Part shown: positions 1-41,967 of the stretch, piece by piece | How the letters are laid out: every line of letters starts with the position of its first letter | How positions within the stretch are numbered: position 1 is the first letter of the stretch | Assembly: GCA_023150835.1 (NCBI GenBank) | Contig: JAKLKB010000052.1 | Coordinates: 1-41,967 of the forward strand | Length of the DNA stretch: 41,967 nucleotides | Source of the DNA: Myxococcota bacterium | GTDB taxonomy: Bacteria > Myxococcota_C > UBA6777 | Reading direction: 5' to 3' | Position numbers and translations under genes: made by a program | The notes under the pieces: model-generated | What the model was told of the DNA's origin: nothing | Database searches by the model: none | The model's input: only the letters and a program-made list of their open reading frames with translations

Positions 1-134
1 GACGCACGCTGTATGCACGAAATGCAGACGCTGCCCGTTCCAACTTCCCCCCGTTGGCCGGGGGGATTGAGGGGGGGAGAAAAAAAAGGCGATCAAGACC
101 GACTCTACGAGGTTTCCACCTTAACAAGGCGCGT

Positions 135-200
135 ATGGGGGCTGCCCCCTGTGGCTGCCCGATTACAGCCCGTCTACCAATTCACTTGGATATCGTATGA
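135..200. repeat. Family A dispersed repeat, partial copy
   Basis: The GC-rich core (GGGGCTGCCCCCTGTGGCTG) is followed by a terminus GGATATCGTAT, as in the other family A copies at 2.65, 7.7, 19.3, 21.0, 31.1 and 32.3 kb. The terminus ends two bases before the stop codon (201-203) of the minus-strand cytochrome gene. The left half is not recognisable. The remaining 1-134 is G-rich and I see no gene in it. Confidence 0.75.
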
Positions 201-2000
201 TTACGGGTGCGTGATCGGTCGATTGAGGGGAAGATCGTTGGCGAGGAAGCGAAGATAAGCCACAAGGGTCCAGAGGCGGGCATCTTTGGTCCGATGATCA
301 GGCTGGGCGATCGGGATCGGGACAAGGCGTGCATGACGTTCTTGCGCGGGCTGATCGAGCAGCGCGGTGTGTGGGCCCGCGATAATCGAAAAAGCCAGAT
401 CCCGCGTTCCAGACCCGCAACGGAACAACCCTTGGCGAAAGTCGCGGATACGATAATTTCGATACGGGCCTTTTGTTCGCGCATCCACCGCAGGGATCTG
501 GATCACGTGGCCTTCGCCTTTTTCGCCATGACACGAGCCACATCGCTGTTCACGATACACCCCCATCCCTTGCCAAACGCGAAACATCGTATTGCGTTGA
601 TCCTCTAGCCACTTGCGTTGAGCTTTGCGCTCTTCTTCTTCGCGCCACGTCGCATAGTTTCGATATCCTTGGCGCTGCAGCCAGTATTCGAACTCATGCA
701 GGGTAAACGTGCCGCCATCGTATGGATCTTTTTCGATTTCTGCGGGTTTCGTGCGTACAAGGTTGGCGGTCCGTGTCCAAACACGCCGCGTTTGAACGCC
801 CAGCCATCCGAAAAGTTGAAACGATTTTTGGGGTTTCAATTTGACTTCACGAAAACGCTTTCGCATATCGCGCATAAAATAGCGCATAAACGAGGAGCGT
901 CCACCTTTTTTCCGCCACGCTTCGAGGGTCTCCGGGAATTTCCGCATATGTTCCGACGCCCAATCTGCACGCGACAACCGCACGCGGCGCGGATCCGAAC
1001 GCAGCCACTGACCAAAGGCCAGCCATTCCATCCTGTCCTTCCACTCGGGAAAAGAGTCTTTGCTCGGGGCCGAGTCCTGCGGCTGTTTTCCCAGCCACGC
1101 TCTATGCCGCTCGTGCCACCAATTTTCGTACCAAGCAACAAAGTCACGGCGTTGAAGCTGCCGATATGTCGGGGGGTACGGGCGCAGGTGCTTGAGATAC
1201 TCGCTCGGTTCGCCCTCTTTGTTGAGGTAGATCAACTGGCGAACATATTCCGCAAGCGAAGCGATCTGCCACTCGCGCAAAGACCGCCCGATCGGCAACA
1301 TCCCGGCTTCGGGGATCCCTCGCTTGAGCGTGCGGATGATATCTTCGGTATTGGGCAGACGGGACGAGCGGCACAAGATGTTTTTGTGGTTGGTCAGATC
1401 AGGCAGTTCTCGCTCCAGCTTTGCGGCCAACACCCCGTCCCCTCGACCTGATGCGCCATGACAAGACGCACACATCCGACGATACAAGCGCCGACCTTCG
1501 TCCAAACGGATACTCACACTGCTTGCTTGCGTACGCTCCAACTCCGACTGTCCGCCGCGATGCTCTGCTTTGATCTGTCGATTCAAATACAGCAAGAGCT
1601 TTTCACCTTCAGGACGCAGCATCCAATCCCCCGCTTTGTCGCGGGTTAACAGATGCGGCTGGGCAGAGGCACTTTTGTTGTGAGAAAGCTTCCGTGGTGC
1701 CAACAGATAAGCCATCAGCCACTCACGCGAAAGCGGCTCGCGCAAAAGCTCGCCCCACCGTTGTTCTTTGGCATAGGGGTGATCGTAAGACCAAAGGCCC
1801 GACAAACGAAAAACTTCGCGCCCCGCCCGGATATCCGCCGCCAAGGACGGACGGATATCGGCTTTCGACGGCATCAATAGGTTTCCCCACACCACGATCG
1901 CCAAACCCAAAGACGCCAAAGATGAAAACAATCCCCAACTGATCCAACGCCCTCGGATGTTTGGGCTGTTCGGTAATTTTTCCTCTTGTTGTTCCGTCAT
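201..2000 (-). CDS. Di-haem cytochrome c, membrane-anchored
   Basis: This is a 599-residue protein with one N-terminal membrane segment (about residues 20-43) that serves as signal or anchor, so the bulk should be periplasmic. Two c-type haem attachment motifs are visible: CASCH at 177-181 and CGSCH at 487-491. Each is followed by a Gly-rich loop typical of class I cytochrome c domains, which indicates electron transfer. Between them lies a long, very basic, Trp/Arg-rich region (about 290-480) that I do not recognise. The first haem domain contains a possible Met ligand in GMLPIG. The start chosen is the ATG at 2000, just before the membrane segment; upstream in-frame ATGs up to 2075 add only a polar extension. 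The electron donor and acceptor are unknown. The stop codon lies next to a family A repeat end. Confidence 0.8.
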   Translation of the reverse strand: MTEQQEEKLPNSPNIRGRWISWGLFSSLASLGLAIVVWGNLLMPSKADIRPSLAADIRAGREVFRLSGLWSYDHPYAKEQRWGELLREPLSREWLMAYLLAPRKLSHNKSASAQPHLLTRDKAGDWMLRPEGEKLLLYLNRQIKAEHRGGQSELERTQASSVSIRLDEGRRLYRRMCASCHGASGRGDGVLAAKLERELPDLTNHKNILCRSSRLPNTEDIIRTLKRGIPEAGMLPIGRSLREWQIASLAEYVRQLIYLNKEGEPSEYLKHLRPYPPTYRQLQRRDFVAWYENWWHERHRAWLGKQPQDSAPSKDSFPEWKDRMEWLAFGQWLRSDPRRVRLSRADWASEHMRKFPETLEAWRKKGGRSSFMRYFMRDMRKRFREVKLKPQKSFQLFGWLGVQTRRVWTRTANLVRTKPAEIEKDPYDGGTFTLHEFEYWLQRQGYRNYATWREEEERKAQRKWLEDQRNTMFRVWQGMGVYREQRCGSCHGEKGEGHVIQIPAVDARTKGPYRNYRIRDFRQGLFRCGSGTRDLAFSIIAGPHTALLDQPAQERHARLVPIPIAQPDHRTKDARLWTLVAYLRFLANDLPLNRPITHP

Positions 2001-2115
2001 CAACTCCGCAACCTCCACAACGCACATCGTTCGATATCGCCGACAAGAGCGCTGACTTCGCAGATCCTTCGGCACTTCTCAAAAGGGTCTCAGCTTACAA
2101 GCTTCGTGCAGTCTG

Positions 2116-2631
2116 TCAAGCCGTCCCTTCGGTGCGGGTGGCGTTTGCTTGCATACGCTCTCGGTAGTGTTGTTCGAGACTTTGTTGACGTGTGATCACC
2201 GAGGCTTCGAGCGTTGCGAGATCGGCCTTGGCCTCGATCAGTTCTTCGGGATGCGCCGAAGGCCAAACCAACAACTCCCGCAAACCAAGATCCATGATCG
2301 CTTTGTCCGAACGATGGACATTTTCCATAAAGATCTTGAGATCTTCTTCGCCACGCGCCTTCCACACCCAACGAAACAACGGCAACAGATACACCAGCAC
2401 CGCAACGGAAAATGCCACAGATCCCGACATCCCGACCCCGACGCCGATCCCGATCAACACCCCGATGCTTGCCACAGCCAAAAGCAACGCAGCGGGGCGA
2501 ACCAGACCCCGATACAAGCGCTTGACACGCGCATCGATTCGCGCTTGCGCAAGGTCGTTGCGCGCATAATCCAAATAAGAGATCCCTTCAAAAAACAAGA
2601 CTCTTTCTTCTTCATGTAGTTTGTTCGCCAT
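2116..2631 (-). CDS. Two-helix membrane protein of unknown function
   Basis: This 171-residue protein has a hydrophilic N-terminus, two adjacent membrane helices (about residues 46-85) joined by a Gly-rich turn, and a charged helical C-terminal half, so it is probably an inner-membrane protein with a cytoplasmic tail. I do not recognise a family. The ATG at 2631 is preferred over the GTG two codons upstream because GAGG lies seven bases before the ATG. The gene starts against a family A repeat, whose terminus begins about a dozen bases upstream, so its promoter must lie in or beyond the repeat. It is followed by the cytochrome gene on the same strand after about 115 bases. Confidence 0.7.
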   Translation of the reverse strand: MANKLHEEERVLFFEGISYLDYARNDLAQARIDARVKRLYRGLVRPAALLLAVASIGVLIGIGVGVGMSGSVAFSVAVLVYLLPLFRWVWKARGEEDLKIFMENVHRSDKAIMDLGLRELLVWPSAHPEELIEAKADLATLEASVITRQQSLEQHYRERMQANATRTEGTA

Positions 2632-2641
2632 CTCCACACCT

Positions 2642-2757
2642 CATACGATATCCGAGTGATGTGTACACGAAGGAGGGTACGAAGACGCCCTGTGGTTGGG
2701 CAGACGCGGGGGACTGCCCCTACATCTTTACGCACACAACGGGCAGATCTCGTGTCA
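2642..2757. repeat. Family A dispersed repeat, full-length copy
   Basis: This copy runs from the terminus ATACGATATCCGAG (from 2644) through GTGTACAC and a GGGCAG...CTGCCCC core to the opposite terminus GGCAGATCTCGTGT. The ends form imperfect terminal inverted repeats. One end lies beside the start region of the gene at 2116-2631, and the other overlaps the stop codon (2755-2757) of the next upstream gene, so the element fills the whole space between two co-directional genes. Confidence 0.8.
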
Positions 2758-3714
2758 CCGTGTTGTGTAATACGGGCAACCTTTTTCAGGTGCAACGGGG
2801 TAGGCCCCTCGTGCGTTTAAGATGCCCAACCAACGGGCTTCCTCACGCTGCATCAACAGATCCAAACGAGCGATCGCTTGTTGTTGCGCAGGAGGGCGGG
2901 ACGCGGATTGTTCGCGCAAAGCAACCAGATCCGACCAAGAGACCTCTGCCTTGTATCCGAGGATCTCAAACGGATCCGTTGCAGAGAAGTCCGATTCAAG
3001 CAGATGCCGTTTGAGCAAGCGCGCTACTTCAAAAAACCGCTGTGTGCCTTCGACATCGCCCGCTTCGTTGACATTGGGCGGCGGGGCTTTTTCAAGACGG
3101 TTCGCCCACTGCGGAAGATCGCGCAGATACAGCGTCGTCAATAAGTGATGAAAGCGCCCCATGATGCCTTTTTGGTGGCGTGCCAACAAGATCTGGCGCG
3201 GGTCGATCACGTTGTTTTGGCTTTGCTCCATAACCTCTTCGGCGAGCTTTGTCAGTTCGTTGATTAGCGCGATGGTTTCTTCGAGCGCAAGGGGCGGAGC
3301 CAACTTTGCGCGTTGGCGTGCAGCATCCCGCGACCGTGTCAATTGTTCACAATTCGGCGTTGGAAACAGCAGATCATCCCGACGATACGGCGTTGTCGAG
3401 AAAGACTTCCCACAGGCCCCGCAGGTGTAAGGCTTGTTCAGAAGCTCGTCCTGCTTTGCGCACACCGTTCCAAAACCGATGCTTTGGAGTCCTTCAGCGG
3501 TGTAGCGCTTGCGCGAGTGCCGAAAACGCCAACCCACCACCAACAACCCCACACCCAGCACAAAGCAAAACACCAAGTGATTCCAACGCATCACCAGCGC
3601 TGAACCCCGCAGCGTAACAAACAAGCCCCACCCTCCGACAACAAAACACAAACTGGCAAGGCCAAGGCTCATCCCCCATCGCAGCGCGATCTTGTCTTGC
3701 GGGTATATTTCCAC
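2755..3714 (-). CDS. Membrane protein with cytoplasmic zinc-ribbon-like CxxC
   Basis: This is a 319-residue protein of unknown function. Two membrane helices (about 13-33 and 43-62) are followed by a CGACGKSF knuckle near residue 98, with further single Cys residues around it that could complete a zinc site. The rest is a helical, Arg/Glu-rich cytoplasmic region. A GTG start at 3714 is used: AGGA lies about ten bases upstream, and it keeps the short polar N-terminus before helix 1. An ATG at 3672 would truncate that N-terminus only. The gene is divergent from the glutaredoxin gene, with a shared spacer of about 100 bases. No named family is recognised. Confidence 0.65.
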   Translation of the reverse strand: MEIYPQDKIALRWGMSLGLASLCFVVGGWGLFVTLRGSALVMRWNHLVFCFVLGVGLLVVGWRFRHSRKRYTAEGLQSIGFGTVCAKQDELLNKPYTCGACGKSFSTTPYRRDDLLFPTPNCEQLTRSRDAARQRAKLAPPLALEETIALINELTKLAEEVMEQSQNNVIDPRQILLARHQKGIMGRFHHLLTTLYLRDLPQWANRLEKAPPPNVNEAGDVEGTQRFFEVARLLKRHLLESDFSATDPFEILGYKAEVSWSDLVALREQSASRPPAQQQAIARLDLLMQREEARWLGILNARGAYPVAPEKGCPYYTTR

Positions 3715-3815
3715 GGTCTTCTGTTCCTATGCTTCATGGCGGCAGACCCGCCGAATGAACGGCCATCACGTCATCCGCAAAGGCGCAACGCGCCCTATCC
3801 AAGGAGGTTTTTGCG

Positions 3816-4091
3816 ATGAGACACGTTCGAATGTACGCAACACCTTATTGTCCCTATTGTATCCGCGCTAGGCAACTCCTTTCCAAAAAAGGCGTCCCCT
3901 ACGAAGAGATCAATGTGGCCGGCCAACCCGCCCTTCGCCAAGAGATGACGCAAAAAGCAGGTCGCTACACCGTACCGCAGATCTTTATCGACGACCAGCC
4001 GATCGGAGGATGCGATGAGCTGTATGCCCTTGAACGCAACGGCCAATTGGATCGAATGCTCGCCTCTGAAAGAGAAGACTCATGCAATTGA
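3816..4091 (+). CDS. grxC: Glutaredoxin (GrxC-like)
   Basis: This 91-residue protein is a cytoplasmic dithiol glutaredoxin that reduces disulfides and glutathione-mixed disulfides using GSH. The active site CPYC is at residues 12-15, the cis-proline loop TVPQIF is near residues 52-57, and the GGCDEL motif of the glutathione-binding face follows. Length and motif order match GrxC/Grx3 proteins. A strong AAGGAGG lies eight bases before the ATG. The gene stands alone between a divergent membrane-protein gene and a repeat-filled spacer, so it is probably monocistronic. Confidence 0.95.
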   Translation: MRHVRMYATPYCPYCIRARQLLSKKGVPYEEINVAGQPALRQEMTQKAGRYTVPQIFIDDQPIGGCDELYALERNGQLDRMLASEREDSCN

Positions 4092-4095
4092 TTTT

Positions 4096-4180
4096 GTGGG
4101 GCGCTGCCTCACGCCCCGCAAGGGGTCGCCGCCCCCTTGACCCCATGTTGGCGGAACGAGCAGGCGTTTTTCACACAGAC
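4096..4180 (-). repeat. Family B structured repeat, inverted partial copy
   Basis: The reverse complement matches the right half of the copies at 4682 and 8037, including GGGGTCAAGGGG, CCCCTTG and GGGGCGTG. The internal stem reads CAAGGGG/CCCCTTG here, where the other copies have a G-T mismatch, which is a possible compensatory change. It begins directly downstream of the glutaredoxin stop codon, so it could also serve as its transcript 3' structure. Confidence 0.65.
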
Positions 4181-4268
4181 GACTCTCCCGCTTGAAGTGA
4201 TGCGAACACGGCTTTTTGTCGATTGGGGGGCTGTCGGCAAGGAAAAGGTCGTTAGGGCGAACAAACGT

Positions 4269-4520
4269 GGATTTCCCGGTCGGGAGATCTCCGTTAGAGC
4301 GATCGTATGAAGATTTCCCGGTCGGGAGATCTCCGTTAGAGCGATCGTATGAAGATTTCCCGGTCGGGAGATCTCCGTTAGAGCGATTGTATGAAGATTT
4401 CCCGGTCGGGAGATCTCCGTTAGAGCGATCGTATGAAGATTTCCCGGTCGAGAGATCTCCGTTAGAACGATCGTATGAAGATTTCCGGGTCGGAAACTCG
4501 ACGTTGGGGTGGGCGTATGA
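4269..4520. repeat. 42-bp tandem array, six units
   Basis: Six head-to-tail 42-bp units begin at 4269, 4311, 4353, 4395, 4437 and 4479. Each contains TTCCCGGTCGGGAGATCTCC followed by GTTAGAGCGATCGTATGA. The first five are nearly identical, differing at single bases; the sixth is degenerate. The inner CCCGGTCGGG and GGAGATCTCC are short palindromes. There are no unique spacers, so it is not a CRISPR array. Confidence 0.9.
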
Positions 4521-4681
4521 CGATCTTTGTGGGCAGGCCGAAGGCAACCTCCCCCGATGCAACACGCAAGATAACGGTGGTGCGGCTTCTCGGCCCCCGC
4601 CCTTGACTCGCAAAGCAACGTTGCTAGGATCAGCTTTCTTTTTCGCTTTTTTCCGGCAGGGATAAGCGTTACGCGGTTGGC

Positions 4682-4806
4682 AAAAACCCCTGTGTTCGTG
4701 GAGGTTCAAGCGGCTGTGCTGTTCGTTTGAAAAACCTTCGTTCGCTCCGCCAACACGGGGTCAAGGGGCCTTCGGTCCCTTGTGGGGCGTGGGGTGAAAC
4801 CCCACC
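4682..4806. repeat. Family B structured repeat
   Basis: This element is about 125 bp long and is shared with 8037-8161 and, in part, inverted at 4096-4180. It folds on paper into consecutive stems: CAAGGGGCC/GGTCCCTTG (4762-4770/4774-4782) and GTGGGG/CCCCAC (4789-4794/4800-4805), enclosed on the left by a CCCC...GTGTT strand able to pair with AACACGGGG. The middle part differs between copies, whereas the stems are kept. Confidence 0.75.
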
Positions 4807-4807
4807 A

Positions 4808-4910
4808 CACAAAGCCATCGCGTGACACCTACCGAAGTCTAAACGGCGCCGTGCGCGACAACTTCCAAATCGACACAAAGCCATCGCGTGACGCCTACCG
4901 AAGCCGAAAC
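4808..4910. repeat. Direct repeat, two copies 66 bp apart
   Basis: A unit of about 37 bp, beginning CACAAAGCCATCGCGTGAC and ending near CGAAAC, occurs at 4808 and again at 4874 with a few substitutions. It lies between the family B element and the start of the collagen-like lipoprotein gene and could form part of its upstream control region, but no function is shown. Confidence 0.75.
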
Positions 4911-4952
4911 ATTCCAAACCCAACGTTTGGTTGGGAGAAACAGGAGCATTGG

Positions 4953-7349
4953 ATGATCTTGCACACAAAGCTTTCCCAGAGGGGATGGCTTTTTGTGGCG
5001 TGCGTTTGTTTGTTGTGGACCGCGTGTGGCGGTAGCGGCATCGGGCAACCCTGCCAACGAGCCGAAGACTGCCTACCCGAGCTGGTGTGTGTTCAGGGAA
5101 CTTGCCAAGAAAAAGCCACCGAAAAGGTCGCCGAGTCCGTTGTTTCGGAACCTTCGTTGGAGATCGATCAAGAGAAAAGCAGCCCCGAACGCCCCGAAGA
5201 TACGGTTCCAGACGACAGCGAAGCCACAAAAGACACCACCCCTGACGCAAGCGAGACCACAAAAGACGAGCCAAGTCCATCGGATGACTCTCAAGGAGAG
5301 ACCAACCCAGAACAAGCCCTACCCGATTCGGATGAGGTTCGCCTCACCCGCATTGAAGGAGAGGCGACAGAAACACCTGTGGTTTACCCACCGAATGCGC
5401 CCGCCCTCCAAGGTGTGATCGAGGCGAAAAAACGCTTTCGGCGCACTTGGGTTCTACACGGGCAGAATCTGGATCGATTGGACGGGTTGCGGATGACCTC
5501 CGTCGACGATCCCAAGGTTGTAATCGATCAATCCAATGGTTTGGTGATGGAACAAGGAGCAGATCCAATGAAAAGAACGGTTCAATTACCCGCGATGTTG
5601 GCAGCGGGACTTTATACGTTGGTTGGTTTTGTTGGGACGCAAAATATCGCGTTCGGTCAAGTCTATGTGCTTCAAGGAGACAAAGGGGAAAAAGGGGACA
5701 AGGGAGAGCGTGGAGAACAAGGCAGCGCGGGTACGGGCTGCAACGTGGCAAAAGTAGAAGCCGACGCAAACGGCAACACGCTGATGACGCTGAATTGCGG
5801 TGGAACTTCAACGGTTGTGACCATCGCAAAAGGCCCCAAAGGGGACACAGGCTCCCAAGGGCCAAAGGGCGACAAAGGCGATACGGGAACTCAAGGGCCA
5901 AAGGGCGACAAAGGCGATACGGGAACTCAGGGACCCCAAGGACTCAAAGGCGATAAAGGCGATACGGGAGTCCAAGGGCCGCAGGGGTTAAAGGGCGATA
6001 CGGGAGTCCAAGGACCACAGGGGTTAAAGGGCGATACGGGAGCCCAAGGGCCGCAGGGGTTAAAGGGCGATACGGGAGCCCAAGGACCAAAGGGAGACAT
6101 CGGCCTCCAAGGACCAAAAGGAGACAAAGGCGACGGTTTTGATGCTGCAACGCTCACTTACGTCAGCGGCCTCAAAACACATTTGCTGGTCGACACAAGC
6201 AACAAACGGCTGACGGTCACCAACGCAAACCTCCAGATCGTCAACGGTTTAGGGAGTACAGCATCGAAGAATGCTTTAGGAAACCTGATCATCGGCTACA
6301 ACGAATCACCCTACCCCATCGTGCGCACCGGCTCGCATAACCTAGTGATCGGTGGAGAGAACGGGTACGAGAGTTACGGCGGCATGGTGGTGGGTACAGC
6401 AAGCGCGATCAAAGGCGCATACAGCGTTGTCTCAGGCGGAGCCAGCAATACCGCGAGCGGGGACTACAGCAACGTCTCGGGTGGCGTGGCGAACCATGCA
6501 AGCGAGAAATACAGCAGCGTCTCGGGTGGCTACAGCAACAAAGCAGCCGGTGAGTACAGCAGCGTCTTGGGTGGTATGGGAAACACCGCGAGCGGAAAAT
6601 ACAGCAGCGTTTCGGGCGGCAGCACCAACACCGCAAGCGGCGAAAGCAGTAGCGTCTCGGGTGGCAGCAGCAACACCGCAAACGGTGTTTCCAGCAGTGT
6701 CTCGGGAGGCAACACCAACACCGCAAACGGCAGTTCCAGCAGTATCTCGGGAGGCAACACCAACACCGCAGACGGTGCTTCCAGCAGTGTTTCGGGTGGT
6801 GGCAGCAACACCGCGAGCGTGGACTACAGCAACGTCTCGGGTGGTGTAGCGAACCGTGCGGGTGGAAAGTTCAGCAGCATTTCGGGCGGGTACAGCAACA
6901 CCACAAGCAACGAATACAGCAGCGTCTTGGGTGGTATAGGAAACACCGCGAGCGGAAAATACAGCAGCGTCTCGGGTGGCAGCACCAACGCCGCAAGCGG
7001 CGAGAGCAGCAGCATATCGGGTGGCGGCAGCAACAAAGCGATCGGTGTTTTCAGCAGCGTCTCGGGTGGTTATACCAACACCGCGAGCGGAAAATACAGC
7101 AGCGTTTCGGGCGGAAGCACCAATACCGCAAGCGGCGAGAGCAGCAGCGTCTCTGCTGGTTACAGCAACACCGCGAGCGGCGAGCTTGGCAGTGTCTCTG
7201 GCGGCAGCACCAACACCGCAAGCAGCATAAGTAGCAGTGTCACGGGTGGTTACGGCAACAAAGCCGCTGGCGTGTACGGACTTGTTTGCGGGGGAGCTTT
7301 AAAGGGTTTGATCACGATGCACGGTGTCTTTTGCGTGCATGATCCTTGA
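4953..7349 (+). CDS. Collagen-like lipoprotein with YadA-type head repeats
   Basis: This is a 798-residue surface protein. A signal peptide ends near a candidate lipid-attachment Cys25, followed by a four-Cys motif (C, DC, C, C; about residues 32-50) common in myxobacterial lipoproteins and an acidic Pro/Thr/Glu-rich linker to about 130. A small beta domain (about 135-230) precedes Gly-X-Y collagen triplets interrupted once by a short TGCNV-containing insert; the main run is rich in GPKGDKGDTG. A spacer domain then leads to 19 tandem 15-residue repeats (consensus SSVSGGxxNTASGxY) of the trimeric-autotransporter head type. The tail YGLVCGGA...FCVHD holds two Cys and there is no beta-barrel anchor. 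The inference is a trimeric fibre attached by lipid rather than by a YadA anchor. The ATG at 4953 follows AGGAG by six bases. Confidence 0.85.
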   Translation: MILHTKLSQRGWLFVACVCLLWTACGGSGIGQPCQRAEDCLPELVCVQGTCQEKATEKVAESVVSEPSLEIDQEKSSPERPEDTVPDDSEATKDTTPDASETTKDEPSPSDDSQGETNPEQALPDSDEVRLTRIEGEATETPVVYPPNAPALQGVIEAKKRFRRTWVLHGQNLDRLDGLRMTSVDDPKVVIDQSNGLVMEQGADPMKRTVQLPAMLAAGLYTLVGFVGTQNIAFGQVYVLQGDKGEKGDKGERGEQGSAGTGCNVAKVEADANGNTLMTLNCGGTSTVVTIAKGPKGDTGSQGPKGDKGDTGTQGPKGDKGDTGTQGPQGLKGDKGDTGVQGPQGLKGDTGVQGPQGLKGDTGAQGPQGLKGDTGAQGPKGDIGLQGPKGDKGDGFDAATLTYVSGLKTHLLVDTSNKRLTVTNANLQIVNGLGSTASKNALGNLIIGYNESPYPIVRTGSHNLVIGGENGYESYGGMVVGTASAIKGAYSVVSGGASNTASGDYSNVSGGVANHASEKYSSVSGGYSNKAAGEYSSVLGGMGNTASGKYSSVSGGSTNTASGESSSVSGGSSNTANGVSSSVSGGNTNTANGSSSSISGGNTNTADGASSSVSGGGSNTASVDYSNVSGGVANRAGGKFSSISGGYSNTTSNEYSSVLGGIGNTASGKYSSVSGGSTNAASGESSSISGGGSNKAIGVFSSVSGGYTNTASGKYSSVSGGSTNTASGESSSVSAGYSNTASGELGSVSGGSTNTASSISSSVTGGYGNKAAGVYGLVCGGALKGLITMHGVFCVHDP

Positions 7350-7434
7350 TAGGATGTGCGCGACTTCGGGAGAGAGGTGAAAGGAGGGGGTACAAAACGC
7401 GGGCATCATGCAGAGGGCACAGCAAAGAAGAGTC

Positions 7435-7497
7435 CACGGAAAGCACGGAAAGCACGGAAAGCACGGAAAGCACGGAAAACACGGAAAACACGGCGGC
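7435..7497. repeat. 9-bp tandem array
   Basis: Six consecutive copies of CACGGAAAG/CACGGAAAA start at 7435, followed by a degenerate seventh, CACGGCGGC. It looks like a slippage-prone microsatellite-like tract located about 90 bp after the collagen-like gene. Confidence 0.9.
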
Positions 7498-7673
7498 AGG
7501 GTTTTTCTGTTCGCTCGGGCATTTTGCCTTGCTGTCCTTTTGCCTTGCAGCGAGGCCTCGCGAGCATCGCAGGGCGAGGGGATGCCCGATGGGCAGGGGT
7601 GCGGGTGATACGACAAGCCCCCCGTCAGATTCCCTCCGATGGTTGGGCTTTACAGACGATGTGTCCGAGTGTT

Positions 7674-8017
7674 ATACGAAATCCGCCCGTTGTGTAATCG
7701 TAAAGATGTAGGGGCAGCCCCCTGTGGCTGCCCTATAATCGGTCGTTTACGTACTCTCCGTTGTGTACATATCGCTCGGGTATCGTATTCGCCTCCTGTG
7801 GCTGCCCTATAATCGGTCGTTTACGTACTCTCCGTTGCGTATATGTCGCTCGGATATCGTATTCGCCCGCTGTGGCTGCCCTATAATCGGTCGTTTACGT
7901 ACTCTCCGTTGTGTACACGTCGCTCGGATATCGTATTCGCCTCCTGTGGCTGCCCTATAATCGGTCGTTTACGTACTCTCCGTTGTGTACACGTCGCTCG
8001 GATATCGTATTCGCCGC
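7674..8017. repeat. Family A element expanded as 74-bp tandem array
   Basis: A family A left half (ATACGAAATCCGCC, then GTAGGGGCAGCCCC) runs into its right half, which is then repeated head to tail. The segment beginning CTGTGGCTGCCCTATAATCG starts at 7722, 7796, 7870 and 7944, exactly 74 bp apart, and each copy ends in a terminus TATCGTATTCGCC. Only the distal portion of the element is amplified, so the expansion happened after insertion, probably by slippage or unequal crossing-over. Confidence 0.9.
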
Positions 8018-8036
8018 ATATGGTGCCTCGACATCA

Positions 8037-8161
8037 TAAAACCCCCCGTGTTCGTGGAGGTTCAAGCGGCACAGACGCTTTTCAAACCAGCGTCTGTCCG
8101 CCCCGCCAAAACGGGGTCAAGGGGCCAACGGTCCCTTGTGGGGCGTGGGGTGAAACCCCAC
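8037..8161. repeat. Family B structured repeat
   Basis: This is the second near-complete family B copy. Stems are ACAGACGC/GCGTCTGT (8071-8078/8090-8097), CAAGGGGCC/GGTCCCTTG (8118-8126/8130-8138) and GTGGGG/CCCCAC (8145-8150/8156-8161), with CCCCGTG near the left able to pair with ACGGGG at 8111-8116. The order of stems is the same as at 4682. Confidence 0.75.
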
Positions 8162-8274
8162 AAAAACAAGCCCACAAAAACAAATCCCAAACGGGACGGG
8201 GAAAAGAAAGCACCAAGGGAGAGAGGCGAAAGGAGGGGGAAAAGCGAGAAGGCGAGCAAAGCAGGGGGAGGAGA

Positions 8275-8988
8275 TTATTTGGGGAGACAAGCACCGAAGC
8301 CGGAAGCAAGGCGCTTACAGAGGGTGTTGGCTTTGATGGACTGACAGTTTTTGACGTTGGTGGCTTCGTCATCAGCGGGGATGCACTCAGGTTCGCAAGT
8401 GCCGACGCTTCCAGAACCACGGACATCGACGCAGATCAAGCCCGTGTCGCAACCGCCGTAGCGGATCAAGCATTGCGCGCCTTGGGGGTGGCGGATGACG
8501 GCTTTGTAGCTACCGCTGCCGTAAAGCTGGCCGGGGATGTAGATGCAATATCCAACCGTTTTGCCGTCGCTGGTGCTCAACTCAAGGCAGTTTTCAGGGA
8601 GCAAACAATCGGGGTTTTGGATATCGCCCGTCCCTTTTTTGGGATCGCAAGGATAGAAGCAAAGTGCGTCTCCAAGGAGGTTTTGGCACGACTGCTCGCC
8701 CGACTGGGGAGTGATCCGCCCGCTGCAATCGGCGCTACCCGTGCAGGGAGAAAGATGGGTGACGGGAACGTATTTGGGGGGCGTTCCTGTGGCGTAGGGT
8801 TTGGGGAAAGGATCGTAATCTTTGCCTTCGGGGCGTTTGGCTTCGGGACGATCTTCGGGATTGAGGGGTCCGTCGACGGTGCCGGGGGGTTTGCTTGGGT
8901 CACCACAGGCACCGAATCCAACGGCGGCGATCATCAACATAGCTGCGAGCAAGATCGCACGGTGCCAGAGGGAGAGAAGATTTCGCAT
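8275..8988 (-). CDS. Cys-rich secreted lipoprotein of unknown function
   Basis: The 237-residue product has a signal peptide whose hydrophobic core ends in GFGAC near residue 28, a plausible though not ideal lipobox. After a Pro-rich linker, about a dozen Cys residues are spread over the remaining 160 residues in pairs (PCTGSADC, LCFYPCD, DCLLPENC, GCDTGLIC), suggesting a small disulfide-stabilised extracytoplasmic domain. Comparable Cys-rich lipoproteins are common in myxobacteria, but I assign no function. The ATG at 8988 follows GGAG by ten bases. The gene lies downstream of the two metalloproteases on the same strand but behind a terminator hairpin, so it is probably transcribed separately. 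Confidence 0.75.
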   Translation of the reverse strand: MRNLLSLWHRAILLAAMLMIAAVGFGACGDPSKPPGTVDGPLNPEDRPEAKRPEGKDYDPFPKPYATGTPPKYVPVTHLSPCTGSADCSGRITPQSGEQSCQNLLGDALCFYPCDPKKGTGDIQNPDCLLPENCLELSTSDGKTVGYCIYIPGQLYGSGSYKAVIRHPQGAQCLIRYGGCDTGLICVDVRGSGSVGTCEPECIPADDEATNVKNCQSIKANTLCKRLASGFGACLPK

Positions 8989-9049
8989 ACTTGCTTGGCT
9001 CCTTATACATTTCGGAAACTGGCCTGTCTGGGAGACAGGGGCAAAAACG

Positions 9050-9082
9050 CCAAAAGAGGCCCTTTGCGAGAGCCTCTTTTGG
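9050..9082 (-). terminator. Rho-independent terminator for the metalloprotease gene
   Basis: A perfect 11-bp stem CCAAAAGAGGC/GCCTCTTTTGG (9050-9060/9072-9082) has an 11-base loop. Read on the minus strand it follows the stop at 9100 and is followed by CG and TTTTT, which fits an intrinsic terminator. Confidence 0.85.
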
Positions 9083-9099
9083 TGGAAGGCGGGTACAGA

Positions 9100-12000
9100 T
9101 TATTCGTAGAAGACTTGGACGTAGCGCTTCATCATGATGACCACAGTCTCAAGCTGGCGAAGCTCGGCTTCTTTTTCTTGAAGTTCGGCTTGGATCACAG
9201 CAGAGGTGGGTTGTGCAGCGCGAAGCACCTTGATCTTTTCGGCCAGCTCGCGACCGCGAGACACCAACTTGTAAGCGATGCTCTTTTGGTCGTTGGTTTG
9301 GACGGCAAAGTAGGTGCGTGTACCAGCGGCGTTGGTGAATTGGACGGTATCAGCGCCTTGAGGAGGGGTCCAAGCGGAGCCGTTGCCGGTGACACCGACG
9401 GTCATGTAATGGGTGTAGGTGTTTCCGAAGAGACCGCTGTTGAGTTCGGCCATCGCGATAAACATCCCGAAGTATTGGAGCAACGGGTGCCAGTTGGGTG
9501 CGATGGTCTTGTCGCCGTAGGTCATGGAGTATTTCTTCTCGAATTGGCCGGAGATAGCGCCTGCATAGATGTTGTGAACGTCATCTTTGGAGAAGAAGTC
9601 AGAGAAGTTCACGAAGAAGAAGTCGAGGCGGTTGACGTTGAGGCCCCAGTCTCGGATCGCAAGCGTGAGGAGCGCGATGTATTTGTCATACATGGTTCCG
9701 ATGCGATCAAAGCGGTACATCCCGAGGCCCATCTCATCTTGTTGGAGCTTGCTGTAGAAGTATCGGCCTACACCGACGGGGACATCCAACGGATTGGTTT
9801 TGTTGGGATCAGCGGAGGGGATGTAGCCGTTGGTTTCGGCGTTGAGGACGTGACGACCGGGTTCGGGGGTGGAGATCACGCGGTTAATAAAGGAGAGGCC
9901 GCGTTGGATGGCAGCGAGTTGGTTAAAGTATTCGGGGGAGCCTTGGAAGGCGTTTTCGTTGATGGTGCGGAAGATCCAGTTTTGGAAGAAGTCTGAGACC
10001 ACACGGAATTGATCGATGCGTGCGCCCAAGTACCAGCCACCAAGACGCCAGAAACGACGGCCTCGGTTCCAGTTGCTCAAGGGATAGTTTCCGTCGTAGC
10101 GACGGATCATGTTGTCGACGATCTCCATCGGATTGGAACCCGAGTCAAAACGGTTGCAATAGGGGCTTTGTCCGACGAGTTCATCCGAGCAGAAGCGGTA
10201 GTAGTGACGGCGCAGCGGCAAGGTGTCGAGCAAGATGTAGGGGATACCATCGCTGGTCGGCAAAGAGCCGGGGGGACGAACACCCAACAAGCCGTGAACC
10301 TTCATCAGCTCATCGCGATCGCTGACATCATCGACGGTCAGGCGAAGGATCGAGACGGGTTCACCGCCTTTTGCGGGGATACCTTTGGCTTCAAACAGGA
10401 CTTGGCTGGCATCCATGATCTTCATGGCGGGGACATCTTGACCTGTGACGGTCTTTTGGCCCTTCCAGAAAGAAGCGTCGAAAGTCGCGTCAGCGTCGGC
10501 TTTGATCTCGTTTCGGGTGATGCGGATATCGCTGAACATATCCTTGTAGATACCGGTTTTGGCGGATTGGATCTGCTTCTCGATATCAGCGAAGTAAGTG
10601 GCAAGGTTGCTGCGGCTGAGGTTAAGGTTTTCATCGGAGATCTCAAGGCGTGAGCCGTAGCCGTACATGATGGCGGCATGGTCATATTTGCCGATGCCGA
10701 CGACATCGCCATAGCGCTCGCCGTGATAGTCCATGATCGAGGAGTACATATAGAACCAGCGATGACGGTTGTCGCCATCTTCGCCCGGGACGTTTTCGCC
10801 CTGCTTGGCTTTGAGTTCGTTGTAATCTTTGAAGTAGTTGGGTTCATCGGCAGAGGCTTCAAAGTTGTGACGAAGGCCGAGGGTGTGGCCGATCTCGTGT
10901 GCTTGCGTACCGTAGAAGATGTAGCGTTCGAGTTTAACGATCAGCTCTTCACGCGAGATCTTCTCTTTTTCGACGGCTTTGACGAACTTGGTCATTGCGG
11001 GATCGACGTAGGAAGCGAGATAGATGTTGTGTTTGTTGAGGATGCGCTCTTCTTCAAAGAGCTTGTTCAACATGGAGAGTCGGCCAAAGTTGGAGGGGTT
11101 CATGTAGGAAGCAAGCATCTGCTCGACATGCTCGTTGGGCATCTTTTGGAGATCGAGAGCGTTGGCGTTGGGGAAGCTAGAGCGAAGGAGTTCTTCGGGG
11201 ATCATGGCCCAACGCAAGGAGGGTTCTTTGTCGAGGCGCATCAAGCGTTCTTGGATCTGAGCGCGGTCGAGGTTGCGGAGTTTGTGGATGCGCTCTTTGA
11301 AGACGGGGCTTGCGACGAATTGATGGGCTTGATCGAGATCGAAGCCTTGGAAGGCAGGGGCCATGATGGGTTGGTTGTCTTTGACGATCAAAGGTTGGCG
11401 CTTGGTGCCGTCGGGATTGAGATTGTTGACGATATCGAGGTAGTCTTTACCGTTGCGCAAGTCGTCATCGCTGTAGGCCCCGCGCACCATGTCATAGAGA
11501 AGTAAGAAGCGGTTGGCGACTTGTTTGACCGCACCACCGTAGACATAAGCTGCGGAGGAGATGATCTCGCCCGTATCAGGATCGGCAAAGCTCGGGCCAT
11601 AGCCAAGAAGGCCAAAGGAGATCGGTTCGCTGACCCAGTAAAAGAACTTGTAGCGGACATCGCCGATCTCGCGGCGTTGTCCTTTGGGGAGGCCATGATC
11701 GTTGGCGCGCAAGACGACGACGCGGTCGTTTGGATCGGAGCGATTGGTGGCGCGTTTGAAGGCGACGTTCCATTCGTCCATGATCTGGTAGGCGAAACCT
11801 TCCATATTTTTCGGGAAGTCGGGGGACATATAGTACACGATCTGGGAAGGCTTGCGTTGATCTTCGAGGGTATTGTTGGCTTTGTAGCTATCGAGTTCGG
11901 CTTGGGTGGCGACGTTGTGACGGTTGGTGAGGTATTGGTAGCTCCAGTCCGCAAGGCCACGATCGGGGTTGTATTGGAGGATGGTGGTACGGAAGAAGCC

Positions 12001-12756
12001 AAACTTTTCAAACTGCCCGTCGGTCATGGGTTTCGGGGTATAGGTGCTTTTCTTGACTTGACGGAAAGAGTTGCGGTAGCGGACGCGGAAAGAGCTGAGG
12101 TGCAAGCCCTGACCCCAAAGAGAAAAGACCCCGCCAAGCGCGGGAGAGAGGACATCTTCGGTGACGATGTCCATGTAGTCTTTTTCCATCTTGACTTCTT
12201 CGGGACGGACGTTGGTGGTCATCTCTTTCATGGCGGAGCTATAACCAAGCATCCGGTAGATCCAGAAAGAATCGGTAAAGTCGGTGATGGCTTGGCGTTC
12301 CCAAACGACCCGAAAATGGGGGCGTTGGTACCAAGGTTTGTCGACCATGTCTTCGACGATCACGTTGCTCGGTTCGCCTGTGGAGTAGTTGACACCATAG
12401 CGAACGGTAAAGTGGCCAGCGATCGGCCATGCCATGATGGGGGCAACGGTGGAGTCAGCGTTTCGGACGTTGGGTTGGACGGTGTAAGCAAAGAGATAAT
12501 TTTCGGTGATCTCCCAGCGGATCTTGTAGCCCTCGCCGGTGGCTCCTTTGAAGATGAATCCGGGAGTTTCGTAAGGTGCTTCGATTACGGTTTTTTGGAA
12601 ATACCAGTCGCCTTTGAACTGTTGCTTGTCCAAGGCAAGCGGTCGAACGGTGCTTCGATCACCGCGTGAGATGGCACATCCCGACCCTGCCATCGCCCCG
12701 AACGCCATCGCGCCGAGGAGAAGCAAGGCCAACGATGTTCGTTTGTGCCTAGCCAT
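9100..12756 (-). CDS. Zinc-dependent metalloprotease lipoprotein (metzincin type)
   Basis: This is a 1,218-residue extracytoplasmic protein. The N-terminal signal peptide ends in GSGC, giving a probable lipidated Cys, then a segment DRSxVxPLALDKxQFxG shared with the neighbouring paralogue. The catalytic zinc site HEIGHTLGLRH lies at residues 620-630 (H620, E621, H624, H630), followed by HNF and a Met-turn SIMDY with Met675. Motif order and context match the large bacterial zinc-dependent metalloproteases of the DUF5117/DUF4953 group, whose substrates are generally unknown. The C-terminus ends in a Glu-rich helical segment. The ATG at 12756 follows AAGGAGA; an upstream in-frame ATG at 12798 would sit before the signal sequence. 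It is followed by a terminator and lies 66 bases after the paralogue. Confidence 0.88.
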   Translation of the reverse strand: MARHKRTSLALLLLGAMAFGAMAGSGCAISRGDRSTVRPLALDKQQFKGDWYFQKTVIEAPYETPGFIFKGATGEGYKIRWEITENYLFAYTVQPNVRNADSTVAPIMAWPIAGHFTVRYGVNYSTGEPSNVIVEDMVDKPWYQRPHFRVVWERQAITDFTDSFWIYRMLGYSSAMKEMTTNVRPEEVKMEKDYMDIVTEDVLSPALGGVFSLWGQGLHLSSFRVRYRNSFRQVKKSTYTPKPMTDGQFEKFGFFRTTILQYNPDRGLADWSYQYLTNRHNVATQAELDSYKANNTLEDQRKPSQIVYYMSPDFPKNMEGFAYQIMDEWNVAFKRATNRSDPNDRVVVLRANDHGLPKGQRREIGDVRYKFFYWVSEPISFGLLGYGPSFADPDTGEIISSAAYVYGGAVKQVANRFLLLYDMVRGAYSDDDLRNGKDYLDIVNNLNPDGTKRQPLIVKDNQPIMAPAFQGFDLDQAHQFVASPVFKERIHKLRNLDRAQIQERLMRLDKEPSLRWAMIPEELLRSSFPNANALDLQKMPNEHVEQMLASYMNPSNFGRLSMLNKLFEEERILNKHNIYLASYVDPAMTKFVKAVEKEKISREELIVKLERYIFYGTQAHEIGHTLGLRHNFEASADEPNYFKDYNELKAKQGENVPGEDGDNRHRWFYMYSSIMDYHGERYGDVVGIGKYDHAAIMYGYGSRLEISDENLNLSRSNLATYFADIEKQIQSAKTGIYKDMFSDIRITRNEIKADADATFDASFWKGQKTVTGQDVPAMKIMDASQVLFEAKGIPAKGGEPVSILRLTVDDVSDRDELMKVHGLLGVRPPGSLPTSDGIPYILLDTLPLRRHYYRFCSDELVGQSPYCNRFDSGSNPMEIVDNMIRRYDGNYPLSNWNRGRRFWRLGGWYLGARIDQFRVVSDFFQNWIFRTINENAFQGSPEYFNQLAAIQRGLSFINRVISTPEPGRHVLNAETNGYIPSADPNKTNPLDVPVGVGRYFYSKLQQDEMGLGMYRFDRIGTMYDKYIALLTLAIRDWGLNVNRLDFFFVNFSDFFSKDDVHNIYAGAISGQFEKKYSMTYGDKTIAPNWHPLLQYFGMFIAMAELNSGLFGNTYTHYMTVGVTGNGSAWTPPQGADTVQFTNAAGTRTYFAVQTNDQKSIAYKLVSRGRELAEKIKVLRAAQPTSAVIQAELQEKEAELRQLETVVIMMKRYVQVFYE

Positions 12757-12801
12757 GGGACTCTCCTTTATAATCTTGACGTTGTTTTTTTGATTCATTG
12801 T

Positions 12802-12817
12802 ACCGCATTGATGCGGT
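12802..12817. other. Short hairpin between the two metalloprotease genes
   Basis: ACCGCAT/ATGCGGT is a perfect 7-bp stem with a 2-base loop, five bases after the stop codon of the upstream paralogue. On the minus strand it is not followed by a T-run, so it is not a convincing terminator; it may mark an mRNA processing or pausing site. Confidence 0.5.
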
Positions 12818-12822
12818 GGGGC

Positions 12823-15800
12823 TTACTTTCCGCTGTAGAGCGAGACGTACCATTTCATGATCGTCAGGTTGGTTTCCAACAGATCGAGTTCGCCTTCTTT
12901 GCGCTCGATCTCGCTGCGTTGCACGTTGGGCGTACAGCAGCGGAGGAGTTCGAGTTCTCCAGCGAGTTCTTTGGCGCGAACAACCATCTTCCAAGCGATG
13001 CTGTTGTTGTCTTTGCTTTGGACGGCGAAGTATTCGCGGGTTCCGCGATAGTTGGTGAAGCTGAGGGTGCGCGACCCGGGGGGAGGCGTCCAGCTTGCGC
13101 CGTTGCCGGTGATGCCGACTTGCATGTACTCGGTGAAGGTGCTGTCGGTGACATCGTTGTTGAGCGCAGCAAGCGCAACAAACATCCCGATCTGTTGGAG
13201 GACAGGGTGCCATCCGGGTTGGACAGGGAGGGTTTTGTTGTTTTGGACGTGCTTAAACAACAAGTTGCTGTTTTTGTCCCAAACACCCGATATCGATTGA
13301 GAGAACAAGCCCAAGGAGTCGTCACGGAAGAGGTCGTAGAAGTTGGTGAAGACCCAGTTGAGATCGTTGTTATAGAAGTCCCATTGGCGGATGGCCATCA
13401 CAAGCATCGCGTAATACTTGTCGATAAAGAAACCAACACGGCGATAGCGCTGCGAAGACACACCGTAGTATCCGTCAACAAGGCGGGCAAACATATACTT
13501 GCCGACGCCGACGGGAAGGTTGACGATCTCGTCGTTGTAATCGGAAGGACGGCTGCTTTGGCGTTCCCAAACACCCGTGATCTTGTCTTTGAGGTGTTGT
13601 CCGACATCGGGGCGTAGGACGACGTTGGTCAAGAAGGTAAAGCCCAACTGGACGGCCTTGAGTTTGTCTTCAAAGTCTTTGGTGCTGCGGTAGTCGGGTT
13701 GGGTGATCAAGCGGTTGACAAAGTCTTGGTAGATCAGGGCGACGTTTTGATAAGCATTCATGGAAAGGCCGATGGCATCGCCCGTATAGAAGAGGCGACG
13801 GCCACGACGCCAATAACGCAGCGGATAGGTGCGTTCGTTGCTGTCGATCAAGTATTGGACGATCTCGGTTGCGGTGGTTCCGGTATCACGGCGCATACAG
13901 AAGGCATCTTGGCCGACGTTGTAATCTGAGCAGTAGCGGAAGTCGCGCAGTTTGAGAGCGTTTTGAGGATCGGCGTTTTGGCGATCGACGGAGAGATCCC
14001 ACTTGATGAGTTCGCCCTTTTTACGGGGGTCATCGACGGCTTTTTCGACAAGGCCACCGTAGATGAACGAGATGGCTGCGACGTCTGTTTTGCCGACGCC
14101 TTGGGAGTCGTTGTAGAGTTCGCCTGCGTAGTCCATGACCGAAGCGTTGCGATAGAAGTCTTTGTGGCCTGTGTCAGCAGGGCAAGGACCGCTGGTGCAT
14201 TCGGTGGCGGGAGTTTTGCCTTCTTTGAGATCCCAGTAGGCATTGGGGAAGTTGTGTTCGTCGGTGGAGCCTTTGAAGTTGTGCATCAAGCCGAGGGTGT
14301 GGCCGACTTCGTGAGCGGTGACGGAAGTGATCAAGAGTTCCATGATGCGCTTGCGCACTTCGTCGCGGGGGGTTTTTTGCTTGGCGTGGAACTCGACAAA
14401 GGTACGCACAGCGGGGTCTGCGTAGGCTTGCATGTACATGTTGTGTTTGGAGGGACGCCACATCTCATGTTGTTGCAAGTGCAGGTTGGTGGGTCGCAAG
14501 ATCTCGGTGGGGTTGTAATAGTTGAGATGGCGTTGGACATCTTGATCGGGATCGGACAAGAGTGCAGCGGGGTTTTCGACGTCGGGACGGGCCAATTCGA
14601 GGAAGTCTTGGCTCATCATCATGCGCTTGAGGTTGAGATCATCGTCGATACGGGCCATCCGCGCTTGGATCATCGAACCATCGAGTTTGCGGAGTTGTTG
14701 CATTTGTTGGAAGAAGTTGGTGCTCAACACGCGCGAACGAAGTTGGTTGAGATCCATGCGGGTTTTGGGGGCCATGAAAGATTGCGTGTACTTTTGTGTG
14801 GACTCACCGTTGAGGCCGACCATGATGTTAAAGTCGCGCAAGCGATCCACGGCAGCGAAGTATTCGGCGCTGTTGGTGATATCTTGATCGGTGAAGCGGC
14901 CCGTGATCATATCGAAGTAAGTCATATAAGTATCGACGATACGGCGATAAGCTCCTGCGTAGATGTACGCAGCACCGTGGATGATCTGGCCGGAGTCGGG
15001 GTCTGTGATGCTCGGGCCAAAGCCCAAAAGACCGAAGGCAAGGGGTGTATCGACCCACCAAACGAAGTTATAGCGGATATCACCGAGTTCACGGCGAACT
15101 TTGGTGGCGTCTGCGCAGGCTTTGAAGTCTTCGGGCTTGGCATCCACGAGGGAAAGCTTGCAAGAGGCGGGGACGTTGGCTTTTTCGGCCTCATCGGGTC
15201 CGTCTTCGCGTTTGAGGGCGGGATATCCGTTCATACGGAGTTCAAAGCAGGTATCGCTGCGGCCCGTAGCGGTTTGGAAGGCTTGGTTCCAGCCGCGTTC
15301 GACCGTACGCATCGAAGGGAGCATATCGGTGGGGAAAGCAGGCGACAGGTAATACACGACTTTGCGGGGTTTTTGTTGGGCGATCGGGGTATTTTCCGAG
15401 GTGTATCGTTGGATATCTTCGGCGCTCGCGATGTTGTGGCGGTTGGCGTACATCTTGTAGCTCCAGTCCACGAGACCGCGTTCGGGATGGAAGCGCACAA
15501 CGGTAGTACGGAATACACCGAATTTATCGAGCATATAATCGTTGTATTCTTTGGGCTGATAGGTCGAGGGCTTGACCTTGCGGAAGGCGTGGCGTGTGCG
15601 CACGCGGTACGAAGACATCGGGATCTCAAGGATAAAGCTGTACACGGCTTGGGTGTAGTTGGCCGCCGTAACGATATCGTCGGTGACAAAGCCGATGTAG
15701 TCGTTTTGGGTAGTGTCGTTGGGATCTTGGCCAAAGACGAATTGTTCGGGTGGGACGTAGGTTGCGGGGGCGACGCGCATCAAGCCGATCCATTGGTAGT

Positions 15801-16314
15801 AGGTACGGATGATATCGCTAAAGTCCGCGATCACGGAGGCTTCCCAATGAACGCGCATGAACTTTCGCTCATACCAAGGCGGACCATCGGAGGATTCTTC
15901 GACGATCACGTTCGAGGGTTCGCCCGTAACGTAGTTGAGGCGAGGCTTGATATCAAAGTGGCGAGAGATCGGCCACGCAGCCACGGGCGTCAAAGCGCTC
16001 TGGGTGTTTCGAACGTTGGGCGAAGCGTTGAAGGCAAACAGATAACGCTCGGTCACTTCAAAGCGGACCTTTGCGCCTTCGCCGTAGGCTCCTGCACCCG
16101 CGAAGAGACCGCTGGTACCGGGAAGAGTAGCTTCGTAAGGAGCTTCGTACACCGTCTTTTGGTAGTACCACTCCCCTTGGAATTGTTTTTTGTCCAGCGC
16201 CAGCGGCTGCACGAGGCTTCGGTCCGCACGTCGGTAGGCACAGCCTGAACCGAATGTGGACGAGACAGCCATCGTGAACACCGCGAACGCCGCAAGGAAC
16301 AGGCGTCGTCTCAT
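12823..16314 (-). CDS. Zinc-dependent metalloprotease lipoprotein, paralogue
   Basis: The 1,163-residue protein is homologous along its length to the downstream metalloprotease. Its signal peptide ends in FGSGC and is followed by the same DRSxVxPLALDKxQFxGxWYYQKTVxEAPYE segment. The zinc motif HEVGHTLGLMH is at residues 668-678 (H668, E669, H672, H678), followed by HNF; the Met-turn SVMDY has Met727. A Cys-containing insert (CFELRMNG... PASC ... ACAD) in the middle third is absent from the paralogue. The ATG at 16314 is preceded by AAGGAGGAG; a longer frame from 16440 lacks a signal sequence. It is probably co-transcribed with the downstream paralogue. Secreted proteolysis is the expected role; the target is not known. 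Confidence 0.88.
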   Translation of the reverse strand: MRRRLFLAAFAVFTMAVSSTFGSGCAYRRADRSLVQPLALDKKQFQGEWYYQKTVYEAPYEATLPGTSGLFAGAGAYGEGAKVRFEVTERYLFAFNASPNVRNTQSALTPVAAWPISRHFDIKPRLNYVTGEPSNVIVEESSDGPPWYERKFMRVHWEASVIADFSDIIRTYYQWIGLMRVAPATYVPPEQFVFGQDPNDTTQNDYIGFVTDDIVTAANYTQAVYSFILEIPMSSYRVRTRHAFRKVKPSTYQPKEYNDYMLDKFGVFRTTVVRFHPERGLVDWSYKMYANRHNIASAEDIQRYTSENTPIAQQKPRKVVYYLSPAFPTDMLPSMRTVERGWNQAFQTATGRSDTCFELRMNGYPALKREDGPDEAEKANVPASCKLSLVDAKPEDFKACADATKVRRELGDIRYNFVWWVDTPLAFGLLGFGPSITDPDSGQIIHGAAYIYAGAYRRIVDTYMTYFDMITGRFTDQDITNSAEYFAAVDRLRDFNIMVGLNGESTQKYTQSFMAPKTRMDLNQLRSRVLSTNFFQQMQQLRKLDGSMIQARMARIDDDLNLKRMMMSQDFLELARPDVENPAALLSDPDQDVQRHLNYYNPTEILRPTNLHLQQHEMWRPSKHNMYMQAYADPAVRTFVEFHAKQKTPRDEVRKRIMELLITSVTAHEVGHTLGLMHNFKGSTDEHNFPNAYWDLKEGKTPATECTSGPCPADTGHKDFYRNASVMDYAGELYNDSQGVGKTDVAAISFIYGGLVEKAVDDPRKKGELIKWDLSVDRQNADPQNALKLRDFRYCSDYNVGQDAFCMRRDTGTTATEIVQYLIDSNERTYPLRYWRRGRRLFYTGDAIGLSMNAYQNVALIYQDFVNRLITQPDYRSTKDFEDKLKAVQLGFTFLTNVVLRPDVGQHLKDKITGVWERQSSRPSDYNDEIVNLPVGVGKYMFARLVDGYYGVSSQRYRRVGFFIDKYYAMLVMAIRQWDFYNNDLNWVFTNFYDLFRDDSLGLFSQSISGVWDKNSNLLFKHVQNNKTLPVQPGWHPVLQQIGMFVALAALNNDVTDSTFTEYMQVGITGNGASWTPPPGSRTLSFTNYRGTREYFAVQSKDNNSIAWKMVVRAKELAGELELLRCCTPNVQRSEIERKEGELDLLETNLTIMKWYVSLYSGK

Positions 16315-16534
16315 CGTGGGCTCCTCCTTGTAGGGGTAAAACGAGGGTTTCGTTGCGCGGTTTTTTGGGATGGCCCAAAAGACCGCGTTGGGGTAACAGG
16401 TCGATATCTTGCGTTGTGTTGCGTCATCGTTGCTCGACATCTCTCGATGTTTCGATGTGAGAGAAAACAGGGCGAAACGCGCTTGTTTTCTTCGGTATTG
16501 TTTTGCGATCTGTTTTTGCGATCTGTTTTTGTGA

Positions 16535-17647
16535 TCAGACCGAGCCGCCGAGGCTCAGACCAAACGAGCCGTACTGAAGACGGAAAGGGTTCCGAATGAC
16601 CCAGATCGACTGGCCGTTGGCGTTGTTTTGGAACTCGAACTGCGGTCCTGCGTTGCTGTAGCGCAGACTGATAGCGATCCATTGGTTGAAACGATACGAG
16701 GCCGACAAACTAAAGCCGTAGCTGTTTCCTTCGTTGAGGGGGTAGGAAGCGAGATCGGCAGGGGTCAATTTCTCGCTCCCGAAGACTTGGGGGCCGTCAG
16801 GGTTGGCGTAAGCGTCTGCAAAAGAGTAACCCACCCCAAAGAAGATGCTCAATCCCAAGCTAAAGTTCATCACGGGCGTAAAGCCCATCGAGATCGCGTG
16901 GGACATCCCCCAACGTTGGTTCAGGCCGGGGATGCCGGCCAGTTCGGGGTTATAGATCCCGCTGTCTTGGAGGTAGAAGTTGAAGTTGGTGCTAAACGAG
17001 TAGCTGAGGCGCAGGCGTCCATACCAAAACGACCGCCCCACCGAGATAGACGGCGAAAGGCTTGTGATCAACGTGCTTTGACGGGAGCTTGGGGAAAGAG
17101 GAACGTTGGCTCCAAGACCAAAGCTGAATCGAAACCCCGTCAAGCGCTCAGTAAAGAGACCTTTGCTGATGCCGAATCCGAGATCGCGGATCAAGACTTG
17201 GCGAGCGATCCGACCCGTGTCGACGTTGTCGCTCAGCGCTTGGCTCAAGCCCCAACTTGCGCTGAAACCGAGATCGCTCCACCACCCCAACACGCCGTAT
17301 TGTGCGAGCGATGCAGACAAAGACCAGCTAACGCTTGCGCTAATACGCGGGCTGACGGCGAGGTTGTCCCCGCTGGCGTTGACTTCGGCGCTGTTGCCAA
17401 AGGCCACTTTGGACGCTGAGGGCGCAAAGTAAGCAGGCGTATAGCCAAACCCGACGCCGTAGCTCAACATCGGCAAGTGAGGCGCCCAATCGCGGAAATA
17501 AGCAGGTGGTTTGGGGACAGACCAGTCGCTTTGGATATCTTGGTAGGACTCGGGAGTGAGGGGGACATTTTGAGCATAGACCGAAACAGGCGACACAGCC
17601 CCGACCCAAAACAACAGCGCAAAAGAGCAAGAGCAAAAGAAGCGCAT
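16535..17647 (-). CDS. Outer-membrane beta-barrel-like protein
   Basis: A signal peptide (residues 1 to about 25, ending VYAQ) precedes 345 residues rich in alternating polar and aromatic/hydrophobic residues, with many Gly/Ser/Tyr/Phe turns (for example SFGLGANVPLS, LSYSFSTNFNFYL, YGFSLSASYRF). The protein ends with a short beta-strand-like tail, LSLGGSV. This pattern is typical of a transmembrane beta-barrel, and I infer an outer-membrane location. The family is not recognised. The start at 17647 is chosen for the signal peptide, but it lacks a clear ribosome-binding site. In-frame starts at 17806, 17875 and 17884 would add 53-79 low-complexity residues before the signal sequence, so the true start is uncertain. 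It lies 220 bases upstream of the metalloprotease pair and is co-directional. Confidence 0.7.
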   Translation of the reverse strand: MRFFCSCSFALLFWVGAVSPVSVYAQNVPLTPESYQDIQSDWSVPKPPAYFRDWAPHLPMLSYGVGFGYTPAYFAPSASKVAFGNSAEVNASGDNLAVSPRISASVSWSLSASLAQYGVLGWWSDLGFSASWGLSQALSDNVDTGRIARQVLIRDLGFGISKGLFTERLTGFRFSFGLGANVPLSPSSRQSTLITSLSPSISVGRSFWYGRLRLSYSFSTNFNFYLQDSGIYNPELAGIPGLNQRWGMSHAISMGFTPVMNFSLGLSIFFGVGYSFADAYANPDGPQVFGSEKLTPADLASYPLNEGNSYGFSLSASYRFNQWIAISLRYSNAGPQFEFQNNANGQSIWVIRNPFRLQYGSFGLSLGGSV

Positions 17648-17886
17648 CGCAGCGGAAGATACGGCAGGGAGTGTGCGAACGGGAGCCGCAACGGCGAGTG
17701 CTGCTGTCGAGGTGCGAGGCGTCTGATGGGTCGCTGTCGTCGCTTGGATCGCTGTGTCGGTTCCGCCATTTGCGCCGATTGATCGTTTTGATCGTGTCGC
17801 GTGCATGAACTGTGTCAACCTCGTCTTGTGTAGGGCAGATCGGTGGCTTGGTCTGTAGAGTGATTTGCGTTTCATCTTCAACATAT

Positions 17887-17906
17887 TGAAATCAAAAATG
17901 ATTTCA
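17887..17906. promoter_or_regulatory. Perfect inverted repeat, candidate operator
   Basis: TGAAATCA-AAAA-TGATTTCA is an 8-bp perfect inverted repeat in an AT-rich pocket, of the size bound by dimeric repressors. It lies upstream of the barrel-protein gene, immediately upstream of the in-frame ATG at 17884. No regulator is assigned. Confidence 0.45.
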
Positions 17907-18186
17907 CTTTCTTTGTTATGCGCATGGGTGAACTGTAATGAGAAAGCTCGCGTGGGGCGTTGGGGCGAAGAAGGAGAGGAAGAAGCAGGAGAGCCGATCA
18001 CAGAAACCGAGCGCTGTCCTTGGGGTCTTTGGTTCCACATACTTTTATCGGGCCATGAAAACTTTTTTGGGAATAAAACAAAAAGTCGTTGAACTTCGTT
18101 CACTTAACATCGTGCAAGAGTCGCCATTTGGGTCGTGATACACAGGAGCGAACGCTTTGTAGCACGGAGTGGATCAATTTCGCAAT

Positions 18187-18237
18187 TCTGTTTTTACATC
18201 GGGCTGGGCAGATCTGTTTTTTACATCGCGCTGGACA
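18187..18237. promoter_or_regulatory. Paired direct repeat upstream of small gene
   Basis: CTGTTTTTACATCGGGCTGG at about 18187 recurs as CTGTTTTTTACATCGCGCTG at about 18214, about 27 bases apart. They sit about 80-130 bases upstream of the candidate -10 box at 18315 and may be activator sites. A related GATCTGTTTTT pair occurs at 16506-16530 after the barrel gene. Confidence 0.4.
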
Positions 18238-18314
18238 AAAGCGCTTCGTTTTGGCATGGTGAACAAAGCACGAAACTTTTGGCCAAGGTGAGCCGAAGAC
18301 TAAAGGGAAGTGTG

Positions 18315-18320
18315 TATACT
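18315..18320 (+). promoter_or_regulatory. Candidate -10 element of the small gene
   Basis: TATACT is positioned 45 bases before the ATG at 18365, in a suitable place for a sigma-70-type -10 box. No good -35 box is seen 16-18 bases upstream, so an activator or another sigma factor may be needed. Confidence 0.3.
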
Positions 18321-18364
18321 TTCCGTTTTGTTGGCTTAGCCAACCCATCTGGAGGATAAAGATC

Positions 18365-18610
18365 ATGGCCGTTCGCGTTGGAAATCAGGCAGTCGGCGGA
18401 ACCTACCTACAAGCCCTTCGTTCCCGAGGCGTCGAGCAAAGCTTCAGCGTGCGTGACGACCTCAGCGTCAAATACTTCAAAGATTCTTATGAGCGCAGCT
18501 CCGTACAGCTTCGTTGGTCCCAATTCCAAGGCGGCGATGGTTGGATGGGTTCGGGCACCCAATCGGGCGCACAACCCTATGCTCCTTGGCAACCCCACCG
18601 CTCGGCTTGA
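18365..18610 (+). CDS. Small protein of unknown function
   Basis: This 81-residue protein starts at an ATG preceded by GGAGG at a nine-base spacing. The first 55 residues are a regular mix of charged and hydrophobic residues (VRVGNQAVGGTYL, FSVRDDLSVKYF, SSVQLRWSQF) that could form a compact beta-rich fold. The C-terminus is Gly/Ser/Pro/Trp-rich and looks disordered. There is no signal peptide, membrane helix or known motif. It stands alone between divergent and convergent neighbours with a long upstream control region, so it appears individually regulated. Confidence 0.65.
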   Translation: MAVRVGNQAVGGTYLQALRSRGVEQSFSVRDDLSVKYFKDSYERSSVQLRWSQFQGGDGWMGSGTQSGAQPYAPWQPHRSA

Positions 18611-18753
18611 TCCGTCTCTTCGGCTCTACTCTTCCATCCCCCTCCAAACTCTTCCATCCCCCTCCCCTACCTTTCCCGCTCAACTCTATCCATTCCAACC
18701 CTTATTTGTCGGTTGCGTCGGTTCTGTCTTTCGGGAGCATACAAAACCCGTGA

Positions 18754-19230
18754 TCAGTTCTTTTTGGCACCTTCGGCGATCCAAGTGCGGATGGCTTCGC
18801 TTTGTTCAAGCCATAGGGGAGCGCGATCGAGGGGCATTCGAGCGCCTGCTTTGGGTTTGTCTTGTGTGATCTTGAGGTACAGGTAGCTTTTGTCGGGAGA
18901 ACCGGGTTCGATCTGTTTGAGGGGGAAGCCTTGTCCGCTGGGGATGCCGTCTTTTCCGCCGACGATGCTTTCGTAGGTGTCTTTTTGCAACTGGAGCAAT
19001 TGAAAGCCTTCTGCGCCGTGACAGCCGCTGCCAGAGCAGTTGGCGATCAGTAGGGGCTTTACGCAGGTAGAAAAGGAAACATTGGTTTGGCTACAAACGG
19101 CGTTGGGGGCGCAAGCACTCGGCCATACGGAAAGCCCCAAAAGTGCGAAGAATCCGCAAGAAAAGCCAAGAAAGCGCTTGGATGAGCGAGTTTGAGGCAT
19201 CATCGGTGGTTGGATGTGAGACATCGTCAT
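18754..19230 (-). CDS. Lipoprotein with planctomycete-type cytochrome c-like domain (CX4CH)
   Basis: The 158-residue product has a signal peptide ending PSAC (candidate lipid Cys) and a single domain with CSGSGCHG, a Cys-X4-Cys-His motif where a canonical haem site would be CXXCH. Downstream it keeps the SYLYLKITQDKP, MPLDRAPL and IRTWIAEGA elements typical of planctomycete-type cytochrome c domains. It is paralogous to the next gene upstream. It may bind haem through an enlarged loop or be a redox-dead relative. The ATG at 19230 follows AAGGA closely; the ATG at 19224 is an alternative. Confidence 0.75.
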   Translation of the reverse strand: MTMSHIQPPMMPQTRSSKRFLGFSCGFFALLGLSVWPSACAPNAVCSQTNVSFSTCVKPLLIANCSGSGCHGAEGFQLLQLQKDTYESIVGGKDGIPSGQGFPLKQIEPGSPDKSYLYLKITQDKPKAGARMPLDRAPLWLEQSEAIRTWIAEGAKKN

Positions 19231-19331
19231 GGTGTCCTTGTATCTGTGGTCTTGTCGTTGTGATCTTGTGTTTTGTATCTTGTTGTCACACAGCGCGGAA
19301 AATGCCTTGGGGTGGGCTTTTTGGATGGAGT

Positions 19332-19450
19332 GATACGATATCCGAGTGATGTGTATACACAAGGATAGTACGTAGACGCCCTATCATTGGGCAGCCACAG
19401 GGGGCTGCCCCTACATCGTTTGATCACGCAATGGGCGGATTTCGTATGAT
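19332..19450. repeat. Family A dispersed repeat, full-length copy
   Basis: This is the clearest intact copy, about 119 bp. The left terminus is ATACGATATCCGAG and the right terminus GGCGGATTTCGTAT, which are imperfect inverted repeats of each other. The core GGGCAGCCACAGGGGGCTGCCC forms a strong hairpin. It lies between the two CX4CH lipoprotein genes. Confidence 0.85.
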
Positions 19451-19468
19451 ATCGCTTGTTGGAGTGCT

Positions 19469-19885
19469 CTAGTTGGCTTTCGCGCCTTCGTCGATCCACG
19501 CCTTGATCAGGTTGAGATCGGCATCCGACAGTTTCGTGCCCGAAGGCATGCGGCTTCCCGCAGCGGGTTTGTCTTGACTCACCTTTTGATAAAGGTAGCT
19601 GTCTGCGGATTTTCCAGCGACCACCAGCTTTGCGCCCGGGTTTTGCTTGCTTTCCGCACCAACCAAGACGGCGGGACTGCCTTCGGTCAGGGTAAGGCCA
19701 AGCGAGGGTTGATCTTTTCCATGACAAAAACTTCCAGCGCAACCTCTCGCAAAGATCGGCTGAACGCACTTTGCATAGGAAACGTTGGTCGAGGCACATC
19801 CTGTTTCGCCGCACGCCACAAGCCCCACAGAAGCAGCGCCCACAACACACACAAACCATCCGATCATCCAAGGCTTCGACATCAT
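19469..19885 (-). CDS. Lipoprotein with planctomycete-type cytochrome c-like domain (CX4CH)
   Basis: This 138-residue protein has a clean lipobox (GLVAC) at about residue 25, so it is membrane-tethered and extracytoplasmic. It contains CAGSFCHG (Cys-X4-Cys-His) followed by SYLYQKVSQDKP, a conserved RMPSG (candidate Met ligand) and IKAWIDEGA. It shares gene order and sequence with the downstream paralogue, from which it is separated only by a family A repeat, which suggests a tandem duplication later split by the repeat. The ATG at 19885 follows AAGGAG at about ten bases. Confidence 0.8.
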   Translation of the reverse strand: MMSKPWMIGWFVCVVGAASVGLVACGETGCASTNVSYAKCVQPIFARGCAGSFCHGKDQPSLGLTLTEGSPAVLVGAESKQNPGAKLVVAGKSADSYLYQKVSQDKPAAGSRMPSGTKLSDADLNLIKAWIDEGAKAN

Positions 19886-20027
19886 CGTTTCGAGGCTCCT
19901 TTTTTAAAAGGCCCGTCTTTGGGTCCGATCTTTCTTGTTGAAGAGAACGCAACGACGGGCAAGATCACAGACACAACCAAGGATACATAACGATGCTTTG
20001 GGAAGCCAAAAGATCCGCCCCACGCGA

Positions 20028-20080
20028 AAAAACGATCACGACGCCACGCGATACCGCGTGGCTGATGGGCAAAAAGCCCG
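20028..20080 (-). terminator. Probable terminator after the four-helix membrane protein
   Basis: Read on the minus strand after the stop at 20106, a small GGGC-TTTTT-GCCC hairpin is followed by an 8-bp stem GCCACGCG/CGCGTGGC with a 4-base loop (20043-20050/20055-20062), and ten bases later by TTTTTT. The T-run is somewhat distant, so efficiency is uncertain. Confidence 0.55.
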
Positions 20081-20105
20081 TTGTTCGAGGGACTCCAAGC
20101 GCGGA

Positions 20106-20891
20106 TCAAAAGAAGGTGATCACGACGGCTGCTGCGCTGAGCGTCACCCATGTGAAGTAGCCGATCCCGAGATGGCTTACGGTCATGGCGATCTTAGCAT
20201 CCGTCGAGGACGGGATGATCACGCGGTTGAGGATTCCCCCCACCACCAACGCGATCATGCCGATGCCGTGAAGCCAAGACAGGATATTGTGAGCCTTGGC
20301 CGAATCAAAGCCTTTCCCTGATCCCCCTTCTTCTTTTTGCGAAGGGATGATCCAAGCCAACACCCGCGCCCCACCGTAGGCAACGGCTGTTGCGATCGCC
20401 AGTCCTCGATGCGCCCAGAGCATCGCTTGGGGACTCAAGCGCCCCTCCATAAAGTCGATCGCGTTGATCTGCCCAAGAATGACCGTTGCTGTAAGCAACA
20501 CAAGGCTACCGATCCCAAAGATCTGATGCAGCGTCTTGACCAGCTCTTCGGACTTTTCATCCATCTTGCAAGGTGTTGCCGAAGAACACGCCGAGCGTCC
20601 CAATGGCTTGGCCATCCCCTTGGTGCGGCGCTCTGCATTCGGTGCCGTTGGAGCCTGCATCAAAGAAGAAGACGAATGAGCCACCAAAGTTTGTTTGGAG
20701 GGCGCAAAGGCGGGTTTCATCGAGATGCTCGGAGAAACCAGCGAGGGGGGATGCACAAGCAACCAACGATAAGGACGCGCCGAAGTCATCTCCGCTTGCG
20801 CAGACGGAAACAGCGCAAATAACGAAAAGAAGCCCCCACAAAAAGCAGCCAAACCAAGCGCAGTGTGCGGTGTTCTACGCATGTTCTTCAT
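20106..20891 (-). CDS. Four-helix membrane protein with conserved His residues
   Basis: The 261-residue protein has an N-terminal signal peptide (to about 33), a Ser/Pro-rich extracytoplasmic stretch to about 110, then four membrane helices. His residues occur at or near the helix borders: LHQIFGIG, WAHRGLAIA, KAHNILSWLHGIG and VSHLGIGYF. This spacing resembles small b-type cytochromes (cytochrome b561/DUF4405-like), so haem b binding is possible but not proved. The ATG at 20891 follows GGAGA by eight bases. The neighbours with redox-type domains (CX4CH lipoproteins, YceI) fit an envelope electron-transfer setting. Confidence 0.65.
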   Translation of the reverse strand: MKNMRRTPHTALGLAAFCGGFFSLFALFPSAQAEMTSARPYRWLLVHPPSLVSPSISMKPAFAPSKQTLVAHSSSSLMQAPTAPNAERRTKGMAKPLGRSACSSATPCKMDEKSEELVKTLHQIFGIGSLVLLTATVILGQINAIDFMEGRLSPQAMLWAHRGLAIATAVAYGGARVLAWIIPSQKEEGGSGKGFDSAKAHNILSWLHGIGMIALVVGGILNRVIIPSSTDAKIAMTVSHLGIGYFTWVTLSAAAVVITFF

Positions 20892-20984
20892 TCAAAAATT
20901 CTCCATGATCGTTGAAGAGGATTTCGTATCCGAAGCCAAGGCGAGGCAAGAAGAAAGTTCCGAGATCGAGACCCAAACGGATCT

Positions 20985-21101
20985 TATACGAAATCCGCAG
21001 GGCGTGTGATCGTCAAACGTAGGGGCTGCCCCCTGTGGCTGCCCTATAATCGGGCGTCCACGTACTCTCCTTTGCGTACACATCTCTCGAATATCGTCTT
21101 A
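20985..21101. repeat. Family A dispersed repeat, full-length copy
   Basis: This copy is in the opposite orientation to the one at 19332. It starts ATACGAAATCCGC at 20986, has the core GGGGCTGCCCCCTGTGGCTG, and ends CTCGAATATCGTC. Its right end touches the stop codon (21099-21101) of the YceI-family gene. The core hairpin lies downstream of that gene and could end its transcript. Confidence 0.85.
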
Positions 21102-21686
21102 TCTTGCGAAGCGAAGCGTCATCGCGAGATCAACCTTGTCTTTGATCGGGATCCACAACAGCGCAGGGCGTTTGATCTTGTAGGTCGAACAAAGGACATG
21201 CGTTTTGATCTGAACCACGACTTTTTCGCCTTTGAGGATATCTCCTTCAAAGGAGGCTTGAAAAGTGACGGGGTGGGTGTTGTTGTTGATCGTGAAAGAT
21301 CCGACAAGCTCGCCACTTCCGCCCTTTGCGTTCATGGTTTTCATGGTCAGGCTTTTGGGAACAAAACGGATGATCGACTCGGCTCCCCCCAACACGCTGC
21401 GCATATACCTGTCACGACGGCCATTTCCGCTCTCCAACGATCCCACGGCGATCTGTACGCTTCCTGCCACGTCGACGGCCTTTCCCGGGATCAGACTGCC
21501 CTTGATCGTGACGTTGCCTTGTACGGAGCCTGCTTTGTTATAGGCTTTGACGTGCTTGGTGGGATGGTACACATCGATCTTGATCTGGCTTGCGCCGTCC
21601 ACTTTGTAAGCAGAGTCGGCGAAAGAAGCGGAAGAGATCAGCGAAAACACAAATGCCAGTGAAAAAACAGCGAGAAACTTTTGCAT
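21099..21686 (-). CDS. YceI-family periplasmic protein
   Basis: A 195-residue protein with a signal peptide (residues 1-23, ASFA) and a YceI-like beta-barrel lipocalin fold: it starts with the typical YKVDGASQIKIDVYHPTKHVKA segment and contains the GSVQIAVGSLESGNGRRDRYMRSVL helix-turn region, conserved in YceI proteins that bind polyisoprenoid-type lipids. The SFTINNNTHPVTF strand is also characteristic. The ATG at 21686 follows AAGGAGA by seven bases. The stop codon abuts a family A repeat. The role in this organism is not known. Confidence 0.88.
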   Translation of the reverse strand: MQKFLAVFSLAFVFSLISSASFADSAYKVDGASQIKIDVYHPTKHVKAYNKAGSVQGNVTIKGSLIPGKAVDVAGSVQIAVGSLESGNGRRDRYMRSVLGGAESIIRFVPKSLTMKTMNAKGGSGELVGSFTINNNTHPVTFQASFEGDILKGEKVVVQIKTHVLCSTYKIKRPALLWIPIKDKVDLAMTLRFAR

Positions 21687-21865
21687 CAGGACATCTCCTT
21701 TGGTGTTGCGGGGGAAAAAAAACACAAGCCTCTACAGAAGGTGCTCGGCGGTGGCGGCGAGATTCGGGGGCTTAGACTGGATCTGTTGCGGATCCGTTAC
21801 AAGCCGACCCGCGATCCTTGTTGTCGCTTTCCGAGAGGAACGCTGTTATCGCGTGTAAGGTTGAC

Positions 21866-21890
21866 GAAGATCAAGGCACCCTTGATCTTC
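21866..21890. promoter_or_regulatory. Perfect inverted repeat upstream of hemA
   Basis: GAAGATCAAGG-CAC-CCTTGATCTTC is an 11-bp perfect inverted repeat overlapping a TTGAC (21861-21865) that could be a -35 box. It lies about 130 bases before hemA in the 336-base spacer. No T-run follows, so an operator is more likely than a terminator; a 5' leader stem-loop is the alternative. Confidence 0.5.
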
Positions 21891-22022
21891 ACGCGCTAGT
21901 GTACTACTGCTGTGCGAAATCGCACGGAGGCCACAGTCCAAGAGAGACCTGCGCGACGGTTGCGCGCCCACAGGACAAAGAAAAGCCTCAAGTATGCGGA
22001 AAGGACAAGGGCGGTGAAGCGA

Positions 22023-23195
22023 ATGGAGCGGATCGCACTGATCGGCGTATCCCATCGGCGCGGTGGTATCGCGGCGTTAGAGGCATGGCATCGAGCGTGG
22101 GATGACCGTGCGCTGTCGGATATCCTTGCGTTGGGATTTCAAGAAGCTGTGAGACTTTCGACCTGCAATCGATGTGACTTGATCGTTGCGATGCCCGAAG
22201 GGATGGATATCCAAGAAGCCCGCCGCCTGTTGGCTCCTGCGGAATGGACCCGCTGTTATACCTACGAAGGTGAAGCCGCCGTTGAGCAGCTTTGTCGGAT
22301 CGCGGCATCGTTGGACTCCCTCAATCCGGGGGAAGATCAGATCATGTCACAAGTGCGAGACGCTTATACAGCCGCAGAAGGCGAAAAAACCGTCGGAAGT
22401 GAAACCAGCTTTGCCTTTTCTACAGCCTTTCGCGTCGCCAAGCGCATCCGCCGAGAGGTCGAGTTGGCCCCCGTCAAAACCTCTCTGTTTAGTCTTGCCC
22501 GCCCTGAGATGGAGCGCGACCTTCCTCTGCACGCCCAGATCGCCGTGATCGGAACAGGCAAGATGGGCCGCATCGCCGCACGCTCTCTTTGTGAACGCCC
22601 CCATACAACGCTTTATTTGATCAACCGCTCGATCGAACGCGCACAAGCTCTCGCCGAAGAACTCGATGGTGAAGCCAAGATCACGCTTTTGTCGTTGGAT
22701 GATTTTTGGATGCACCCTCCTGCTCTTGACGGTTTGGTGTGCGCGACTTCTCAGGCCGACTTGATCAACACTTCCTTTTTAAAGCGCCTGCCGAACTTGC
22801 GGGTGATCGTGGACTTGGGGATGCCACGCAACGTTGCGTTGGGAGCCGCCCAAACCCAAGGCATCAAATGCCTTGATGTGGAAACCCTCCAAGAAGCGGG
22901 GCAACGCCGCCGTCAAAAGATCGAAGCTGCCTTGCTACGGGCTGAAGAGATCTTGCTTGATGAGCTTGAGATCGCAATCAACGAGTGGATCGAGCGTCAG
23001 CTTGGGCCTTCACTTCAAGCGCTGCGCGCCCACTACATCGAGAAGATCGGCGACACTCTCCCCGAGCACGAAGCCCGACAAATGGCCAACCGCTTCGCGC
23101 ATCTGCCCATGAAAGGACTGCGTGTACTCGCCAGAGAACACGGCCTGCACGCCGCACGCACCTTCTTGTCGGTGATCGAGGCACAAGCGCGTTAA
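22023..23195 (+). CDS. hemA: Glutamyl-tRNA reductase
   Basis: This 390-residue cytoplasmic enzyme converts glutamyl-tRNA to glutamate-1-semialdehyde with NADPH, the first step of C5 tetrapyrrole synthesis. The N-terminus has IGVSHRRG, the catalytic Cys is in LSTCNR, the GEDQIMSQV motif follows, the Rossmann NADPH domain starts at IGTGKMG, and a helical dimerisation domain closes the protein. The start at 22023 matches the family N-terminus; an in-frame GTG at 21912 adds 37 atypical basic residues. Ribosome binding upstream (AAGGGCGG) is only moderate. It leads the haem gene run and is preceded by a perfect inverted repeat. Confidence 0.95.
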   Translation: MERIALIGVSHRRGGIAALEAWHRAWDDRALSDILALGFQEAVRLSTCNRCDLIVAMPEGMDIQEARRLLAPAEWTRCYTYEGEAAVEQLCRIAASLDSLNPGEDQIMSQVRDAYTAAEGEKTVGSETSFAFSTAFRVAKRIRREVELAPVKTSLFSLARPEMERDLPLHAQIAVIGTGKMGRIAARSLCERPHTTLYLINRSIERAQALAEELDGEAKITLLSLDDFWMHPPALDGLVCATSQADLINTSFLKRLPNLRVIVDLGMPRNVALGAAQTQGIKCLDVETLQEAGQRRRQKIEAALLRAEEILLDELEIAINEWIERQLGPSLQALRAHYIEKIGDTLPEHEARQMANRFAHLPMKGLRVLAREHGLHAARTFLSVIEAQAR

Positions 23196-23299
23196 ACAAC
23201 TCAAACGCCCCAAAAGTCTTCCGACCACGCTACGCTTGAACGCATGGAAACGCCCTTCTCACGGGCTCAATCCATCTCTTTTATCGACGGAAACACACG

Positions 23300-24190
23300 A
23301 TGCAACACACGATACGGATCGCCACGCGCAAAAGTCGCCTCGCTTTGTGGCAAGCCGAATGGGTCCAAGCGCGCTTGCAAGAAGTCGGCATCCTCGGACA
23401 TCTGGTCCTGATCGAAACCCAAGGCGATCGGGAGATGTCCGCCTTTCGTTTGATGCAAGGCCAAGGCTTCTTTACCAAAGCCGTCCAAGATGCCGTCCTT
23501 GCGGATGAAGCCGATATCGCTGTCCACTCGCTCAAAGACCTCCCCTCCGCCCGCATGGAAGGACTCACACTTGCGGCCATCCCTTGTCGGGCGGATGTAC
23601 GCGATATGTTGCTGATGCACAACGCTGCACACGACGATACCGAAGCATGGCTCCCGCTGCGCATCGGCTCACGCATCGGAACCAGCGCAGCACGACGTCA
23701 AGCGCAGCTCCGACACCTTCGGCCCGATCTCGAAGTCGAAGAACTACGAGGCAACGTCCCCACCCGCGTCGAACGCCTACGCGAAGGCCGCTATGACGCG
23801 ATCTTGCTGGCTTGCGCAGGCGTGGAAAGACTCGAACTGGATCTCTCGGGTCTTCGAACCTTTCCACTTCCTCCCTCGCTGTTTGTTCCCGCCCCCGGCC
23901 AAGGAGCCCTCGCCATCGAATGTCGCTCCCAAGACCTAGAAACACAAAGCCTTTTGCAGACCCATCTCCACGATCCAGACGCCGCACGCACCGTCGAATT
24001 AGAGCGCTCCTTGATGGCTCAATTTGAAGGCGGATGTCAGTTGGCTCTTGGGGCCTCTGCCCGTGTTTGCCACGACCAGCAGATCGAGATGATCGCCTTT
24101 TATCAAGGACAGCACCGCACGCTCCAAGCCCCCGCACAGACCGTCGTTTCCCGCATGGTCCACGCCCTCACCCACCCCTCGCATCCATGA
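23300..24190 (+). CDS. hemC: Porphobilinogen deaminase (hydroxymethylbilane synthase)
   Basis: The 296-residue cytoplasmic enzyme polymerises four porphobilinogens into hydroxymethylbilane. It opens with IRIATRKSRLALWQAEWV, has the VHSLKDLPS and PVRRQAQL-type (TSAARRQAQL) signatures, GQGALAIECR, and the dipyrromethane-cofactor Cys246 in GGCQLALGASA. Length fits the family. Its stop codon overlaps the start of the histidine kinase gene (ATGA at 24187-24190), indicating translational coupling. hemB and hemD are not in the window. Confidence 0.95.
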   Translation: MQHTIRIATRKSRLALWQAEWVQARLQEVGILGHLVLIETQGDREMSAFRLMQGQGFFTKAVQDAVLADEADIAVHSLKDLPSARMEGLTLAAIPCRADVRDMLLMHNAAHDDTEAWLPLRIGSRIGTSAARRQAQLRHLRPDLEVEELRGNVPTRVERLREGRYDAILLACAGVERLELDLSGLRTFPLPPSLFVPAPGQGALAIECRSQDLETQSLLQTHLHDPDAARTVELERSLMAQFEGGCQLALGASARVCHDQQIEMIAFYQGQHRTLQAPAQTVVSRMVHALTHPSHP

Positions 24191-25302
24191 CGCTCCGCAA
24201 ACACCGCCCACAAACCAAGGCCGCCGTGATCTTTATGTTGGTGCTGTTTTTTCTTGGTGCGCAGGTGGTGTGGTGGCTGATCTTTTTGTCCGACCAGATC
24301 AAAAATGCCTCCGAACAGCGCATTCGTGGGTGGCTCACCGATCGCCAAACGATCCAGCGTTTGCTTGACGAATCCCCCAAGCAAAAGCGCCGATGGTTGG
24401 AGATCTGCCGTCAACACTATCCTCATCTGCACTGCTCCAGCGACGGCATCACCCTACGCCCAGAATCCTTTTGGGAGATCCGCGAACGCGGTGATCGCTC
24501 GATGCGGATGTTTCTGTTTGAAAGCGTGTTCTTTGTCTTGGTGATCGCGGGCGGACTGGTGTTGTTGGCGCAAAGTATCCGAACGGAGCGCGAGCTTCAA
24601 ACGCGCCAAAGCAACTTTCTCAGCGCAGTCAGTCACGAACTCCGCACCCCAATCAGCACGATGCGCCTCGCCTTGGAAACGCTGCAATACCGAGATATCC
24701 CCAAAGAAAAGCAAACTCATTACCTCGACCGCTTGCGCGCCAATCTGGATCGCCTCCAAGCGACCTTTGAACAAGTCCTTGCCGCTGCGATGCTCGAAGA
24801 ACACGGAAACAACAAGCGGATCGAACAGCACGATCTCGGCGCTCTTGTGGCTCGCTACATCGAGCAAAACCGAACGGATCTCGAAGAACGCGGAGGCGTG
24901 TTGTCTTGGCGATCCGCTCCCGCGCCTGTGTTTGTGCGTGTCGATCCCCTTGGGTTCGAGATTATCCTCAACAACCTGCTCAACAACGCGATCAAGCATA
25001 ACCCCCATCCCCAAAAGCATATCGCGCTTGCGGTTCATGAAATTGGCCGCTATGGTGTCTTGCAGGTCGATGACGATGGACCCGGCATCCCCGCCACAGA
25101 ACACCAGCGGATCTTTGATGCGTTTTATCGCATCGGCGACGAATTAAAACGCCAAAGCGGTGGGTTGGGACTTGGGCTTTATCTTGTCAAAAGCCTCGCA
25201 GAAAACATGGGCGGCGGTGTGTCGGTCGATGCGCTCGAACAAGGCAGTCGTTTTGAGGTGCGTCTGCCGCGTGTATCCGCCCCATCGTTCGGGATCAAGT
25301 AG
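24187..25302 (+). CDS. Sensor histidine kinase embedded in the haem operon
   Basis: This is a 371-residue inner-membrane kinase. TM1 is at about 12-34, a periplasmic sensor of about 75 residues follows, TM2 is at about 108-130, and there is no HAMP domain. HisKA phospho-acceptor H150 lies in SAVSHELRTP. The ATPase domain shows NNLLNNAIKHN (N box), DDDGPGIP (G1) and GGLGLGLYLVK (G2). The sensor carries a dense cluster C74, H77, H80, H82, C83 (CRQHYPHLHC), able to bind haem, metal or sense thiol redox state; this is inference. Start ATG overlaps the hemC stop by four bases. The response regulator gene begins two bases after its stop, so the two form a cognate pair. Confidence 0.93.
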   Translation: MTLRKHRPQTKAAVIFMLVLFFLGAQVVWWLIFLSDQIKNASEQRIRGWLTDRQTIQRLLDESPKQKRRWLEICRQHYPHLHCSSDGITLRPESFWEIRERGDRSMRMFLFESVFFVLVIAGGLVLLAQSIRTERELQTRQSNFLSAVSHELRTPISTMRLALETLQYRDIPKEKQTHYLDRLRANLDRLQATFEQVLAAAMLEEHGNNKRIEQHDLGALVARYIEQNRTDLEERGGVLSWRSAPAPVFVRVDPLGFEIILNNLLNNAIKHNPHPQKHIALAVHEIGRYGVLQVDDDGPGIPATEHQRIFDAFYRIGDELKRQSGGLGLGLYLVKSLAENMGGGVSVDALEQGSRFEVRLPRVSAPSFGIK

Positions 25303-25303
25303 A

Positions 25304-26017
25304 ATGGCAAAGCGCGTACTGGTGATCGAAGATGAACCCGATATGGCCGAACTCTTGGTCGATAACCTTGAGGCCGAAGGCTACGAAGTGACGAACGCAC
25401 GCGATGGCCACGAAGGGCTGGCCTTGTGGCGTGGCGTGGTGCCTGATCTTGTGGTGTTGGATGTGATGCTACCCCATCGAAGCGGCTACGATATCTGCCG
25501 GATATTACGCGAAGAAGGCGATCATACGCCCGTTTTGTTCCTCAGCGCCAAAGGCCACCCCGAAGCTCGCGTCCAAGGACTCGCTGTCGGTGGCGACGAC
25601 TACCTCACCAAGCCCTTCCATCTCCCCGAACTTTTGCTGCGTGTGCGCGCCCTTCTCCAACGCTCCGCATGGCCTCCCTCCACCGCCCCTTCCGAATCCT
25701 TTTCGATCGGCAAACATCAAGTCGATCAGCGCGAATGGACCGTCCGATCCGAAGACGGCAAAACCTTGTTGTTACGAGAAGAAGAGATCCGCCTGTTGCG
25801 TTTTCTTCTGGCTCACCCCAACACCACCCTCGGGCGAGACCAGCTTCTTGATGGCGTCTGGCAAGACGATATCTTCCCTTCTAGCCGCGTCTTAGAAGGT
25901 TATTTTGCGCGGCTGCGGGATATCTTTGAAGCCGACCCGCTCCATCCACGATTCTTCCATTCCCATCGAGGCTTGCGCTTTGCCTTCTATCCAAAGGGAC
26001 TCGCCAACCCATTCTAA
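25304..26017 (+). CDS. OmpR-family response regulator
   Basis: A 237-residue DNA-binding regulator. The receiver domain has the acidic pocket E9/D10, phospho-acceptor D53 (VVLDVMLP) and K103 (YLTKPF); a winged-helix Trans_reg_C domain occupies about 130-230 (LLLREEEIRLLRFLLAHPN, RVLEGYFARLRD). Its gene starts one base after the kinase stop, so it is the likely partner. The most economical target is the surrounding haem gene set, perhaps via the inverted repeat before hemA, but this is untested. A stem-loop follows before hemE. Confidence 0.94.
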   Translation: MAKRVLVIEDEPDMAELLVDNLEAEGYEVTNARDGHEGLALWRGVVPDLVVLDVMLPHRSGYDICRILREEGDHTPVLFLSAKGHPEARVQGLAVGGDDYLTKPFHLPELLLRVRALLQRSAWPPSTAPSESFSIGKHQVDQREWTVRSEDGKTLLLREEEIRLLRFLLAHPNTTLGRDQLLDGVWQDDIFPSSRVLEGYFARLRDIFEADPLHPRFFHSHRGLRFAFYPKGLANPF

Positions 26018-26057
26018 AAACACCATCCATCCGCCCATTCTAGAAATACCGTCTATC

Positions 26058-26086
26058 CGCCTCTTGTCTGCCTCAAACAAGAGGCG
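26058..26086 (+). other. Stem-loop between regulator gene and hemE
   Basis: CGCCTCTTGT/ACAAGAGGCG is a perfect 10-bp stem with a 9-base loop, 41 bases after the regulator stop and 22 bases before the hemE start. It is not followed by a T-run. It may attenuate or process the transcript between the two halves of the operon. Just before it is an imperfect direct repeat, CATTCTAAAAACACCATCC / CATTCTAGAAATACCGTC. Confidence 0.55.
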
Positions 26087-26108
26087 TTCGACTCTCAAGG
26101 AGGTCCCG

Positions 26109-27170
26109 TTGCTTCGTACGAATCCCACTCCCCCTACTGACATCTCGGAAGCTCCGCTGTTTTTGCGTGCGCTGTGGGGCGAAGACACGCCACGCGCTCC
26201 GATCTGGATTATGCGCCAAGCCGGTCGCTATCTGCCCGAATATCGGGCGCTCAAAGAAAAATATTCTTTTTGGCAGATGTGCGAAGAACCCGACCTTGCC
26301 GCCGAAGTGACACTTCAACCCTTGGCCCGCTATCCTCTCGATGCCGCCATCGTCTTTAGCGATATCATGACGCCGTTGTCTTCGATGGGTGTGGACGTGG
26401 CCTTTCACCCCGGACCTGTGGTCGCTGCTCCCATCCGCACACCCGCCGATATCCAAGCCCTTCGCGTCCCCGCAGAAGACGAGATATCCCCTTATGTCGG
26501 CGAGGCCATCCGCATCTTACGCCGCTCCCTGCATGTACCCTTGATCGGCTTTGCAGGAGCCCCCCTCACGCTCGCAACCTACTTGATCCAAGGGCAAGGC
26601 AGCAAAGAATATCCCACCCTTCGGCAATTTCTATGGGGCGAGCCTGATCTCGCCCATGCTCTTTTAGAGAAGCTCGCCGAGATGACTGCACGTTATCTCC
26701 GTATGCAGATCAAAGCAGGAGCCCAAGCGATCCAGTTGTTCGACTCTTGGGCAGGCTTACACAGCGCCCCGATATACCGTACCTTTGGCGCTTCTTATGC
26801 AGCAAAAGTCCTCGATCGTCTGGCTGATCTTGATGTTCCGCGTATCTATATCGCCGTCGGTGCATCTCATCTCTACGAAGAGATCGCTGCCTTGCCTGTC
26901 GAGGCCGTCAGCGTAGACTGGCGGATGCCTCTTGATCTCGTCCGCCGCGCCTTGCCCGCAAAAACCCTCCAAGGCAATCTGGAACCTGCGATCTTGTTGG
27001 CTCCTCCCCAAGTCATCGAAGAACAAGCGCAAGATATCTTGCGGCGCGGTATCGGCGGAGCCCACGTCTTTAACCTCGGTCACGGGATCTTTCCCCAAAC
27101 GCCCCCCGAACATCTCGCGCACCTGATCGACGTGGTGCAACGCTTTGACCGCCACGCCCCCCATCCCTGA
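26109..27170 (+). CDS. hemE: Uroporphyrinogen decarboxylase
   Basis: The 353-residue cytoplasmic enzyme decarboxylates uroporphyrinogen III to coproporphyrinogen III. Signature RQAGRYLPEYR is at residues 36-46, the catalytic-Asp segment AAIVFSDIMT follows, and GFAGAPLTLATYLIQG and the C-terminal FNLGHGI are present. A TTG start at 26109 is chosen because a perfect AAGGAGG ends five bases before it and the reading gives the normal family length; the next in-frame ATG would remove the RQAGR signature region. The rare start could lower translation relative to its neighbours. Confidence 0.94.
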   Translation: MLRTNPTPPTDISEAPLFLRALWGEDTPRAPIWIMRQAGRYLPEYRALKEKYSFWQMCEEPDLAAEVTLQPLARYPLDAAIVFSDIMTPLSSMGVDVAFHPGPVVAAPIRTPADIQALRVPAEDEISPYVGEAIRILRRSLHVPLIGFAGAPLTLATYLIQGQGSKEYPTLRQFLWGEPDLAHALLEKLAEMTARYLRMQIKAGAQAIQLFDSWAGLHSAPIYRTFGASYAAKVLDRLADLDVPRIYIAVGASHLYEEIAALPVEAVSVDWRMPLDLVRRALPAKTLQGNLEPAILLAPPQVIEEQAQDILRRGIGGAHVFNLGHGIFPQTPPEHLAHLIDVVQRFDRHAPHP

Positions 27171-27207
27171 TCGACTCGACGCACCCACAAACCAAGGAGT
27201 TCTTGCG

Positions 27208-27711
27208 ATGTTCGCTGATGTCCTACCCACAAATCGATGGTTCGGCTTTGCCTTCCTCGCCTTTGTTGTGGGCTCGGTGCTTTGGCTCGCCACCCCACAT
27301 CAAAGCGCTGCCAAACCCACACCACCGCCCAAAACGCCCTCCAGCGGATCCTTGACGATCCTGATCCAAGGCTTGCGCAACAACGATGGCCGCGTTTCCT
27401 TGACCCTCTACAACCGCGCTGACGGATATCCCATGAAACCAAAACTCGCCTTCGCTAAACGCGAAACCTCGATCCAAAACAAACAAGTTCGCTTCGTCTT
27501 TCCTGCCCTACCCTTCGGCACTTACGCTGTGGCTGCTTACCACGACGAAAACGCCAACGGCAAACTCGACACCAATTGGATCGGTATCCCCCGCGAAGGA
27601 ACCGCCGCTTCCAACAACGCCAAAGGCTTTATGGGCCCCCCCAAATTCCGTGACGCACGCTTTGACTTCAAACAAACCCCGCTCACCGTCTCCATGAAGA
27701 TGAATTACTGA
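27208..27711 (+). CDS. DUF2141 secreted protein in haem operon
   Basis: A 167-residue protein with an N-terminal membrane/signal segment (about 11-30) and Pro-rich linker, then a DUF2141 domain: LTILIQGLRNNDGRVSLTLYN, GTYAVAAYHDENANGKLDTNWIGIP, and GFMGPPKFRDARF. These are diagnostic of the family, which is envelope-located and of unknown biochemical function. AAGGAG lies eight bases before the ATG at 27208. It sits between hemE and hemH (five bases before hemH), so it is co-transcribed with haem genes; whether it handles porphyrin or is simply a passenger is not known. Confidence 0.9.
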   Translation: MFADVLPTNRWFGFAFLAFVVGSVLWLATPHQSAAKPTPPPKTPSSGSLTILIQGLRNNDGRVSLTLYNRADGYPMKPKLAFAKRETSIQNKQVRFVFPALPFGTYAVAAYHDENANGKLDTNWIGIPREGTAASNNAKGFMGPPKFRDARFDFKQTPLTVSMKMNY

Positions 27712-27716
27712 TCCGC

Positions 27717-28829
27717 ATGACGACAAAAAAATCTCCCACAGGAATTGTTCTGCTCAACCTCGGTGGCCCCGCAACCCAAGATGAAGTTCAACCCTTTTTG
27801 ATGCGCCTGTTTGCGGATCGAGAGATCATCCAGCTTCCTTGGCAAAGCGTCTTCGGACCCTTTCTCGCCAAACGTCGCACCCCCAAAGTCCAGAAACTTT
27901 ACCAAACCATCGGTGGCGGCTCGCCGATCAAGATGTGGACGCAAAAACAAGGCGACGGAATGGTGCGTTTGCTCGACACCCTTTCGCCCGAAACCGCCCC
28001 CCACAAAGCCTACATCGCGTTTCGTTATGCCGCCCCCCTCAGCGAAGACGCCCTTCAAGCCATGCGCAATGATGGTGTCCAACGCGCCATCGCTTTTACG
28101 CAGTACCCGCACTTTTCCTGTGCCACCACAGGTTCCAGCCTCAACGAGCTATGGCGAGCGCTTGATCGTTTGGGGATGCAAGATGCGTTTGCATGGAGCG
28201 TGATCGATCGATGGCCGACCCACGCGGGTTTTATTCAGGCGATGGTCAAAAAGATCGAAGAAGGATTGGCATCTTTCCCCGAAGAAGAGCGCGAACAAGT
28301 GGTCTTGCTTTTTAGCGCACACTCTCTGCCGTTGCGGATCGTCGATCGCGGCGATCCTTATCCCGAAGAGATCGCCGAAACCATCCATCTCGTCATGCGC
28401 TCGATACAGTATCGACACCGTTATCTGCTGTCTTATCAGTCCGAAGTCGGCCCTGTCCGATGGCTTGGACCCAGTACCGAAAAGATGATCCGCGCCCTCC
28501 CCGAAAAAGGCTATCGCCATGTCCTTGTGGTTCCGATCGCTTTTACCTCCGATCACATCGAGACCTTGGTCGAGATCGATCAAGAATACGGTGAACTCGC
28601 CCACCAATGCGGGCTAACCCACTTTCACCGCGCTCCCGCACTCAACGATGACCCCCTTTTCATCGAAGCAATGGCCGATATCGTCCTCCAACATCTCCAA
28701 AAACAAGAAGTCGCCTCGCTTCAATACAGCATGCGTTGCCCCGGTTGCACCAACCCACGATGCCGACAAGTCACCCACCCATTCCAACCCTACCAAGGCA
28801 TCCCCCAACCCAAAACCCTCCCACGCTAA
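27717..28829 (+). CDS. hemH: Ferrochelatase, [2Fe-2S] and animal-like
   Basis: This 370-residue enzyme inserts Fe2+ into protoporphyrin IX to make haem. It shows LLNLGGP, GGGSPIKMWT, FSAHSLP, RGDPYP and the catalytic His280 in PIAFTSDHIETL. From about residue 60 to the end it is unusually close to human ferrochelatase, including TAPHKAYIAFRY, AIAFTQYPHFSC, TTGSSLN and IDRWPTH. The four [2Fe-2S] ligands of the animal enzyme are all present: C135 (FSCATTGS) and C341, C344, C349 in the C-terminal CPGCTNPRC. It starts five bases after the DUF2141 stop and ends the haem run; no terminator is obvious. Confidence 0.96.
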   Translation: MTTKKSPTGIVLLNLGGPATQDEVQPFLMRLFADREIIQLPWQSVFGPFLAKRRTPKVQKLYQTIGGGSPIKMWTQKQGDGMVRLLDTLSPETAPHKAYIAFRYAAPLSEDALQAMRNDGVQRAIAFTQYPHFSCATTGSSLNELWRALDRLGMQDAFAWSVIDRWPTHAGFIQAMVKKIEEGLASFPEEEREQVVLLFSAHSLPLRIVDRGDPYPEEIAETIHLVMRSIQYRHRYLLSYQSEVGPVRWLGPSTEKMIRALPEKGYRHVLVVPIAFTSDHIETLVEIDQEYGELAHQCGLTHFHRAPALNDDPLFIEAMADIVLQHLQKQEVASLQYSMRCPGCTNPRCRQVTHPFQPYQGIPQPKTLPR

Positions 28830-28850
28830 ACTCCACAGGAGGCTTTTTTG

Positions 28851-30059
28851 ATGAAACGGTTGACCGATCAAGAGTTGCTCGATCTCCTTGATGACACCGA
28901 GTCTGATCGCGCCGAGCGCAAACAATCCTTCAAAGGCGACACTCCCAGCAAAAGCAGGCAAGCCGTCTGTGCATTTGCCAACGACCTACCCAACCACAAC
29001 GAACCCGGTATCCTCTTTGTGGGCGTAAGAGACGACGGTACCCCTTCACACGAACCGATCACGGATAGGTTGTTGCAATCGTTGGCCGATATGAAAACAG
29101 ACGGCAACATCCTACCGATGCCTGTGATCTCTGTCGAAAAGCGCCTATTAAAAGGGGCCGAGATGGCTGTTGTTGTCGTCATGCCCTCCGATATGCCGCC
29201 CGTCAAGTTCGAGGGACGCATCTGGATCCGCACCGGCCCACGAAGAGCCATCGCCAACGAGCAAGAAGAACGGATCTTGATTGAAAAACGCCGTTATAAA
29301 AATCTGCCGTTTGATCTCTATCCTATCCCAACCGCCCACATCACCGATCTTTCGCGTGTGATCTTTGAAGCTGAATTTCTCCCTGCTGCGTTTGCTTCCG
29401 ATGTATTAGAAGAAAATGGTCGGAGTTACGAAGAGCGTTTGGCTTCTTGCAAGATGATCGTGTCGCCGACAGACACGACACCAACGGTTCTTGGGTTGCT
29501 TGCCTTGGGCAAGAGTCCACAAGATTTTCTGCGTGGCGCGTCTATCCAATTTCTTCGTATCGACGGAATCCATCTCGAAGATCCTGTCGTAGACGAAGAA
29601 GAGATGGGAGGTGCGGTCGTGGAGATGTTGCGTCGCGTTGAAGAGAAATTACGCGCCCACAACCGAAGCGCCGTCGATGTGACCTCCAACGCAACACACG
29701 AGATCGAGCACCCATATCCGATGGCGGCGCTTTTGCAGATCGTCTACAATGCCGTCTTTCACCGAACCTACGAGCGAACGAATGCCCCGATCCGTGTCTA
29801 TTGGTTCAATGATCGGATCGAAGTGAATAGCCCCGGTGGGCCCTACGGAAACGTCACCCCAGAAAACTTTGGTCAGCCGGGTGTCACCGATTATCGCAAT
29901 CCAAATATCGGGGATATCCTAAAGACTTTTGGCTTTATCCAAGGATTTGGTCGTGGGATCGCCATCGCCCGCAAAGAGATGCAGAAGAATGGCAACCCAC
30001 CCATCGAGTTCCAGACCAACCAAAGCCTTGTCTTGTGTACGTTAAGGAAAAAGCCTTGA
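28851..30059 (+). CDS. AlbA_2 / GHKL-ATPase-like putative transcriptional regulator
   Basis: A 402-residue cytoplasmic protein. The N-terminal half is an AlbA_2 (Schlafen AlbA_2-type) domain: ERKQSF, VCAFANDLPN, GILFVGVRDDG and GRIWIRTGPRRAIA. The C-terminal half is an HATPase_c_4 (GHKL-like) domain with QIVYNAVFHRTYERTNAPIR, DRIEVNSPGG and GFGRGI. Proteins with this pair are annotated as putative DNA-binding or ATP-dependent regulators and occur near defence genes. The ATG at 28851 has AGGAGG eight bases upstream; a TTG at 28848 is also possible. Its stop overlaps the ParA-like gene start (TTGA), so the two are translationally coupled. The function of the pair is unknown. Confidence 0.85.
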   Translation: MKRLTDQELLDLLDDTESDRAERKQSFKGDTPSKSRQAVCAFANDLPNHNEPGILFVGVRDDGTPSHEPITDRLLQSLADMKTDGNILPMPVISVEKRLLKGAEMAVVVVMPSDMPPVKFEGRIWIRTGPRRAIANEQEERILIEKRRYKNLPFDLYPIPTAHITDLSRVIFEAEFLPAAFASDVLEENGRSYEERLASCKMIVSPTDTTPTVLGLLALGKSPQDFLRGASIQFLRIDGIHLEDPVVDEEEMGGAVVEMLRRVEEKLRAHNRSAVDVTSNATHEIEHPYPMAALLQIVYNAVFHRTYERTNAPIRVYWFNDRIEVNSPGGPYGNVTPENFGQPGVTDYRNPNIGDILKTFGFIQGFGRGIAIARKEMQKNGNPPIEFQTNQSLVLCTLRKKP

Positions 30060-31084
30060 GCGAAAAACCACCCGTCTTAACCTTTTTCAATAACAAAGGA
30101 GGCGTGGGGAAAACCTTGCTGCTCTATCACCTTGCTTGGATGTACGCGAGCCTACACAAGCGAGTTCTGGCAGTCGATCTTGATCCACAATCGAACCTCA
30201 CGGCGTTGTTCCTCAAAGAAGACGCCATCGAAGAGCTTTGGGAGGGAGGGCAAGCAGGGGCAACCGTCTTTCGTGCGATCGAGCCGCTTATGGGGGGGGG
30301 AGGTATCGTTTCGCCTGTGGTGCAAAAGATCACTCCTTCTCTTTATCTCTTGCCCGGCGATGTTGCGCTTTCAAGGTTTGAAGAAACGCTCTCCTCTGCG
30401 TGGCCTGATAGCATGGGTGATCAGAATCTCTATCGCCCGATGCGAGCGCTTTCGGCGTTTTGGCAAGTGATACAGAGCGGGGCAAAGCAGATCGCCGCCG
30501 ATATCGTCTTGGTGGATGTCGGCCCCAATCTGGGGGCGATCAACCGATGCGCTTTGATCGCAACGGACTTTGTGCTCCTTCCTTTGGGGGCGGACTTGTT
30601 TTCCCTTCAAGCTCTGAAAAACCTTGGCCCAACCCTTCGGACATGGCGAAGCCTTTGGCACAAACGCCGCGAAAACTGGTCATCTCGTTCAGAAGCTGCT
30701 CAACATCCAGAGATGGAACTCCCCCAAGGATCGATGCAGGTCGTGGGGTATGTTTGCCAGCAGTACGGGATCCGTTTGGAACGTCCCGTGGTGGCCTACG
30801 AAAAGTGGGCCAATCGTATCCCCGACGCCTACCGAGAAACGGTTCTCGATCAAGAGGCGATCCACGGTCTCCACCCACCCGATGATCCCGAATGTCTCGC
30901 TGTCGTGAAACATTATCGCAGCCTCGTTTCGATGGGCCAAGAACACCACAAACCCATCTTTTCACTCACTTCGGCAGATGGGGCCATCGGCTCCCACGCA
31001 AATGCCGTTCAAAGCGCGAAACACGACTTCAAAGAGTTGGCCCGCAAGATCGCCAACAAGATATCTCTGCCGATGGCCAAATAA
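30056..31084 (+). CDS. ParA/MinD-type ATPase coupled to the AlbA_2 protein
   Basis: A 342-residue ParA-superfamily ATPase. Deviant Walker A NNKGGVGKT is at about residues 15-23, VDLDPQSNLT follows (switch region), and the Walker B-like segment ILVDVGPNLGAINR is near 150. There is no ParB gene next to it. The protein is longer than a minimal ParA, with a C-terminal helical extension. A TTG start at 30056 overlaps the upstream stop (TTGA) and has AAGGA seven bases upstream. The stop codon is overlapped by a family A repeat. Possible roles are positioning or an ATP-dependent partner of the AlbA_2/GHKL protein, possibly in defence; both are inference. Confidence 0.88.
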   Translation: MSEKPPVLTFFNNKGGVGKTLLLYHLAWMYASLHKRVLAVDLDPQSNLTALFLKEDAIEELWEGGQAGATVFRAIEPLMGGGGIVSPVVQKITPSLYLLPGDVALSRFEETLSSAWPDSMGDQNLYRPMRALSAFWQVIQSGAKQIAADIVLVDVGPNLGAINRCALIATDFVLLPLGADLFSLQALKNLGPTLRTWRSLWHKRRENWSSRSEAAQHPEMELPQGSMQVVGYVCQQYGIRLERPVVAYEKWANRIPDAYRETVLDQEAIHGLHPPDDPECLAVVKHYRSLVSMGQEHHKPIFSLTSADGAIGSHANAVQSAKHDFKELARKIANKISLPMAK

Positions 31085-31141
31085 TACGAGATCCGCCCAT
31101 CGTGTGATCGTAAAAGCGTAGGGCAGACAGGTGTGACTGCC
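31083..31141. repeat. Family A repeat, half copy at the ParA-like stop codon
   Basis: The element begins ATACGAGATCCGCCC at 31084, overlapping the TAA stop (31082-31084), and continues through TCGTAAAAGCGTAGGGCAG into a hairpin GGCAGACA...TGACTGCC. The distal half is missing. The same hairpin variant occurs at about 41841. Confidence 0.75.
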
Positions 31142-31145
31142 TCCG

Positions 31146-31865
31146 CTATTTTTTGGGTGTGCGTGGTTTGTGGAATGCGAGCGCAGCAGCTTCAGCGCGT
31201 TCGAGGGGGGCTTCGATGTGTTCTTGACGCCAAGGGGCGAGCGCATGGCCATCAGGGTATTTGGCGCGGGTGTAGCGCAAAAAGCGTGTGAATGTTTTGT
31301 CGAGGTATTTTCGTGCGGCGCTCGCTTGTTCGGAGACCGCTTTGCGTTCTTCTTTCGATCCGTGAAATTCGTTGAGGGCTAGGATGTAGTCTTGGTGGGA
31401 AGCTTCAAGCAGAGTCAACCATTCTTCGAGTTGGTGGGCTTGGAGGAAGTCGACGACTTGGCTGTCTTTGGCATCACGAAGAAAGGCTTGTGTCTGCGCC
31501 GCCTCTGCTTTGTAGGGGAGTTCGATGATGGCGCTGATGCCTTTAGGAAAAAGTTTCTTTTGCACAGCTTTGGCTTGGTTGTAGGTGTGTTCTTCGCCTT
31601 TGACAAAGGCTTTGCGTTGGATCGCTTCGATGTGGCTCGCCAAACCTTGGAAGCAAGCGTCCAGAACCGCATCCGCATCGCTCATCCGAGAAGCTTGGGC
31701 TTCTTGTTCTTTCCACGCTTTGAGTGTGGTGAGATGTTCGTTGATCTCGCTGGCGATCTCTTGTGCTGTGGTGTCGTTGTGGAACTTTGTATCTTGGAGA
31801 GCCAAAAGGAAGTCTTCGGCGAGCGTGACCCGCTGCTCGTCTTGGAGGTAAGCGTTCTTTGCCAT
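31146..31865 (-). CDS. Helical protein of unknown function
   Basis: A 239-residue cytoplasmic protein predicted to be almost wholly alpha-helical, rich in Ala/Gln/Glu/Lys (LAEDFLLALQDTK, AEAAQTQAFLRDAKDS, ARKYLDKTFTRFLRYTRAK), with a basic C-terminal tail. No signal peptide, membrane segment or catalytic motif is seen. The ATG at 31865 has AAAGGA ten bases upstream. It is convergent with the ParA-like gene and divergent from the helicase gene; the hairpin in the family A half copy lies at its 3' end and may serve as a shared terminator. I do not recognise a family. Confidence 0.7.
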   Translation of the reverse strand: MAKNAYLQDEQRVTLAEDFLLALQDTKFHNDTTAQEIASEINEHLTTLKAWKEQEAQASRMSDADAVLDACFQGLASHIEAIQRKAFVKGEEHTYNQAKAVQKKLFPKGISAIIELPYKAEAAQTQAFLRDAKDSQVVDFLQAHQLEEWLTLLEASHQDYILALNEFHGSKEERKAVSEQASAARKYLDKTFTRFLRYTRAKYPDGHALAPWRQEHIEAPLERAEAAALAFHKPRTPKK

Positions 31866-32027
31866 CTGTTCGGCATCCTTTCTTGTGCAAGGAGAGAAGT
31901 GACTTGGGGTGGTGGTTCTTGTTCAGCAGGTCGTATCACAAGCTCTCTTTGTTGAAAAGGGGGGATCGTTTTCGTATGGATGAAGACTTGCGCGGTGGAA
32001 GGGTGTTGTGGGGGCGTTCTGGCCTCG

Positions 32028-32298
32028 GATGGGCTGTCTGGAAAAGCAAAGAGCGTATTCTGGTTTCGGATGGGCTGTCTGGAAAGTCAAACAGCGTATT
32101 CGGGTTTCGGATAAGCTGTCTGGAAAGTCAAACAGCGTATTCGGGTTTCGGATAAGCTGTCTGGAAAGTCAAACAGCGTATTCGGGTTTCGGATAAGCTG
32201 TCTGGAAAGTCAAACAGCTTATTCGGGTTTCGGATGGGCTGTCTGGAAAGTCAAACAGCTTATTCGGGTTTCGGATGGGCTGTCTGGAAAAGCGGAGA
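32028..32298. repeat. 41-bp tandem array, six full units and a partial
   Basis: Units begin at 32028, 32069, 32110, 32151, 32192 and 32233, with a truncated seventh at 32274. The consensus starts GATAAGCTGTCTGGAAAGTC and ends ATTCGGGTTTCG. The first, sixth and seventh carry GATGGG in place of GATAAG. The period is not a multiple of three, so any reading frame shifts at each unit and the array is non-coding. There are no spacers. Confidence 0.92.
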
Positions 32299-32299
32299 A

Positions 32300-32456
32300 A
32301 TGTAGGGGCAGCCCCGTGGCTGCCCAAGAATAGGGCGTCTACGCATCGCAGATGCGGTATCATACGAAAACCGCGTATTGCGTGATCGGATGATGTAGGG
32401 GCGGTTCGCGAACCGCCCGTCTTTCGGGATGATCACACAACAGGCAGATGTCGTAT
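32300..32456. repeat. Family A pieces with perfect palindrome core
   Basis: The first part (about 32300-32340) is a family A core with GTAGGGGCAGCCCC. From 32361 a second element reads ATACGAAAACCGC, then a distinct core, and ends GGCAGATGTCGTAT at about 32455, so the family A ends flank a different centre. That centre, GGGCGGTTCGCGAACCGCCC (32399-32418), is a perfect 20-bp palindrome. Confidence 0.75.
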
Positions 32457-32460
32457 GGGG

Positions 32461-32592
32461 GGCAGCCACAGGGGTTGCGATAGACACGGGGTCATTGTTG
32501 TGTCAAACGCACGTGCGTTGGGCAGCCACAGGGGTTGCGACAGACACGGGGTCATTGTTGTGTCAAACGCACGTGCGTTGGGCAGCCACAGG
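32461..32592. repeat. 60-bp tandem duplication
   Basis: Two copies (32461-32520 and 32521-32580) start GGCAGCCACAGGGGTTGCGA and end CACGTGCGTTG, differing at one base. A third copy starts at 32581 and changes after 12 bases into a family A core (GGGGGCTGCCCCTAC). CACGTG in each unit is a palindrome. Confidence 0.9.
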
Positions 32593-32709
32593 GGGCTGCC
32601 CCTACAGGGACGGGGTCATGATGGCATCCCATACCGCGCATCATCCGTTGTTTTCGTAGGAGCAGGGCTTGCCCCTGCCCAATACACCACGGTCTGTTCT
32701 GCCACGTTT

Positions 32710-32785
32710 GTTGGGGCAAACGTCCGTCGTTGGGGCAAACGTCCGTCGTTCGGGCAAACGTCCGTCGTTCGGGCAAACGTCCGTC
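32710..32785. repeat. 19-bp tandem array upstream of helicase gene
   Basis: Four exact or near-exact 19-bp units, GTTSGGGCAAACGTCCGTC, begin at 32710, 32729, 32748 and 32767; the first two have GTTGGG and the last two GTTCGG. The array lies about 140-210 bases before the helicase start and may affect its promoter spacing. Confidence 0.92.
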
Positions 32786-32922
32786 GTTCGAACATTGGCC
32801 TTTTTTGTACCCAGCGTCGAGTCCGAAGGGGGGAAGTTGAAAGCCCTCTTGCGAGAAGAATCTTTCTTGCTACACTCGGAGATATTGGAAAAGAAAACGT
32901 TGGTGAACCTGAGGACGGACAG

Positions 32923-35900
32923 ATGGAACGAACGGACTGGAGTGATTGCGAGATCTTATTTCCGCTGTTGGGTGATGCGAAGAACCAGATACGCTTGACG
33001 CTGCGATCACACAGACGGCTTTCTCAGACCCCGCTGTTTTTCCAAGAACCTCCTCCGCAAGCGTGGGCCTTTCCTGCGGCGCTTTTTTCTTTGGACAGAC
33101 AAGAGCAGCAGAGCCTTGGGCTGGACGAGTTGGCACAACGGGCCGAACAGCGTTTTGGTGTAAAGGTGGCTTGTGTTTCGCTGCGCGTTTGTTTGACAGG
33201 ACAGGCAGAGCGTTTGGGGGGATGGGTACAGGGGCTCTCTCTTGGCCAAGCCGATGTACTTTGTACGGAGCTTGGCTTGGAAGGGGGATGGTATCTGACA
33301 GAGAGCGAAGAGGCGCATCGGTTGGGGAGTGGGGAGGACGTGCTGTTTGTCCATGCGTTGCCGCGCATCGTGTTAGACCCCGAAGAGCGGATCGCAGACA
33401 ACACCGATCCCGAAAAGAGCATGGATCGGCTGCTTGAGCGGTTTTTGATGCAGTTCACCGATCTAGCCGATCAAGCGATGCCGTATGTCGCGATCGCCAC
33501 GGGGTATCTCTACAAAAAAGGTTTGGTGTACTTGCTGCGGTTGTTGGAAAACCAGCACATCCGAAAGCTGCGGTTGTTGTTTAGCGGGCGGGCAGATCGT
33601 GCAACAGCGGATCTTTTGGAACAAGTCTTTCTCTCTGAACTCGATCAACGGGGGCAATCCAGCGATGCCGATCTGCTGTATCAGGCCGTTGAAGAAGAGC
33701 GGTTGGCGATCCGCGTGTATCCGCACGCCTTTTTGCACGCAAAGCTTTATCTCGGTTGGCGATTGATCGACCGACAAGGTTTTCCACAAGGGGCGATGAT
33801 CCTTGGAAGCTCCAACGTGACGGGGCCGGGCTTGCTTCATCATGGGAATCTGGAATTAAATGCGTATGTGGATGACCGCCACACTTTGCGCTCGGTCATG
33901 GGGTGGTTTGAGGCGCGTTGGGAAGAAGCCGAAGAACCCAATGCGCTGTTGTTGCAAGCCCTTGAAAGCCGTCGAGAGATCGCCCCGCCCCCTGCTTTTG
34001 AGATCGAGGGTTTGCGTGAGGTGTGGGAGGCGGGTCGCTTGCGGAAGTTGGAACCTGCTGCGCGTTATCTGGACTTTTTGGCGCGACTGTACCGCCAACG
34101 GATCGATGTCACCCGCGTCGATATCAACGAACCCGCGTTCCCCCCAGACGATCTGCGCCGTATGCTCCCCGCCCCCGAACAAGAAAGCGGTGTGTTGGCC
34201 CTTGCACAGCGTTTGTTGCAACTACGCTTTGCGTTTTTGGCGGATAGTGTGGGGTTGGGTAAAACGGTCACTTCGCTTGGTGTGGCGTGGTATCTCTATC
34301 GACTCCAAGAGATACAAAAGGCGGTTGTGATCGCACCGCGTAAGCTTTTTGGGCAATGGGAGTCTGACCGCAAAGGCATCCGTATGCCCGAAGGCATCGT
34401 CTCTTACGAAAATCGTCATATCTTGGAACGCAAGGATGAAGCCGAGGCACTGCGGGTGCTTGCACCTTTCGATCTCTTGATCGTCGAAGAAGCCCACGAG
34501 ATCTTGCGTTCGCGCAAGAATAAGCTGTGGTCGTACCTGCGGGCGCATCTGCAAAAATATCCCAAGGCGCGGCTTTTGCTTGTGAGTGCAACACCTTGGA
34601 ACAATACCCGCGAAGATATCTTTAATTATATCTTGTTGGCTTGGCACGATGGGCGCTTGCTTTGGGAGTCGTACCCACTTTTGGGATTGCCTCCCACCCG
34701 TAAACATGTCGAATACTTTGTTGGCAAACCCGCTACCGCCGCCAAGACCTTTCTTGAGCTGGCGCGCAACGAATACCGCACGATCTTTGGTGAGACCTTT
34801 GTGCAGCGCACACGCCATCGCATTGCGCGGCTTTATCAACGACAGATCGATTTTCCCACCCGCAATGTTATCCCTTATTCGTTGCCTTCGAGTACACAAC
34901 ACGACGCCTTTTTTGGCGCTCTTGAGCGCGCTTTGGAACAGGCGTTTTTGTCGTATCGTGAGCCCTTTCGGGCGCTTCAACGTGCCGTCGTCGCCGTCCA
35001 TCCCCATCCTCCCCAAGAACTCACCGAGATCCCGATCTCCAACCTCCACCGCTCCTTTGTGATCCAGCTTTACAAGCGGGCGGAAAGCTCTTTCTTTGCG
35101 CTGGCGGTCTCTTTGCGCAACGTCCGTAGCCGCCTCATCACGTTTGAGAAAGAGTTGGTGGAGATCGCTTATACTTCCAAGACGCCACGCGATGACCTCA
35201 AGGCATGGATGGAAAAACAATATCTGCGCTTGAACCTGCTTGCGATAGAGGTGGAGGATATCGAAGAAGTCGACGAAGACTTGATGACCCCCGCTGAAAA
35301 GGCCCGTTATGGCAATCTACATGCGTTGTTTGCACAGCTTGATGACGATAGCGTAAAAGCCGCCGTCAAGCACTTGATCGAATGCGAGGTCGCACCCGAT
35401 CAAGCCCTGTTCTCCGCATTGCAAAAGCAGATCACCCTTCCTATCGAGATCCATTCTCCCAAAGGATTGTATGTGGCCGACCTGCTGCATCTTCACCACC
35501 AAAAACAACGCAAGTTTGTCTTGGTGGCGGGTTATACTGATACCGCAGTGATCAACTTTTTGCGCGCCATCGAAACCATCCCGAAAGCCCGTATCGGCCT
35601 TGCCATCGGTGGGAATGAGGCTTGGATCTATGATCCGCAAACGCATCGACCCAAGCCATTGAGCGAAAACGAATGGGAGTCCGCTCTTTCACTACCCACC
35701 AAAGAGCGTTACGCCAAGCTGCTTGTACAAGCGGGGCGCGCAAAAACAATCGAACGCTCGCGGCTTTTGCAAGCCTTTGCTCCCAAAGCCCAACGCCTCC
35801 CCGCCGCTGAACTCGCAAGTCTGGGCGGAGAAGTCGACGTCTTGGTCGGGTCGGAAGCCATCAGTGTTGGGCAGAACTTGCAAGATGCCACGTCGTTGTT

Positions 35901-37185
35901 TCAGTTGGATATGCCTTGGAACCCAATGGTGATCGAACAGCGGATCGGGCGGATTGATCGGCGAGGTGGCGGTCGTCTCAAAGATCCAGATGATCCACAC
36001 TCCCCAAAAATCGTGGATATCTTCTATTGTTGGAGCCAAAGCGCCATCGAAAACGAGATCACTCTGCGCGATAAACTCAAAACAAAAGCCGAAGCCGCCA
36101 TCCAAGACACCCACTTTGACGAACTGTTGCTTTACGAATTGCGCGATCTGATCGAAGAGATCCGCCAAAAGACAGGCGACTTCCCCGAAGATGGCGAGTA
36201 CAAGGAACAGTTGGCCGCTTTCTTCAAACAACGCCAAGAAGAATTGCTCGAAAAGCAAACCCTCCCCGAAGAGATCAGCGAACAAGCGGGTGCTTGGATG
36301 GAAGGGGTTCGCCACCTCGCAGTCTGGACAGAAACCCAACGCCTCGATCTCACGATCCCGCCGCAACCTGTAGTCGCTTGTGGCTATGCTGAGGCTTCTT
36401 CATCGGGCAGTTGGAAGATCACACTTGAACTCCAACCCTACGATGAGCGCGGTCAACGCTTGGGCTTGCCGATCTTTGAAAGCCTCTCCATCCCCGCAGA
36501 TATCCAACTCCCGCTCGAACAGGATCTGGAGGCCGTCGTGTTGTCGCTCCTCGATGGACAACAACGCCAAGCCCACCGCACCGCACCACCGCTCTCTGCC
36601 AAAGCATGGCGACTCTCCCTCGAAGCCCTTCAACAACGCCTCCGTGCTTTCCAACAAAGCTATCTCGACCAACACAACGAGCAGATCCGACAAAAGGCCG
36701 TTGCCCTCAATCAACAAAAGCGAACCAGCCCCACCGCCGCTTTTCGTTTGCTCTGCGGTAAAGCTCTCACCGCCGTCCAAAACGAGATCAAGAACAACCC
36801 CTTTTACAAGACATCCGAAGGGCGCGAACACATCCAATCCATCGGCGAAAAACTCAAGTTTTTCTTGACCCTGCTCACTCCCCCAGAAAACCACCGCGTC
36901 CTTCAAGATGCCGACGAGCGCGAGATCGAAAGCGCACTGCAATTTGTCTCTCTCCAACCAAGGCGCTTTTTGCGAGAGGACTTTGAAACCTTCTTTCTGG
37001 CGGTTGCCGGCCCTGCGTGGAGTGAAGACCTCGACCAGAAAAAGGGTCTCACTCCCTCCAACGCACAGCTTGAACTTGTGCAAGTCTCCTCAGACTTCGA
37101 TTCCACCCGCTCCATCGAACGCGCCGCCGAAGGCCGCTGGACAACCCTCTCGATCAAAGTCGTCGCGGCTGCTTTCCTCGCATGA
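32923..37185 (+). CDS. PLD-nuclease/SNF2-like helicase fusion, putative defence effector
   Basis: A 1,420-residue cytoplasmic protein. After an unrecognised N-terminal 150 residues comes a PLD (HKD) nuclease domain, about 170-320, with H272, K274 (HAKLYLG) and GSSN with N298. A superfamily 2 helicase follows: Walker A SVGLGKT with K447, a DEAH-like EEAH at 522-525, SATPW, then the C-terminal motor with SVGQNL and QRIGRIDRRG (arginine fingers near R1010/R1013). A charged helical C-terminal 380 residues has no recognised domain. The architecture suggests an ATP-dependent DNA translocase coupled to a PLD nuclease, comparable with DISARM DrmD plus DrmC in one chain. Start ATG follows GAGGA by seven bases. 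The methyltransferase gene begins 61 bases after the stop. Confidence 0.85.
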   Translation: MERTDWSDCEILFPLLGDAKNQIRLTLRSHRRLSQTPLFFQEPPPQAWAFPAALFSLDRQEQQSLGLDELAQRAEQRFGVKVACVSLRVCLTGQAERLGGWVQGLSLGQADVLCTELGLEGGWYLTESEEAHRLGSGEDVLFVHALPRIVLDPEERIADNTDPEKSMDRLLERFLMQFTDLADQAMPYVAIATGYLYKKGLVYLLRLLENQHIRKLRLLFSGRADRATADLLEQVFLSELDQRGQSSDADLLYQAVEEERLAIRVYPHAFLHAKLYLGWRLIDRQGFPQGAMILGSSNVTGPGLLHHGNLELNAYVDDRHTLRSVMGWFEARWEEAEEPNALLLQALESRREIAPPPAFEIEGLREVWEAGRLRKLEPAARYLDFLARLYRQRIDVTRVDINEPAFPPDDLRRMLPAPEQESGVLALAQRLLQLRFAFLADSVGLGKTVTSLGVAWYLYRLQEIQKAVVIAPRKLFGQWESDRKGIRMPEGIVSYENRHILERKDEAEALRVLAPFDLLIVEEAHEILRSRKNKLWSYLRAHLQKYPKARLLLVSATPWNNTREDIFNYILLAWHDGRLLWESYPLLGLPPTRKHVEYFVGKPATAAKTFLELARNEYRTIFGETFVQRTRHRIARLYQRQIDFPTRNVIPYSLPSSTQHDAFFGALERALEQAFLSYREPFRALQRAVVAVHPHPPQELTEIPISNLHRSFVIQLYKRAESSFFALAVSLRNVRSRLITFEKELVEIAYTSKTPRDDLKAWMEKQYLRLNLLAIEVEDIEEVDEDLMTPAEKARYGNLHALFAQLDDDSVKAAVKHLIECEVAPDQALFSALQKQITLPIEIHSPKGLYVADLLHLHHQKQRKFVLVAGYTDTAVINFLRAIETIPKARIGLAIGGNEAWIYDPQTHRPKPLSENEWESALSLPTKERYAKLLVQAGRAKTIERSRLLQAFAPKAQRLPAAELASLGGEVDVLVGSEAISVGQNLQDATSLFQLDMPWNPMVIEQRIGRIDRRGGGRLKDPDDPHSPKIVDIFYCWSQSAIENEITLRDKLKTKAEAAIQDTHFDELLLYELRDLIEEIRQKTGDFPEDGEYKEQLAAFFKQRQEELLEKQTLPEEISEQAGAWMEGVRHLAVWTETQRLDLTIPPQPVVACGYAEASSSGSWKITLELQPYDERGQRLGLPIFESLSIPADIQLPLEQDLEAVVLSLLDGQQRQAHRTAPPLSAKAWRLSLEALQQRLRAFQQSYLDQHNEQIRQKAVALNQQKRTSPTAAFRLLCGKALTAVQNEIKNNPFYKTSEGREHIQSIGEKLKFFLTLLTPPENHRVLQDADEREIESALQFVSLQPRRFLREDFETFFLAVAGPAWSEDLDQKKGLTPSNAQLELVQVSSDFDSTRSIERAAEGRWTTLSIKVVAAAFLA

Positions 37186-37246
37186 TCGCACACACCCTTG
37201 TTTTTCTCCGCCTGATTTGTCCCCCACGCAAAGGAGATATCTCACC

Positions 37247-40200
37247 ATGAACGCTGCCACCCAACGATTAGAACGCGCCCTCCGCTCCGAAGAATCGCTG
37301 CTCGCTTGGTTTGAAGAGCGCGGGTATGTCTTGCGAACAGACATCGCGCTGCCTCTCCCCAAAAAGCCGACCTTGCCTTTGCAAACGCTGTATTCGCCGA
37401 ACTTTCCAAAGGCTCCGCGCATCGGCTTTTCGTGGTATCCCAACTTTAGCGACCGTTCGGTCAAGGGCCAACGATTGCGGCTCTTGCAAAAGAGCGTGTT
37501 GGAGTATTGTACGGGTTTGCGACAAGATGATGCTTTTGCGAACGATGCCCCTGATCTGTTTGCGTTGGGGTGTCCTGACTTTGTGTTGTTCTTTCCACTC
37601 GAAGGGGACGAGTATGCGCGGCGTTTGCGCTTTTCTCCCAACTTGCTGCTGCGTGAAGGGACGGCGCTGCACAAACATTACAGCAGCTTTTACGCCGAAC
37701 AGATGGCGTCTTGGGCGCAAGACGACACGCCCAACGAAGAAGCGGATCTCCTCGACGAATTGGTCGGCATCGGGAAAGAAGGGCGGCTTGCGTATGATTT
37801 TCAACGGTTGTTTGTGGGCGAACAGCTAGACGAAGACTTTGTTTCGTTGATGGCGATGGAGCGCCGCGAACTGCTTTCGATCTTGTTGCGCCCCGACTTG
37901 CGGGCTGATCTCTTGATCCCGATGTTGAAGCAACTGCGCGTGGACAAAGAGGACTGGAGCAGCGTAGCACTGGCCTCCGATGGGTTTGCGCCGTTGGAAC
38001 AGCTTATCCAACGGGCCGATATCCGCCATCGCTTGATCGCTTCGGTGGATACGGTGTTGTTGCGTGTGGTCTTGTATCGTTATCTGGAAGCGCAGTTTGG
38101 CTACCAAGCGGGGGACAAAGAGAGAGAGGATTTTGCGTTCGGAGCGACCTTTGATGAGATCTTGGAGAAGACGACGGAAACAGAGGTCGAACAGATCGCG
38201 GAGATCCGTGAAAGAGCGGCGTCTTATCAAGCCGCAACGAGTGGCCCACAACCCGACACCGAAGCCACAAAGCCCCCAACCAAGGGAAAGAAAAAGAAAG
38301 GCGAGGTCGCGTCTAGCCAGCTTTCCTTGTTTGGGGATGCCGCGCCCGTCACGGTGAATCAACCCGAAGTCTTCGTCAAAGAAGTGCGCGAGCGCAACGA
38401 TTATTACCAGCGGCAGGCAGGGGGCGATCTGCATCACGGGAGTATCGCGGAGGCGGCGACGTTTCTTCAAGAATACTTGTTGACGCACCATCCCCACGGA
38501 TTCGCGGGATTGTTGGTGGTGACGCGCAGCGATCTGTATTCCTTCGCTTACGCCGACCTTGATCCTCGCGCCTTTCAACGCTTTTACGAAAACACCATCG
38601 GGACGGATATCCGCATCCGTTATCAGCCTGACGCTCAAGTCGCCCAGATCGATGTGGTGCATTGGCACCAAAACCGCAAAGAACAAGGCGCGTACTTCAC
38701 CAACGAGATCATCTGCAATTGGTTGGTGGAGCGCAGCCTTGGGGTCTTGTATGAGGCTTGGTTTCGGTCGTTTAGCGACTTTTTGTTGGGCTTTCGCAAG
38801 ATCCAACGCGGACGCATGGCGGCTTTGCGCGTACATCTGGATCGCTTGTTGGCGTGGAAGATCATGGATCCGACGATGGGGGGTGGGATCTTTTTGCGTG
38901 CAGCCTTCGAGTTCCTTTCATCCCGTCATTCCGCCATCTCCGAGATGTTGCGTGTCCACCTCCCCGAAGAAGTCCGCAAAGAGCTTTTCAAAGAATCCCC
39001 CGACCATGAATTCCCCTACCATGTCTTTCAACACGACCTCGAACAGCAAGGCGAGTGGCAGTGGTATATCTTGCTGCACATGCTCTACGGCGTCGATATC
39101 GACATCAAAGCCGTCAACATCGCCTCCAACCTCCTCACGCTCAGCGCACTGATCTACAAACCACACGGCGTTTGCTTCCCTTCCTTCATCAACACCAGCC
39201 TCAAACACGGCAACGCCTTTGTCATCCCCATCGAACCCCAACACCGTCAAACCTTCGCGACCCAATACAAACAAGAGATCCTTGACTTGCTCGCACTTCG
39301 CAAAAAACTCCGTGACCCCTTGCTCTCCCGCGAGGCGTGGCGCACTTGTCACCAACAAGCACATGCCATCACCGACCGCGTTACAAACGCCCAGATCCTC
39401 GCTTGCTACAAACACCTCTTCCCCTCCCTCTCCGACAAAGACATCCTCCAACGTGTCCGTCAAACCAGCGTCTTTCTCTACGAGATCGAATTCCCCGAAG
39501 TCTTCTTCGCGCCCGATGCCCAATGGCTTCCCTCCCCCGGCTTTGATGTCATCCTCGGAAATCCTCCGTGGGAAGAACCTGCTGCCGAGTTCAAGCACTT
39601 CCTCCCTGAGTTTGATCCTGAATATCGAGACCTCTCTCAAGCTGCCTCCAAAGTACGCGAAAGAGAATTGCTTGCCGAGCCTGTAATCGCCAAGCGTTGG
39701 GATACCTTTGTTCGATCTATCGAAGACTATAAGTTGTTATTGACTGCGGCTTGGTATCAATATCAACGTGCGGTCGTCGATGGCCGTCTGACGGGGGGAC
39801 ATTCTAACCTCTACAAATACGCCACCGAATTGACCTTCCGCTTGCTGCGTGACGGCGGTTTCGGCGCGTTGTTGCTCGATGGCGGCTTGTGGAATGATCT
39901 CTCCGCAACAGGTTTGCGAAGGATGCTTCTGGATTCGGGACGCGTAACGATTATCGCGGGATTTGTGAATCATCAGGGTATCTTCCCAGATGTCCACCGC
40001 AGTTATAAATTTGCTTGCAATGTGTTTCAAAAGGGCGGAAATACCGAGACGATCCGTGTGGTGTTTATGCGGGAGACGTTGGAGGATCTGGCGTCCTTTG
40101 ATGCGCTGGCCTTTGGTGTGGATGCTCAAGCAATCCGAAACGATCCAAGCGAAACGTACCGTATTCCTGAGATTGCGAACAAAGAACAGTGGACGTTATC

Positions 40201-41182
40201 GTTGTCTCTTTCAAAGCATGCCCGCCTTGCGGATGAGCCTTGGAATCTGGATACTCTTTCGGGTGATTTTAATGCTGGAAATCAAAGGGAGTATTTCGTT
40301 CCGAAAAAAAAGGGGTATTACCCGCTGATCCAAGGGACGCAGTTTAACTTGTTTGGTGTGCATCAAGGCTCTTTGCCGGATGCTTGGTTGGATCCGTCGA
40401 TGCAAGGAATGGGCGGATTTTTGTATGAAAAGCAAGCGGGGCGGGTGTTGAAGGCGATTGCGGATTGGTTGGATGGGCAAGGAAAGCTGAAGGGAGGCAA
40501 AGCGGAGGCGGCGTTGGATTGGGTGGCCGCACAAACGGGACGGCGCGAACTCCCCGCTGCATGGGTGCGGCTGGATTGGGAAGGCTATCGCATCGCATGG
40601 CGGAATATCACCAACCGTACGAACAAGCGCACGTTGATCGCGGCGATCCTTCCTCCACGCATCGGAGTAAGCCATGCTGCCCCAACGATCCGACCGTTCC
40701 GTTTATTCGTTCATGGAAACGAAGTTGTGTATCGGCTGCAATACCCGCTCGAACAGTTGTTGTACTTGGCGGGGGTGCTGTCGTCGTTTGCATGCGATAG
40801 TTTAGCGCGCTTGCGTATGTCAAAAACGAATATGGTTGCCAGCACGTTCACAGGATTTCATGTGCCTGTGTGGAGGGAGGGAGGCGTGCAACGTCGTGTG
40901 GCGGAGTTGACGTGCAGGCTGACGTGTTTGGGAGCGACGGAGGAGCGTCCTTGGGCGGATTATGTGGAGTTGGCGTCGGTGGTGGGGATGGATGTGGAGA
41001 GGGATGGATTGTGGGGAAAGGAAGAGCGGCGTGAAGCGGAAGCGGAGTTGAACGCATTGGTGGCGGGGTTGTATGGATTGGGTCGTGAAGAGGTGCGTTT
41101 TTTGATGAATGAGTTGTTTATGACGAAGCAACATCGGGAGGAACATGGATTGATGCGGGATGCGATCGTGGGTTGGATGTAA
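37247..41182 (+). CDS. Large N6-adenine DNA methyltransferase (PglX/DrmMI-like)
   Basis: A 1,311-residue gamma-class SAM-dependent DNA methyltransferase. Motif X-like GAYFTNEIICNWLVE precedes motif I DPTMGGGIFL (D541 to G547), and motif IV is NPPW at 772-775. An N-terminal 350-residue domain is joined by a Lys-rich linker (KKKKGEV, about 350), and the last 450 residues should include the target-recognition region. Size and order resemble the stand-alone methylases of BREX (PglX) and DISARM (DrmMI) and type ISP enzymes. It would methylate host adenines so that the partner helicase-nuclease spares self DNA; this is inferred from context. ATG at 37247 follows AAGGAG by ten bases; a longer upstream frame overlaps the helicase and is rejected. 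No separate specificity subunit is present. Confidence 0.88.
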   Translation: MNAATQRLERALRSEESLLAWFEERGYVLRTDIALPLPKKPTLPLQTLYSPNFPKAPRIGFSWYPNFSDRSVKGQRLRLLQKSVLEYCTGLRQDDAFANDAPDLFALGCPDFVLFFPLEGDEYARRLRFSPNLLLREGTALHKHYSSFYAEQMASWAQDDTPNEEADLLDELVGIGKEGRLAYDFQRLFVGEQLDEDFVSLMAMERRELLSILLRPDLRADLLIPMLKQLRVDKEDWSSVALASDGFAPLEQLIQRADIRHRLIASVDTVLLRVVLYRYLEAQFGYQAGDKEREDFAFGATFDEILEKTTETEVEQIAEIRERAASYQAATSGPQPDTEATKPPTKGKKKKGEVASSQLSLFGDAAPVTVNQPEVFVKEVRERNDYYQRQAGGDLHHGSIAEAATFLQEYLLTHHPHGFAGLLVVTRSDLYSFAYADLDPRAFQRFYENTIGTDIRIRYQPDAQVAQIDVVHWHQNRKEQGAYFTNEIICNWLVERSLGVLYEAWFRSFSDFLLGFRKIQRGRMAALRVHLDRLLAWKIMDPTMGGGIFLRAAFEFLSSRHSAISEMLRVHLPEEVRKELFKESPDHEFPYHVFQHDLEQQGEWQWYILLHMLYGVDIDIKAVNIASNLLTLSALIYKPHGVCFPSFINTSLKHGNAFVIPIEPQHRQTFATQYKQEILDLLALRKKLRDPLLSREAWRTCHQQAHAITDRVTNAQILACYKHLFPSLSDKDILQRVRQTSVFLYEIEFPEVFFAPDAQWLPSPGFDVILGNPPWEEPAAEFKHFLPEFDPEYRDLSQAASKVRERELLAEPVIAKRWDTFVRSIEDYKLLLTAAWYQYQRAVVDGRLTGGHSNLYKYATELTFRLLRDGGFGALLLDGGLWNDLSATGLRRMLLDSGRVTIIAGFVNHQGIFPDVHRSYKFACNVFQKGGNTETIRVVFMRETLEDLASFDALAFGVDAQAIRNDPSETYRIPEIANKEQWTLSLSLSKHARLADEPWNLDTLSGDFNAGNQREYFVPKKKGYYPLIQGTQFNLFGVHQGSLPDAWLDPSMQGMGGFLYEKQAGRVLKAIADWLDGQGKLKGGKAEAALDWVAAQTGRRELPAAWVRLDWEGYRIAWRNITNRTNKRTLIAAILPPRIGVSHAAPTIRPFRLFVHGNEVVYRLQYPLEQLLYLAGVLSSFACDSLARLRMSKTNMVASTFTGFHVPVWREGGVQRRVAELTCRLTCLGATEERPWADYVELASVVGMDVERDGLWGKEERREAEAELNALVAGLYGLGREEVRFLMNELFMTKQHREEHGLMRDAIVGWM

Positions 41183-41269
41183 GAGTGCGAGAGCCTTGAC
41201 CTTGTTGGGGGTGGGGCTTTAGTTTTGGAAAGCCTTTGGCGAAGGCGAATAGAGGCGAAGGAGGCAAGG

Positions 41270-41728
41270 ATGTTGGTCGAAGTTTCTTTGCAATCGGCGA
41301 GTGCAACGAGAGGTGTTTTTCATCCGCTCAAGACGGTGGAATCGCTGGCAAGGAAAGCGGAGTTGGCGAAAGCACACAAAAGCGAGAAGCGCAGCCTCCA
41401 ACGGATGGCGGAAAGAATAGAAACCTTGTGGTCTTTTTTGCAAGAGTCAGGGGTGAGACCACTTTGTTTTGCCGAAAGCGAGGAAGAATTCAGAGAACGA
41501 TTGTTGTTGTTGTACAAGGTGGTTGGCAGCGTGCTGCTCGATCTGCAAGAGGTGCTGGGCGAGGCGCAAGAGATATTTGCGAGGATCATGGAAGAGGGAG
41601 AGAGTGGGGAGTTGTGGCCAAGCGCAGAAGAATGGGCCGTAAAAGAAGGTGGCTCATGTTGTGTTTTGAGGTCTTTTTCGAAAAACGTGGTATCCTCGGG
41701 CTTCATGGCTTGTTTGCCCTTGACATGA
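41270..41728 (+). CDS. Small helical protein downstream of the methyltransferase
   Basis: A 152-residue protein, largely helical and Glu/Lys/Leu-rich (VESLARKAELAKAHKSEKRSLQRMAERIETLW, EEEFRERLLLLYKVVGSVLLDL), with a CC pair near the C-terminus. The ATG at 41270 has a perfect AAGGAGG five bases upstream, which supports real translation. It lies 87 bases after the methyltransferase on the same strand and may be a third member of the defence operon. No domain is recognised and no start-independent evidence exists, so confidence is moderate. Confidence 0.6.
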   Translation: MLVEVSLQSASATRGVFHPLKTVESLARKAELAKAHKSEKRSLQRMAERIETLWSFLQESGVRPLCFAESEEEFRERLLLLYKVVGSVLLDLQEVLGEAQEIFARIMEEGESGELWPSAEEWAVKEGGSCCVLRSFSKNVVSSGFMACLPLT

Positions 41729-41837
41729 GAGGTCTCAGAGGAACGTCTCGCGACATGACAGTTGAAGAAAACAACGAAAACTCTCGGGGGTTCGTTTAAA
41801 ACAGATAGCGATGAAGAGGTCACCGACGCAACAGAGA

Positions 41838-41915
41838 TCGGGCAGGCACACCTGTCTGCCCCTACAAAACACCGTGTGATTTCCAACATGTAGGGGCAAC
41901 CCCCTGTGGTTGCCC
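41838..41915. repeat. Family A-type cores, two in tandem
   Basis: GGGCAGGCACACCTGTCTGCCCC (near 41841, matching the variant hairpin at 31118) is followed at about 41891 by GTAGGGGCAACCCCCTGTGG and GTTGCCC. The terminal inverted-repeat ends are not evident. The rest of 41729-41967 shows no gene. Confidence 0.65.
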
Positions 41916-41967
41916 TCGCTGAGAAGTGTTGCCTCTGGATACCTCTCTCATGGCGTTGGTTTGAACG

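Follow-up and report, generated by a model that had tools for sequence, protein, structure and literature searches.

The window analysed here, a 41,967-nucleotide stretch of DNA, belongs to contig C213 of a draft genome of 7.56 Mb (G000) and contains a haem biosynthesis operon on the plus strand with the gene order hemA-hemC-kinase-regulator-hemE-DUF2141-hemH, as assigned from domain and TIGRFAM matches. The first gene, hemA (22023-23195), codes for a glutamyl-tRNA reductase with GlutR_N and Shikimate_DH domains and matches the TIGR01035 family below its curated cut-off, followed by hemC (23300-24190), a hydroxymethylbilane synthase gene scoring 271.6 bits with TIGR00212 against a cut-off of 164. 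A HemK-like sensor histidine kinase of 371 amino acids (24187-25302; HisKA and HATPase_c domains, with orthologues and tree placement supporting the assignment) and a HemR-like OmpR/PhoB-type response regulator of 237 amino acids (25304-26017; Response_reg and Trans_reg_C) come next. The 3' end of hemC and the start of the kinase gene share an ATGA at 24187-24190, so that coordinates and sequence both agree with the preliminary description of a two-component pair tightly coupled between hemC and hemE, and the pair is presumably co-transcribed with the haem genes. The uroporphyrinogen decarboxylase gene hemE (26112-27170, TTG start) and the ferrochelatase gene hemH (27717-28829) score above the TIGR01464 and TIGR00109 cut-offs respectively, and between them lies a gene for a DUF2141 protein (27145-27711; PF09912) that overlaps the end of hemE.

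Directly downstream of hemH are two overlapping genes, one of the AlbA_2/HATPase_c_4 type and one for a ParA-like ATPase (28848-31084), and a 1576-aa open frame at 32455-37185 contains the 16-base sequence TGACACAACAATGACC twice on the minus strand, 60 bases apart, probably as coding repeats. A hemD domain is found away from the operon (L130, G000:C40:24116-24814) in a 725-codon open frame, and is possibly part of a fusion.

Inspection of the kinase sequence indicates two N-terminal membrane segments. The first (approximately residues 12-34; 24220-24288, plus strand) ends in the signature AQVVWW, in which W29 and W30 are invariant in our kinase alignment (A1), and the second (24508-24576, plus strand) is associated with the signature R-x(3)-M-F-x-x-E-x-x-F, whose residues R104, M108, F109, E112 and F116 occupy invariant columns just ahead of and within the segment. 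Between the two hydrophobic segments lies a predicted periplasmic loop of about 73 residues (approximately residues 35-107; 24289-24507, plus strand), and all five residues of the Cys/His cluster to which attention had been drawn earlier are present in it, as C74-R-Q-H77-Y-P-H80-L-H82-C83 (24406-24435, plus strand). The predicted phospho-acceptors are H150 in the kinase, with T154 at the H+4 position (H150-E-L-R-T154), and D53 in the regulator, which is invariant in the regulator alignment (A2).

The window's phylum is represented in our sample by five genomes from three genera. The full hemA-hemC-HK-RR-hemE order is also present in G004 and G003, whose kinases are 46% and 37% identical to that of the window, and the sister species G001 (kinase 95% identical) has hemC-HK-RR-hemE-DUF2141-hemH on a contig that ends before hemA; its hemA is found on a separate contig, with upstream neighbours that match those in the window. 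The fifth genome, G002, was left out of the synteny count because its contig ends inside hemC. The order is thus found in all three genera, and its recurrence shows that it is neither a chance arrangement nor an assembly oddity. The closest named record to the kinase is from 'Myxococcota bacterium KLAP109', at 95% identity.

To collect the kinase family we searched 336 genomes with a profile built from seven kinases. The family recovered keeps the WW pair at the end of the first membrane segment, with W29 and W30 present in every member extracted, together with the signature before and in the second segment, and conservation in the sensor part of the kinase is concentrated in these segments. 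Outside the window's phylum the kinase adjoins hem genes in G308, G159, G211, G070, G300, G114 and G066; separate phyla are established only for the window's genome, G308 and G114, with G211 and G070 belonging to one family. The arrangement is therefore not new, since members of the kinase family adjoin hem genes in two or more further phyla. Not every member is dedicated to haem: a search for four hem genes in the flanking sequence gave none for eight of them (in G029, G057, G055, G328, G197, G331, G200 and G207), with about 7-10 kb on each side covered for most and the G200 kinase situated at a contig edge.

The closest counterparts are found in the phylum of G308, where an orthologue with E ≤ 1e-66 is present in 54 of 111 genomes and the kinase, regulator and hemE are contiguous in 27 of the 30 loci fetched. 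In the kinase tree the sequences of the window's phylum group together with a support of 0.997 and join those of this second phylum with 0.995. In both groups the orthologous kinase and regulator genes stand immediately before hemE, and the loop length and a PHL motif are shared, but the second phylum lacks the Cys pair and differs in both the recognition helix of its regulator and the sequence before hemA (see below). The full order in G308 is hemA-hemC-hemD-hemB-HK-RR-hemE-hemQ-hemH-hemG, with hemD and hemB between hemC and the kinase gene, whereas hemD is not in the operon in the window's phylum. Between hemE and hemH the second phylum has a gene of the chlorite-dismutase family (HemQ-like; L079, 5429-6211), at the position where the window has its DUF2141 gene; the window's operon contains no HemQ-like gene.

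These comparisons bear on one alternative, that a generic PhoR/PhoB-type or heavy-metal pair has been placed by chance between hem genes. The best general models for the two proteins are indeed PhoR/PnpS and PhoB, but all of these scores fall far below the curated cut-offs, synteny and the operator described below are conserved in other groups, and of 15 family members five have hemC within 15 kb of the kinase gene, while 71 generic kinases include no such case (Fisher p = 9e-5). A chance insertion is thus disfavoured and, in our judgement, very improbable.

Among known two-component systems, HssRS, HrrSA and ChrSA of Gram-positive bacteria are similar in controlling haem homeostasis, but they are linked to genes for haem export or degradation and are not known to lie inside a biosynthesis operon. 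AlgZR of Pseudomonas aeruginosa resembles the window's pair in that two-component genes are joined to hemC, with the order algZ-algR-hemC-hemD; however, AlgR is of the LytTR type and its partner AlgZ belongs to a different kinase class, whereas the window regulator is of the Trans_reg_C type. Co-transcription of algZR with hemC/hemCD has been reported (PMC5790918).

The closer parallel is the Leptospira system Hklep/Rrlep, described by Louvel et al. in 2008, whose genes in L. interrogans are flanked by hemE and hemL within a hem operon (PMC2266917); the preliminary statement that no standard hem operon has such an arrangement was therefore mistaken. Linkage of such a pair to hem genes has also been stated for Bdellovibrio bacteriovorus, and the L. 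biflexa mutants of the same study required hemin or ALA (PMC2266917). Imelio et al. (2024) use the name HemKR, show that the phosphatase activity of HemK is triggered by ALA and that HemKR activates hemA and represses hmuO in L. biflexa, and report a double mutant that is still able to make haem (PMC11426443). Tuning of haem synthesis by the Leptospira system thus has experimental support (PMC2266917, PMC11426443). The window's pair shares with it a HisKA/HATPase_c kinase with two membrane segments, the first ending in WW and the second starting with FF (F116 in the window kinase family), a Thr at the +4 position from the phospho-His for phosphatase activity, an OmpR/PhoB-type regulator with D53, and linkage to hem genes. 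Translation of the published Hklep primers gives VWWWILG and FFLSMLT, which flank the replaced Hklep loop and fit the family signatures of the two segments, and the gene order in G114 is close to that published for L. interrogans. There are also differences: the loop of about 73 residues with its Cys pair compares with one of 32 residues in L. biflexa HemK, the phospho-His is at position 150 rather than 98, and the window has a changed recognition helix and lacks the Leptospira operator at hemA. A search for a Leptospira hem locus through hemE in plasmid records gave none among the matches listed. The window's pair is not filed as a full member of HemKR because the operator feature failed and because Leptospira was compared through printed primers and published descriptions.

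The HemR operator, TGACA[N6]TGACA (PMC11426443), hereafter the hem-box, is present in exact form about 50 bp before the hemA start codon in the second phylum, as in G308, which has TGACAGTTTTGTGACA at -53 relative to hemA. Exact hem-boxes also precede hemC in G159, hemA in G300 and both hemA and hemE in G114, and boxes with one mismatch precede hemL in G211 and hemC in G070; for comparison, at least nine of ten matches occur by chance in about 1.8% of shuffled upstream regions. In the window's phylum there is no hem-box upstream of hemA, the best matches of six to eight of ten positions being the same as in shuffled sequences. A scan of the whole window found three one-mismatch matches, none of them near hemA, and fewer matches than in shuffles.

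Loss of the hem-box coincides with a change in the regulator. Comparison across loci and in alignment A2 places the recognition helix region of the window regulator, PSSRVLEGYFARLR, at 25877-25918 on the plus strand, and the RT(V/I)DN motif seen at this position in relatives with a hem-box has been lost in the window's phylum. The altered motifs are RVLEG in the window species, RILES in G001 and RAIER in G004 and G003, and an independent change to RTLER has occurred within the second phylum in G415 (L155/L109), which also has no hem-box at hemA. Across 23 loci the box is present in 18 of 18 with an RT(V/I)DN helix and in none of five with a changed helix (Fisher p = 3e-5, a value that overstates independence as the loci are related). 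Because the changed helix and the missing box go together, the window regulator probably recognises a sequence other than the hem-box, through which it would act on its own hem operon.

A candidate control element upstream of hemA is a perfect 25-bp dyad, GAAGATCAAGG-CAC-CCTTGATCTTC, at 21866-21890, which occurs as a single copy in the genome and is identical in G001. A second perfect dyad, GTGCGA-AA-TCGCAC, is present at 21912-21925 in the same upstream block; both are within sequence identical in the sister species, with the sequence further upstream having diverged. A TGCGC[N6]TGCGC sequence at -73 was considered as an operator and ruled out as it is degraded in the sister species. A de novo search for a pentamer repeat shared upstream of hemA in the three genera gave nothing above shuffled sequences, and the hemA leader has no match in Rfam.

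The absence of the hem-box and the altered recognition helix in the window's phylum would also fit a pair that owes its place in the hem operon to co-expression alone and acts on other genes, such as those for the envelope or respiration, the lost box then reflecting release from hem regulation; the family members without linkage to the hem genes searched for point in the same direction. However, three genera have kept the linkage to hemC and hemE even though the box was lost, and such linkage would not easily persist without a functional tie; we consider this explanation unlikely. The earlier proposal that the regulator tunes haem synthesis is very probably correct, given the hem-linked orthologues with a HemR operator before hemA and the analogy with Leptospira HemKR.

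It is the other part of that proposal, that the Cys/His cluster senses haem, iron or copper, or redox state, that is not supported. Lack of conservation of the cluster in orthologues had been named as a refuting outcome, and the histidines vary within the phylum: H77 and H82 are restricted to the genus of the window, H80 belongs to the wider PHL motif, and the corresponding regions read CKKEHPHLTC in G004 and CERYYRGFEC in G003. The C-x8-C pair is confined to the phylum: four of four kinases there have it, and it is missing from all 41 orthologous or related family sequences from elsewhere, among which L056 and L079 represent a single locus. At the positions of C74 and C83 the second phylum has mainly hydrophobic residues (L and V in G308), consistent with a disulfide having taken the place of a packing contact. 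An AlphaFold run on two sequences gave a mean pLDDT of 44 (60-73 for the loop alone), and because of these low values the model was not used for fold searches; in this weak model residues 64-77 form a helix and residues 81-84 and 87-90 form strands.

That the cluster is nonetheless the true sensor, either with the loop binding haem or metal or with C74-C83 acting as a thiol redox switch, coupling haem synthesis to an extracytoplasmic signal, draws some support from the fact that the four kinases of the phylum all retain both cysteines although their identity falls to 37%, and from the weak model, where C74 is part of a helix and C83 of a strand close by. Against it are the loss of the histidines in G003, the absence of both cysteines from the 41 other sequences, even from the nearest orthologues outside the phylum, which share the operon position, and the G066 kinase, which adjoins hemE yet has almost no periplasmic loop, its membrane segments being only a few residues apart. 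Moreover, an L. biflexa kinase with residues 31-62 swapped for a linker still restored growth, and one with the membrane segments removed did not (PMC2266917), although this growth assay reports kinase function rather than switching, and the loop may still have a role in shutdown. A sensory role for the cluster is thus quite improbable. From the sequences compared, the cluster is a local decoration and does not qualify as a general sensor of haem or metal, and C74 and C83 probably form a structural disulfide.

Taken together, orthology, gene linkage and the kinase signatures lead us to interpret the pair as a HemKR-type system, with a membrane kinase and an OmpR/PhoB-type regulator within the hem operon that adjust transcription of the hemA operon to the status of the haem pathway, a reading to which we assign a probability of roughly 80%. 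In such a system haem-pathway status would be sensed in or beside the membrane segments of the kinase and not by the Cys/His cluster, and by analogy with L. biflexa, pathway intermediates such as ALA may switch the kinase towards phosphatase activity. A more elaborate version, which we regard as speculative and rather doubtful, is that HemKR is old and widespread with a constant operator, and that in the window's phylum the helix and operator were rewired jointly while the kinase gained a disulfide adding an envelope redox input.

HemKR is treated as a peculiarity of Leptospira in the literature we found, but the kinase family, its linkage to hem genes and the exact operator are present here in several other groups, and the gene order in the window's phylum is kept across three genera. 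These genomes provide a wide natural data set for the HemK signal and for joint change of a regulator and its DNA site. The window's phylum and G415 are the exceptions that make the link between helix and operator testable, with G415 a natural test case for regulator-operator change, and within the kinase the membrane segments, rather than the Cys/His loop, become the focus of interest.

Follow-up and report, generated by a model that had tools for sequence, protein, structure and literature searches.

The best-studied restriction-modification (RM) system that combines a PLD nuclease with an SF2 motor is CglI/NgoAVII (PMC4267653, PMC5737866), and more than 95 of its homologues have a PLD nuclease fused to an ATPase (PMC4267653). 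Like the gene pair described here, this ATP-dependent system consists of a PLD nuclease, an SF2 motor and a methyltransferase (PMC4267653, PMC5737866). However, it has three genes, its PLD subunit carries a B3 domain, its methyltransferase is a C5-cytosine enzyme and its motor has a Z1 domain. SauUSI resembles the pair in having a PLD nuclease, which acts as a dimer, and an SF2 translocase in a single polypeptide, but it has its own recognition domain, cleaves methylated DNA and lacks a methyltransferase (PMC7913695). In both SauUSI and CglI/NgoAVII, the SF2 motors translocate and the PLD domains cut (PMC7913695, PMC5737866, PMC4267653).

Fusions of an HKD (PLD) nuclease with SNF2 also occur in DUF499 systems; the type-2 BR/Hma systems combine such a fusion with an N6 methyltransferase, although they require a DUF499 ATPase and DUF3780, and the methyltransferase is of the DUF1156/COG1743 type (PMC12839542). 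In class 1 DISARM and ARMADA an SNF2/RapA-like motor adjoins a large adenine methyltransferase (PMC9142583, PMC12458937), but either DrmA/DrmB or a YprA helicase is required and the nuclease is a separate gene or is part of the YprA protein. The type IIG enzymes of the Alw26I-Eco31I family (TIGR02987, PADLOC REase_MTase_IIG) have a similar methyltransferase with a C-terminal recognition region.

The closest precedent is a homologous pair, orf33/orf34 of plasmid pLd8 from Lactococcus lactis FM03P, which a 2018 paper described as a putative RM system and compared to class 1 DISARM (PMC6098607). It also consists of a PLD-SNF2 protein and a IIG-like adenine methyltransferase that has no nuclease domain (PMC6098607), but it is 22-24% identical to the pair described here, its gene order is reversed and it lacks the N-terminal extension. 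Thus, a fused PLD-SNF2 protein paired with a methyltransferase is not unprecedented (PMC6098607, PMC12839542, PMC4267653).

The two genes and their flanks

The window, i.e., the whole 41,967-nucleotide stretch of Myxococcota DNA that was analysed, contains the features listed in Table 1.

Table 1. Coordinates of the gene pair, its domains and the neighboring small ORF in the window.
Feature	Position	Strand	Basis
PLD nuclease + SNF2-family motor fusion, R-type gene, 1,420 aa	32923..37185	+	Pfam matches and invariant residues
PLD nuclease domain, aa 183-333	33469..33921	+	Pfam (PLDc_2); one HxK...GSSN...E motif: H272, K274, N298, E311
SNF2/SF2 motor	34174..35967	+	Pfam; residue alignment across relatives
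AAGGAG ribosome-binding-like site, 10 nt before the methyltransferase ATG	37231..37236	+	Sequence read
Eco57I-family N6-adenine methyltransferase, M-S-type gene, 1,311 aa	37247..41182	+	PF07669, 39.6 bits (cut-off 25.3)
SAM-binding motif I, DPTMGGGIFLR, aa 541-551	38867..38899	+	GGGxFLRxAF kept in 7 relatives
Catalytic motif IV, NPPW, aa 772-775	39560..39571	+	Unchanged in 7 relatives
Predicted specificity (target-recognition) half, aa 776-1311	39572..41179	+	Position of segments exchanged in relatives
Small helical ORF, TTG start, judged outside the system	41225..41728	+	No family; no homologue beside checked pairs

A sequence-only reading of the window had described two adjacent, co-directional giant genes with PLD and SNF2 motifs (H272/K274/N298, K447, EEAH, QRIGRIDRRG) in one and NPPW in the other, and all of this was borne out. 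Besides PLDc_2, the Pfam matches of the PLD-SNF2 protein over the curated cut-offs are SNF2-rel_dom/ResIII (aa 418-558) and Helicase_C (aa 965-1015). The motor has a RecA1 domain (aa 418-562) with the Walker A motif GLGKT, EEAH and SATPWNN, a long insertion, and a RecA2 domain (aa 965-1015) with QRIGRIDRR. The four PLD residues in Table 1, the Walker A motif with K447, E523/H525, ATPWNN and QRIGRxDR are unchanged in nine PLD-SNF2 relatives, down to 22% identity. Since there is a single HxK...GSSN...E motif per protein, the PLD domain is probably active as a dimer, as in BfiI, SauUSI and R.NgoAVII (PMC7913695, PMC4267653). No match to the PLD-SNF2 protein was found in phage genomes.

The methyltransferase gene follows after a gap of 61 nt, and its Eco57I match spans aa 612-777. 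Compared with the type IIG enzymes, it scores far under the NCBIfam cut-off and no nuclease was found in the protein. Pfam detected no nuclease family in it and the AlphaFold model does not resolve aa 1-200. AlphaFold gave low-confidence models for aa 1-1200 of the methyltransferase and for the C-terminal part of PLD-SNF2 (mean pLDDT of 50 and 59, respectively) and so, a hidden domain may lie at the N-terminus of the methyltransferase or the C-terminus of PLD-SNF2. Neither reading frame is a chance product, as both are long and under selection in several phyla.

That reading had also left room for a third gene; the two-gene part of its proposal stands, but the small helical ORF is rejected as a component. 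Pfam, PADLOC and NCBIfam contain no family that matches it, and tblastn gave no match beside the pairs in relatives L011 or L012. The AlbA-ParA genes upstream (28848-31084) are likewise rejected as partners; they are missing from the same junction in relative G001, and so, they represent a separate insertion.

Comparison with named systems

The contig ends 785 nt past the methyltransferase gene, and therefore the absence of partner genes rests on relatives with complete flanks. No class 1 DISARM partner (DrmA or DrmB) is annotated beside the pair in these relatives, and the whole 93%-complete host genome (G000) has no match to the MZB/DUF1998 domain of DrmB (PF09369) at E <= 0.001. The PLD-SNF2 protein scores 62.5 bits against the DrmD model NF038317 (cut-off 610), a local match only. 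Class 1 DISARM is defined by DrmA/DrmB beside DrmD and DrmMI, with a DrmD helicase, and the pair does not belong to it. A YprA-family helicase, as in ARMADA, is not annotated in the relatives; here the host genome offers its lack of an MZB match and a window contig that ends early.

BREX requires BrxC together with PglZ at one locus. In the host genome, BrxC and a borderline PglZ match are on a different contig (C61), and neither protein has a match in the pair-bearing relatives G002 and G005. DUF499, which type-2 BR/Hma has in its locus together with a DUF1156-type methyltransferase, occurs in the host genome only on contig C7, where it is accompanied by its own HKD-SNF2 and DUF1156 genes; G002 and G005 have no DUF499 match. 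Neither PF02384 nor DUF1156 matches the window methyltransferase. The pair fits the definition of neither BREX nor type-2 BR/Hma.

The other comparisons are quickly given. A type ISP enzyme is a single polypeptide that unites motor, nuclease, methyltransferase and recognition domain, while this system is divided between two. Type I systems consist of HsdR, HsdM and a separate HsdS, and the conserved unit has no HsdS-like third gene. Type III systems have a Res subunit with a PD-(D/E)XK nuclease and a beta-class Mod; here the nuclease is PLD, and the ResIII match covers only the generic motor domain. The pair shares the PLD nuclease and SF2 motor of CglI/NgoAVII (PLDc_2 and Helicase_C over cut-off), but no family for a B3 domain with the nuclease or for a C5 methyltransferase was matched.

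Could the pair be a fragment or a degraded version of class 1 DISARM, ARMADA or BREX, with the other genes lost or off the contig? The early end of the contig would allow it, as would weak similarity to the DrmD, DrmMI, BrxHI and DpdE models. However, the missing MZB match, the location of BrxC and DUF499 on other contigs and the fully flanked relatives without partner genes have already largely refuted this explanation, which we consider highly improbable. A remnant of DISARM, BREX or BR is rejected by the genome-wide family searches together with the flanks of the relatives. The sequence-only reading had regarded the locus as a compact system resembling restriction, in which nuclease and motor are fused and DISARM/BREX partners are lacking, and this is supported. 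Its suggestion that the system is a reduced form of those systems is not, because the helicase scores are nearest to PADLOC 'C3a139 HKD+Snf2' and DpdE, not DrmD, the pair is widespread and self-standing, and the small helical ORF is not conserved with it. The reading had also asked about partner genes beside the locus and a named two-gene family; neither C61 nor C7 is the window's contig, and no named family for the pair was found in PADLOC, NCBIfam or Pfam.

Co-inheritance and exchange of the predicted recognition half

The two genes are neighbors in Myxococcota-like genomes, in Salinibacter and in many Lactobacillales plasmids. Cultured carriers include L. plantarum BLS41, L. lactis FM03P and L. 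cremoris JM1. This adjacency is kept across several phyla in both gene orders, and the genes are separate in all relatives where both were read. Pairwise identities in one protein track those in the other (Mantel r 0.97, n=14 pairs), also within the Lactobacillales only (r 0.96, p about 0.002); the correlation is weak in the window's own clade taken alone (r 0.83, p 0.08). Both genes are missing from relatives G003 and G004, and only the PLD-SNF2 gene is visible in G001 because the contig stops there. These patterns indicate that the genes are co-inherited as a two-gene unit. The pair also appears to be self-sufficient: apart from the pair, the 12.2-kb plasmid L146 carries no genes other than replication, regulator, toxin-antitoxin, integrase and hypothetical ones, and in G002 housekeeping genes lie downstream of the pair. 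In G051, Septu and AbiL are located between the two genes, a defense setting. In a census at E <= 1e-80, three of the 377 genomes in the phylum of L012 (Myxococcota) were positive and none of the 395 in the phylum of L023 (Mucilaginibacter), where there was no positive control.

A few copies are damaged. The Salinibacter methyltransferase has an in-frame stop, and the PLD-SNF2 gene of L. kefiranofaciens is annotated as two genes, as might be expected of a decaying cassette with no active defense role. Most copies, including that in the window, are intact with invariant catalytic residues, which makes decay scarcely credible.

The most informative patterns come from plasmid pairs of Enterococcus, Lactococcus and Rhodococcus, in which the C-terminal half of the methyltransferase has been replaced while the motor-nuclease is nearly constant. 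For example, E. faecium pQL50 and pC4-1-optrA show 12 mismatches over the 2.6 kb leading to the NPPW codons, about 599 over the following 1.4 kb and about 51 over a further 3.7 kb, which includes the entire PLD-SNF2 gene. In Lactococcus pJM1F and pLLUC147A, the PLD-SNF2 proteins are 98-100% identical in each 50-aa bin, whereas the methyltransferases are about 98% identical to aa 750 and then drop to 14-22%. Likewise, Rhodococcus pRJH4 and YF3 are 90-100% identical in PLD-SNF2 and 24-58% in the C-terminal half of its partner. The Enterococcus and Lactobacillus relatives that provided such data are about 24% identical to the window pair, and those from Lactococcus and Rhodococcus are sister subfamilies with other methyltransferase types. 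Extra variability of the methyltransferase C-terminus was looked for in the window's own clade and none was seen. The position of the segments that were exchanged in relatives from Enterococcus, Lactobacillus, Lactococcus and Rhodococcus served to place the specificity half in Table 1, and methyltransferase-directed specificity is carried over to the window pair from relatives about 24% identical or less.

These exchanges bear on a type II-like arrangement, in which the methyltransferase would only protect and PLD-SNF2 would recognize its own target, as the CglI/NgoAVII PLD subunit does via B3. There is precedent for such independent specificity (PMC4267653, PMC5737866), PF09565 (the NgoFVII PLD domain) matches the PLD-SNF2 proteins of L034, L131 and L133, and about 400 C-terminal residues of the window protein are unassigned. 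However, three lineages have replaced the recognition half of the partner with PLD-SNF2 nearly constant, and a nuclease with its own specificity would then cut unprotected host sites. Profile searches of PLD-SNF2 also found no B3 or other DNA-recognition family, and we consider this arrangement unlikely. Even less probable, and in our view very unlikely, is an epigenetic or modification-sensing device in which PLD-SNF2 attacks modified DNA (type IV) and the methyltransferase has a chiefly regulatory role. The PLD-SF2 fusion SauUSI does cleave methylated DNA (PMC7913695), but profile searches of PLD-SNF2 detected no reader domain such as SRA or EVE, and a co-inherited, conserved adenine methyltransferase is a signature of protection.

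A proposed mechanism and its significance

We consider it likely that the pair is a self-contained, two-component, ATP-dependent RM system in which the methyltransferase carries target recognition and directs cutting by PLD-SNF2. Judging from its motifs, the methyltransferase would recognize a target with its C-terminal recognition domain and methylate adenine there, thereby marking the host DNA. The natural domain swaps in relatives suggest that it would also lend this domain to PLD-SNF2, itself without independent specificity. As in homologous enzymes, an unmethylated target would presumably activate the SNF2 motor, leading to ATP-driven translocation along the DNA, and two PLD domains would dimerize into one active site and cleave the foreign DNA.

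A broader possibility, to which we give an even chance, is that one PLD-SNF2 chassis has been paired repeatedly with various IIG-type methyltransferases that lack a nuclease (Alw26/Eco57I-like, Eco57I+TaqI_C, MmeI-like and, in cyanobacteria, ISP-annotated). These would supply all of the specificity, and the resulting ATP-dependent RM systems would form a broad class, so far without a name, that is retargeted by recognition-domain exchange, in Lactococcus with the help of an invertase and a silent recognition gene in inverted orientation.

If the proposal is true, methyltransferases that are filed as solitary type IIG enzymes would be half of an ATP-driven restriction machine, the nuclease half of which has no family name, and annotation libraries would have a defense system to add. 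It would account for a barrier against the uptake of DNA in Lactobacillus, Lactococcus, Enterococcus and Rhodococcus. Finally, the pair would be programmable, with one fixed motor-nuclease and interchangeable recognition domains, and its target could be read directly from the methylome.

Gene content and self-sufficiency of the pair

The pair lies on contig C213, which is the window itself, in a 7.56-Mb draft genome close to MAGs with Myxococcota/Deltaproteobacteria labels. A nuclease-motor fusion beside a large NPPW methyltransferase had been proposed in the sequence-only reading, and this is confirmed, as both open reading frames, their domains and their motifs were located. The PLD-SNF2 residues it listed (H272, K274, N298; K447; EEAH, with E523 and H525; QRIGRxDR) were all found and are invariant in an alignment with nine relatives, as is E311; about 400 C-terminal residues have no assigned domain. 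In the methyltransferase, motif I reads DPTMGGGIFLR and NPPW is present; an AAGGAG lies within the 61-nt gap separating the genes. Structural models made for the two proteins were too low in quality for use. A GGGCA(A/G)CC-type stretch, similar to the tandem arrays close upstream of the PLD-SNF2 gene, occurs again at the window's right end.

Matches to named families are partial and weak. The PLD-SNF2 protein is best matched in PADLOC by C3a139 'HKD+Snf2' (82 bits) and DpdE (79 bits), and in NCBIfam it matches DpdE (81 bits, cut-off 500) and DrmD (62.5 bits, cut-off 610). The best profiles for the methyltransferase are PADLOC REase_MTase_IIG (100 bits) and NCBIfam TIGR02987 (33 bits, cut-off 353.5). 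Neither protein reaches an NCBIfam cut-off.

DISARM and BREX partners had been reported missing, and indeed the genome (93% complete) has no MZB/DrmB match and its BrxC is on another contig, C61. A DUF499 gene is on contig C7, accompanied by a separate HKD-SNF2 gene and a DUF1156 methyltransferase gene. This genome therefore contains the Hma/type-2 BR combination as well, and that combination looks different from the pair. A TnpB-like gene adjoins that locus. AlbA/Schlafen-like and ParA-like genes upstream in the window do not occur at the corresponding junction of the sister genome G001, and therefore they were rejected as partners. A 12.2-kb L. plantarum MSJK0068 plasmid carries the pair with only replication genes, a regulator, a toxin-antitoxin pair, an integrase and hypothetical genes. 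The pair is self-contained there, and the earlier interpretation is partly supported: a restriction-like two-gene system without DISARM or BREX partners fits the evidence, but a part for the third, small gene is not supported, since it matches no family and no homologue was found beside the other pairs checked.

Coordinates of the pair, its neighbours and related loci
Feature	Location	Strand	Description
PLD-SNF2 gene	window 32923-37185	+	1,420 aa; PLD nuclease domain, SNF2-family motor
Methyltransferase gene	window 37247-41182	+	1,311 aa; Eco57I-family adenine methyltransferase
Three tandem arrays	window 32025-32290, 32460-32594, 32710-32790		units of 41, 60 and 19 nt
AlbA/Schlafen-like and ParA-like genes	window 28832-31135 (genes at 28848-31084)		between hemH and DUF6261 gene
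HKD-SNF2, DUF1156 and DUF499 genes	C7, L143 3409-15209
pSR76 methyltransferase	L033 14057-18013		split by a single in-frame stop; annotation gives two hypothetical proteins
Septu (PtuA/PtuB) and AbiL genes	G051, L122 6951-11265	opposite to pair	between the pair's genes, which share a strand
SIR2 and ATP-binding-protein genes	L034 12164-15002; L128 10164-13002; L145 9483-12321		directly after the pair, three Lactobacillaceae plasmids
Lactococcus systems with silent recognition-domain gene	L165 (NZ_CP016750.2) 5131-9936; L131 10374-15056		silent gene tail to tail with methyltransferase, beside Mpi-family invertase

Distribution and co-inheritance

Adjacent full-length pairs are present in the relative G002 (L011; 49-50% / 57-58% identity), where D-Ala-D-Ala carboxypeptidase and leucine carboxyl methyltransferase genes lie downstream, in a Polyangiaceae MAG (L012; 40% / 47-49%) and on Salinibacter ruber plasmid pSR76. 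Another copy is on an IMG/VR contig (L044). On Lactobacillales plasmids (L034-L036, L038, L128-L130, L144-L147) the genes are again adjacent but in the opposite order, and they either overlap slightly or lie a few nucleotides apart. The pair is rare in the Polyangiaceae phylum (full-length PLD-SNF2 matches in 3 of 377 sampled genomes). Both genes are absent from G003 and G004, members of the window's own family. In G001 the PLD-SNF2 gene lies where a contig ends, and this genome has no close copy of the methyltransferase.

Across relatives, the identity matrix of one protein closely follows that of the other (Mantel r 0.97, 14 pairs; r 0.96, p ~0.002 within Lactobacillales; r 0.83, p 0.08 within the window's clade). 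The Septu and AbiL genes inside the pair of G051, a Myxococcota genome, are as expected for a defence island, and the SIR2 and ATP-binding-protein genes are perhaps a second defence module.

Exchange of recognition domains in relatives

Several related pairs differ mainly in the predicted target-reading part of the methyltransferase, and these differences are the principal new evidence on where specificity lies. For example, Enterococcus faecium pQL50 and pC4-1-optrA differ by 12 mismatches between a point 600 nt upstream and nt 2033 of the methyltransferase gene, whose NPPW lies at aa 678, and by about 599 over the following 1.4 kb, in a block that stops just short of the stop codon; the whole PLD-SNF2 gene has about 51 in 3.7 kb. 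On L. plantarum/paracasei plasmids, identity drops to ~20-60% in the last ~160 aa of the methyltransferase, with PLD-SNF2 mostly at 80-100%. In some of these pairs the divergence extends into the PLD end of the adjoining gene, so that hitch-hiking is visible. The Rhodococcus pairs of pRJH4 and YF3 are 90-100% identical in PLD-SNF2 and 24-58% in the C-terminal half of the methyltransferase, which is MmeI-like (MmeI_Mtase, MmeI_TRD and MmeI_C matches; no MmeI nuclease domain in the profile search). A recombinase gene on the other strand often follows such Rhodococcus plasmid pairs (L133, L158-L161).

Lactococcus pJM1F and pLLUC147A represent a sister subfamily, in which the recognition domain is of the TaqI_C type. 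Their PLD-SNF2 proteins are 98-100% identical in every 50-aa bin, and their methyltransferases are ~98% identical up to aa 750 and then fall to 14-22%. Both pJM1F and pUCCL629A have a second, silent recognition-domain gene on the other strand, and an Mpi-family DNA invertase adjoins it; one plasmid's expressed domain matches, over its first half, the other's silent gene. This exchange of halves suggests a phase-variable target in the Lactococcus systems.

In the window's own clade the methyltransferase C-terminus is not especially variable. The simplest reading of the relatives' sequences is that the PLD-SNF2 protein borrows the methyltransferase's recognition domain; with a target of its own, it would find host sites without protection after every exchange. 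Motor-nuclease subunits of type I and III systems borrow recognition from the methyltransferase side, and the predicted borrowing by PLD-SNF2 is similar.

Earlier descriptions and proposed mechanism

In 2018 the homologous pair of L. lactis pLd8 was reported to be a putative restriction-modification system with class 1 DISARM-like domains in a different organisation (PMC6098607). Type-2 BR/Hma systems combine an HKD-SNF2 fusion with a DUF499 ATPase (PMC12839542), in archaea too (PMC7641849), and CglI/NgoAVII homologues with fused PLD and ATPase have been mentioned (PMC4267653). The open-licence papers found contain no naming of the two-gene pair as a system, no demonstration of its recognition-domain exchange and no grouping of the different methyltransferase partners; the pair may have been named elsewhere.

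Translocation and PLD-domain cutting are established for SauUSI (PMC7913695) and CglI/NgoAVII (PMC4267653, PMC5737866), which are outside the window pair's family. By analogy, the methyltransferase would mark host adenines at a target that it reads itself, an unmethylated target would lead to ATP-driven translocation by the SNF2 motor, and paired PLD domains would cut the DNA. We infer that the window pair is a form of ATP-dependent restriction-modification.
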